A program made the position numbers and the translations under genes. Shown in pieces: positions 1-64,000 of a stretch of 64,000 nt of DNA. The notes under the pieces were generated by a model, which had not been told where the DNA came from, ran no database searches, and was given only the letters and a program-made list of their open reading frames with translations. Where the stretch lies: contig NC_087080.1 of assembly GCF_026151205.1 (NCBI RefSeq), positions 15,323,337-15,387,336 of the forward strand, in the 5' to 3' direction. Source of the stretch: Bolinopsis microptera (taxonomy: Eukaryota; Ctenophora; Tentaculata; Lobata; Bolinopsidae). Each line of letters begins with the position of its first letter. The first letter of the stretch is position 1.

Positions 1-290
1 GTCTTTAAAGTGAGCTGGGAAGTCTTTAAAGTGTAAAGATAGCTGTTTTAATAAAAGAGCCACATTTAGTGGAGTATGTGCTGTTTTAGTTTAGGGTGTA
101 TTGATTCAGTTTTGCTTGTGTCAAAGAGCTATGAATTACTGTACTTACAATCAAGTTATTTTCATTCAGGATTATATTACAATATAATAATCATGTTGTC
201 AGAATTGTTAGATCGAGATTTAGAATTACTGTACGAACTCACGACAATTTAATTAATTTACGAGTTTTACTAAGTGCACCTTAGAAATTC

Positions 291-627
291 TTGTCATACG
301 TTGTATGACCCGCCGCGCACGAGTGCGCGGCTCCCCCTGTATCGTAGAAACTCTACAGGGGTGAAGCGACAGGGGTCACCGCGATAGTGGGGGTCACCGC
401 GTGATACAAAGAAATTCATCTAGTCTCGATAAGTAGCCCAGAAATTGTTGTCAGACGGCCAGACGTTGCCCGACTCCTGACTCATCATCTCATCGGGCCG
501 GCGGAGATGGAGGGTGCATTTGTATCACGTGGTGACCCCCACGGTCGCTTCACTATAGTGAAGCGTCTTCGACGCTACAGGGGGAGCCGCGCACTTCGTG
601 CGCGGCGGGTCATACAACGTATGACAA
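291..627. mobile_element. Hairpin MITE-like element with ~110-120 bp inverted arms
   Basis: Two long arms, 291-410 and 519-627, are near-perfect inverted copies. Both outer ends read TTGTCATACGTTGTATGACC when read inward, followed by CGCCGCGCAC-type GC-rich sequence, then a CTCCCCCTGT block, and GTGATACAAA/TTTGTATCAC closes the inner ends. About 108 bp of unrelated sequence forms the loop. The arms are far richer in GC than their surroundings. There is no transposase reading frame, so this is a non-autonomous inverted-repeat element. I did not find a convincing target-site duplication, so the family is not assigned and the outer ends could be off by a few bases. Confidence 0.75.
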
Positions 628-2790
628 GGGTGCATGCGAAGCCGAACAAAGAAATTGGAGAATGGAGATGGAGCATGAATTTACGACCCAGCAAATGGCA
701 AACCTTACTGTTGCGTCTTCACAGCGTGTTCGAGCGCCCGCTTAAGCTTATTGCACGCGTAACGCATTCCAGCTTCACGTAACACAATTCAGCCAACCAG
801 GGGACATGATTATGAATCTGCAAAGTTAAAGTTGCAAGCTTTTATTTAATTTTTTTAAATTGAAATGAAACTTTTTTTTATTAAAATTAAACTTTTTTTT
901 ATTAAAATGAAACTTTTTTTTATTAAAATGAAACTTTTTTTATTAAAATGAAACTTTTATTTATTGAAATAACTTATATAGTAATAAATTTCCCCTGAAA
1001 AAAAAATCATTTTTACGAGACGAAAATTTTGCAAAAAACCGGAAGTATCTATCGCTATCTCCAAACTCTTTTCCTTTTGGAATTAAGCCGCCCCACTGGC
1101 ACTACCCCAGCCAGTATTCAGTAGGGTTTCCTGGAGAGTAAAACTCTTAAAATATTCGTCCCAAACTTAAATGTTGGCCGTCGACGAGTCCAACTAGAAC
1201 TTCATGTTCAATATTAACTTTAGTTCAGGTTAAGGTTTGCCCTAACGTGTAACGGGTGATATAACTCGTAAAAGATTTGTTCCAAATATTACCGCGTCGA
1301 TGAGTCCAACTCGGCGCGCGTCCTGGTAGGTTATAAACCTACAAGGTTTGCCAGGCTTGCTAGTCTATTTTCGATTTTCTTACGTATATAAATGTATATA
1401 TGTAAGAAGCTCGAAAAAAGCGCCGCGCAAAGGGATTGGCGTACCGTATCCTTCACATCACACATGTCACAGCTAATTAGCAATGGATTGTGGATTGATT
1501 TACATAACTTGCTAGTTTATTGCTTTGCACTTATATGCAAGAAGCTCGAAAAGGGCAAATAAAGATAAATTAAACACGTCTGGTAACACATTGTTAAGAT
1601 TTTGCAAGGAAGAGGAGCATTTTGTATAATGCATAGCACAGCGCCGTAGCATGTGCCATCGAGAAGAAAGTGGCGCGGGCTAATTCGAAGAAATTTAGAC
1701 GAGTAACATCCGTCAACCCAGTAATGCATAGCTACAATCTTGCAAAGAATTAATTTACGAAAAAAAAATATTTGACGAAGAAGCATTAATTTGACGCGCA
1801 GCATGGCCCACTAGTGCATCGCGCTACAAGCGTATGCAGTATGATGGATCGAATATTAATAATTAAATAAAAATATTATTAAATTGACTTTGTATAATAT
1901 TGTTTGAATGAAAATTATGAACATGGAATTTTATAAATTTTATTTTATTATTTAATTTGAAATTAAAATATAATTAAACCTTTTTTTCCGGATATAAATT
2001 CATTAAGTAAGCCTTAGCATTGACATCAAAATTTACAAGTGGCCGGTAAGCTGCGGCTTTTTGTATTGGTAACAGTGTTCTGGCTTTCATTAGGATTATC
2101 GTTGGAATCCAGTTTATCAGGTCAATGACAATTGATCATGTCGTTCTTCTTGAGGGTCTCTGAAAAACTTGGAATCGTCCCCCTAGCTTGCTAAGGTTTG
2201 TATAGTATTGGTACTTGTGTATTAGTATCGGTATTTGTGCTTTGCTGGAACCTTAAAGGAATACAAATTTGGAATACATACATATTAAGTTTATGATTGT
2301 TTTCCTGAAACGTATTAGAGTGCAACCTCATTCAGACTTGTGAGATAACATTACAAGATTGTTCACCACTCATATCATAAAGAACCTTATATCTATCAGT
2401 TACATCTGTCCAGGACTCGAAAGCATTGTTTTCTATTTTTGCGATGTCAATGAAACGAGAAATTTTGAAATAAGAAACTTACAACACATTTTACAGAATA
2501 AACAAGTTTATATCAATTCATGAAAATATAATGCCCATTCTGTGTCGCTTTTTATTCTTAACTGCTAATTGGATAGTGTAGTAGAAGGATCGACAACTAA
2601 CTCGGATGGGGCAAGGAATCGGCGGCCTGGAAGCGTTTTGAACCCACACGAAACGCTAGTTCGGATGAGTTTGTTTTCCTGAAAAGTGTTGGTAGACCGA
2701 TTCTGCTCAACAGCATCCTCAAAAACCCCTCCAATACAGGGTTTTAGTGTTTCAAGTTCCTGCTTGATAACGTTCCGAGGTGTCTTGTAG
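628..2790. other. Intergenic, AT-rich; simple repeats only
   Basis: No gene is supported here. Positions 858-967 hold about five copies of an AAAATGAAACTTTTTTTT-type repeat of roughly 20 bp. Positions 1125-1330 contain two divergent copies of a ~115 bp sequence sharing an AACTC-TAAAA...GTCGA-GAGTCCAACT pattern. A 95-codon open frame on the minus strand (1517-1804) has no recognisable motif. Confidence 0.5.
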
Positions 2791-2951
2791 TCAAATGTTA
2801 ACGGTTGCCTTCATCCTGCCGCAAACCAGAAAGCCAAACACGACCACAATGGCAAAAAATTTCACACGCTAAAGAGAACTCTCTGTGATGCAGCGGCGTA
2901 ATGAAGGGCCCCGCTGACCCCACTGTGCAGGGGGGTCCCATCTTTGGGGGG

Positions 2952-2953
<2 letters not shown>

Positions 2954-3002
<49 letters not shown>
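2954..3002. repeat. G homopolymer (~49 G)
   Basis: An uninterrupted run of G, with a second run of about 20 G at 3175-3194. Proline-rich reading frames on the opposite strand are simply translated poly-C. Long G runs recur in this genome (15359-15378, 3312-3320, 4889-4898, 5200-5212). Exact lengths are likely to be unreliable in the assembly. Confidence 0.9.
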
Positions 3003-3003
<1 letters not shown>

Positions 3004-3311
3004 GGAGCAAAATCGTTCTTTGAATGTGGGGCAATTTTGAAAAACTTAACTTTTTGCTCTAGAAACACTTTTTTAGAGATTTTACCGGCATATCCTCTAT
3101 AATCACCTAATTTGTTCAATTTTAGGGAGGGGCACCAAAAGGGGAGGGGGTGCCAACAGGGGGGCGTTTTTTCAGTGGGGGGGGGGGGGGGGGAGCAACG
3201 TTACGCCACTGCTGTGATGTAAATTCTACACTCACAACTTCATTCGTCCTCTTCTTCAAAGTCTGTTTTTACTGCTGTAAAAAGAGAAGGTAATTCAAAC
3301 AATATTATATA

Positions 3312-5212
3312 GGGGGGGGGTGTCACGTCCGTCTATGTCCGCTTGTCTCATAGAATCCAAAAAGGACAGGACATAGGCGGACATAGACGGACATAGGCGG
3401 ACATAGGCGGACATAGGCGGACATAGACGGACATAGGCGGACATAGGCGGACATAGGCGGACATTAATGGACACCTAAATTGCTAAATAAAATGTTCAAT
3501 TTTTGCTGTTATAGGGGATCATGTTTTTTGTCCGTTCGGTACCCTATATTTTCAAAACGGACAAAAAATAGAGCGGACAAAAACGGACAAAAATGGACAA
3601 AAACGGACAAAAATGGAAATAACATTTAGAAATTTAGATGCTTCCTCCTCCTACTCTTCCTCCTCCTCCCCCTAGGTCTTCCTGATCTTCCTCAGTCCTC
3701 TTCCTCCTCCCCTCCTCAGTCCTCCTCCTACTCCTCCTCCTCGTCCTCAGTCCTCCTCATCAGTCCTCAACAGTCCTTCTCCTCCCCAGTCCTCCTCCTC
3801 CTCCTGAGTCCTCCTCCTATTCAGTCCTCCTCCTCCTCCTCCTCCTCCTCAGTTCTCCTCAGTCCTCCTTCTCATTTCTCCTAAGTCCTCCTCCTGAGTC
3901 CTCCTCCTGAGTCCTCCTCCTCTTCCTTCTGAGTCCTCCTCCTGAGTCCTCCTCCTCCTCCCTCTCAGTCATCCTCCTCAGTCATCCTCCTCAGCCATCC
4001 TCCCCAGCCATCCTCCTCAGCCATCCTCCTCAGTACTCCTCAGTCCTCCTCCTTCTCAGTCATCGTCAGTCTTCCTCCTCAGTCCTCCTCAGTCCTCCTC
4101 CTCCTCCTGGGTCCTCCTGGGTCTTCCTGATCCTCCCCAGTCCTCTTCCTCCTCCCCTCCTCAGTCCTCCTCCTACTCCTCCTCCTCGTCCTCAGTCCTC
4201 CTCATCAGTCCTCAACAGTTCTCCTCCTTCCCAGATCCTCCTCCTGGGGCCTTTTCCTGGGTCCTCCTCCTGGGTCCTCCTCCTCCTGGGTCCTCCTCCT
4301 CCTGGGTCCTCCTTCTCCTCCTCAGTCCTTCTCCTCCTCCTCCTCCTCAGTCCTCTTCCTCCTCCTCCTCCCTCTCAGTCATCCTCCTCAGCCATCCTCC
4401 TCAGTCCTCCTCCTTCTCAGTCCTCCTCAGTCCTCCTCCTGAGTCCTCCTCCTCCTCAGTCATCCTCCTCAGTTCTCCTCCTCCTCCTCCTAGGTCCTCC
4501 TTCTGGGTCCTCCTCCTCCTGGGTCTTCCTGATCCTTCTCCTCCCTCTCAGTCATCCTCCTCAGTCATCCTCCTCAGTCATCCTCCTCAGCCATCCTCCT
4601 CAGCCATCCTTCTCAGCCATCCTCCTCAGTACTCTTCAGTACTCTTCAGTACTCTTCAGTCCTCAAAATTTTTGTCCGCTAATGTCCACCAATATCCGCT
4701 AATGTCCACCAATGTCCATCCAAGTCCGCAAATGTCCGTCCGGGTCCGCCAATGTCCGTCCGAGTCCGCCAATGTCCGTCCGAGTCCGCCAATGTCCGTC
4801 CGTGTCCGCCAATGTCCCAAAAAACACGTCCGTTGTCTCATAGAATCCAAAAAGGACAGGACATAGGCGGACATAGACGGACATGACACCCCCCCCCCAA
4901 TAAGTTAAAGCTATTAATAGATTTAGTGTGATTAATAAGTCGTTTGTTTTGTACTAGATTATAATACAAGTTGCGAAAAATTCTCAAAATGTTTGTCCGC
5001 TAATGTCCGCTAATGTCCACCAATGTCCGTCCGAGTCCGCCTATGTCCGTCCGGGTCCGCCTATGTCCGTCCGAGTCCGCCAATGTCCGTCCGAGTCCGC
5101 CAATGTCCGTCCGTGTCCGCCAATGTCCCAAAAAACACGTCCGTTGTCTCATAGAATCCAAAAAGGACAGGACATAGGCGGACATAGACGGACATGACAC
5201 CCCCCCCCCCCC
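3312..5212. mobile_element. Foldback-like composite with inverted 'GTCCG' arrays
   Basis: The left end is nine G followed by TGTCACGTCCGTCTATGTCC. The right end is the inverted counterpart, GGACATAGACGGACATGACA followed by thirteen C. The bases just outside are TATATA on both sides (3306-3311 and 5213-5218), consistent with a target duplication but palindromic and so weak evidence. Inside the left end is a tandem GGACATAGGC-type array (about 3365-3465); the right part carries the inverted type, AATGTCCGTCCGAGTCCGCC repeats (4672-4820 and 4995-5130). A second copy of the right terminus ends at 4898. Each terminus contains TCTCATAGAATCCAAAAAGG next to the array. Drosophila Foldback elements also have inverted repeats made of short tandem units; that comparison is by structure only. 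Confidence 0.6.
3640..4665. repeat. ~1 kb polypyrimidine (CCT/CTCAGTC) satellite
   Basis: Irregular repeats of CCTCCTCAGTCCTCCT run for about 1 kb with almost no purines except in the AG/GG of each unit. The strand asymmetry is extreme. It sits inside the foldback-like composite, between its two inverted GTCCG arrays. It has no coding meaning. Confidence 0.9.
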
Positions 5213-5599
5213 TATATACAACAAATTAATCAAGTGATGCAATTGGCAGAGCACAATCATAAATCATGCTGTCGCCTTGTTCTTGACTAGACCAAGCTTG
5301 ACATTCCACCTCGTTCATGTTGTCGCCCTTCCGATTACATTATTTTCTGCCATCCCTGAACTCAAATTATTTGTTATGTAGAAGTGTTGAAAGTATTAAA
5401 ACAGCCTACAATAAGGGGCCATTGTTGTTTCAATTATGTAACTGTATAGATTTATTTTTACTATTACTCTATTTTTGTCACCTCTGCTTTTAAAATCATC
5501 TTTGTAACAAATCCCAAACATTCTCCCAGAATGTTTATGTTACAACTTTCACTCCATTCAACTGTAAAATTATAACAATATATTTGTGGTAGTGTTATA

Positions 5600-7794
5600 A
5601 TGTCTGATGTAGATCAGATTACTCAAACAGAAGAAGATGATGATGTACAGGAAAAAAGAGAGGAGATGCCCAAACACCTCTTGAAAGACAAGCACACCAA
5701 GTTTTTTAAACAGATGCTTAATCTCCTGCCACAAGCTTATCAGAGTCATGACTCATCACGTTTAACTTTGCTTTACTTTTCTCTCAGTGGTAAGTTGCTA
5801 GTGTACCTCACTTGAGTTCTTTATCAACTTAAATAATCTACCGTTGTCTGTTGTTTCTGATTTTCCCGCTTTTTAATGTATGTTATCAAATATTTGTAAA
5901 TCAATCTGAAATATTTTTCAGCATTGGATCTGATTGGGGCAATTGATGACATCAATGACAAGAGAAAGGGAGAACTTGTAGCTTGGATTTACTCACTTCA
6001 AATAAAGCCTGATGATAAGCATGGCTATTCTAGATGTGGATTTTATGGTAAGTAATAATTGTAAGTGAAACATATTTCAATCATCAAATCAATTCAAGAA
6101 TACTCACATTAACATCTGCATCATCATAACTTCTAAAAAGAGTCTTCCTTATTCCTACAATATCACAGCTGTGAACATTTCACAGTCTTCGTAAAATAAA
6201 AACAAATACATTTTGACACATTTACCCCACATTTTTATAAAAATTGAAAGAAATACAATTTCAAGAAATATTTAAGAAATATTTACTCTCTTTGTCTTGG
6301 CCACACAAGGTTTATAATGCAAATAATTTACTTGACTCCCTTCCCAGAAGTTGCCATCAAAATAAAACACATTTCACTATTGCTCCAGAACAGTTAGTAT
6401 TTGAATCAACTCGTTTGTCATTAAATTTACTTCTTAAATTATAGAGCATGTTTATCACTTGTATTATCTTCAGTATTTCAGCTACAGATTCCCTACCCGA
6501 ATCAGTTGACGCTAATTACGGACACATAGCTATGACTTACGTTGCTTTGTGCTCTCTAATAATTCTTGGAGATGACTTATCAGGCATTGACAGGTTAGAA
6601 AAATAGATTCTTAAACTAAAACTCATTTCTTCTGGTAGAATTGTTTTTAATTCATGTAACTTTTATGATTTAAAAAACATATTGCATCAGTGTAAACTGT
6701 ATCTGATCTAAACTGAACGTTTGTAATTCATAGGGATGCCATTGTACAAGGACTCAAAACCTTACAACTGGACAGCGGCTCTTATCAATGTATCTCCTTT
6801 GGGACAGAATCAGATGCGAGATTTGTCTATTGCGCTGCTTGCATTAGTTACTTTTTGAACGTAAGTTGTTTAAAAACTTACAATTGTAATGCTTTCCTTG
6901 AAGAGTCTATCTGAGATAGATACCATATTCAAATGTTAATTGTTAATCTTGTTTTAATTAGTTAAACATGAGGTCTAATAAAGATCCACTTCAGGACTGG
7001 AGGGGGATGGACGTGGAGAAGGCAGCAAATTTCCTCTTCTCAATTCAGTCCTACGAGGGAGGATTCGCTCAAAACCTTGGCAGAGAATCACACGGCGGCT
7101 CCACCTTCTGTGCACTCGCTGCTTTACAATTAATGGGGAAACTAGAGGACATGTCAGAAGAAAACAGGAGCCGGCTAATTTACTGGTGTCTGAACAGACA
7201 ACAGAGTGGATTTAACGGTCGCCCTAACAAACCAGTAGACACTTGCTACAGCTTCTGGTTGGGAGCAAGTCTTACTCTGCTCGGTGTCCAGGAGTTCATT
7301 AATAAGGAGTGTAACTTCTCCTTTCTTATGACTACTCAGGTAAATATTAGTGACTTTAATTTTTAAGCTTTGACAATAGGTACTCTGTTTGCAAGTCAGA
7401 AATTCTTCACAGAGTTGTTAGTATAATTTATAATTTCCACGCATTTATTTTCTGCTGCTTGTCAGTTGCAGTAAAATTTTATGTGCTATAGATATAAATT
7501 TACTCACTCTCTAGGCGATCTTCGAAATAAATGTACTCTACACTTGAACAAGAATTAGACCTTTATCGACCTGACACTTCATGTCTCAAACTTGATAGAA
7601 TGTTAATGAGCTTTACCCTCCAGGATCGCTACATGGGTGGGTTCAGTAAATGGCCAGGCTACCTCCCCGACCCACTACACAGCTACTTTGGAATTGCTGG
7701 AATGTTTGTTATCTCGGGTGAGGTTGAGGTCCATCCTGCCCTTAACATCAGTATGAGGGCTTACCGGAACTGGCAATCTCTGTGTACCTCTTAG
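5600..7794 (+). CDS. PGGT1B: Geranylgeranyltransferase type I, beta subunit
   Basis: Six exons: 5600-5789, 5922-6047, 6482-6593, 6734-6860, 6962-7339 and 7624-7794. All junctions are GT-AG and in phase, giving 367 residues, close to the family length. The enzyme pairs with the FNTA alpha subunit in the cytosol and attaches geranylgeranyl to CaaX proteins such as Rho-family GTPases. The prenyltransferase alpha/alpha-barrel repeats are recognisable, for example RESHGGSTFC at 226-235 and GRPNKPVDTCYSFW near 271-284. The zinc ligands expected for the family are present: D278, C280 (PVDTC) and H330 (DPLHSYFG). For exon 3 the second of two nearby AGs (exon start 6482) keeps the frame; for exon 6 the acceptor at 7622-7623 is required, because an earlier AG near 7514 leads to a stop. 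An AG lies nine bases before the ATG, so the true 5' end may be spliced. AATAAA signals follow at about 8378-8395 and 8437. I see no defect. Confidence 0.95.
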
Positions 7795-9231
7795 CTTGGT
7801 GAAATTGCGGACTTATTTTTGATATTGTAGTGTTGAGGTGCTATGTTGTGTGATATGTTTGCTGCTGATCGGCTAAATTTTCTATTTGAAGAAGTTTTGA
7901 GGCTCAAAGAGACAAATAATTCTACAGTTTTGTACATATTTATTATTTATCAGTTTGTAAAGGGTAGTTGATCTATTGAACTTTAACTAAATCAGGGCAA
8001 CTTAAATTATTGCTGTTGCCTGAACTTTATTTTGTAAGTGTAAATATTTTCAGTTTCTTAAATCCTTCCTGCTAAAATCGTTTGACTAACCTTACGTTTG
8101 TACCCATTTGCTGATTTTCTGGTTTCAACAGTATAAATCTAATGAGAAATTCTCGTGATTGAACTTGGCCATGTTCCAATATTGCCTTTATCTTTTGTTC
8201 CAACGCTAAGGGTGATTTAAGAAATAAAACTGATTTGTTAAGAATTTTGAGATAACAAACTCCTGCTTCAAATGATTTAAAAGTCATATTAACATGCAGA
8301 ATGAAAGTATCTAAAACTAAGCAGATTTAACTTAGAGTAGTTTTGATTAGAGTAGTTAGTAAAGTTTTAGTTTTAATGAATAAATAAATAAAACCAAGTT
8401 TTCTCCTTGTCTCATGACTTAGAAATCTGATCCTTGAAAATAAATAAAGGACAAACGTCGCGCTGTAAAGTGCACCAAAGAAAGTTTCAAATAAGAAATG
8501 AAAGAATGCAGCCTGCGCCTGATATATTATTGAGTTTTAATTAACCCCAAGTGATTTATGCATTTGGAGTTAAAATATTAATCTATGTGTATTATTATGG
8601 TTATGTAATAATTTCTTGTTGATGCTGGATTTAATGAGTTTAATAAATAAGCCAAATGAATGTGCACATTATTTAACAAAACTTGTTTATTTCTCTACCA
8701 GACCTGTCAATAACTTAATTACAGCAATAAAGTAACCAAGCCTAAATGACCATCCGCTATTATAAGACCATCCGCTATTTTAAGACCATCAGCATTCAAT
8801 ATCCGGACCGAACGAGATCCATTATTTCCACGCACATATCGTTGGTTACTGTTTCCTCTAACAATTTCGGAAATTATTAAATGCATCGATAGATCTGTAT
8901 TATATAATCCTGTTGTGAGCTCAGCTAATTGTTACGCTTGATATTTAGCGTACCAGTCATTTTCCTGACGCACGAGGGTCCGCTATGCTGTTATTTTAGC
9001 AATTCTTCATAGTATTCCAAATTGGTGACGAATTATTGGACATTATAAACCCGGGCGAGTTATTTAACTCAGTAAGTTGTCGTGTTGTATTTTGATGATC
9101 TGCTCTATTCTCCCGACCACCCGTGACCCGACCCCATTGTGTGATCCTACTGCTCGCGTCAGATGGCAATTTGGATTTGATACCCGTGACAATTATTAAG
9201 GCATTCGTTAGGTTTTATCTTTGAGAAGAAG

Positions 9232-9438
9232 ATGTGGAATTCTGAGAACTCAGACTTCCTGAAAGGTTTGTCCTCTTCTACAATCCGTATACTAGTACTA
9301 GTTATACTGCTTAGACTATCAGACTCTTTTCCAGACTATCTTACTAGTTTCAGACCCCGAACTCAAATGTTTCCACAACGATTTGACAGTAAATATTCAA
9401 TCGTTTTGCGATCAGCGGACTTAGCGAAACAAGCTTGA
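9232..9438 (+). CDS. Doubtful MWNSE open frame, possible decayed first exon
   Basis: An ATG-initiated frame of 68 codons begins MWNSENSDFLK and then becomes hydrophobic and unlike a known protein. Its opening resembles the MMWNE start of the exons at 25.5 and 29.9 kb, and a GTTTGT that could act as a donor follows the first eleven codons. Unlike those exons it would end in phase 1, which does not fit the shared exon at 43188. It may be a decayed relative or chance. Confidence 0.15.
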   Translation: MWNSENSDFLKGLSSSTIRILVLVILLRLSDSFPDYLTSFRPRTQMFPQRFDSKYSIVLRSADLAKQA

Positions 9439-9984
9439 ACTGGGTGGAGACAACAAGCCAACATCCGGGAAATACGACCAATACGAAACATGATCTGCGA
9501 TCTCGTGTTCCAAACTACTTGTTTTACTGGCCGCACTGGATTATGTCTGCGGCAGAGAGCCGGCATACTGTCGCAGCCGTCGACGTAAACTATTACGACC
9601 GGTTTACCTCCCGCCCAGAAGTCTAATGTTTCAGTTGTTACTTGTTCGAAATTGTTTCTCTTTCTTAAATGACTTGGCTAATCTTGAAAGTTTGTTGACC
9701 AAACCAAATTTCGTTCCGGTCAAACCGTCTAATTCTATGCAGATGATGTTTTATCAGAAGCAACATATATAAGTGCCGTACTTATTTTATGTTGTCTTAT
9801 ATAATTTTGTCTCTGCTGTTTTATCATACTAGATTTGGATACTGTTGGGCAGGTCATATTTTATGTACTCGAAACCAATATCCATTCTACTGTAATCAAT
9901 TTCGTAATATATTCATTAATTTCAGGGCCAATTTTAATGATGTCGGACTCAATTAAAAACGTTCACGCTGGTTAGTGGTTAATC

Positions 9985-10367
9985 GTCTGGGATATGTCGT
10001 CAACTTCACTTTAAATGGTGATCATGACAGTTTCATCATCAATTATCTGATCCTAACTGCAGGGCGTTTGTTTTAATTTCATTTTAACCGAACTAACTTA
10101 AATTAAATGATCTGCGTTATGAGTACGTGATATTTTCAAACTGAATGTGCTACATACTGCGCTACTACTTTAAACTGGCGTCTGAGATATGTCGTCAAAT
10201 TCACATTAATTGGTGATCATGACAGTTTCATCATCAATTATCTGATCCTAACTGCAGGGCGTTTGTCACAATTCTAATCTCATTTTAACCGAACTAATTA
10301 AGTGATCTGCGTTGATGAATACGTATGTGACATTTTCATACTAAAAGTGCTGTATTTTACTGCGCTA
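9985..10367 (+). repeat. Tandem duplication, two ~185 bp copies
   Basis: Copy 1 spans about 9985-10165 and copy 2 about 10180-10367. Both contain GGTGATCATGACAGTTTCAT and TATCTGATCCTAACTGCAGG, and both end near CTGCGCTAC. Copies differ by small indels and substitutions, so the duplication is not recent. Confidence 0.85.
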
Positions 10368-12141
10368 CGTTTCGTTTTGTTTTTATTTTGAAAATAGTTC
10401 AAAAAATTATCAACATTGTAAAAGGCTTTAAGGTTTTCGCCTCAAAATGTCAAAATAAAGGCTCTAGACGCTTTGACCGATTAAAAAGCGACGGATTGAA
10501 ATTGTATAAAATTGGCAGAATTATTGACTTTTAAAGTAGCTGGTCAAGTAAACGTTGTTAGTTGTGATATGCAGTTATATTTTATCATGCTTAAACCGTG
10601 CGCCTGCGCACTGCTTATCAATATTCGCTTTTAACTTCTAAGCACTTCAGGGGACCAAATAATTTACATTATGCCAGGCTGGAATTTCACTTAGGGCAGC
10701 TGAGCTATCTTTCAGTCGAAAAATCAGGATATGCATTATCATTATGCACTCATCGGCCGTAGAGGACGATAGTCGAAACTTGAAAACTCGATAATTTTAA
10801 CACAAATCAATGAACATGACGTGTTATCTTTAACTATGTAGCTGTGCTTGATCAACACAGCGAAGCCTCGGGCGAAGAAAGTGTGGCATAGTGCCTTAAC
10901 CGTCGCTGGCCTTAGGAACGATCCTTCGGCTTCTTGTAAAGCTCTTCCTTGAAAGTGCTGGTTTACATTGTAATGCAGGTAATGCCGAAGTAAAATAACA
11001 AAGGTGGTCGACTCATTCGATGGCCTTGTTGCGTCGCAACAAATCCTCATAAAATAAGATAAGATAAGATGTAAGTAAAGATTATTAATCAATTTAAACA
11101 GCTGATGCAAAATTTACAGAAGCGGTTCCTCTTGGTAGAAGCGACTTCATCTGGTACATTTTCGACCAGTCATGACAGCTTAATTAATTTGTACTCTAAA
11201 AAAGGTCACCTCTTCTGTCATGTTACGGCCCAGAAATATGGAATATTCTGGGTTATAACTGTTATAGTGTTATTATACGACGAATATAATACAACTAGTG
11301 TGACTAAATACTACATAATATCAATATTATATAATAATATGACATAACATGAATTATTCAGGGCCAATAACACTACTAATTTGAAATAAATAAGACAATT
11401 AATGATATTAATGTCAAACAACTAATACGAAACAACTAATATCAACTGAATATGACATAATATATATTTAAACTAATTACAACACTACAAATCTATTACA
11501 TTTATTGACAATCATGTAATGTAACGTGATGGAAATATTTTAAACGGGCATATCCTGTCCAAACCCAGGATGCACTACATGAAGAATTCGTTTTAACTTT
11601 GTTTGAAAAGCATTAATAGAATATTCTGGGCTTTCTGTTTTATTTCTTGCGAAGTCAAAGACTCATCACATGATCCCCAACAAGGAAATTTAAAACTTGA
11701 GCAGGTTCAATGTTTTACTATACAAGTAAGCATTACTTAATTCTTCTTAAGTTGTCTTAAGATGCTCGTTAAAACTGAGAACTTGCTCAGTCACACTAGT
11801 TGCTTCTTTGTCGTCGGTTTTTCTTTTAGATTCAAATCTCAATTCCTTTTAAAACGAAATCACAGTTAAGGCTTTAAAGGGGCATACACCAAAACAGTGG
11901 TTAGTGCCGTCCAACCCAAATGACCTCATAGGCAGTTCAGTGACTATCTAGCCCACCGTTTCCGCACCAAAAAAAATTATTTTGAGAATACCTATTTTTG
12001 TAATCGAGCATTTCCTGGTTAATACACATAAGAAGCATATTGACGTTGGGCAACTTCAATATAGCTTGCTTTAACGTGTCTCAATTCGTATTTTTCCAAC
12101 CAGAATCGTTTCTAAGTCTTACGATCAGTCTTCTGACCATC

Positions 12142-13074
12142 GATTTGTCGTGGGTAACCCAGGGTGATAACTATTCCCCAAACGATTTGTCGTGGGTAAC
12201 CCAGGGTGATAACTATTCCACAAACGATTTGTCGTGGGTAACCCAGGGTGATAACTATTCCCCAAACGATTTGTCGTGGGTAACCCAGGGTGATAACTAT
12301 TCCCCAAACGATTTGTCGTGGGTAACCCAGGGTGATAACTATTCCCCAAACGATTTGTCGTGGGTAACCCAGGGTGATAACTATTCCACAAACGATTTGT
12401 CGTGGGTAACCACGGGTGATAACTATTCCACAAACGATTTGTCGTGGGTGACCCAGGGTGATAACTATTCCACAAACGATTTGTCGTGGGTAACCCAGGG
12501 TGATAACCATTCCACAAACGATTTGTCGTGGGTAACCCAGGGTGATAACTATTCCCCGAACGATTTGTCGTGGGTAACCACGGGTGATAACTATTCCACA
12601 AACGATTTGTCGTGGATAACCCAGGGTGATAACTATTCCACAAACGATTTGTCGTGGGTAACCCAGGGTGATAACTATTCCCCAAACGATTTGTCGTGGG
12701 TAACCCAGGGTGATAACTATTCCACAAACGATTTGTCGTGGGTAACCCAGGGTGATAACTATTCCACAAACGATTTGTCGTGGGTAACCACGGGTGATAA
12801 CTATTCCACAAACGATTTGTCGTGGGTAACCCAGGGTGATAACTATTCCCCTAACGATTTGTCGTGGGTAACCACGGGTGATAACTATTCCACAAACGAT
12901 TTGTCGTGGGTAACCCAGGGTGATAACTATTCCACAAACGATTTGTCGTGGGTAACCACGGGTGATAACTATTCCCCAAACGATTTGTCGTGGGTAACCA
13001 CGGGTGATAACTATTCCCCTAACGATTTGTCGTGGGTAACCACGGGTGATAACTATTCCACAAACGATTTGTAA
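12142..13074 (+). repeat. 42 bp minisatellite, 22 copies
   Basis: Twenty-two head-to-tail units of GATTTGTCGTGGGTAACCCA followed by GGGTGATAAC and a TATTCC(C/A)CAAAC block, each exactly 42 bp. Variation is limited to a few positions (CAG/ACG, CCC/ACA, TAT/CAT, GTA/ATA). Because the unit is a multiple of three and has no stop, long frames are open on both strands; the plus frame reads DLSWVTQGDNYSPN repeatedly. That frame is only opened upstream by a TTG, runs into a stop just after the array, and the variants change amino acids freely. I therefore treat it as a satellite and not a gene. Confidence 0.95.
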
Positions 13075-13438
13075 CGAATACCACATGGTGTTGAGGTCAG
13101 AGGGGGAAATCATTTTCATATTTTTAATATATGTGATAGAGCTGCTGGAGACAAACAAGTAGGAAAAACCGCATCAAAATCTGACCTTGCAGTCCAGAGA
13201 TATTGCCCGCCAAAGTTTGAGGTTCACCTAAAATTACATGTAGAACTAAAACTAAAAAAATGTTACCCTTACCTTTTGGAAAAGACACGCCCAGGACCTT
13301 AAACTTTTCACAGGTTTTCCTTGGGCGAATACCCGAAAAACGTATAATATATAACATAAATTTAGAATTTTGCCTTTGCTCTTAAAATATGAGATTAACT
13401 TAACCCCAAATTCATCAACAATCGCTCTTTCTTACTGT

Positions 13439-13607
13439 CACCAAGATGTAACTAGGTCGAATGGAGAAATTAGGTCTCACGCAGGAATTAGGTCTCACGC
13501 AGGCGCGTGATATATAATATATAAATACACTTAAAATCCGCGCCTGCTTGAGACCTAATTCCTGCGTGAGACCTAATTTTTCCGTTCGACCTAGTTACAT
13601 CTTGGTG
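13439..13607. mobile_element. Long-hairpin MITE, 69 bp arms
   Basis: Arms at 13439-13507 and 13539-13607 are near-identical inverted copies, beginning CACCAAGATGTAACTAGGTC and containing two direct copies of AATTAGGTCTCACGCAGG. The loop is about 31 bp. No target duplication is evident. A related terminus occurs at about 51343-51362 (ACTACATCTTGGTG followed by ACAGTTAAGTGACAGTTACT), so the family is repeated within the window. Confidence 0.85.
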
Positions 13608-14017
13608 GAAGTTAGTAACAAGTCTACGAATGGGCGCAGCAATAGTTCGACAGCTTCCGCTCGTATCATGGCCATTGTCCAATATTTACTCATTAGAAGA
13701 TCCGTTCTATAGCTACATTGTATCGCTCATCATTGTGTCCAGGGCTGACCAAACAATAGACCAATTTGTTAAACGGTTGCCAATCTTTATACAGCTCATT
13801 TTTGATATAAGATTGTCTAGCTGGTGGTCTATGCAATTTATCTTAAAACCGGTATAATCACGCAAAAGCGACGCAATCCTCTTTTTCCTTCATAATTCAA
13901 AATATTGGATTTAGTGAATTGTTATTCACCCAGCCTTGCTGGGGGTTTAAGCGAAATTTGTTCTTCTGCAAACCAAACTGTTTAATCTGTTTCTTTAATC
14001 TTTGGGCTGTGACACTC

Positions 14018-14106
14018 TCCTTAGCATTCTCCTTGTAATGAGACATTCTCCTTGTAATGAGATATTCTCCTTAGTATTCTCCTTGTAATGAGATATTCTC
14101 CTTAGG
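14018..14106 (+). repeat. Short tandem repeat, CTCCTTGTAATGAGA(C/T)ATT units
   Basis: Repeated ATTCTCCTTGTAATGAGATA with interspersed CTCCTTAG(C/T)ATT units. No function is inferred. Confidence 0.8.
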
Positions 14107-14127
14107 ACGATGGGGTTTTATTTTCAG

Positions 14128-14169
14128 CACTTTTACCGAGAATGGATGAACCATCATCAAGGCGAGGGT
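14128..14169 (+). CDS. Possible 42 nt microexon
   Basis: A pyrimidine-rich acceptor (GGTTTTATTTTCAG) is followed by 42 nt and a consensus GTAAGT donor. In phase 0 it reads HFYREWMNHHQGEG, which would join in frame to the exon at 15488. A second frame contains MDEPSSRRG but ends in the wrong phase. The splice signals are good, but an exon this short is weak evidence. Confidence 0.25.
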
Positions 14170-15358
14170 GTAAGTACTTTTTCTGTTTTCAAAGCATAAT
14201 TTTAAGCACCATTAATTAATTAAAGAGGTGTGTAATTTATATTGTACACTATTTTAGTATATATAAACAGGCGGTTCAATTCTTCAGTCATGACAATTCT
14301 TTACATACAAATTAAAGTTAAATAAAGCCTCAGTTATTAAGGTACAACTCATACTAAGCAGTATGTTATGTAAACTATAATATTAAATGTTGGATGTGAA
14401 ATAAATGTGTGCTTTTCCACTCTTTAATCCTCACGTAACAGGCGGACCTTTTGTTATTGCATACCCTGGAGTAAGAACTAAGACCTTTTGTTAGCCACCA
14501 TCAGCTTGACATTATGTTACTTGAACTGATAGCGCGCAATTATTAAGAGATATTCCAAGTGTTAGAGATATCCCGTATTCGAACGATTTGATTAATCGGG
14601 CTTGCTAAATGTTAGCCTCTAGCTATTGGCTATCACAGTAGCAAGTTATCTCTGGACCACTCAGCCCTCTGAGCAGTATGTGACAGGCCAGCCTACTATC
14701 CGGTTCCCACTAAACTACATTGAATGATTTATCTTTCTACATTATTGAATTTCTTTCTATATTATTGTATTTGAATTTTATTGTTGCTTTTACTGTCTGA
14801 AACACTGTCCGAGGCTAGACACTACCCGGAGTCGCTCGTTAAACTCCGCAGAATTCATTAATTAAATAATTTTATATTCCCGGTTAAGGCTACCAGCCGT
14901 TGCTTCACAAACCTCGCATTCAATTATAAAGGGCTCCCCGAATCGTTACCACGTTACCAGTCAGAAAGCTTCAACGGATGTTATGAAATGAAACTACATT
15001 TACCGTGACCACCTTCACTGTTCAAGGTAAAATGTGTCTTCATGAGATCTGGGGATTAGGCTTTAAAGATGAAATAATACATGGGAACTCCAATGGGCAT
15101 GTCCGAGATTTATCTTCAGGGAGTGTAACAACGGGTGATGTAAGCCTTTACGGAATCGAGAGCGAATGCGGGCATGTTAGTAAACAACAACAGAATACTT
15201 TCAATTACCTCGACAATTACATCTACTCCTGCTATCGTGATTCTTGATATCATCAGCACGCCTGTTATCGTGATTCTTGATATCATCAGCTCAGTTTGTA
15301 ATCCGGTTATTATATGTTATTATTGCCTGTTAAAGAGCAGTGGTCCTAACATCATGGT

Positions 15359-15378
15359 CGGGGGGGGGGGGGGGGGGG
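15359..15378. repeat. G homopolymer (~20 G)
   Basis: An uninterrupted run of G about 110 bp before the coding-like exon at 15488. Confidence 0.85.
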
Positions 15379-15487
15379 TATTCAACTAATAATCCTACAA
15401 ATCACCTGATCACCTGACTAACTGTTAATAAGCTCACAATAGTAAGCAATTCTTCCTGTGGTCACGTGACCCAGCCCCCTATTTCAG

Positions 15488-15646
15488 GAGATGATAATGG
15501 ACGGAGTACACTTCAACTCTGACGGCGTGCACGTGTTCCCCACCCCTATCCCTATGCCGATAGAAGGAGCCCACTACGGTGAGGATACCCACAACTTATA
15601 CAGCAGGAGGGGCAGTGAGACCTACAATAAGTGCAAGTCAACAAGG
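15488..15646 (+). CDS. Coding-like exon, candidate alternative 5' exon (MIMDGVHF)
   Basis: A 159 nt exon lies between a good acceptor (CCCCCTATTTCAG) and a good donor (GTGAGT), open in phase 0 at both ends, 53 codons. It reads EMIMDGVHFNSDGVHVFPTP, then a PIPMPIEGAHYGEDTH segment, and ends SRRGSETYNKCKSTR. The base composition is distinctly richer in GC than its flanks. It could be internal, joined to the 14128 microexon, or a first exon starting at the ATG at 15491. The phase-0 end matches the shared exon at 43188. No known domain is recognised. The closest visible parallel is a loose S-E-(Y/T)-N pattern near its end, also seen in the exon at 38024 and in the shared exon (SSEYSDQSYNEY). Confidence 0.55.
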
Positions 15647-15673
15647 GTGAGTTAATTTATCAATTTAGATAAT

Positions 15674-15746
15674 GTCACGTGGTGTGATTACGTCACGTGG
15701 TGTGATTACGTCACGTTATGTGATTACGTCACGTGGTGTGATTATG
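15674..15746 (+). repeat. Four ~21 bp repeats carrying TCACGTGG
   Basis: TCACGTGGTGTGATTACG is repeated about four times, just 28 bp after the donor of the exon ending at 15646. Each full unit contains a CACGTG E-box and an ACGTCAC half-CRE at the junction. The motif TCACGTGG recurs at 47177 and 48421. A regulatory role is only a suggestion. Confidence 0.7.
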
Positions 15747-18288
15747 TAATATACCGCCACCACAAGGACCTGATAATCTGTCCTGTCTACAAAGTGTGTT
15801 GGTTTTGTGCCAGTAACCCAAAGAAGAACCGCTCCACCCCAGTTCTACACGTTAAGACTGTAGAAGCAGACTGTGTTTATTACAAGATTTATAAAGTACA
15901 GACTAAATAAGGCCTCACTTCTCCTCTGCACCAACAAGACTGCAGGCAGATCTTTATATATCACCGTTCAAAGGAGGTCTCGGTGTTATTCATAATGAAC
16001 ATAATCGGCTAATGAATGCGATAATATTTATGTGAGTCTGCAGAAAATGCTCATAACATGAAGTAAACAGTACAATAACGAGTGAAACTAACTGCCAACA
16101 GTAATTGCTCACTTTGTCATCGTACGTTAGCTCATCTCCTATTTTTATTAAGAGCACTTTACAAAATACGAATCATCAATTACTTAGGTAAACTTTATCT
16201 AAATCCGAAGAACATGGTATCCATGGTATGATAATGAATAAAATCGACTAATAAATGCGACGATATTTATGTGGGTCTATACTACAAAATGCTCATTACT
16301 GATGATATGAAGTAAAGTTCATACAAATCCCGAGATCATGACTCCTGTTAGAACATAATGATATGAGTTCATGACGTGGAGCAGTACAACATTCAGCTCC
16401 TTAATAAATATTACTGTTAATAATTGCGATTATATTACTGTTGTCGTGTGGTACAGCTTCGTTATCAGCAGCTGTAGTACGATGGTATGTTGTAGTAGTA
16501 TGCTGTAGTATGTGTGGTTTTTGCGTCGTTTCAGTACTTGAGTAGTGAATGACGTGTATGTTGTCAGTTGTGTCATGTTCTGTGTAGATATATTGTAGAT
16601 TTTGTTGAGCAAATATTGTTTTGCAAAAGGTTTCTGGTCACAGTAGAATTTCTTTGGTCACTTTGAAAGGACTTCTCTTGAGTCTTGACCGAGGCAGCTG
16701 CAGACAGATGGCTCTCGATCACTGGGGCTGAGTTTTACCTTGCCTTGCCTTGTTGTTATTGATTGTCTAATCGCAGATCTACCTGAAAATTGTGAAATAA
16801 AATATTGCCTAAAACCTTAAATTTCGGTGAAAATCGCCGAAAACTGTTGTCGACCTGATATGACGCCACGCCCAACTGTACTAATTTCTGACGGGAGCAC
16901 GATAGAGACTTTCGGGTAGATGCGAAACAACCGCACCTAACACATTTCTATACAATGAGTTATGAAGAAAGTTGTACCATAAAATGCTTATTTTTTGAGT
17001 TATTTATTATGTCAATTAATAACTCTTATCTATACTATATTTTAAACTTTTAGACGAAATCCCCCCCCCCCTCCCGGCAACGGGAAAATCGTTTAGGAAA
17101 TCCGAATACTTACAACTTTACAACGTTGTCGTCACTGTCAAATAAAATCCATACTTTCTACAGTACAGAGCTTAGAGCTAAATGGTGAAGAGATTAGAAA
17201 AATTTAAACATAAATATTTTTTTAATTTCCTCAAACAAAGCTTTCGACTATCGGGTTTCTAGTATAATATAATACGATCATTCGACTTCGTTTTAACCCA
17301 TTTAGAAACCCGAATGTATTTGGAGCTGAGGGTGAAGATGAGCGTGGTCATATGGGCATATGGCATGACGCCAAGAGTGAGATATGTGTTTCCGGGCTAA
17401 ATCTATTCTGGGGTCCAAGGGGAGTCTTAGGTCTCTGTGCAAAACTGAAAGTTCGTTCCAAGTCGCCTTGATCGACATTAAAAACTTTAAAAGGTTTTTA
17501 GTTTGTCACTTACCTCTTGAATGGTTTTTGAGGCGCTCAAAAGACTTGACCATTTTACAACGGTACGTAATATTTTTTTTACAGAAGTTCTATTCAAGTT
17601 TCGGGAGCAAATTTAAAACAAAACTTTAAATGCCGACTGGGATATTCTTTTCTAAATATTGAATGTTATTATGTTCTAATTAAGTGAGTTTTCATGCTGA
17701 ACATTTTTAAATATGTCCTTAACAATATTAAAGGCGCCTATAACACCCTAGTGTTGATATGAAATATACTTTGTGCAGTATATTCATATATTTATGTAGG
17801 TCACGCTTCAATGGCAGAACTGCATTTACATATTTTTTAAATAGATATATTATTTAAAAGTTAGAATTAATTGCAAAGTCCTATTAGATCATCAAACAAA
17901 GATGTCTTTAAGAAAGCTGGTGAAACGTTCTGTTTCAACAGAGGTTTTTAGAATGTTTGTTATGTTTTGCCCATATAACCTGTCACCTGTCACAGCACAA
18001 CATACAATGTCTAAATAAGTCTAGCAGAACCATTATGAATATTTGGTGTCAAGAGACAACAATATTTATTTATTTTGTGATGTTCTGTGATTTTTTGTGA
18101 TGATACAATTTGATTATTCATTTAAAAACACGTGAATACACAAGAGTAAACAGCTTAAAGTTATAGAAGCGGGATCTACGTTCGTTCTTGCCAGCACTGT
18201 GATTATTCTAGAGGTCCTCTGCAACTTACGCTTGGTCGATGAAAAGCAGTCATAAAATTACATGCCACTGCAGGAATTAGTCTGTTCA

Positions 18289-18476
18289 TTAGTCTGTTTT
18301 TTATTAGCCTGTTAATATCTCTAATTACAAGCTTCTAGCTGGGACTCTAATTAGTCTGTTTTTTATTAGCCTGTTAATATCTCTAATTACAAGCTTCTAG
18401 CTGGGACTCTAATTAGTCTGTTTTTTATTAGCCTGTTAATATCTCTAATTACAAGCTTCTAGCTGGGACTCTAATC
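18289..18476 (+). repeat. 62 bp tandem repeat, three copies
   Basis: Three nearly identical units containing TTAGTCTGTTTTTTATTAGC and TACAAGCTTCTAGCTGGGAC. The near identity suggests recent expansion. Confidence 0.9.
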
Positions 18477-18682
18477 TGCAGGTGCTCTGGGTTGTTTCTT
18501 CTTTTAACTCTCTTAAGGCGACTTAAACTTCAGCTTATTCCGAGCCTCGCGTACTCGCGTTGGATTATTGAACTACTATACAAATAGTGCTCCAATTTTG
18601 AAATGCTGCTACTATAAAAACAGTGTTTCTATGAAAATAGTGCTACTGTAATATAAGTACAGCAGTTCCCGCTAATATATTC

Positions 18683-18687
<5 letters not shown>

Positions 18688-18724
<37 letters not shown>
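18688..18724. repeat. (CT)n microsatellite
   Basis: Uninterrupted CT dinucleotides of about 37 bp. Confidence 0.9.
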
Positions 18725-18726
<2 letters not shown>

Positions 18727-19152
18727 AAATTACGATCTTCACATCACTAAAGATCTTGTTCGTTGTTCGGTTTGCATTTATAGTCCAGTACAGTGTATAC
18801 CGCAGGATCTGTGCATTAGACAGGAATTCATGAACAGCCAACTTTATCGAATTTCACAATATAATAATTATATGATATTGAATTAGATTTATTCTTCTAT
18901 GTTAACATTAGCCCCTTGTGAATAAACACAATATTCCGTCATCTTAACGATCAGCATTCTGTATTTTATTCTCTTTTGTATTTATTTCCGGTGACTTGGC
19001 CTCCTGTTATCCTTAAACATTTTTCTGCTTATCACATGGGACGAGCACAGCTGTGATTTACCTGTCTTACGGGTGATTGGTCAGCAGTAAAAGCAAGCGC
19101 AAATGGCACAATGACTCCTGTCCAGTGATCATCGTGCTCCCTCGCGATCTTG

Positions 19153-19222
19153 CGATCCTTGTTCAGGGATCCTTGTTCAGGGATCTTTGTTCAGGGATCC
19201 TTGTTCAGGGATCCTTGTTCTC
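19153..19222 (+). repeat. GGATCCTTGTTCA 14 bp repeat, ~5 copies
   Basis: Five head-to-tail copies of GATCCTTGTTCAGG with one T variant. Embedded in non-coding sequence. Confidence 0.85.
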
Positions 19223-22200
19223 GAATCTAATAGTAAACCCTCACGTTTGGGGATGCCGCGGCCTGGCCCTTGATGTAATATATTGCGTCTGCTACTTGTG
19301 TAAAACTACGGTTATTATTATCATATTACATGGTTTGCACTTATGTCGAGTGACATGACGGAGAAATAATTGGTCCGTGCATTTAATCTCCACTTCTTCT
19401 CTCTCTCTCTCTTTCTCCGTTTGATTCTCACAACCGTGACAACGTGTTCAGTTAAACTGGTGTTGTGGTGACGTCTGTTGTGTGATTTTGTAAAAGTCAC
19501 TGAATATACAGGCCTTTAAACTTGACATTGAAACTAAATTATTTCGGAGTAACTGTTTTAAGTTGGATATAATATGCTATTTATAAAATAAGTCATTGGC
19601 TAAGAATTGTGTCTCGGTCGAGCTTGATTCCTGTTATTGGCTCACTCGAGCGGCTTAAGCAGGGCTGTCGCAGGGGGTTCCTTACGTCCTTTTAATACTT
19701 GTGTGAAAGATTTATTTGCGCTTGTTAAACTCAAACACTTTAAACTCTACAGTCACTTCAAGTTGCTACTTGTTGTGAAACTTTGTGTTCGCTTCACTGG
19801 CCTGAGGTTCAGCGCTTATTCATGGAGCCGTGGGTGAACTATTGGAGTTAGTCGAGATTTATGGCGTGAAGTATTACAAGATACAGATCAAAATAATGGT
19901 TGATTTGCGTTAACTATTTGATCTGGTTACTGAACTTGTTAAGATTTACATCAATAGCATTTGAGATAAATTGGTTCAGCTCGACCGACCTTATTGTCGC
20001 ATTCTTTTCTTTACCATAGGTAATCCAATCAACGCCGGATACCAATTTTATGTTGCATTTAGCACTTGTAGTTCGTTTATCTTGCACTGTTGGGTACATT
20101 TTTCCCATTTTTGACCCAGTTTCTTTTGAAGTTATGTTTGAAACCTCTTCCAGACCATCACAAAGTTCTAATCCTGGAATTCTTCAGAAATGAACCCCTA
20201 CATCGGTGCATAGTACTGCATACGAGCCCATTTCTGGTCCCGCATATTTTACCGGTTGATAAAATTCATTAAGTAATAAATGTCTGCATTTTTATTATCT
20301 GTGACTGTTACATTGTGAATAAAACTTACTTACTCAATGATAAAGCTTACTTAATAAAAGTTTGTGCATTGTTATCCGTGACGGTTACTTACTATTCTCA
20401 ATTTATTTTGACATTATCTGAACTCCTTTTTAACACGTAGCTGTCATCTATGGTAATTTAAATTGAGACTGGGTTCGTTTAATGTCGAATTGTTTCGACC
20501 TCATATAACGTTTAATTCCTGATTCCGACTTGGCTTACATTAATATATAATATTATAGTTTAACTGTGAATTGAGATCACGTAACTTATCTGCCCCAGCC
20601 ACCGATATTATATAATACGTTTTCAGACAGTGATCTCCGGCAAATTATTTATATTACTGCTTTGTGAAATCTGCCGCTTAGACGAGGGGATTTGTTCAGG
20701 CCTGGCAACACTGTTGGGCTTAGCCTCGCCGTTATGATTTCTACTTTAAACTTTCTTGGCAGCAAAATTTCTTTATTGGCCCGTTTTCTGCTGACGCATG
20801 AAGAATTCTTGCCTGGACCGATGATAAGGTGCTAAGTGGCCGAAACCTGCTCACGCAGCAAAAATAATGAGGCTAATAATAATTCTAACAAAGGCGGCGC
20901 TATGAGAGCTAGGCACAGTATAAATCACAAGACCCAATAGTTTGTTTGACTAATTATTAGCTCTCTCAAAATGTCATCTCACATTTAATATCATAACTGA
21001 ATAATCGTGCATTTAGTGACTCCATTTAGTGACTCCATTTCATTATGAATCCATTGCATTTAATTGTGATTGCACACGTTAAGAGTAGTCAAATTTGATC
21101 ATGGTCAAACAGTGATTTCCCTCCTCATTTCATTGTTACCTTTTGTGTTCTAACATTAGGATGTTATTCTTCTGGCCGAGTGAAAAGATAAATACCATGA
21201 TTATTATTGCGTAAGAATGGGAAAATTTTGTTTCCTTGTTTAATCTAAAAATGGATTGTTATATTCAAGTTGTCATGCTGCCTTTGTTTTCAAAATCCAA
21301 CCTGCTCGTTGGAATTTTGTTCATCTTTTCAAAAGTCACATACTGTCTGGTAATTTTTTATTCGACTGTCGACTGGAATTTCGCTAAATTCTTTAGAAAA
21401 AATTGTCGTTTAATCAATTGTTTAGTTGTTTCGGACCAGACATATTCATAACATAGTTTACGACAAAATAACTATCGAAAGCATTTTCATCAGCCGGTTG
21501 CCTTGATATATCCAAAATATGAGATAATATCTGTCGTAATTAAGAAAGATAATAACTTGATCCGATTTATGTAATAATAATTCCCTTGCCACCATCGCAC
21601 AGAAATTACTATCGATCGTCCAGATTAACAAATTTTGCGACTGTTCGACAAAAGATCCAACAAATCTTGGACATTTCCGTAATTAACATCCAAAATTGGC
21701 CGACCACCGGTGACACTAAATATCATTTCAGTCAATCAGTAATTTCCATTTTAGACGCATATTTTGAAATACTGACGTATCTGAGGTGTGCGATAATATC
21801 CACCCTATTACAAGTCTCTAAGCCCGTCTGCAATGCTGGATTGTAATGGCTTTTGCTTTCATACGTTTGCTGTTTTACCAAATCCGAAAGATTTGAAAAT
21901 CTTTGTTGAGTACACATTAATTGGTCTGGCGGCGTCTTAATTAATAGTATGTGATATTGCAAATCAAGGCAAGCTCGGTTACAGGTTTGTTAACATTTTA
22001 TATCTATTTCGTTGGCCTATTTAAAGCTGAACGTTTAGTTGGAACATTGTTAGTTTAAGCCATTATGTATATTGTCTAATAACCATCATTAATTACTAAT
22101 TATTAATTACCTTGCTTATGTTTCGTGTTGTTTGAGAACAACAAATCATTAATTACCTTGCTTATGTTTCGTGTTGTTTGAGATCAGCACAGCAATTTCT

Positions 22201-22405
22201 AAATTAACACCGCTAATTCACTGAAATTAGCATAAATAAGATAATAGATATATATTATATATTTGTTTAGTGTGTCGGTTGACTTCAGGATTCTGACTTC
22301 TGAGTGCCTTCCGTTAATAATCAGAATAATCACTGAGCAGATCCATGTAATAATGGAGCTGTGATAGAGCTCTCTTCCAAGTTAGATGATCGGCAATATA
22401 TCTCA

Positions 22406-22610
22406 TAAACATTATAAACATTATAAACATTATGATCATGCACATTATAAACATTATAAACATTGTTACATTATAAACATGCACATTATAAACATGCACA
22501 TTATAAACATGCACATTATAAACATGCACATTATAAACATTATAAACATTATTTAAAACATTATAAAAATTATGAACATGCACATTATAAACATTATAAA
22601 CATTATAAAG
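22406..22610 (+). repeat. ATTATAAACAT satellite
   Basis: About 200 bp of ATTATAAACATTATAAACAT mixed with ATGCACATTATAAAC units. Confidence 0.9.
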
Positions 22611-25538
22611 CCTTTATAGTTCCCCTCTCAAGCTCCTTCTAGACACCTCTTTAGCTAGGCACCGGCAATACCCACAGCTAGCCAGGTAACTAGGTAATTG
22701 CAGGAACCGAAGGATCTAGAAGGCTTGCCCAATGCGCTGGTTAAGGAAATGTATTCCGTATAAAGTTAGTCCATATTTTTTCTCTCAGCTCCGTGGCTTC
22801 GCTGCATAAAGGCATAAGTGTAGCTGCTCAGTCAGTCAATCCTGGTTTCCCATTCATTTGGGTAGACATCTAACCACCTATCTGACAAAACCTCTACCTG
22901 TGTCTACTCAGTTAATAGATAAGAAATGTCATGGGAATTGTGGCTTTTGCTCTCGGCACTCTGACTGTTTTAACGAATACTCGGCGCTATTTAATGTATA
23001 GTAGTGGTTTGTTATCTGATTGTATATTGTATTGTATTAGCTTTATTAGTTAAGGCTATAATATGTATAGTACACAGTATGTTTTAGTTTAGGCACATAT
23101 TCTTAGTTATAGTTAGAACTAGAAGTAGAAGCAGTGGGAATTTAAGATAACTTTAATCTTTTTGCAATTACGTTATCATCTTAACGAATTAAAAACACAC
23201 ATGAATAGGCGTGAAAGTTTTGATTTATTGACCCAAGGCAGGGGATTTTATCGTAAGATAGTGTCGACTATTCTAAAACAGTTCTGATTATTATAAAACA
23301 GTGCTTTTCGAATTCTAAAAGAATTCTATGGATTACAATTTGACAGTTTTTGGGAGTTCCAAATAGTTTCTGATTATTCTGATTTCTTGCGACAAATGAT
23401 ACTGCACTCAAATTATTTGTTATATATAGTAGTGTTGAAAGTATTAAAACAATTAAAACATTACAATTTGATTAACGTTATTTCTAAATAAAAACCTTTT
23501 AAGTTTATTCTTTTGAACCCTTGGACGAGCAGTTGGGCACTAGGTACATTATATTATGCTATTTATTTTTTAATTAACTTATATTGTCCGCACAGCAGCT
23601 AGTATAATTTACCACAATATAGTATTAAATCGATTTAACACCGCAATTCCAGTCGCAAGCCTGGGACCACTACTAGCATAGTCACAACATCTACAAAGCT
23701 GCCATATAGCCTGACTGACAATTTTCTCGACTGACTGACAATGTTTCTTCTTTTCCCCATTTAGAATACAAAGATTAGTACATTTTAGCTTATGATTAAT
23801 ATTATATTTTTACCTATAGTTTACCTAGATTAACAAGTTCGATATACTGATTGTCTGTCAATTATTATCTCTAAATAGCATGATGATCATTGCTTATCTA
23901 TAGTTAATATGTAGTACAAAGAGGCAAGAGCTAATATAATTAGAATGAAATAATTCAGGAGCGTTTAGGACGTGGATGAATTAACGAAATTCGAGAGTAC
24001 TTAATTAATTCTTATTCCGGAAATTAACAGTGCTATATTAACTAATTTCATTGAACCTAAATGATAATAAGTTGCAACTTTGTCCCTTATTTTCTATCAC
24101 AGAATATCGTCATTTGCTTCGTCATGGTTAATAATAGCCCCCCATACAAACAAATTCCTTACAAAAGTAATTAATAAATTAATCTCAATGAAAGCCGGCA
24201 CAGCAGACTTGCTTAATTAACCTGATTCAAATTTTCTGATGATAAGGTGAGATTAACACAATGGTAGTATGTATGTTAAGGATGATTGATTTGTTTCGTT
24301 GTGCTCTCCACTTGCACTGCAACCATCAAGTACAATTGCACATCTCAATAATTCATCTTTAAATCGAGATATCTAGATTATATATCTTTTTCTTGATTAA
24401 AGCCGCTGGTTTTTAATGGTTTTGACTTTTTTGAATGATTTGCAAGTTACGGACTAATGGACAGCCGATTGTTTTATTGCTGCTTATTTGTGATCTACAA
24501 TTATATTATAATACTTGAGATAATCCATTTTTATTTATGGCATTTATCGAATCTGTTACAAAAGAGTTCTAGAATTTATCAACATTCGATCGTCTAATTG
24601 CTTCCTCGAATTTATTGATATTTGTAAAATCAGAATTGTTGTTGGCCCACATAAACGTAAAGTCTGTAAAGAATTTCCTTCTTACATATTCCCGATCACA
24701 CTTAGTCCAAGCTTGAGTCAGAAACTATATAATTAATCATAATTCACCAACGATAGTCTAACGCAAATAAGATTGACGGGTATATATTACAAAGGGGAAA
24801 ATATAACCAGGAAAAACTTATAATGCTTTTGACATTAACCTTTTCATTTTGAAACGCCTTCGCGTTTTTATTGTTATGCACCAGCTCGTTCCTTGATCCA
24901 ATAATATTTTACTGTCGCCAACAACTTCTCTTTTTCTTCTTTTTTAACGCATTGACCCGCCATTTCACTCAAAGATACTAATGATGTACTATAATACCAA
25001 GAGGTGACGTCGTGCTAAATTGCTGTAAATTGCCAAGAATAATTGGTGGTACATAATGTCTTTGATTTCCGGTATACCGAATACCGGATATACCGTGCTT
25101 ACTCATTTAAATGATATATATCACGGCAATGTTTTCGGTGACCACGACCGCTATAGCATCCATTTGATCTTCGTGATTTTGTCTTGTTCTATAACGCTAA
25201 ATTACATACATATGTGTCATGTTTAATCGCTGTCTAATGAGTCTGACTAAATCAAACTAATAGAGGCAAAAGAACGACACTATTTGGCTGTTTTATTTTT
25301 CTACTTTACTCGCTTTTCTTTTCAGTTTACTTGATCTGAAGTTCTTATTTCTGTATGAAACTCACAATAAGAACGTACCTGATTTTATGCTTGCACTTCC
25401 GGGTTTCTGAACCTGCCATTTATGTACACTTTTTATTTGAAATCGAAATTGAAAAACAGCCGAATTTATGCAATATTTGTTGAAAACGAGCAAAACAGTC
25501 ATGTTTACACATCGTTTATAGAGAGAAAAGCAGCAGTC

Positions 25539-25649
25539 ATGTTTATGATGTGGAACGAGCAGAAGCGCCTGGAGCAAGAGCAGATGGAGAGTCACGGGAA
25601 CAGCCGACCCACCAGTCACGTGTCAGACCCTCGCACCAGTACTACCAGT
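25539..25649 (+). CDS. Alternative 5' exon A (MFMMWNEQKRLE), paralogue of 29.9 kb exon
   Basis: From the ATG at 25539 the exon reads MFMMWNEQKRLEQEQMESHG and ends DPRTSTTS at a consensus GTAAGT, 37 codons in phase 0. The start is preceded by GCAGCAGTC; the paralogous exon at 29910 has the same CAGTC before its ATG, then MLAMMWNEAKHDLE and an ending EPRASTST. Conservation of the start, the charged Q/E-rich helix and the S/T-rich end, together with a donor in both, supports real coding. A CAG two bases before the ATG in both could be a splice acceptor of an untranslated leader. The donor is the first of about 41 copies in the following minisatellite. No domain is recognised. It may splice to the shared exon at 43188 or to a small exon at 28369. 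Confidence 0.6.
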
Positions 25650-28096
25650 GTAAGTAGCGGGGAGGCGGTTCTTGTACACTTGTCAGATCCTCGCACCAGT
25701 ACTACCAGTGTAAGTAGCGGGGAGGCGGTTCTGATCCTCGCACCAGCACAACCAGTGTAAGTAGCGGGGAGGCGGTTCTGATCCTCGCACCAGCACAACC
25801 AGTGTAAGTAGCGGGGAGGCGGTTCTGATCCTCGCACCAGCACAACCAGTGTAAGTAGCGGGGAGGCGGTTCTGATCCTCGCACCAGTACTACCAGTGTA
25901 AGTAGCGGGGAGGCGGTTCTTGTACACTTGTCAGATCCTCGCACCAGTACTACCAGTGTAAGTAGCGGGGAGGCGGTTCTTGTACACTTGTCAGACCCTC
26001 GCACCAGTACTACCAGTGTAAGTAGCGGGGAGGCGGTTCTTGTACACTTGTCAGACCCTCGCACCAGTACTACCAGTGTAAGTAGCGGGGAGGCGGTTCT
26101 TGTACTCGTGTCAGACCCTCGCACCAGTACTACCAGTGTAAGTAGCGGGGAGGCGGTTCTTGTACACTTGTCAGATCCTCGCACCAGTACTACCAGTGTA
26201 AGTAGCGGGGAGGCGGTTCTTGTACACGTGTCAGATCCTCGCACCAGTACTACCAGTGTAAGTAGCGGGGAGGCGGTTCTTGTACACGTGTCTGATCCTC
26301 GCACCAGTACTACCAGTGTAAGTAGCGGGGAGGCGGTTCTTGTACACGTGTCTGATCCTCGCACCAGTACTACCAGTGTAAGTAGCGGGGAGGCGGTTCT
26401 TGTACACGTGTCAGACCCTCGCACCAGTACTACCAGTGTAAGTAGCGGGGAGGCGGTTCTTGTACACTTGTCAGACCCTCGCACCAGTACTACCAGTGTA
26501 AGTAGCGGGGAGGCGGTTCTTGTACTCGTGTCTGATCCTCGCACCAGTACTACCAGTGTAAGTAGCGGGGAGGCGGTTCTTGTACACGTGTCTGATCCTC
26601 GCACCAGTACTACCAGTGTAAGTAGCGGGGAGGCGGTTCTTGTACACGTGTCTGATCCTCGCACCAGTACTACCAGTGTAAGTAGCGGGGAGGCGGTTCT
26701 GATCCTCGCACCAGTACTACCAGTGTAAGTAGCGGGGAGGCGGTTCTTGTACTCGTGTCAGACCCTCGCACCAGTACTACCAGTGTAAGTAGCGGGGAGG
26801 CGGTTCTTGTACACTTGTCAGACCCTCGCACCAGTACTACCAGTGTAAGTAGCGGGGAGGCGGTTCTTGTACTCGTGTCTGATCCTCGCACCAGTACTAC
26901 CAGTGTAAGTAGCGGGGAGGCGGTTCTTGTACACGTGTCTGATCCTCGCACCAGTACTACCAGTGTAAGTAGCGGGGAGGCGGTTCTTGTACACTTGTCA
27001 GACCCTCGCACCAGTACTACCAGTGTAAGTAGCGGGGAGGCGGTTCTTGTACACGTGTCTGATCCTCGCACCAGTACTACCAGTGTAAGTAGCGGGGAGG
27101 CGGTTCTGATCCTCGCACCAGTACTACCAGTGTAAGTAGCGGGGAGGCGGTTCTTGTACACGTGTCTGATCCTCGCACCAGTACTACCAGTGTAAGTAGC
27201 GGGGAGGCGGTTCTTGTACACGTGTCTGATCCTCGCACCAGTACTACCAGTGTAAGTAGCGGGGAGGCGGTTCTGATCCTCGCACCAGTACTACCAGTGT
27301 AAGTAGCGGGGAGGCGGTTCTTGTACACTTGTCAGACCCTCGCACCAGTACTACCAGTGTAAGTAGCGGGGAGGCGGTTCTTGTACACGTGTCTGATCCT
27401 CGCACCAGTACTACCAGTGTAAGTAGCGGGGAGGCGGTTCTTGTACACTTGTCAGACCCTCGCACCAGTACTACCAGTGTAAGTAGCGGGGAGGCGGTTC
27501 TTGTACACGTGTCTGATCCTCGCACCAGTACTACCAGTGTAAGTAGCGGGGAGGCGGTTCTTGTACACTTGTCAGATCCTCGCACCAGTACTACCAGTGT
27601 AAGTAGCGGGGAGGCGGTTCTTGTACTCGTGGGGAGGTAATGCACATTCAGCGTTAGTACAGCAGTCGACAACCGACGGGGAGGCAGTTCTTGTACACTT
27701 GTCAGACCCTCGCACCAGTACTACCAGTGTAAGTAGCAGGGAGGCGGTTCTTGTACACTTGTCAGACCCTCGCACCAGTACTACCAGTTTAAGTAGCAGG
27801 GAGGCGGTTCTGATCCTCGCACCAGTACTACCAGTGTAAGTAGCGGGGATGCGGTTCTTGTACACTTGTCAGACCCTCGCACCAGTACTACCAGTGTAAG
27901 TAGCGGGGAGGCGGTTCTTGTACACTTGTCAGATCCTCGCACCAGTACTACCAGTGTAAGTAGCGGGGAGGCGGTTCTTGTACACGTGTCTGATCCTCGC
28001 ACCAGTACTACCAGTGTAAGTAGCGGGGAGGCAGTTCTTGTACTCGTGGGGAGGTAATGCACATTCAGCGTTAGTACAGCAGTCGACAACCGACAG
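25621..28096 (+). repeat. 60 bp minisatellite containing repeated splice donors (~41 units)
   Basis: About 41 units of a 60 bp repeat, in frame translating as SDPRTSTTSVSSGEAVLVHL, with several shortened 47 bp units (for example near 25736-25875, 26702, 27109, 27276, 27813). The first unit overlaps the end of exon A. Almost every unit contains ACCAGTGTAAGTAGCGGGG, that is, the exon's own consensus donor; one unit near 27789 has TTTAAGT and loses it. The 47 bp units remove 13 bp and shift the frame, so the long open frames break up. Two copies of a different ~60 bp junction containing GGGGAGGTAATGCACATTCA and AGTACAGCAGTCGACAACCG end array segments near 27680 and 28096, a segmental duplication. 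Confidence 0.95.
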
Positions 28097-28368
28097 AATC
28101 AGCTTTTTTCAGCTGGACTGTAAAATTCTTCAATTATCCGGCCGGATCCGGATTCAGCCGTACATATGAGAGGGAAGGAGGGGGTACCTGTGTTTGTGGA
28201 TAGACAGTACAGGGGTTGATTAATTCCTGTACTTGCGATTCGGAGTCTTGTATTACTCCCAGCGTGATCCATGAACCATGTCAAATCAATCAGAAAGGTT
28301 AGATAGGTCAACTTTATGATGTTTTTAATTGCCAATGATCACGTGTCATGATCACGTGTCATGATCAG

Positions 28369-28443
28369 GAGCAAGATCGACAGGTTCAGAGTGGTGAGTC
28401 ATCTGCAATATCAGACAGTTCCCCTGATACTGAGGTCTCTTAA
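28369..28443 (+). CDS. Possible small terminal exon (EQDRQVQSGESS...)
   Basis: After CATGATCAG a phase-0 frame of 24 codons reads EQDRQVQSGESSAISDSSPD then TEVS and a stop. It would join in frame to the exon A donor across the minisatellite, giving a short isoform. The composition looks protein-like and vaguely echoes GEASPDTSP in the shared exon at 43188. The acceptor lacks a clear pyrimidine tract, so support is thin. Confidence 0.25.
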   Translation, partial: EQDRQVQSGESSAISDSSPDTEVS

Positions 28444-29909
28444 CCAATCCTAACCAATAGGGTCACGTTCTTGTAGTTGTCGACCCACGGCCACGTCGAC
28501 AAGAAGCTAAATAGGGCAATTAATTAATATTGGTCTGTTATAAGGGTTTATTAGGCTAGGCGTCCAGTAGTCTGGATTTTTGGCGTACTTGGTAACTGGT
28601 AAGAAAAAGTGCGACCGTCCGCGTCAGTTGTACGCTTTGGAATTCTAGTTGGCACTCAAATTGGAACTTGGTATCTGCCTTGTACTTGGTATCTTTATGG
28701 CATGGCATAATTGCATGCGTTAACGCGATTTGGTTGCCCCTCAAAACGTGTCTTCATAAGAGGAAGTGCATAGTCCCGTCATAGTTTCTATTTGATTTTT
28801 GAGAACAGATGAATAAAAATTGAACGCCAAGATTAAGAGCGAAATTCAAGTTTCATGAAAAATTTTTTACTTAATATAGCGTTTATAAAACGTTAACGTT
28901 ACCTGTGAAAACATTTCCTATCTCATGAACTTAGTGGCAACGCCGCTAAATGTCACCGTTACCGGGTTAGCGATCATCAATGAAATGATGTTCGTTTTAC
29001 ATAACATTTCATCTTTTAGCTAGGATGATGGTATTGAAAGAGCATTAATTTAATGTGGCGTGCGCCGGTACCCGGTCTGGACGCCATCACTCATTGTTTT
29101 TCATTACAATGGCCTTGTCTAGTCATTGACTACTCATATGCTATGATAGTGGATGTGTTTGTATACGTGTCCGGACGGTGGATTTTTATGTTCTTGCCAC
29201 CAAATTTACTCTCAGTGATTTTCATGTCGTAACGTTACATCGGTGTCCTTCGCTTTCGTAATGTTTGATCCTAGTTGGAGAAGGGTTAATTTTAAATTTG
29301 CGTAATATACAGAAGGAGCTTATCTGTTTTAATTCCAAGTTTCCATGTCCTCTTCGCGTCCAAGGGTGGCATTTCTGCTCTATGATAAATTGTTTGAATA
29401 TCTTCTATTGTTTTGCTTTCTGGATGCTTTGCCATAGAATTAGAAGATGGAGAAGGCGAAAAGATGAGTTTAAAAGAGAGAGCTATATGAAAAGCTAAGG
29501 AAGAGCTAGGAGAAGGACAATAGGTCCCGGCTAAAAGATTGACAGTCCAGTTTTACGCAGGTTATCACACACAGATAATACCTTATAAGGCTAAAAATGG
29601 CCAAATCATAGCCTTATAAGGTATGATTTTTCATGCGATCACGTGACTTGAACTGTTGATCTATAGTCGAAGAGCTACGTGGACCATTGCTATTAAGGTG
29701 GAGAGCTAGGTAGAGTGCTGTAGATAGCTAGGTAGAGCTAGGTAGAGCTAGGTAGAGCTAGGTAGATAAGAGGGGTTGTGCACCAACGTTTAGTGCTTTC
29801 CTTATTCGCTTATTTTCTGGATATTCCTTTAGTTTGATGTTTCTCGTTTGATAGTCATTGTCGTTCATTGTTCACCGCTTAAACTTTGCTAAACATCTCT
29901 GAAACAGTC
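28444..29909. other. Non-coding between the two MMWNE exons
   Basis: No supported exon. Contains a short perfect palindrome-like pair ACCTTATAAGGCT / AGCCTTATAAGGT at 29580-29623 and a GAGCTAGGTA repeat at 29703-29766. Confidence 0.5.
29703..29766 (+). repeat. GTAGAGCTAG tandem repeat
   Basis: Several copies of AGCTAGGTAG(A) about 150 bp before the MMWNE exon at 29910. Confidence 0.85.
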
Positions 29910-30053
29910 ATGTTGGCGATGATGTGGAACGAAGCGAAGCATGATCTGGAGCGGAAACAACAGGAACAAAAACAGGCAGAGCTGGAGGAAAGCGGCAGAA
30001 GAAATCGGAATGTCAGTGTGTTGTCTAAGGAACCTCGGGCCAGCACCAGTACC
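29910..30053 (+). CDS. Alternative 5' exon B (MLAMMWNEAKHDLE), paralogue of exon A
   Basis: From the ATG at 29910 the exon encodes 48 residues: MLAMMWNEAKHDLERKQQEQ, a charged segment with KQAELEESGRRNRN, then VSVLSKEPRASTST, ending in phase 0 at GTTAGT. It matches exon A in the bases before the ATG, in MMWNE-K--LE, and in the PR-STST ending. The glutamine/glutamate-rich part is likely a helix or short coiled coil. Here the donor region is single copy; the equivalent of the minisatellite unit (GGGGAGGTGG after the donor) is present once, so this exon shows the state before expansion. An alternative is that the frame reads on to a stop at 30116, but paralogy ends at the donor. Confidence 0.6.
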
Positions 30054-31084
30054 GTTAGTATACTGCAGTGGGGAGGTGGTGTTACAGCGCCATACGCCAG
30101 TTACATATTAATATAATATCGATCTAAAATCTTTAATTTTCTGTTATGGTAGCCGTCCAAATTCGGTCTCCACAACATCTTTTTGTTATACACCGCTCCA
30201 TAATAAATTGGGTCGACCATCATCCTCTATACACTACGATCAATTGCCAAATTCCTAAGATTTATAGCCTGTTTGAGTAACGAAATCTTCAGGACTATCT
30301 TAAAATATTGTCTATTGGTTCGTTTTTATCAACCATATATTTTGTTAGATATTTAAGTTTTAGTGTCTTACTTATAACTCATTTGTGTCATGAAATATTA
30401 TTCACAAAGGTACAAAAGTATAGTATAGGTGTTCTAGTGTCATCAATGTCCGAACCATTTTAATAGCAGTGTTGAAATTTTGTAACAAGAGCTAGAGCTT
30501 GATAAATAAATAGTAATGAGTAGTAATGCGCTGCCGAACGCAGATATATTCCCTCTGCAAAATACCACGACGTACTGTACATAGTCATTTAAACACATAT
30601 AAATCTATATCGGCACGGATTTTATATTTATTGCAAAATTTCGTTCCATATTTCAAACGTTCGTGTGTAACGAGTCCACAATGTTCATTTGGTTCCACGA
30701 ATATCAGTTGTATGTGACATTTAATATCAGTTGTATGTGACATTTAACAGAATGTCTGTCAGAAACATTAACCCAAAAAAGGACGGTAATTCACAACTCA
30801 CTGCCGACTAAGAAACACAATAAGCACACACACACACACCAGTCTGTAGACCGAGTGCAGCTCCCTCCTACAACAGTGTCACAATAAACAGCCTGCTCTG
30901 CTCTCCCATCTGTCACTAATTGCTATTTAATTGGTCATTATATCCCCTCATTATCCCGAGAAAGCCTGAAGAACGGAAGGTACCACCGGGCAATAGAATA
31001 AAACATTAGCATGCTAGGTGGGTGGCAGCGAGAAGCTGGCATATCGTTTTGGTAGGGCCCTGGCGGTGTAGTTGTAGTTATGTA
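30054..31084. other. No gene seen
   Basis: AT-rich sequence with a short CA run near 30828-30838 and a duplicated AATATCAGTTGTATGTGACA at 30700-30746. Confidence 0.5.
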
Positions 31085-31102
31085 GCTCTCTCTCTCTCTT
31101 TT

Positions 31103-31190
<88 letters not shown>
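31085..31190. repeat. (CT)n microsatellite, ~105 bp
   Basis: CT dinucleotides with a few TT and CG interruptions near the start. The serine/leucine or arginine/glutamate frames across it are translated microsatellite. Confidence 0.95.
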
Positions 31191-31191
<1 letters not shown>

Positions 31192-31378
31192 TGCTAAGCC
31201 TCTTGGTTAGCGAACGCCTTTGGTTATAAAGTGTGTTTTTGGAGGACGTGGCCCATGTCATTAAGTCTATTAAGTACTCAGAGTTAACGTGCAGTTTTCT
31301 TGTTGAATCGTTTGTTGGTTCGTTTTGTTCGGTGTGGCGGAGAACAAGATAGTTGATCTGGAGGCTGTTTTGCTGGAG

Positions 31379-31522
31379 ATGGAGACGTTCAAATCTGAAG
31401 TTTTCAAGTCTCCGATCATCGGCTACAGTCCGCTACCTGACTCTGATATTGAGGTAACTGAGGCAACGGAGTTAAGGACATTAAGACGTGAAATAGTTGG
31501 GGGACGAATATGTGGACTGCAG
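31379..31522 (+). CDS. Candidate alternative 5' exon C (METFKSEVF)
   Basis: From the ATG at 31379 the exon reads METFKSEVFKSPIIGYSPLP, DSDIEVTEATELRTLRREIV and GGRICGLQ, 48 codons, then a good donor GTACGT in phase 0. Upstream the frame stays open and protein-like (NKIVDLEAVLLE) back to a TGA at 31304, with no in-frame ATG. So either 31379 is the start or there is an acceptor such as GTGGCGGAG at about 31342. The composition is helix-forming and charged. No family is recognised. The phase allows joining to the exon at 43188. Confidence 0.5.
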
Positions 31523-33418
31523 GTACGTATATAATATGGTTATAAAACAATGAAGTAAAACCTTATCAGACGATTGTAAACGACATGACCTCAACAAACA
31601 AACTTACAGACTAACCAAACTTTAAACCTCTTTTAAAATAACGTAAAAGCCTCTCTTTAAGGGTCGCCTGAAATCTGAAATTGGGGTTCATAGGACCTGT
31701 CAGCCTATCCGGTGTACGTGCTTTGACCTTCAAAAGAAATAGGGGAAAGATCAGAGTAATGGCTTTTGTCTGTAAATGTGTATTTAATAGGGGTTTACCG
31801 ATATTATCGATCTTTATAATGAACAATTATGAGTATTTTTGCCCTGTCTCCTATGTATTTACCATTGAAAACAGTATTGTACTGATATACATTTGTTGAG
31901 GCTAACCCGCGCTAAACGCACATCAATTGTATGCATGAGCCACACCAAGTGTTATTATGTATTCCCTGCGTCTTTGATATGTCGGGTTAGCGACCATTGT
32001 CGTCCAGTATTAATCTATTGTTAATGACAATTGATTTGTGCTGCTTGAAGTGACCAAAAACCTGCCTAGTCATGAGAGGTAGCCGTTTCTCATTCAGCTG
32101 ATTTAGATTGTATTGCGCAGCAAGGACCGGTCATGGTAATGAATCGTGGGAGCCGGAGCATGGCCGGTACTCGTCTCATTACCGTCCAATTAGTGTTTCA
32201 ATACACCCAGCCAATGTTCTTTATTCGTTAGCAATCAACATGATCTGCACTGGGCGCCCAGTTCGTATTTGCAGATTTTAGCTCCTTTGTTTTGTTTTGA
32301 GCGGTTAAAATTTTACACAGAAACCTCTTTTGAATCGTGGAAGTATAGCTCGACGATTTTATTGAAATAAAAAAGAAGACACGACGTCACAACCATCTCT
32401 CTCAGACGAGAGAATTAATCTCTTCATTATCATCTTAATAATAGGGTATAATTTTGGAATGCCACATAATTCTATGTACAATGCTGTGATGAAAGGCATA
32501 TCGCGGAATACATTCCTAAGTATCTTAAGAACACGTCGCAGTCGTGATACCGATCCATTGTATTGATAACATTGGTTGATATTTAGAGAATTTATGGATA
32601 TCACTTTTAGCCTTTTGAACGGAATTGCTTGACTTACTGGATGTAATACTAATAGGCTATCAAAAATAGGTCTGCACTCTCTAATCATTTAATGCCTTGC
32701 CATTTATGTTACCAATTTGCGCGACAGTCTTCCTTTTTTAACGATGAGATAATTTAATTTTGTCAGCCGTTGTCTGTTGATCACATGATTCTTGCTAATG
32801 GTATTGGATGCTTTGCTATCTAAAAGTGAGAAATTGGCTTTTTCATTAGTATCGCTTGTTGTAATATTTTGTTGCTCCGATTGGTTTTACTTTTAGGCGT
32901 ATTCATTGCAAAAAATTGATTTCTAGTTGTAATCCTTCGATTTTTGAAGGGGTTTGATGGGACGGAAAGCGATCTATACTGCTGGAGAATCTCAATTGAA
33001 GATCGAGGATTGGGATTAGCATACTGGACAACTACGAGATTTTAGCTTCCGTCCGATTAATTAATTCGTGATAGAATTAATAAGTCGGATAGTGCGAAAA
33101 AAGCCATTAATCACGTACCAACTCCAGATCCATTACACTGTTGCTGAAAAACCAAGCAAAGCGAAAGCAATTAACATTTTCATCGCTCCATTTAAAGTTA
33201 ATCCCGGATACATCCCAGATAAAATTAGCATTCTGTCGGGGTAATCGTTTTGTAGCATCTTCTTGCTTCAGCAGGCGGGTGATACAGATTAGTACTTATT
33301 TGCTATTGGAATTTCAACCTTTTGTTTGGCTGGATCCCTTTCTCATTTCAGTCTGAGTCTGGTTGTCCCTCTCGACCAGAGTTGTAAAACTTCAAGACTC
33401 ACTGTTTTCTTCTGATTA
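31523..33418. other. No supported exon
   Basis: AT-rich DNA. A minus-strand ATG frame of 109 codons (32359-32688) is followed by an AATAAA but has no recognisable motif or splice support. Confidence 0.4.
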
Positions 33419-34243
33419 ATGTCTCAGAAACCATTACAGAGGCCCCCTTTGAACGCTAGCCTAACCCCTCTGACCTGTCTCGAAGTGCTGCCCAACCTGA
33501 GCCCCTCTCAAGTGACCAGAGAATTCCAAAACCTCAAGTTAGCCGACAACAACTTCACTATCGAGTACAAACGTAAAATCCTGACCAAGCATTTTGATCT
33601 GAGGATCACCAGTGAATTTACTGGATCCACTTTCAGTAACATCTGGAACTTGTTGAACAGAAACCAGACGAGCCTAGCGTGCTTGGAAGGTCAGATTCGT
33701 GATGTCAATATCAATGTCCAGAACTTGCGAGGCCAGGTTAAAAATGCGAATATGATAAATTCAGCTGTAACACCCACTGAGGAAATAAAGCGTAATGTGG
33801 TCCCAAGTTCAGCCGCGTCAACCATTGGCCATCTGTCTTCCGACGAAGAGACCTTTAAGATGGTACCTCAAGTGACGCGTCAAGACACAGACGAAGGATT
33901 TCCATCTGTTTTCCACTCCGCTGATTCTAGCAAGCAGTGCGATAATGTCAAGCCTGTAAAAACCAATAGACACTTTCACGTTGCACCTCTTAAAACCAAT
34001 CGACAGAAGCACAGCGAACAAAATGTGATGAATTGGAAGACATCCCAAAAAAAGACGCTTCGTGAATCTAGCGGGGAACGGAGGAAGATAACGAGGCAGG
34101 CTAATTTACGGCAGGTTGCAGGGGATAAACGCAAAATTCTTCTTCGCGGGACCATACCTAGTACTTCACCTAGGGTGAGAGAAAACCATCACAAGCAAAA
34201 CTCAGGTCGGCCAAGCAGCCGCTGGGGTATCTTCAACATCTTT
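33419..34243 (+). CDS. Large alternative 5' exon D, unknown protein (MSQKPLQRPP)
   Basis: This is the longest single non-repeat frame in the window. The ATG at 33419 is preceded in frame by a TGA at 33413, so it is a genuine start for this frame. The 275 codons run to a phase-0 consensus donor GTAAGT; without splicing it would end four codons later (VSDL, stop at 34256-34258). The first ~110 residues look globular (LSPSQVTREFQNLKL, FDLRITSEFTGSTFSNIWNL), then a possible coiled segment (LACLEGQIRDVNINVQNLRG). The C-terminal ~130 residues are basic and probably disordered, with many K/R, S and T (SGERRKITRQANLRQ). I do not recognise the family. The phase fits the shared RING-like exons; a stand-alone short gene is the alternative. 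Confidence 0.6.
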
Positions 34244-35997
34244 GTAAGTGATTTATAATGCATCTCTAATATTTCACGAGTTGTGCCAATTATATGTTCT
34301 TGGATTAGGTATTTTTATGCTCTTGAAGCACTGCGTAATTTATCCGCTGGTTCCCAAAAGGAATAATGGAGACGACGTTTTGAAATGTAAAGTCGTTCGA
34401 AACAGTCCCTACTTTCTACGGTGGATAACTTGTCCTTGTAGTTGTACTTCCGGTGTTATTGAAACGTTTAAACTGTAAAACGTCAACTTACACCTCTAAA
34501 CTAAGCTTCACGTTCTAAACTGGTATGAATAATTGTTGCAGCAATTAACCAGGGCTAAACAAAGTCTATTTAAAGTTAAATGAACTAAAACATAAACATT
34601 AAACACGTTATAATTATATGTCTAGCTTTTGTGTTTGGTTTTATGTCATAACGCAGTTTGGTTCTCCTTGGCTGCACTTTTTTTGTCTAAACTCCAGAAT
34701 GATTCTGTCCTATTCTCACATGTTTTTTTGTGAAAGTCCAAAGTCGAACCCACTCATTCTTGATTGTATAAATTATAATACAATGTACCTCATTGTTGCC
34801 TTTCAAATGACGCCGTAGTGTTTTATGTGCGGGTGGTATTGTCTTGGTGATTCAATATGTGTCTTCATATTTAGCATGTCATATTTTGTCATAATCAAAT
34901 GTATTTTTTATTGAGCACATTATGCGTAAACGTAGGCCAGATATGTCCTACTATTATTATTTTATAATAAAATAATTGATTTTAATACAAAGTCTAGCCA
35001 AGTCTGGTCCTTTCGATTCAAAGACGACGAAGCCACTAAAGGGATTGTATAAATCAAAATTAACTAATATATTCACGGATTCACCCTCACTTCTGAAGCT
35101 TTTAAACTGCTGATACCAGTCATATTAGGCATCTTCCTGATATCGCCACAGCATATTCTATTAGTGCCAATAATTGAAGTGTAATAAACCTCTCATTTAC
35201 ATTTTACAACCATATAAATGCACTTGGCATAATGGGCATTTGGATGACTGAGTGAGCGAGACTCTATTCCTCTCCACTCGGCAGCTTTTGTCCTGGCAAT
35301 TATTGGTTCTATTGGTAGAAAGCAGTTTTAACACACCCACCTCTTTTCTGTCTGATATCTCATTCTTTTGCAGAGCGCCTTCTTCAACGCTGTTATCTAT
35401 CTAGAAGTGCGAAATCGGCGGTTTTTTTCTAAAGCATCAAAAGCATGCAGTTTAATTGTTTCTTATTGCTTGAGTTAATCCCAGTAGTACACATTCACTT
35501 AGTACATTCCCCGCTATGAAAAGCCCGGTTACTTCAATCAAGCTCATAATAGCCCGTGAGATTAACTCTCTTTTGTGAGAGTCTGGCATAATTTTTAATT
35601 CTCTCAGGTATTATATTTATATATAATGTAGATTGTAGCTGTGCGTGGTGTATTTTTTGCTCCGTCCGCATCGCTCGGAAGTCTTATGTCTGTTATTCGG
35701 GTACTAAGTGCGAGATTGGGCTTCGATTACATAATTTTAAACCGCTAATTATAAGTAAGGTGGTGTGTTGCTTAAATTATAAGGTTGGTTCATCTTAAAT
35801 CCGGGATCAAAATTGATTTTTATGGCACCGGATTTTGACGTTTAGGCTGTCTGAAAGAGCAAATTTCACGAGTCGATCGTATTAATTAAACCTGTAATTA
35901 ATCAAGGTTTAATTGGTAAATTATCGTAGGAAATAAGGTGGGATTTGTTTATGTAAGGGTTACCTCCCCCACTCCCTGACATTAGTGACTTACTTCG

Positions 35998-36102
35998 TGG
36001 TTAATTCTGGTTACTCATTCTGGTTACTCATTCTGGTTACTCATTCTGGTTACTCATTCTGGTTACTCATTCTGGTTACTCATTCTGGTTACTCATTCTG
36101 GG
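35998..36102 (+). repeat. 13 bp tandem repeat CTGGTTACTCATT, ~8 copies
   Basis: Head-to-tail, nearly identical copies. Confidence 0.9.
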
Positions 36103-36322
36103 TAACTCTTGTTTTAGGTCTGTCAAGCTGCGGAGGCTGCGGACTTGACGTTGTGATCATGGTATGATATCTATTTGAAGATAGTGTCGTGCCCGAGATC
36201 AATCCATAGGTTTATCTTATAATAGTTATGGTTTATATTTATAACTAATGGTGTGTAAGCATGAGTAGATCTGGATACTTAGGTGAACCACTTTTTAAAC
36301 ACATGACAGTGATACTGGGTTT

Positions 36323-36405
36323 TGATTGGTCAATACTAGAAGCTGATTAGTTAATCGCTGTCACGTGATTGGTCAATACTAGAAGCTGATTAGTTAATCG
36401 CTGTC
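36323..36405 (+). repeat. 39 bp direct duplication
   Basis: GATTGGTCAATACTAGAAGC ... GTTAATCGCTGTC occurs at 36323 and again at 36367, separated by ACGT(G). Confidence 0.9.
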
Positions 36406-38023
36406 CAGCCTCTGATTTCCTGGTCCCATACTGCCAGTTTCTATGTTACAACATAGTACCAGGTACCTGAACGCGGTGAAGGCAGCATGCAGGCAACCGG
36501 GTTAAACTATCCTCAGAGTTTCTGTTTATACTGTGTTATTGCAACCTCCACCTCACCTTTTATCACCCTGACGAGTTGTTAATATTTATATAGTGCTACT
36601 TATCGTACCTGTGCTAAACTCTTGATACTTTGTTGCTTTGACTCATAGAGTGCTGGATGCTATTTCGTTAAAGAGCTGTAGCCTCAAATAATGGGTTCAA
36701 ATGCCATAATTTGATGCTTAATACTTTGTTACTTAAAATTGTAATATTACTTCATATTATAATTATGTTTAGATTAAGCTAATTATGGCATTGATTTCCG
36801 GGGACACTCAATCGGGGTTTTCCATAACTTATTTGTGCTAAGACCCCTAATAAGTTAATAAACTATTATCGTTTACTAAAAACGGTCAGCGACCACTGCA
36901 AGGTTTTAAAAAACACACATATTTGCATTTTATTTAAATATCTCAGTAGGCAGCCATAATTTAGAACGGTGTACGTGGTACTTGTTGTGAACTGTGATCT
37001 ACCATTTCTCATGTGGTTTTCCCTTGACCACACCAGGTTGCTTGTAGATATTACTTTAAGTTGATGTACTGACGGTTACTTAGTTGTTTTGGTTCGAATT
37101 TAAGTACATTAGATCAGCGTGTACTTAGCCATATTTGAAAAAATTGTGTTGTCACGAGAGAAAACGCTGTAATGTGTAAATTGCTTTAAATCGAGTAGGT
37201 ATTTGAAAATCATCAATTTCAGTTTCCGGCGAGATAAACTGAAGGCTCATAAGACTTGTTTTAATTATAAATGAAAAGCTCGATAATTTTGTCGCACTCG
37301 ATTTCAAGCAATTTATTGTCATATTTTTCACCTGCCGAACAATCTTGATTATTTAATTTCTTTTATTTTCTGATAGTGATAGTTTTTGGTGAGACCTGAT
37401 CTTTAGTCGAGTTGTAACACTCAGCTCCGACTTTATTAATCATTTAATAATAAATCTATAAGCATAATATAATGAAAATGTGGAACTCAGAAACCAGCTC
37501 TTGTCTAATATTAGATCAAATTGAATAATGCCCATTCCTAATTTCCGCTTTATTGCCATGGGAGTTCGCCGTTGATTAACATAGATTCACCAGGCACTAT
37601 AATAATAATATGTGGTCACATACCAGTCACATACCAGTGCTCATGCTCTTCAGACTGCTAATTAGTTGCCTAATCCATTTACACTTTACAGATACTATAA
37701 TTACTTCACCGGCCTGCCAAATACTATATTATATAATACTGTTATAATTTCGCTCACGAATTCCAGTTATATTAAACAACTACACGCTGTTAAAAATTCC
37801 GCATTTGCTCCCCCTCGCCCTTGTTATAATTCCGTGGAAACATTTTTGTCCGTTCCCGACTGTTAACTTTCCGTGCTTACTGCTGGCCACACGAAGTTAG
37901 CCGCCTACATTACTATTAGCCGCCACATTAGCCGCCGCTTCCGCTTAAGGTTTTATTAAGGCGTCTCAGAGGCGGGGTTCAGTTCCGCTTGACCGCTTCA
38001 CAATAGGTGCCATATACCAGTCA

Positions 38024-38131
38024 ATGTTACTGGCACACTGGATCCGCCGTACATCCCTCGTCCTGTTCGACCGGTCTAGGAAGAACTCACACTGCGTGTC
38101 CACGTCTGAGTACACCAACGCTGAACGCAGG
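38024..38131 (+). CDS. Candidate alternative 5' exon E (MLLAHWIRRTS)
   Basis: From the ATG at 38024 the exon reads MLLAHWIRRTSLVLFDRSRK then NSHCVSTSEYTNAERR, 36 codons, ending in phase 0 at GTAAGA. It is richer in GC than its flanks and looks coding. CCAGTC precedes the ATG, so an acceptor three bases upstream is possible; the frame is open for some distance further upstream. No family is recognised. The phase allows joining to the exon at 43188. Confidence 0.45.
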
Positions 38132-38970
38132 GTAAGATAGTCTAGATAGGATTATAATAATATAATGGGGAGTGATATAATGTAGCTAGGGTTCATGTTT
38201 TCATATTATATAATTGACAAAAGTAAGAATGGAGAAGATATGACATTCTTACAAGGTAGATGTTATCTAGTATTCAGGTTCTGGTAGAAGATAACTTACA
38301 CACTACTTTATTGTGTACTGATTAGGGGAATAGTTAAAACTCAGTTCTCAACTTTAATCCATTGTCTGGATGCAGGACCAGCACAGTATCAGCCGTTCTA
38401 TCTCTTTCCCAGGGAACGTAATGACTAATGATCAGCACAATGTAGCCATGAGTCGCACGTGCATCATACTTGCACGTGCACCATGCTTGCACGATGCTAG
38501 ACTTTGCAGCGGTACATCTTGTCAGGATGTTATCGGGACATTAACACTACACTTCATTCCTGCTTGAAACTCGCATTTAGCGCCATTGTTTCGCCTCACA
38601 ACTGGCATGTGTTGCTACAGCCTATAATATGTGAAAAATTAAGCTTTTAATTTTACCTGTATTGCATTGTTTTTAGTTCTGTGGTATTGAAAAATAATGG
38701 GTGATATAAGCCTGAATCTGATGCCCAACAATGTGATAAAATATATAACACTGTTCAAGTATGTAAGTAAAATTGCACTGGTATGTTAAAAATTATATAC
38801 CGAGTTATTCAGTTATTGTCTGGTGTTGAGCGGTATTTTGTCGAATTTCCTATTTTTATCTTGAAGTGGTCGAAGCTGGTACACTATGTATCTCTAGTGG
38901 CTAAACAGTCTAGCTTTGTCCTATATTGTGAGTATATAAGGCTCCAGTTTCGCAGCAACATAAGAGTAAT

Positions 38971-39553
38971 AGAGCCGTAAAATAACCGTTTTATTAACTT
39001 AAATGTTAGTAATGCGTGTAAATAGCCGTAAGATAACCGTTTTATTAACTTAAATGTTAGTAATGCGTGTAAATAGCCGTAAGATAACCGTTTTATTAAC
39101 TTAAATGTTAGTAATGCGTGTAAATAGCCGTAAGATAACCGTTTTATTAACTTAAATGTTAGTAATGCGTGTAAATAGCCGTAAGATAACCGTTTTATTA
39201 ACTTAAATGTTAGTAATGCGTGTAAATAGCCGTAAAATAACCGTTTTATTAACTTAAATGTTAGTAATGCGTGTAAATAGCCGTAAAATAACCGTTTTAT
39301 TAACTTAAATGTTAGTAATGCGTGTAAATAGCCGTAAGATAACCGTTTTATTAACTTATAATGTTAGTAATGCGTGTAAATAGCCGTAAGATAACCGTTT
39401 TATTAACTTATAATGTTAGTAATGCGTGTAAATAGCCGTAAGATAACCGTTTTATTAACTTAAATGTTAGTAATGCGTGTAAATAGCCGTAAAATAACCG
39501 TTTTATTAACTTAAATGTTAGTAATGCGTGTAAATAGCCGTAAGATAACCGTT
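38971..39553 (+). repeat. 51 bp minisatellite, ~11 copies
   Basis: Units contain AGCCGTAAGATAACCGTTTT and ATTAACTTAAATGTTAGTAA, then TGCGTGTAAAT. Variants are AAAATAA/AAGATAA and a one-base insertion (TTATAATG) in two adjacent units near 39357 and 39409. Non-coding. Confidence 0.95.
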
Positions 39554-41462
39554 TCATCATTTCCATGCAATAGTTGTCGCGAGACTGTTTCAAGACCTGT
39601 AGAATTGTAGAACTGATCACGAGACAACCTCAAGACGTGTATATCCGCCGAATCGGGCCCCATGATCATGCTTCTTGGTGGCTGGGTACGGCGGACTTCC
39701 ACCTTCTTCCACGGTAGAAGTAACGGTAGAAAGCATGAGTTGAGGAAATATGCGGACGATCTGAGGGTAATGGTGTGGAATTTGTACTGATGTTTGAGTG
39801 TAAACTGCCGTGTGAATAAATATGTTATATATCTTTTTTTGATGGTTTGTTTTCTGGGTGAATCCTCTCTTTTTGAAGATCGCTTTAAATTTGGATCCTT
39901 CTTGATCTTCTTTTAACCATGTTTTAGGCGAACTGGAAACATGTTTGTTATAAATATATTTATTATTACTCGTGTTTGTAAACATTTCATATGTTTATAA
40001 ACTGTTCAATGTCTCGTTTGCTGTGCGTTTTCCTCTCTGTCATGTGAACGCTGTTCTCTTTCTGCCATCTGCGGTTTAACCGACCCAAATGATCAATCAC
40101 CACAGATAACCACATACCAATCAAACGATTATCATCATTGCTAATCAAACTAATAGCATTGTCTTAGCCTCTGCTCTGTGACCATCAAGTAATAAGCAGC
40201 TGTCGGCCGTAGTCGCATCCCGGCCGCGTTTTAATGCGATCATAACATTGAGGTGAAGTTGGGTGATGTCATGTCACGTGGTTTGCCGTTAATCTGTCAT
40301 ATCTCGTGATGGGTGCTGACACAATTTATTATTATTAAGTTAAATATTATGATCTTTCAGACACAGGGAAAACGACCCTGGTTTTGAATCATTTAGAAAT
40401 ATTACAATTAGTTTTACAAATACTTTTGTTACAGTAATTATGGAATATTACAATATGTTTTGTCAAGAACAAGTTGAAACAATGTTAATAGCATCAACTT
40501 TAGAAAACTATTCAATCCACTGAAAAACTGATCTAAGATATTGAAGGTATTTATCTCCTGAACTACTGTTCAGTAGAAGGTAATAAAACGACTTTACCTT
40601 AAGCATATTCGACAGTAACGTTATTAAAGGCGTTTAAACATAAGGTGGAAGTTATATAACACGAATAAGTTGTGCTCTGTGGTAGTTAAATGTTATGTTG
40701 AACAGTAGTTAGTAGTAACAGACCCACAACATCCCGGTTCTAATCTTAACTGGTCTTTAAATCTACTTAAATGTAATGTCTTAATGTCTACTTCATGCGG
40801 ACATTACATTTTAAACTGTATAAGTTAGTTAATGACAGGCTGGTAATTATCTTTACTAATACGAAAATAACTTACCAAGCAACTTCCACCGTCATAACAA
40901 TAACCACATGTAGACTCAACTCAGAATACCACAGCTAGGAAACATTCAGAGCTCCGAACATGACTCCTGCTCTGGTAATTCTACCTTTTGTTTGTTAAGT
41001 CCTCATATGATATATTCTCCTTATATTATTATATGTAATTGTAAGGAGATAGATTGTGGTACATGCGGTAGCTACTCAGTGTTACAGTGTAGTGCTCGTT
41101 CTCAGTGAGTCGCAGGTGTAACAATACAAAGTGTACTTTCAGTTTGTAAAGGGCTTATTTCTTTATTTCCGCCGTGCCATAATTTCTGGGACCAGTTGTG
41201 AATTTGCACACCTTTTATTTGTAACTGTATCCTCATTATTAAAGATACAATATACATTATATAAATTAGCACTGCCGCACCGGTTAACGTCTTATTGGTT
41301 TTTGTGGTTTGCATACTCGTTTACATACATTGTTGCCTCGTGTGGATTGTTCATTTGAAAGACTGAGGGATTCATTTGGAGATTCTGTTAAACAGAGACA
41401 AATACCTTGTGAAATACTTCACTATAAGAAGACAACTTGAAACTGAGGAAAATAAGGGGTAT
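39554..41462. other. No supported exon
   Basis: A minus-strand ATG frame of 122 codons (39617-39985) has no recognisable domain. A short ATGACTCCTGCTCTG followed by GTAATT at about 40960 could be a tiny first exon but is not supportable. Confidence 0.4.
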
Positions 41463-41564
41463 ATGGTCACAATTATGTGCTCCAAAAGAAAGAAGGTGCT
41501 TCCAAAGCCTGGCATGATATTTAAAAATCTTCAATTCGACAGCAGCGATATCTCTGTTCTCAAG
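41463..41564 (+). CDS. Candidate alternative 5' exon F (MVTIMCSKRKK)
   Basis: From the ATG at 41463 the exon reads MVTIMCSKRKKVLPKPGMIF then KNLQFDSSDISVLK, 34 codons, ending in phase 0 at GTATGC. The open frame extends upstream without an ATG (YLVKYFTIRRQLETEENKG) to a TGA at 41364, so an upstream acceptor is possible. It is the nearest candidate to the shared exon at 43188. No family is recognised. Confidence 0.45.
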
Positions 41565-43187
41565 GTATGCCCACCAATTGTAATGTTTTGTTTCATTCCA
41601 AGACTTTGTTTGTAAGTTCATTTTCCTTGCTTGATTGTTCTACAATGGTTCGAAGTTGGATTTCCCATGAAATGCATTCTTTTCAATATACTTTTTAATC
41701 GGATTACAAAACTGATGTTCTGTCCTCATTCACCAATTGTTTGCTTTCCTTAAGGGCGTGCCACGAGATCTATTATTTATCATCACCGCTTAATCGGATT
41801 AAATAAAAATTAATGCCAGGTGTATTCTTGGAATTTTTCTATATCGTATCAATGCCGTTTTAGCGCGAAAATTATTTTAAGTGTCATTGCAAAAATATCT
41901 CACAGCACATGCAGGACATTTTAAATTTTAAAATTGGATCGTGAACGTTTTCTTGACTAGAGAATGTTCGCTAAATTTCAAACATATTTCCTCAGCCTTA
42001 TAGAAGATTCCCTCCATTTAACAGGAAATGAACACAGTGTTTGTTATCACATGTTTATTATGCCATGTATCAGTGTTGTAACTGTAAGTGTATATCGAGG
42101 TGTTTGTGCCCACACATAACACGCATGTTCACACTATAAGCTTATTTCCATGTGTTAGCGATGCCAACATTTCTAGAGAAACACAAATTAAATGTAGATT
42201 GTTGGTATTCTCTAGACAATTTTATATTATGATAGAGCCACGTGCTGGCTAACTGCCTAGGACACGAAAATCAAATATTATTGATAATTGTTGAAGTTTA
42301 TATTTGTGTAATGTGTATCTTCACATGAGTTGAAGTGGGCGGTTCCTATGTGATATAACATGACGTCTCCTATACATAGTTTATATACATTGTATTGTAT
42401 AATGTATAAAGTATAAGTCTGCTATGATATGTACAATGGAAATCTCTGACTAAGATCCTTGAAATACGTATTACGTAATTTTTGAAGAATCGTGACAAGG
42501 TTGTGGAATGTTCGGGATAAATGTCTAGATTCTCAGTAGAGACACAGAAACAGACGTGTTGTTGTTGACATGTGTCAGGAAGAAAATTAGCTAATCAAGC
42601 CTCACAAAGCGTCAGATGTCAAGGTCTTACTCTACAGTGTTACATCTCTAACAAACTTACAAATGCCCGGAATTAGATACAAATGTGGTAGATATATGAG
42701 AAATATTAGAAATATTTAGTGTCAGTGTTTTTGACATGTGTTTGTTGGACCTCACCAAAATGCGAGTTTTGTTGGACACGTGTGGTCACTGGTCGTGTAG
42801 TGTGAATATAATGTGGTGTTTTTTGTACAATTGTTGTTGTTTTTAATTTAAATATCTCGCATCGTACAGAGTGTATTTAATTAATGATACTGTACCAGAA
42901 TGATCTTGGTTACTGTATTACTGATCAAACTTCAAAGAGTATAGTATTGAATCTGTTTACGATAAAATTACGCCCAAGCATAATGACTACAATCGATGAT
43001 GTTTTCAATGTTTGATCCCTAATTAATATCTATAACATACCTAATATAGTCATGAAACAAGTGCGACTTTTAATTAGCGACATGTTGTAAACTCCTCGTA
43101 TTGGTAGAGTGATACATATCAACAACCATCTTACTTCATTACGTATATCATTAATTACCCAATTAATTAATTACCTAATTATTTCAG

Positions 43188-46100
43188 CGGGGGTCCTCTG
43201 AGTACTCAGACCAATCCTACAACGAGTACCAGATAGGAGAAGCCAGTCCGGACACCTCTCCAATGAACTACCGGCCCCGGTCCCTCACGCCGCCTCCTGA
43301 TCGGAGAGACTACGTGCCCCAGCCTCAGCCTCTCTCATACATCGAACTTAATAGATTACCAGGTCAGTTTTTGTGTTAATTAATTAATTATTTTGAAATA
43401 GTAGAAATAATTAATTATTTGATTAAGCATATTACATTATTAGTTAATTAATTAACCTCCAAACCCCGTGATTGGTTTTTCCTCACACCACCTCTCATCA
43501 CTCTCAAGAAATCGAATTATATATAATATTATATAATATATTTCAAGTAGATAATGACAGTGTACTCTAGTTATAATATATTATAGATTATATAGACTAT
43601 GTAGAGGTATAGAGTCTAGTTATATTAACGTTATTCATGACCTTACGGACGTATGATCCTTTACATTCATACCTAGCTTCCTTTGCATCCTACATTACAT
43701 TGTTAATAAGGAAAGCGATCAGGGCACATACATCTTCAGTTTCCTAATCCTTGAAATGGAGAGTCACCATTCAACCACCACTGTAGTCTCCTGCCAAAAT
43801 AAATGCAGAATTTTTCTCTAACTATAACATCATTTGCTGTGCGATTGAAAAAATTACATGCGGTTGTTTTTATTTTTGGGGATGGTATGAATTTTGCACG
43901 TACAAATATGTCATTGTAAACATGAAATTCCTCTTGTTAAACGCCTTGTCCGGCTATTTTCACTTAAATCAGTCAATTTACAGAGTTACAGATTTGTTTT
44001 GTAAACAAATACAAATTTAGACAAGAAAATTCCCACGATATAAGTTTTATTAAAACTCTTCATAAATAGATCACACGATTTTTCATGAAATCTGGGGAAA
44101 CTCTCCTGTGTATTAATTTGATATTATTAGTACATAAAACTTGAAGCTTTTTAATTGGAAGTTACAATCTACGAGATTTGACATTAATACATTTGGGATG
44201 TAATGTCTTAGCTGGTATTTCCCAAGCCTTCGCTCAATAATTGATTCAACTCAATGAACAAATCACAATTATTATTGAAATTAGAGATTTGATTAATGTC
44301 ACACGGTTTAACAAATTGTAATTGTTTAATCTCTAAAATCTTTTGGCAGAAATATCGTTATGTTCACTGCTGTAATATTTCCAACTATTTGTAACCGTGT
44401 CAAAAAGTTAAAACTATGTTTAGATATTACATAATCAGTCGATAATCGTTTCTGCCGAATACTGAAGATATTTGATAGGTTAACATTATTCGAACGCTTT
44501 ACGCAGAAAAACTGTTATAACTAAATAGTTTTAATCACGTTCACTCTTTTTAATTTTTTAAACTTTTTAAAACCTGAACCCACCAATTTCAACTGTAATG
44601 ACTAGACACGAGGTCCTTTAAGTACCTTTAGAGTACACTATAGTTTCATCACTCTAAATTGGCCCCTAAATGAGACAGGAGGAACTGAACGATATAAAAA
44701 CGGTCATTTTCAGTGACCACAGAAGAAAAATTAAGCTTATAACAACATTATTATCTGCCAATATTTAAAAGAGTTATTTTTCAGTGGTGAAGCTGCAAGG
44801 ACACGAGTTACACACGAAGTGTGCCTGTGAGAAACCCTGGCAGAAAGACGAAGAGGTCAGTTTTATATCCCTGGAATTTTCTGTGATTTTTTGAACTTTT
44901 TTTTTATTACTGATCGAATATATAGGAGTTTGTTCTATAATTTTAGTTTAGAATTTGTCATTTATTGCCTTATTGGCGTATATAATAAGGAAATCACTAA
45001 TCACGGATGTCTTGACATGCTGTCAATTTTTTAATACTTTTAGGTTAGGGTTCGAATTTAAAGGTATTTGGCCTCGTTCCAAACTTTCAAATTGTCAAAA
45101 GTAAAAAGATGAAACAATTTGTATATATTCAGTATTCACACTATCTCCGCACGGTTTTACTATGCCAATCAATGACAACGGACTGGGACAACCTTAATTA
45201 AGTTATTTCTGCACTAAATGTGATGTACTTAGGTACCGTAATACTACATGTATAATATAAATAATTCGATAACTCATTTAGTAATACCACATGCAAGAGA
45301 ACCTGCCTACAACACCAGAGTGGGATCCATAATACTTAATAACGGGTGATGACTAAAAAATGGGACTTTTTTCAAGGGTCTTTTTAGTGTCGATAAAACT
45401 ATTTTTGGTTCAAACCAATGAAACAGCGTTGTAAAACGGGCAATTTTGAACCAGTATGGTCAATGACAAGCGCCCATGAGCCCATTTTGATTGGTTCAGG
45501 AGGGCTTCTTTCATCAAGCTCAAAAATCCGTCTGTACAGTTGGGCCTAAAATCGTGTTGGCGCAGTCTCTTCTTTTGTGCCCTAAGGCCCATGTATGCTT
45601 GTAAGCCATATTCCGGGCATGTACATGTGTTGCCAGGACTCTAAAGAAGTCCTCTATGGGTTAAGATTGTCAAAATTTACTTTGGTCGATAACTTTTGGG
45701 ACGAAATTGGCCCTTATGGCAAATAAAGATGTGGTTTTCCCAGAAAAATACGATCTAGCCCCATCCTAACGAACCACCTTCCACCCTTTGGGGATATTTT
45801 CTTGTAGGAACAACACCTGGCAAGGCTTCAAGCACTTTGATTTTTACGTGGTACCATTATAGACCATGCTAAAGCCGATAGTTGACCTAGCCTCGATCTT
45901 TCACACGGTAAAATTTTACCCCTCAGGTGGTTTTGAGCTCAAATATCTTCTTACTGGTTTTAGCTACGCTGATGGGTGTTGAACCCTCGTCTTAAGCATA
46001 ACATTCGGCATACTCTCTGCTAAATATTTTTTGGTATGGAAGCTTTAACTACCTGTGAGGCGACTTCTGTGAACAGAGCCTTACTGTAAAGTTTTTATAG

Positions 46101-47981
46101 GACCCCTCCCCTAGTTCGAGACCATTATCGGGGACAAAGATCAACCAATTTTATCAAATGGGGGTGGAAACTGTTCGAGTATCGTTCAGAGTAACTGGTG
46201 GTTGTGGTAAAATATCAAAATTTTGTTCAGGTGGAATCTGAGGGCTAAAAAACATGTAGTCCCATTTTTTATTCATCACCCGTTAGCGACCTGTTACACT
46301 GGAAACATTCCAGCTCACTCTAAGTTTAATAAAAGGTGGAGCAGTATACTTCCGGTGTGTATAGCACGTTCACATCTCCATGACAACACGCCACACACCA
46401 TTGTTTTACATGCGTAGCTGACATGCCCCATGTACCTTTGTTTTGGAAAGAATATTGGCTTCTAAACCCTCGTGTAACTGGTACCGTGTCAAGATATATC
46501 TTTTGTAGATATCTGGGGAGATATCTGGGGAGATATCTGGGGAGATATCTGGGGAGATATCTGGGGAGATATCTGGAGAGATAGCGGGGTTTAACACAGA
46601 AGGGGTCTACATGATATGTGCATTCACTGCATACCTTATGTTATTGAAGGGTGGGCCAGTATTACCTGTCTTTACAAGTTAAAAGAGAGCTGCTTGGACC
46701 TTGCACCTGGCTGTAAACATCAAGTTTAATTCAGGCCCGCCCTGAATTTACAATTTTGGAGAAATGGACGTTTATATTAATAGTATTACTTCAGTGTGTT
46801 GAGCAACATCTGTTTACTGTACCATAGACGATATTTCACGCCCTGTAACAACGTGTTCACTTAATGACGCACCCCACAAACCACAACAATTTGACATTTG
46901 TTAGTACACTGCAGATACTGACGACACCCTAATTCGCACGGCATAAGCCGCAGTTTTACACATAAATTATGTATAATTACGTAATTGTGTGATAATAATG
47001 TGTACATTGTACATAGCATTACCAACATTCATGATATTTAACAATGTATCACCACGCCACACCCTGTACGCATGCTTGTAACAAACCACAATGGTATGCA
47101 TCGTAATATAGGAACCGAGCTGTGATCGAAGGTGTAAATTGGCAGATACTCTAGAACTCTACACACCACGTGGAGGTGTCACGTGGTTGTCACGTGGTTG
47201 TCACGTGGTTGTCACGTGGTTGCTATGTGTTAATGACAGGTGTTGTTATACTGCACGCGCCATAATAGTACGTTAGTACGTTATCAGTACTGGGGTAGAG
47301 GTTGTACGACTTGAAGTTATCAAGTCTATAATATTATCATTATAAATTAAAAACTTATCATTATATTATATTTTGCAAAACTATATTATTCTGACATAAT
47401 ATATAATGACGGTGTAAAATTCGTTAGGATATCCTTCCGGTACATTTTGATTTTCAAGGAATGAAACTGGCGAAATATTTGTATTTTCCCTGTAACGTTG
47501 ATTATAGTACGAAGGAACACTACTGCATTGTTAGCTGTCACATTATAAAGTTAAGTAGCATAACCGTGTGAACTTTACCATACTGCGAGCTACCAATAAG
47601 CTTGTACGTGTTATATAAACGTGTATTGATACTAAGTTTAACTTCTTCAAATACTCCACTGTTAGTTACAGTATTACGTAAACTCAATAATAATATTGTG
47701 ACTTAATCTTGTCGCGTGAAACCCACCATTATTACGTAAGCAATTAAAAAAACCAAACTGTAGCATGTAGCTATTGTTATATTTCTTGCATAACCACTGA
47801 CATAACCGCTTAAATAACCCTATTACTGCAGGCACTACAACTACTATGTGGACACAAGCTACACACAGCGTGCGGCTGTAAACTTATGGAGACGGGCGTG
47901 TGTCCAATCTGCAAAACGGCCGAAATCATGGACGACAAGTTGAGAGAGATCAGGATAGATTTATCTGGCTTCAACTTTTAG
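43188..47981 (+). CDS. Shared 3' exons of a putative RING-H2-like protein
   Basis: Three exons join in phase: 43188-43362, 44785-44855 and 47832-47981, with good acceptors (ATTATTTCAG, TTATTTTTCAG, TTACTGCAG) and GTCAGT donors, 131 residues to the stop. The first is acidic/proline-rich and probably disordered (RGSSEYSDQSYNEYQIGEAS, RSLTPPPDRR). The last contains LLCGHKLHTACGCKLMETG followed by VCPIC, matching the second half of a RING-H2 finger (C-x-H-x2-H-x2-C ... C-x2-C). The middle exon holds a similar LQGHELHTKCACEK, in which the first cysteine is replaced by glutamine. A canonical upstream C-x2-C pair is missing unless the C-x-C of the middle exon serves. RING proteins are usually ubiquitin ligases; whether this one is active cannot be told. 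The N-terminus must come from one or more upstream exons ending in phase 0. Confidence 0.7.
45342..46283. mobile_element. Non-autonomous element with 26 bp inverted ends and TA flanks
   Basis: The ends are inverted copies, ACGGGTGATGACTAAAAAAT then GGGACT on the left, and the same with one mismatch on the right. TA dinucleotides flank both sides (45340-45341 and 46284-46285), as expected for Tc1/mariner-type insertion. The ~940 bp interior has no transposase frame; a 60-codon frame at 45410-45592 is unremarkable. It sits inside the last intron of the RING-like gene. Confidence 0.75.
46508..46582 (+). repeat. 12 bp repeat GATATCTGGGGA, ~6 copies
   Basis: Nearly perfect head-to-tail units, in the last intron of the RING-like gene. 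Confidence 0.9.
47177..47221 (+). repeat. GTCACGTGGTT x4
   Basis: Four 11 bp units, each with a CACGTG E-box. Confidence 0.9.
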
Positions 47982-48370
47982 GGCACGGACTGTCGACCCT
48001 GCACCGGTCGCGCACACAATTCTTTTAACCACGCGTTTTGCTTCGACAGTCACAGGAGCTCGAGTTCGAGTTTAGAAGGCTAGCTATGTTGTGGAAGCTG
48101 CGGGAATCAGACTCAATTATTTTTAGAGACAGTGATTATAATATGAGAAAGCCTGGAAAATTCCAGTCGGTCAATTATAGATTGCGGAGTATATGAAATG
48201 GCGATGAAATCTGAGTTGTTAGATATGAAAACGGAATAATTGAGAAAATCGGTATACCTTGATAGAAACCACATGCCGACGTCCGACCAGCTTATGAGAA
48301 GTTAGAAACTTAGTATATTTATAGAATAATTTATAATTAGAATGTAAAATGTACGTTTTTCTTCCTGTAA

Positions 48371-48510
48371 TGTGCAAAACTGTATATTGGGTGAAGCTCT
48401 CTAAAGTAAATAATTATGTGGTCACGTGACATGACGTCACACCACGTGGTGTGACGTCATTTGCATAACTGTATATTGGGTGAAGCTCTCTAAAGTTAAT
48501 AATTATGTGC
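48371..48510. repeat. 48 bp direct repeats flanking a CRE/E-box palindrome
   Basis: ACTGTATATTGGGTGAAGCT with TCTCTAAAGT and AATAATTATGTG occurs at about 48371-48419 and again at 48463-48510. Between them is TGACGTCACACCACGTGGTG followed by TGACGTCA, a near-perfect palindrome with two CRE sites around an E-box. It lies about 400 bp after the stop of the RING-like gene. Confidence 0.8.
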
Positions 48511-49664
48511 CTCGAACATTCTTTCTTCTGGTCAAAATTTGGTTGATTGTGAGGGCTGAATCTTGATAAATGAGTTTAATTTCTTGGAATTAAATGAAGA
48601 TAAAATAGAATCCTGCCGTTAATTAATCACACATTAAAGGAGAGATATTATTTTTAGATTATAGATTCGTTACATTTTTAGTAATTTGGTTCACTTTCAA
48701 AAGGTGATTTTTATCGAATCATCATAATATTATCTTTATCAAGATTTCAAAATGATTTATAGGATTCAAAACGACAGAAAGATGTATAGATTTAAGATTA
48801 TATCGTCATGGTTACTTTGTAAAGTCTTACTATTGTCCTTTTTAGAAGTAACCAAGCGAATTAGACCGTGAGCTCGATATAAAAAGCATGGTTCGCTCTT
48901 AAAAGGTTAAATAAATCATGATGTTCTAGAAAAATGGTGATAAACCGTTGTTTTTGACTTAACGTTTTTATCGATTTAGGGTGCTTGAATTAATTATCAT
49001 TTTCTGAAGACTACTTTAGTAACAAAACGTATGTTTTCGTTGTTCATCTGCTCACTAAATTAACCGAATGCTTGTGAGACTGACAAAGCTGAAACTAAAA
49101 AGCTTAATAATGGCATGAAGTTTTCAAATCATGATTCCTGGATATTCGTGACAGTTTCTTGCGTCTGAGAAGAGTGGGGTCCTGCCAACCAATCGGTTTG
49201 TAGATACAAACATTCCCCGAACATACCCTGGTCCCTGCGATGGTACCTTGATGTTGCTGGTCGGTAGAGACCGATTGGTCAAAATTTGAAAACAGTACTG
49301 TTTGTTAATCTTCATGATCATTTCTATAAACATCAGCTGTTATGATAAATGGACGTTATCTAAAACACGCCTTAACTGCGTGATTTATGAAGGTTCGCGG
49401 GATTATGCCCTTCTTACGAAAATACTCCGATTCTGCGGCAATATAAGTCTACATAAGTCTACCCTCCTCGAAGTTCGGTTGACGCATTAAAAAACAGATG
49501 ACGAGAGGCTGTCAGGGATGGCGCCATAAAATTGTTGTAGAGGCGACAGATTGCTACACTTAAAGCCACTGAATTTCGATCTACTGAAAATTGGTCCGAC
49601 ATTTTTCTTCTTAGAACGTCTGAAGGTAATTAGTTATATGATCATGAGGATCATGCGGCCGAGG
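48511..49664. other. No gene seen
   Basis: AT-rich sequence, with no exon or structured repeat that I can support. Confidence 0.5.
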
Positions 49665-49672
49665 GATCAGAG

Positions 49673-50598
49673 CAGTGGTCGACCGGGGCCCCGGCCAAAA
49701 TCACAACCCCCGGCCCTTCCCGGCCCCGGCCAAAATTTGGCAAATCGCCGGGGGTAAACCCCGGCCCCGGCCAAAAACCATGCATTTGCCAGGGGCACAG
49801 CCGGAGATTTCATGAATGATTTTGGCACATTTTTGAAAGAAATCAAACACAATTTAATGGTAATTATGAGATTTCAAAGTTGAAACATTTATTGTCTACG
49901 TTGAGTACGTTTAAATATAGAAAATACAACAAACGGCTTAAATTAGACTACGGCTAGTAACATAAAAACCGTGGTTCTTCCTCAGTATGATCAGACTTTG
50001 CAATTAATCGTCTCCGAGAAGTTTGCGATACAACATACGTAGAAACTAGAAAGTAAAAATACTGCACTGCAGCTAAAACTACGGCTCAACGTAAACTACA
50101 GAGCCTAACATTTATGGTAAATTTTTGTGAACCGAGCCATATTTGGATGTGGGATTACTTTTAAATCCCGAGGTCCAGATAAAGTAGCAGCTGAGGGTTA
50201 TCCTCAGTTCCGAGTTGAGGATTAGAAATTAAGTATGGATCTCAGGATAATGAGGATTATCCTTAGTTGGTTCACAGCACGAAGACGGTGATGATAAGCC
50301 GCACCTTGAGTTTAATCCTTCCCGATTGCATCACACCAGCCTAAATTATTATCAAATTCATGTTTCAATTTCTAACTTCAGTTTGGTAAACTACCCCCGG
50401 CCCCGGCAAAATGGAAGATTTCCCGGCCCCGGCCAATTGTCAGTGGTCAGCCCCGGCCCCGGCTATATTGGGGCTCCCCGGCCCTTACTGGGCGGCGCTC
50501 AGCCTGTCATTCCGCCGAATCTTTATTTATGAACATAATAGCCTGGGGTCCCCAGGTAACCCGGCCCCGGTCAGAATCCTGCCCCCGGTCGACCACTG
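49673..50598. mobile_element. Non-autonomous hAT element, 926 bp, with 8 bp target duplication
   Basis: The terminal inverted repeats are CAGTGGTCGACCGGGG at both ends (16 bp perfect). The flanking sequence is GATCAGAG on both sides (49665-49672 and 50599-50606), a perfect 8 bp target-site duplication. This combination is diagnostic of the hAT superfamily. Both sub-terminal regions are rich in CCCCGGCC-type repeats; the centre is AT-rich. No transposase frame is present. The intact duplication indicates a fairly recent insertion. Confidence 0.92.
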
Positions 50599-50606
50599 GA
50601 TCAGAG

Positions 50607-52424
50607 ACATACGAATACTAGTCCGCACAACATTGAGTTTTGAAATATCTCGCGCACATTTTCTTGTATTCGCAGTGACATCCACAGTTATTTCCTCTCA
50701 ATGACACAGATTATTCCTTATATTGTGTTCCTGCTGTCTTGGAAATTTTAGTGAATGTGTCAGTAAGTGGACGCTTTAAAGTTGAAAAAGCAATTCAGAG
50801 AGCGGTTTATTTGGCAATATACGAGAAATATTTACTGATAACGGAGGCCGCGGCTACAATCTTGTGGTAAAAATCTCAGTCTTCATTGAATATCACGTGC
50901 GCGCGGCTCAATCCATCCATTTCGCTTACTCCGCGAGCCTGCGATCACGCACAATCAGAATTATATGGAACCCTTCTCTTGAGAACTTCAACTACCATCA
51001 TTAATAACTGTATGAGAAATTTTGGGCGTTCTTGTATCAGTTGGGCTCATAAGTCATTAACTCTGATCACATTTAGTTGTGTCTTTCCAGCCATGACATA
51101 ACTTTGGTACGTCGCACCGTTGAATGAACTCGACAGATCGTAAAATCCGCATGTCAACACATTCCAGCTGTACACATCACATGTGTCGAGGAAAATGTCG
51201 AAATGCCCAACCCAGTCATCGTCAAATACAGAGTTACGGATTAAATGTTAAATGCATGGTGGTGGTGTAAAATAATGAGATCTTTAGCGCTGGGTGATCT
51301 TGAAAAGAAGAGTACAGTGGTAAAATGTTTAGTTTCTAAACCTAACTACATCTTGGTGACAGTTAAGTGACAGTTACTGGTTCTTTTAGGGTAGTTAGAG
51401 GGATGGTTGGATTATGGCTTCCGCCTATTCTGTCAGGTAAGCCAATATTTTCATTGCCAAAGTCAACAACAGCTGCTGTAATCAGTAATCAACATTATCA
51501 AACCAGCCTGCAACCCGGATGTTGAGACACTAGTCAAAAACTATTGTCCAAACTTGTAGACTTACTTTATTAAAATTGTGCATTCTAGGTATATTCCTGT
51601 TTGATAAGAATAGTGACCAGTACTCATTTCTGCTGATGTGAGGTGATCTTTCGCACGAAAGTGATCAGTTATATCATCGGTTGATCCTTTGTGAATCGTT
51701 ATGTAGCGATTAAAAGATCTAAAGAGATACTCTTGGTTAGCTCCGTCTTCGATCACTATAAACAATCTGGTTGTTCACTAAATTACCCGAATTAACTTGC
51801 GATTATCTCACATCTAGGATGACAGAATCCTTGACTACAACATTCATCACAGTTGACATTTTTGAACAATCCCTTTAGTTACATCAGTAGGTAGGATAAA
51901 CTGAGATCATAGATGCAAGATGGATAATTGAGATTCAAAATGACCCAGATTGCCAGTTTCGTATTTTCGTCCTAATTTCTGACAAGTGATTATTCGGCAA
52001 TGTGCACGCATCCGGGTTCTAAGAACCACGAGGACTGGTGACATCAGTATGATCATAACCAGTGCAATGTCCTCATACTTGTAATTGGGTAGTATCTAGT
52101 GTATGATATCAGTGTTGCCCTGTTTTCAGTTTCACGGTGGTCTATATAGACTAGTCATTCGAAATGAGGTAGGAAACCGCATGGAAACGGCCTGGCCTGG
52201 AAAAGTACGTGAGACGTTGAGTACGTGCGCGCCGCAAAATTTCTCCTTATCAATGATAAGTGACTAAACTCGACATAATAATCAGAGGTCCGCGTGCGCG
52301 CTACACCAACGTTACTTGCAGCGAACACGTGTTGAAAGCGAGTCGCCTCACCGTGTACTTACTCACTCATATGAAACAAAGAAAACTCGAACTTTTGGGG
52401 TAAGGCTAAAAAATAATATTTAAA
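50607..52424. other. Intergenic before RPL35A
   Basis: No gene. Contains a solitary terminus related to the MITE at 13439, at about 51343-51362, and two CGCGC-rich patches near 50895 and 52225-52305. Confidence 0.5.
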
Positions 52425-52944
52425 TTAAACTCTTGATGGGTACAACATAACTCGAACTGTGGCGCCGATGGCTTTGGGTGGCAAGTTCGTTCTGAATGAA
52501 GCTCTGACGAGGCCGCTGGAACCATGAGCCCGTCTCACCTTTCCCCAGATTACCCTCAGTTTGGTTTCCCTCTTGGTGATCTTATTTTTCCTCGTCTTCT
52601 GAGCTCTGTAGATGTATGCTACTCGCTTGCCATGATAAAATTCGGTCTCAGCTTTAGAGCTTACACCTGAAATAAATGGGATTTATGTTTCCCGCCAAAA
52701 AATGTTACACGCGTTAAATATATATGAATTATGATATACGGTAGTGCTCTAAGCTTACACCCAGTGTAGTCGTACTACAAATATCATGTTACAGAATATT
52801 TAATTCAGAGTCTGAATTATCTCCTGGGTTTGTTAAGATGATCTAACCTTCGATTTTAACGAGAGAGATTGAAGGGTCTTGGTTTCTCTGTCCCCTCCTG
52901 TATCCGGTAACGACTCCCTTTGAGAAGAGCTTGGTAGGCTGCAT
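52425..52944 (-). CDS. RPL35A: Large ribosomal subunit protein eL33 (L35a)
   Basis: Two coding exons, 52848-52944 (start) and 52425-52666 (end), phase-1 intron, 112 residues, the usual length. The N-terminal part reads [20 protein letters not shown]; the core contains [18 protein letters not shown] and the protein ends RVMLYPSRV, matching the conserved family ending. It is a structural protein of the 60S subunit in the cytosol. Both junctions are GT-AG. An AG lies nine bases before the ATG (ATTGTAG), so a leader may be spliced on, as is common for ribosomal protein genes. It is downstream of QDPR and RPL39 on the same strand. No defect seen. Confidence 0.96.
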
Positions 52945-53624
52945 CACGCCTTGCTACAATAGTTCAGACATAAATTATAGAAAACTAACATAAAGCCGAA
53001 AGGTAAATCAAACTTTTGGATATATCGATTCTTCAAAAATATCTATAAATCTAGTCAATGAGTTTGATGTCGAACAAATATTCTGGTGTAGAAAGAAACT
53101 GACACAATTTTAGTCTTGCAATAGCAGGCAGTGTAAATTGTATAATACAATAAGTAAAAATATCATTTAAAGCACAAAATGCACGATATAAATTAGGAAA
53201 AAAACTTATAAAATAAATTGCAACTAAAACATTATCTTCTCCTCAAAAGATCTGAATGGGTAGCATTCCAAGCATTCCAAAAGTGTTTTAGGTGTATGAA
53301 AAATACTAGTGGAATGGCCCAATTTAAACCCAAATCGGGCAGGATAGAAACTTAATACAATTTAACCTTAAACACGATATATACACATCAAATAATAATA
53401 TAAAGCAATGAATTCATTAATTTAAATGAGAAAATGATCAGTAATCACGTTTTTGAGATGTGTTTGTTGATTCACAAGTTAATATTTTGGACATTATAAA
53501 CGCATGAAGGTCCTAAAAACCCATATTGTTCAAGATACTAATAACTACAAAGCTACATTCAGTATTTCAAGTCATTGAGTTTAACTAATATCTGACAAGA
53601 TACAATCTAATCTGGATAAACTTT

Positions 53625-55234
53625 CTAAACGACGGTTTCTGTCGTAATACTGTCGATAGTGAGGATTTTAACTAAAGCTCCGTTCGGATGTCTTGATGAA
53701 GGATCCTCGGCCCATTTGGTGAACATTTCAGTTATGTACGACATCGGCGTCCACGTGGTGAAATCTGGCGAGTAAGATTATTATTAACTAAATCACTTAT
53801 CAACTTACTAAATCAATACATGTGTATTACACTATCTTGCATGATATTTAACATGACGTAGATAATCCCCTCTTTCATCAAATAATCTTTAAAATTCCTT
53901 AGTCACAGAGATAAGGGTTCTCACCAGCATTAGCCATGAACTTGCGGTTCATGGGAGTATCCAGGGTTTTAGGAAGTATACACTGAACAACAGCTCCAGT
54001 AGGTAGACCACCTCCACTCTGAGCCAGAGAGGCTGTCAGCTGGTGGACGGCAGCTTTGGATAGTCCGTATCCTATCATGAAGCTGGTGCCCTGGGAGGAT
54101 ACGGTGTAAAGGATCATTTATTTATTTTATTATTTTATTTTTATTTTATTCATTTATTTATTTTATTTATTCTATTCAGGAGGTTATCTCAAGATGATTT
54201 TTATATCGAAGATTTCAAGAGCCTAAACTTTGTATGATTCGCCTCTCCAAACAAATCTAAAGTTATAGAAAAGATTTGAGTGCGAAACTGTTGATTTTAG
54301 TAGGGAGGGGGTGTCACATTGAGAATGTAATGTTGCAACTCTCTAACGAGATCACTTCTTGTTCTAGAGTCGTTAAACACACAGCGTTATGTCAAGGTAA
54401 TAACGCAATATAACAAGTACCTCTAAACATGGTTCAGCTCCAGCGAGGGTAAGTACACCTCCTTCCTTCAGATGATGAGCTGCAACATTAGCACTGATCA
54501 CACTCGTCCAGATACTGGTAATTAGTAAAATTAGTACAATTAGTAAATAATTAGGAGATTATAAGTACGATACAAAACATGGTTTGTTATGTGATAACCA
54601 TTTATTTGCTTGAGGAAACGAACAGCTTTGAAATGTTGGCAGTATTTGCTTTTTATAAACCAACATTTGAACATACCTCTGCTTCATCATAAGATCTGTG
54701 TTCTTGACAAAGTCCTTGTTGGCAGCATCCCCCCCAGCCCAGCCACCAGCTACACAGAATATAGCGTCGAACTTCTCCGCTCCTATTCCACTCTTTTCTA
54801 TCTCACTGTTAACCTGGGGTTAATGGTTAGATAATAAGATTGTTAAGATGGTTAGCTCTAGTTCCGTCAAGACACGAAAGTTGAGTGTGTTTTTGGCGAA
54901 AACAGTATGTCAATATAAAATTAATACTTGCGTTTTCTGGCAGCATTAGTATTAACTCAGAGTCTAAAGGTAACAAATATTGAGCCTGTTCAAAGAACAG
55001 CATATCACCAAATGATGATAAATGAGTATTAAATAACTAAATAAAGTAAGTTAACAAGTTTGCACTTACATTAGCAGCCTGCTCCTGAAGATTGGCTCCC
55101 TTGACCACAACATTAACATCAGCCTCAGGATTCTCACTCAGATCAATACTGCACACCCACCAGCTCTTAGTCTTGAAGTGGTTCACTAGCGTGCTGCCCA
55201 GGGCACCTTTACCTCCGTATACTACTACTCTCAT
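53625..55234 (-). CDS. QDPR: Dihydropteridine reductase
   Basis: Five exons in transcription order: 55234-55070, 54813-54677, 54514-54421, 54090-53925 and 53764-53625, all GT-AG and in phase, 233 residues, close to the family length. The enzyme uses NADH to recycle quinonoid dihydrobiopterin to tetrahydrobiopterin, the cofactor of aromatic amino acid hydroxylases. It is a short-chain dehydrogenase: the nucleotide-binding GGKGALG is at 7-13, the [12 protein letters not shown] loop follows at about 74-85, and the catalytic Y140-x3-K144 (YGLSK) is present. [10 protein letters not shown] and a [15 protein letters not shown] segment in the last exon match the family C-terminus. The ATG is preceded by TTATCTAGTAAT, again an acceptor-like AG. 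The stop is 681 bp from the RPL35A start. Confidence 0.96.
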
Positions 55235-55589
55235 ATTACTAGATAATTAGTTAATTAATTAATTAGATAATTGATTAGAGGGTTCAACTTATGAGTCCAA
55301 TAATAATTATAAGTTAACATAATGATTGAGCTCACAGAGCAGAGCAATCAATGTAGATAAGAATTTTTAAGGACCAGAGTGAAATATTTCTAACTCGCAA
55401 GACGAAGAAGGAGACAATGAAACACTAACGTCTCGAACGAATATAATTAAAACAGAATTCAGTTTGATCACATGAGAGTCCGGGTTGAGTTGTCACGTGA
55501 TTGTTCACGTGACAGTATTCTTTAAAAAAACAAAACAACCATCTGATCGAACAGGATTCCTTGTCTCGCTGTCGGGAGGGGTGAGGTAT

Positions 55590-55885
55590 TTACAAACCGA
55601 GCTTTGTTCTCCTCCAGTGACGCCTCTTGGCGTTGTATCTGAGCGGAAGGTTTATGTTATTTTTAAAAGGTTTCGAAAGTAGTGGTAGAAAAGTCCCAAA
55701 AATCAGGGAAAACGGAAATTTAGAAAACAACAGAATATCAGAATCAAGCGATCTAAATTGATCAGCATTTTAACAAACCTGATTTTGTTATCAGTTCTCA
55801 GACGAATCCACTGAGGGATAGGTCGGTTCTGCTTCTGGGCCTTAGCCAGCTTCTTCTTAATCATGAACCTTTTCAGAGAACCCAT
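55590..55885 (-). CDS. RPL39: Large ribosomal subunit protein eL39
   Basis: Two coding exons, 55885-55779 and 55638-55590, phase-2 intron, exactly 51 residues as in nearly all eukaryotes. It reads [20 protein letters not shown] then [16 protein letters not shown], and the second exon completes [16 protein letters not shown]. Only the first few residues differ from the usual S/A-HK-(T/S)F start. An AG lies two bases before the ATG, which could be an acceptor, since many animals place the first intron at or next to the start of this gene. The stop is 356 bp upstream of the QDPR start on the same strand. Confidence 0.96.
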
Positions 55886-58800
55886 TGCTGTGCCTTTACA
55901 AGGTTGTTCATTAATAAACTGTCAAATTAAAACTTAAGTGGACAGAAATCAGAATACCAGAAACCAATTGAGTTTTTGCCAGGTCATTCAGATGCAATGT
56001 ACACTGCACAATGTACACTGCAATGTACACTACAATGTACACTGCACAGTGCACTGGCTCTAAAAATATGTCAAGTAACAGTTTGCCTGGAAGTCAATGA
56101 ATCAAACAAGATTTCTATGTAAAAATCAATAACTTATTTTGTCTAACTTCTTATTTTCTTCAGGTTAAAGTATGTAATAAATTATTTGACGTAACCGAGT
56201 ATGGCATGAAAAGGACACCAGACACAGATTAATGAAGTTCATGCATGAACAAATATTAGTGGAGGTTTCGGGCTAGGATTTAATAAATATTGGAACTTAG
56301 AGAAACAAAATAATTAAACTTAAAATCGGTTTCGAGGTTTTCGAGTTCGTCTGATGTCCTTTCCAATGCGTTTTTCAATCAAGATAAGATTACATTACTT
56401 GACGTTTTATCAGGCGTGACCACATAATGATTCAGGGATGAAAAAGAGATAAAATATACCGAACTTCACAAATGATACCGTCAAGTAATGCACTGAAAAC
56501 TGTATAAATTATCTTGTGACATAACAATATGGTAAAATATATAATAATATCTAAAAGAATAACTTAATAACTTCAACAATAAACATGCAACCTATAAAGA
56601 TCCCTCTCAGTATTATTATAATTTACCCAGATACAAAACACTGTTCTATAAATATACGGGATATTATCGTTATAGATCATATTATCTTGGCCAATAAATT
56701 AATTATTTTCGATCCTCAAAAACGATCATTCTCATGTTTTTCAGTAGGATTTTGAAGAAAATATGTATTGAATATGTCTCCACTGTCTTGATTTTTGATT
56801 TGTAATTGTACAAATTTCGAACTCAAGATAGGGAAGAATTGTCATATTTTAAATTTGCTTTTGACGTCAAATGAGTATTCCAAAGCAACTTCAGCTTTTT
56901 AAAATCCATAAAGAAGGTCAGTGGTCACCAGGATTATCATATCTTAAAGGTCAACTAAAAGGGTCAAGGCTAAAAGATGGAACTAAAAAATAAACTGGTT
57001 CAACAACATGTTGATATATCCCAAAACCTATCACGGTTTAAAATACATAGATTAATGTTAATTGCCCACTAATTGGTACAAAATATAATATACTACCTCT
57101 CCACATATCATGCAGTAATGTATGTTAATTAATATAATAATATAATATCCATATAGAATACCTTATCCAGGGGGTTAAAGAATTGAACGTCAGAAATCAA
57201 AGGAAAACGAGCAAAACATAACGGTATAGAATTTGTCTTGTGTGCTGGATTCAATTAAAACGGACTGGAAAGTTCTTTTTACACAGAGGGATTTTTGAAG
57301 CCTCGTCAGAAGTGCGTGTTAAAAACGCTTGAATATATTATGCAGTGTGCGCAAATATACTTTAAAGCATTATCCTGTAATGAATCATAGCAATGTAATA
57401 AGACTGTTTTAATCATGCGTATCTTTTACCGTTACATTTTTCGAAGTAATAAATTATTTATCATATCGAGTAAAATAGTTCAATAACTTACCTATATCCC
57501 AAAAAATAATGTGAATATATTAGATAAAAATAGCCTACTCAAATAATATGAAAACGATGATAAAAATACCGGTGATAAAACTTTACAAAAATAACTTACA
57601 CTCAAAACTTCTGTACAAAAGTATCATAGGGCAGTGTCTTTAAATTTAAAATGTTGGTAAACGAACACCCATTTGTCCACATCTTATCAAATTATTTCCT
57701 TCAATCTACCTTTGCGTTATCGCTATGGTGCCGGACTTGGCTCACTAAGATGTAAGTATCGAATTCATTAAATTCCATAAAACCTCGATAACAACTCTTA
57801 TCAAGATAATTTGAAATGCAGTCCAATTCCTTGATACTTGCCACGACATGCAGCTGTTCTGATAGACTGAGCATGGTATCTGACTCTGGTCTAATCCATC
57901 AACTTAATCTCCTACTTCGACATCAGACCAAGTCAATATACGATTAGCAGGTACACAGTTTAATGAACAACTAACATCAATAAACCCATCCCAGAAGAAA
58001 AAACATTTGAAATTTAAAGGCACCTTCTGAAACATTACTACAATTTCTCGCTCACTTTTCATCATCTTGTTAAATTCGCAGTAACGTTACACTGCACACA
58101 ACGATTTGACAGCACGTCAAGAGTTAAGTTTATTAATGTAATAAAAGTAAATAATTGATGCTGCTGCTGGTGGTGGGGGTAAATCACCTTCGATCTGAGT
58201 CTCATGAGGTAAAGCAAAAAACAGCTGCTCGAAGAGAAATCTTAACTGGTAACGATGGCTCACCACAAACAGCATATAAGTAAGTTTTCCCATCAATAAT
58301 AAATTATCAATTTACTTATATTATGTCTTACTAATAGTTAGTTTTAAGTATTTTTCATCGTCTGAAGCTAAAAATACTGAGCAATGCATAAAACATGCAT
58401 TTTTTATGCATGTACATGTATGTTTCATAAGTCTTTTTAAGCTATCTAATAAGTTATCGAATGAAGCCCTTGGGTAGAAAACTGGGCACAATAAAATAAG
58501 CTACAGTAATAGAATAAGTTAGATTAAAACTAGATTTTAACTAGCGTCCCGACATTGATCAATTTCAAATCAGTAAGGAGTATTTCGTTCCTTTTTATCC
58601 TTGGATTCTGTAGCACATCAGCATTGTTGATACTTTATTATCTGTAAACAATCATTTGCGTTTATCTTATCTTTCAATGGTCACTTCGATGGTCAGTCAC
58701 GTGAAGGGAAGAGAAATCCAACTCCTTACAATTCTTGAGTATTCCTTTTTGATCACATAGCAGCGCCACGTCCACAACACACACAAGATTCTATCTAAGA

Positions 58801-58999
58801 TCCCTTGATTTGTACTATTTAGTTATAGTATTTAAGACACATATCCTAGCCGTACTTTTCTTCAAAAGCTAAACCGGTCTCTGTAAGCCTGAAAGGGATG
58901 GGAACCGGTTAGATTCTTGATATGATTCAAGAACTGAATTCAGATACAAAACAAAGCACTTCAAAACAAAAAAAAAGTCCGCAAGAAATACATAGTTAA
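55886..58999. other. Intergenic between RPL39 and the zinc-finger gene
   Basis: AT-rich, no exon found. Positions 55990-56052 contain several copies of CAATGTACACTGCA. This interval should hold the RPL39 promoter and the 3' UTR of the zinc-finger gene; I cannot place either boundary. Confidence 0.5.
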
Positions 59000-61900
59000 T
59001 TAAGAAAGTACCTGTCTATAAGCATTAGCCATCCGTTGAACATGACTCTGTTTATGAGTAGTAAGCGCACTAGCTGTCATGAAGGTACGCTGGCACATGT
59101 CACACGGATAGGGTTTCCTATCCAAATGATGTGCTCGTGTATTGAAAGAGAGGAGAGCATTGTGAAGGACTTCCCGCAGATGTTGCATTGGAACGGCTTT
59201 TCGTCTTGCTGGAGATTATATAGTTTAAGCGTCAAGCGAAGAAAGATGCGAGCAATTTAGTTAAAATGGAACAGAACACGGGAAGTCTGAAGAGGATTCC
59301 CCTTGACTGAAAGTACCTCGCCGTCCTAAGCTACTGTTAAAACTAATGTTATACACAATATACAGCCCGATTCTAACCTTATGAACAAGCTCGTGAATCC
59401 TAAGATGACCATGATGAACAAACTCTCTCTTGCACACTTTACACTGATATGGGCGTTGTTTGAGATGGGTACGCTTGTGTCTGCGCAAACTCTCCACCCA
59501 TGTGAAGCGTTTACCACAAACATCACAACCGTGAGGCTTCTCTCCTGTGTGGATGTACTGATGTCTCCGCAAGTTACCTGGGGGGGGGATCATTTAATGA
59601 GAGTCAACTTTACTTTGTGCTACATCGTTACTGTAGCTACTTCAGTTTGTGCTACATCGTTAGTATAGCTCTGGGATAAGTGAAAATTTAAAACTCGTAC
59701 AGCATTTACTGGTAAAGATACCTTCCCAAGGTTCACAGGATTCAGGACAAAGTATGTTGTTATCAGCTAGTGTAAATTGAACAACTAATTACAATAATCA
59801 GTTAGAATTTGATGTTACTATGCTACAACGTAACTCACCTAGATCTTTGAAACCGAAGCCACAACTGTTACAAATATAAGGCTTTTCTCCAGTGTGAACA
59901 CGTTCGTGTACCTTCAAGTTCTGCTTTTGAGTAAATCCTTTACCACAGCTATTACATTTGTAAGGTCGCTCTCCTGAAATTGATACGGTTATTGTTTCAT
60001 CAAAGTAAGAGCTTACACACTGCAGCTGTGTGATGCGGTGTAATTTGTAGTATTACTTATCCCTTCTTATTTACTGTCACATTTTAAATTATACTATAAT
60101 GTATGCAGTGTAATTCTACACTTATTTACTGCAATTTTACTACAGTATACTGTTTAGTGTTTATGTTTACTGCTTATGTCATGTAGCAAGTCCGTGCTAA
60201 GCTACGTTACTGGTTACTCCAGCTGTTTGAATGCTACGTCTTCCGACATAAAACAAAGTTGCAGTGTTAATTAAATATAAATTAATATTTGTGGCAAATA
60301 CTCCGCAAATATTCCTCACCAGTATGAATATAGTTGTGAACTTTGAGATGAGATATGTGCGGGAACACTCTACAACAGATCTTGCACTGATAAAACTTCT
60401 TCTTGCTTGTCTCGATGGTACTGTGGGTAGGATGTATCCTCACATTCTTGTCTATGTGCTTACAGTAACACTTCTCGTGCACCACGTAGTACCAGTATGT
60501 CTTGAAACCTTTGCCACACACCTGTTCATTTCATAGGTTATATCACAACATGTTAGGGGGTTACTTTCACATTTTGACAAAATGAGAGCTGCCAGATATG
60601 GGAATATCTAGGTTACATTCAATGATACTCAAGAGTTTGAAATAGGAAAATGACAATCAGCACAAGTACAAGTTTGGACTGACAACTTCAAAAACAACTA
60701 AAATCGGCCTTTACTTAATCAGGTTAAATCTCCGTACCTTGCACTTGAAAGGTTTATCCTCGCCGGTATGGGACATCTTGTGTACTGCCAGAGTTTGCTT
60801 GTGGTCGAAACATTTGCCACACTTTTCACATTTGTAGGTAGATTTCCCGTGGTGAGTTTCCTTGTGTTTCTGAGGAGAAATAAACTTTCAGCTCGCTTGT
60901 TTTAACCAAGTATGAAATGAGAAAACGTTGCGGTGCAACGGGGTTAAGTAAAATCCGTTCCTAAATCCAATCAAGCACAGCTACAAATTAAACAGAACAT
61001 ACCAGAGCTAGAACAGTACAAAGACAGCACAGCCAACTCTAAAACTAAACCTAATAACTAAACTAAACTTACTGTCAGCTGCTCTACTGATGCGAAGGAA
61101 ATGTTACAAAGAGCGCACTTGCTGTCCGCGGAAGTACAGTGGTAGTCTCTGTGCCGCTTCAATCTGTATGCAAATATCCAGCTTATTCATTTGTATTTGT
61201 GTCCTTATAGGGCGCAGTGAACAAGCGCATGTGCAGGGTGCCTGCACATGTGCGTCATTCAAGCACGTTGACATACACTTTACACAAACATTTGAACATT
61301 GGATCTGAATACTACATACAATACACAGTTGTTTGAACCTCAAAACATATTCAAGTAACATGAGTTAACTTGACTAGTAAGCGATACAATTTCTCTAGCC
61401 CGCAGTTTCCCGCTCACAAGAATATATTCCAGCAAGTAGTATAGACGGGCATCTCCAACGGTAAAGGTTGCAAAATAAAATATATACCTAAGTTCTATAA
61501 TATTTCCTTGTGTTTGACATTCAACGTACCTGTCATCATTGAGGAACTTCTTATCACAAGCAGGGCACTGTTTGTACCCGCTGTGATACTTCTCATGTTC
61601 CTTAAATGCAGACTGGGAGTTGAAGACCTTGCTGCAGTCGCCGCACTTGTACGCGAACAAGCTGTGTTTCTCCTTCTCGTGGGCATTTAGTAGCTCGATG
61701 GTAGCACAGAAGGTGTCACAGACCACACAGTTACAGCCCTGTAACAGTTACACAGTTTGTTATTAGAAGGTCACTAAGCAAAAGGAATGTTCATTTGAGT
61801 CAGGAGAGATTTATTGTTACTTAATATTCACAGAGACAATGCTAGAGTTGGCAGTAGTTGCTTTGGAAAATGTCCAACCTTAGTCATCACGAGATTTTGA

Positions 61901-63939
61901 AGGCGATATAATAGGACAAATAATAAGACAAATAATAAGACAAATAATAAGACAAATAATAAGACAAATAATAAGACAAATAATAAGACAAAAGACACGC
62001 GTCAGAATCATTACACTCAATCAGATCATGGAAATATGAGCAATAAATAAAGAATGTACGTGCCAGCCAAGAAAAGTAACCAAACTCACGTTCTGGTTGT
62101 CTACAAAGTGGGTAGCAGAATGAGTTTCCATCTCCAGGACTCCCTCAAAGGTCAGCTCGCACACTTCACAGGTCAGTTCACCCTGTAGATCCTCCTGTTC
62201 TACTGTCTCCTCCTTTATTGCTACCTGTAATAAACCTTGTAAGCTCAGTTACTTAACCACTGAGACTTGTACCACTTGTAGTACTAGTGACTGTATGTAT
62301 ACTGTATAGTCACACAGTATATTTATATTTGGCGGTACCATACGAAGAGCAACAAGCCTGCCCGGATTTAAACATTGTAAACTAGTTTCTTTTGTGAAAC
62401 ACTCCTTAGAGTTAATAGTATGTCGTCATGCTTGTTCGTTAACAGTTAACAGTTGGCATTTGTCAGCAGTATACGAGAGTGTATAGAACAATACACTTTA
62501 CAATCGCATCTAACGTGATGATGACAACTGTGGTGCCATGTAAAGCTTTTCAGATTCTAGTTATTTATCTAGACAGCGCTAACAGCAACATTGTCTGCTG
62601 TCTAGTGAGGAACAGGTATGAAATGTAGACTTCATAATTGTGAATAAGCCGTTAAAATATAAGGATAACTTATAACATATATATTATATATATTATTATT
62701 ATGTTATTAGCATGTATAAGGTTAATAAGCGTAATTACAAAATTAATTGTACTTACGGGGGGAGTCTCCACGACTACATCCTCTTTCAGTACAGTTGGTT
62801 GTTGTGAGGTACTGGGAGCTGGAGTCTGGGGAGAGAGCGGTGCAGCAGTGGCTGGAGTCGGGGGAGTTGCTGGGGTGGCTGGGGTGGTTTGGGCAGTGGC
62901 TCTGGAAGTGTTGTGAGGTTTTAGGCTCGCTTTACCGTACTTTCCTCGAATCTTTGTTGCCAGAGTGGGACGAAGACGTTTCTTCAACAAAGAGTCTGGG
63001 GAATAGGTTAGAATGAGGAACGATCAACAACTTGTAATTTGTCTATGCGAATCAACTGTAAAACAACTTTACTGTATGAGAGCATTAATAATTATTCAGT
63101 GGAATTAAAAAATTCTAACGTTCAAACTTACTAGGTTTGAAAGGAGTAGCAGGACTTTTAGTAGGTTTGACAGCAGTTGTGGATGCTCCCTTCTCACTAC
63201 TCTCGAACTCAAAGCTCGGATCATGAGCATAAGCATCAGGCTCTGTCTTGATAGTGACTCTAGGAGGAGAGTATCTCTTTCTAGCTCCGTCCGCAGATGG
63301 TGGCTGATTAGGTGGGTTGGGAGGTAACGGGAAAGTAAGGTCGCCTCCATTCTTCCTCATCCTCTCCTCAAACTCAAATATTTCCTCCCACACTTTGTCC
63401 TTGTTGTCCTCTTGTTCGAAGTGGAAGGTTGACTTGGCTGACTCTTGGAGACGGTCCGTGTCGATCGTGATCTTCTCTTTCTCAGGAACAGTACTGCTAG
63501 GTGAAATCATTGGATCCTCTGCTAGGTCGTTGAGAGTGGACACATCTTCGTCTCCTGATATTGACAGATTGTCGTCATCTCTGTAGTCGCCCTTACCACA
63601 CTCCATCCTCTGATGAGTACGGAGATCTTCCGTCGTCTCGAACTTGTACTGACAACTCGAACACCTTAAATGAAAACAGTATTTGTCAAAAAGGTAGAGA
63701 ACTTGGAAAATATTTACTATCCATAATGTATTATGTTATAACATGTAGATTGAGATAGAATGATCGCAATGCTAACCTGTTGTGTGCTTTTTCAAGATGG
63801 CTGACAAGCTGATATCGGTACTTGAACTTCTGCTTGCAACAAGGACAATCATTATTAGGATCAATAATATCTTCCTCTTCCTCTTCACAATCAGAGTTAT
63901 TAGGGTCTATAATTGAGCTCGTCTCAAAGTGGAAATCAT
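59000..63939 (-). CDS. Large C2H2 zinc-finger protein, 5' end outside window, with frameshift
   Basis: Eleven exons in transcription order: 63939-63777, 63664-63132, 62995-62757, 62224-62090, 61738-61530, 61163-61073, 60869-60738, 60521-60320, 59973-59839, 59577-59378 and 59208-59000. Every junction is GT-AG and keeps phase, about 749 codons. I count about sixteen fingers, beginning [16 protein letters not shown] (C2HC type) and CEVCELTF and ending CNICGKSF and CDMCQRTF. Between the early fingers lies a long disordered stretch: acidic (SISGDEDVS), then a T/P/A-rich block. TGEKP-type linkers join the later fingers. Several fingers are split by introns between the cysteine and histidine pairs. 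A probable nuclear DNA-binding transcription factor; targets unknown. In the last exon the frame breaks near 59128-59131: one base appears missing inside HEHI-H of the next-to-last finger. Taken literally, the product stops at 59077 and loses the final finger. Exon 1 and the start codon lie beyond 64000. Confidence 0.88.
61921..61992 (+). repeat. 12 bp repeat TAATAAGACAAA, ~6 copies
   Basis: Perfect tandem units in an intron of the zinc-finger gene. Confidence 0.9.
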
Positions 63940-64000
63940 CTGTTGAACAAGATAATTTGTTAGAGTCTGATGTTATGCATGTTATATTTTTAAGACTGAC

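Follow-up and report, generated by a model that had tools for sequence, protein, structure and literature searches.

Two human genes carry minisatellites at the boundary between an exon and its splice donor. In ABCA7, as described in the text available to us (PMC5954066), the VNTR of intron 18 is built of a 25-bp unit whose first two bases are the GT of the exon 18 donor, with 12 units in the smallest allele and 23.7 in the reference; the donor situated one unit further on is also used, which retains one unit and breaks the frame, and this use is independent of VNTR length, while the length itself alters the skipping of exon 19. In CBS, a 31-bp VNTR is found at exon 13/intron 13, c.1444_1467+7(16_21), in 16 to 21 copies (accessible parts of PMC2630376, PMC1395315 and PMC5188458). 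The name of the CBS repeat implies a unit that straddles the boundary, with the last 24 nucleotides of the exon and the first 7 of the intron, and the length of this VNTR is reported to lower enzyme activity (PMC5188458, citing Lievers 2001).

Here we describe a comparable array in the ctenophore Bolinopsis microptera, located in a stretch of 64,000 nucleotides of genomic DNA (referred to below as the window). As in ABCA7, the tandem repeat lies directly at the end of an exon, here a candidate one called exon A, with a donor in each unit; as in CBS, the unit covers sequence on both sides of the exon-intron junction. Both hallmarks of the human arrays, namely near-identical tandem units at the 3' end of the exon and a donor repeated in each of them, are thus found, and we infer, granting that exon A is indeed an exon, that this array would be of the same kind. 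The differences are nonetheless substantial. The ABCA7 repeat follows an internal exon and its unit holds no exon codons, and the CBS unit, at 31 bp, is not divisible by three and PMC5188458 describes it as non-coding, whereas the array described here follows a candidate first exon, known from sequence alone, and is made of a 60-bp unit (47 bp in its short form) with exon codons. A bulged register of pairing with U1 and a different branch of the animals further distinguish it. No such donor array in an invertebrate was found in a narrow search of the open literature. As far as their available text goes, DDX3Y/MSY2 (PMC3039753) has a start-site minisatellite and not a donor array, the Schistosoma SmPoMuc genes (PMC2576457) repeat whole units of about 1 kb with an exon, and the description of earthworm metallothionein (PMC12783039) concerns first-intron minisatellites, among which we found no donor array. 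The Bolinopsis array is, in our opinion, probably a minisatellite of largely neutral character, which originated where an alternative first coding exon ends on its 3' side and came to extend over that boundary, a reading which we adopt with some reserve.

Structure and growth of the array

The array and its parts are located as follows.

25629-28043, plus strand: minisatellite of 41 units (31 of 60 bp, 8 of 47 bp and 2 running into the flank)
25689-25876, plus strand: run of four 47-bp units (units 2-5), each 13 bp short, with the frame shifted
27630-27677, plus strand: internal copy of the array's 3' flank, 48 bp identical to 28047-28094
28047-28094, plus strand: outer copy of the 3' flank, matching 27630-27677

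Units were counted by means of the anchor CCTCGCACCAG, which occurs 41 times between 25629 and 27995. The spacing between anchors is 60 bp in 31 cases and 47 bp in eight, to which are added pieces of 130 and 106 bp, where array units continue into the unique sequence of the 3' flank. The whole, about 2.4 kb in length, was also reported by TRF. The 47-bp units are numbers 2-5, 19, 26, 29 and 37 and miss 13 bp of the 60-bp unit. Most of the units are identical to one another, and the initial annotation, which spoke of some forty units nearly all carrying GTAAGT, described them well: the motif is intact in 40 of the 41, the exception being the TTAAGT of the unit at 27768.

Growth has probably proceeded in part by multi-unit blocks, since the 48-bp 3' flank recurs inside the array. 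Unit types are well mixed, neighbouring units being hardly more alike than in shuffles (of 40 neighbours, 6 are identical, where 4.7 would be expected). A DNA search of the genome (264,652,675 bases, 232 contigs), which skips very common words and scores the best candidates only, found the array nowhere else, all of the 24 matches listed being within the array itself.

The window holds other tandem repeats. A second long minisatellite (12141-13072, 42 bp x 22) is open in one plus-strand frame, as a 14-residue repeat in a frame of 356 codons (12004-13071), and in one minus-strand frame; its Pfam matches, to DCDC1 and a viral nsp2, appear to be artefacts of the repeat. The presumed first intron that holds the donor array also contains, at 38973-39554, an array of 51 bp x 11.4, whose unit includes GTAAGA and for which only weak pairing with U1 is predicted (-4.6).

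Candidate exons and the downstream gene

Six candidate exons could be delineated around and downstream of the array (a slash marks the cut).

25539-25649, plus strand: candidate exon A, from ATG to the first donor, 37 open codons, ending in phase 0, similar to exon B
29910-30053, plus strand: candidate exon B, a diverged single-copy relative of A, with a phase-0 end at GTTAGT (30054)
31307-31522, plus strand: candidate exon C, an open frame whose start is not fixed, ending CAG/GTACGT (donor at 31523) in phase 0
33419-34243, plus strand: candidate exon D, 275 codons from ATG to GTAAGT at 34244, phase 0
43188-43362, plus strand: candidate internal exon, starting in phase 0 and ending CCAG/GTCAGT
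47832-47978, plus strand: candidate last exon, encoding the C-terminal half of a RING finger

The first array unit overlaps the final codons of the open frame that starts at the ATG at 25539. Exons A and B have start context and protein in common: their local protein alignment scores 60, a value reached by none of 2000 shuffles (maximum 58), and BLASTP of these two sequences alone gives an E value of 7e-6. Past the donor, the similarity is weak (matched in 10 of 1000 shuffles). The view of exon B as a single-copy paralogue of exon A, put forward in the initial annotation, is thereby upheld as regards their relationship; the copy is nevertheless a diverged one and has GTTAGT, not GTAAGT, at the place homologous to the donor of A. 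Because this GTTAGT is weak, and because GTA AGT is also a pair of codons for Val and Ser, the homology of A and B is in itself no proof of a donor.

The reading phases bear on the repeat unit, which had been said to contain an exon end together with a donor. A cut at the GTAAGT of unit 1 leaves phase 0, as do the ends of B, C and D; this is also the phase in which the exon at 43188 starts, and all four joins are open, which makes the exon end and the donor plausible. With exons A to D, a single gene may have as many as four alternative starts. A donor shared by the outer flank of A and by B (GGGGAG/GT) was considered as well and is not favoured, its phases of 2 and 1 (counted by hand in the single-copy frame) being different from that of 43188. 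In another ctenophore, Hormiphora, leaders are trans-spliced onto many mRNAs according to the available text of PMC8527503; by analogy, the 5' end of exon A may not mark a start at a promoter.

The candidate last exon matches zf-RING_2 with an E value of 6.4e-4 and 20.4 bits, below the Pfam cut-off of 27.3, and PDB RING ligases with E values from 0.0049. An exon for the first half of the RING was searched for and not found, and the gene model is therefore incomplete and to be taken as a sketch. Protein searches of the genome returned only the query itself for exon A (E <= 0.001) and for exon B, the RING exon and the exon at 43188 (E <= 1); since the A query missed B and the B query missed A, equally diverged relatives would escape such searches. 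The first 126 residues of exon D likewise had only a self-match at E <= 0.1; the 12 further matches were weak, the best of them at E 0.18, and lay in unrelated frames. No Pfam family was found in any of the six pieces into which the read-through plus-strand frames of 31.3-61.0 kb were taken (E <= 0.05), but such long read-throughs are insensitive, because the RING half, visible in a single ORF, was missed too.

As to the surroundings, exons of a prenyltransferase alpha-alpha toroid protein lie at 6962-7791 (Prenyltrans, E 1.1e-43 and 4.2e-7), and C2H2 zinc-finger frames are found on the minus strand at 59264-61747, where 59264-59593 and 61343-61747 are over the Pfam cut-offs; at 63118-63735 there is a weak hit only. 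Rfam at gathering scores and ARAGORN found nothing within the window. In the genome as a whole, the iGluR glutamate-binding family has 32 matches at E <= 0.001; of these, 22 lie in open frames of 400-990 codons and are apparently intron-poor genes. Among solved structures, one glutamate-receptor frame of this genome comes closest to ML032222a, a receptor name that stands for Mnemiopsis leidyi, and the best genomic match to 112 residues of that chain shows 81% identity, as would be expected of a ctenophore that is probably other than Mnemiopsis.

Donor sequence and predicted pairing with U1

The donor of the first unit has a distinctive context.

25650-25655, plus strand: donor 1, GTAAGT, in frame, preceded by CAGT and in the bulged U1 register

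CAGT is found ahead of unit position 22 in 41 of 41 units. The duplex predicted for CAG-U-GUAAGU and U1 (AUACUUACCUG) has an energy of -10.2 kcal/mol and leaves a single base bulged beside the cut, and the same U1 5' end (on the reverse strand, CAGGTAAGTAT) is present in the three U1 loci read out of the 10 U1 matches listed in the genome. The array site is hence predicted to pair stably, in a bulged register, with the U1 of its own host. By the same calculation, the donor of exon C reaches -10.7, that of exon D -6.2 and that of exon B -4.4, as compared with -14.0 for the consensus without a bulge. Outside the array, a U1 pairing as good as that of the repeat site is predicted for 12 of 3815 GTs, at 6 distinct places, and only 0.6% of the 60-bp windows hold such a site; among five further arrays, taken from the TRF rows for the window and treated alike, the best value is -6.6. 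The array donor appears less striking when scored by a plain 9-base weight matrix, composed from general knowledge and penalising T at position -1: 138 of the window's 4110 GTs, a count that takes in the array copies themselves, reach or exceed its score of 6.35, and the donor is only moderate on this scale because its base -1 is T. Bulge registers have been described for 5' splice sites in general and are reportedly associated with alternative donor choice (PMC9311317, available text). The site modelled here would likewise have one bulged base by the cut, and differs from such sites in its arrangement, with some forty copies predicted in a row.

The GTAAGT of the units shows no extra conservation. 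Changes affect 1 of its 246 cells and 10 of the 1558 cells in the other 38 shared columns (Fisher p = 1.0), a comparison that draws on one allele with few changes in all and is weak in both directions. These figures give no sign of a functional donor array under selection, as donor bases are not conserved above the rest of the unit. The initial annotation had itself said that its proposal would be undermined if donors beyond the first unit were never used and GTAAGT were no better conserved than its surroundings; the latter half of that statement describes what is observed.

This lack of extra conservation also speaks for a reading in which the array is unconnected with splicing, GTAAGT being the Val-Ser codons of a chance or decayed frame in plain intergenic or intronic DNA. 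The T at base -1 points the same way, and so does exon B, whose GTTAGT is likewise read through as Val-Ser in its frame. Such an explanation would nonetheless leave to coincidence the agreement in phase of A, B, C, D and 43188, the likeness of A and B in start context and protein, and the presence in the unit of a predicted U1 site that ranks among the strongest of the window, of a quality held by so few 60-bp windows elsewhere. We consider it unlikely, though deserving of serious attention.

The density of predicted U1 sites invites another explanation, namely that the forty bulged sites are bound and left uncut in the first intron, as a landing strip for U1 snRNP that would guard a long transcript against premature polyadenylation or weaken exon A relative to B-D, with a strength set by copy number. 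Forty sites of -10.2 kcal/mol within 2.4 kb, against 6 places in the remaining window, would suit this role, as would the 14 AATAAA on the sense strand between 25.6 and 43.2 kb (a count made without a control) and the association of bulge registers with alternative donor choice reported in the available text of PMC9311317. The binding of U1 is however a prediction, and the six donor bases bear no sign of selection over the rest of the unit, so that we hold this role to be improbable. A more elaborate form of the idea, in which a copy-number-variable array of about 40 bulged sites behind one of four first exons acts as a U1 sponge that keeps U1 on the nascent RNA, guards a first intron of about 17 kb against early polyadenylation and biases first-exon use, would have repeat number tune the choice of isoform and not the repeat content; it is a speculation to which we give little credence.

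Reading frame through the array and usable donors

Two further donors are relevant to the frame.

25710-25715, plus strand: donor 2, GTAAGT, in frame, phase 0, adding 20 residues
25757-25762, plus strand: donor 3, GTAAGT, phase 2, whose TAA at 25758-25760 is the stop for a frame read on from the ATG at 25539

When each position is joined to 43188, in a test that starts from the ATG at 25539 only, positions 1 and 2 of the 41 are open, position 3 stops past the junction and the remaining 38 hold the stop at 25758. The protein range of this allele is consequently 0 or 1 extra copy of 20 residues. These results bear out the earlier observations that the frame from the first unit closes at 25760, the in-frame TAA being at 25758-25760, and that 47-bp units shift the frame, there being eight of them, 13 bp short, the first as early as unit 2. 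They contradict, for this allele, the proposal built on them, according to which a transcript could use whichever of some forty donors and so include 0 to n copies, since only the first two positions join openly.

The 60-bp unit is open in its plus-strand coding frame and also in two minus-strand frames, so that little can be concluded from its openness. Eight frame-shifting units, beginning with unit 2, argue against coding selection on the repeats. A coding minisatellite with variable protein repeats, of the mucin-like kind, was rejected for the same reasons: the frame is not kept open, with 47-bp units from unit 2 onwards and the stop at 25758. Acceptor-like sequences are also present within the array: 18 of the 31 60-bp units (21 by a looser pattern, which takes in other pieces too) have a CAG at bases 56-58 after a pyrimidine-rich stretch such as TTCTTGTACACTTGTCAG, which is gone from the 47-bp units along with the 13-bp deletion. 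Most of them score 4.8-6.1 and hence do not count as poor sites, given that the acceptor of 43188 has 5.3 and that of the last exon 6.8. From a donor to the next array acceptor there are only 37 nt, and the piece between measures 23 nt and shifts the frame. Splicing within the array, including splices that skip units, is possible on paper and is not favoured.

The early stop could itself have a function if splicing preferred one of the last donors of the array: exon A would then include most of the repeats, and its transcript would be a decay target that dampens the gene. The competing donors are identical and the stop precedes 38 of the 41, and a larger number of repeats in the human CBS VNTR reportedly goes with lower enzyme activity (PMC5188458, citing Lievers 2001). 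Such a poison exon end would however require a first exon of more than 2 kb, and in ABCA7 the use of the second donor is constant with VNTR length, no use beyond the second unit being described in the available text (PMC5954066); we regard it as very unlikely. A generator of isoforms tunable in length, in which the choice of donor would set the number of 20-residue repeats, could invoke the 40 donors, a 60-bp length that is a multiple of three and a coding frame of the unit without a stop, but is contradicted for this allele by the 47 bp of unit 2 and the 38 of 41 positions behind the stop at 25758, and is scarcely credible.

Origin and significance of the array

A largely neutral minisatellite at the end of an alternative first exon thus remains our preferred explanation. 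A segment comprising the 21 last bases of the exon, the donor and the first 39 or so bases of the intron would have been duplicated in tandem, after which slippage or unequal exchange, at times copying several units as a block, would have raised the copy number. Productive splicing would use the donor of unit 1 and perhaps, as a minor alternative adding one 20-residue copy, that of unit 2, and units 3 to 41 would be intronic; any use of donors 3-41 would yield an mRNA with the stop at 25758 or one past the junction, presumably a target of nonsense-mediated decay. The uniformity of GTAAGT would stem from recent homogenisation of the whole unit. We infer each of these elements, from the transcription of exon A, the use of its donor and the joining of the exon to the mode of array growth and the decay. 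A neutral satellite was the option named last in the initial annotation and is the one that fits best, given the frame-shifting units and a GTAAGT conserved no better than its neighbours. Neutrality is argued here from the DNA sequence only, and the ABCA7 and CBS arrays both reportedly matter for their genes, so that precedent offers no guarantee of it.

These observations do not support the array as a means of producing proteins of graded length. If exon A is transcribed, the locus would be a natural multiplied-donor construct, with about forty near-identical 5' splice sites in competition, in a ctenophore. It would then allow a direct test of how the spliceosome chooses among identical donors and of the effect of unused U1 sites on polyadenylation, and would extend to a distant animal a genomic accident known from the human disease-linked genes ABCA7 and CBS.
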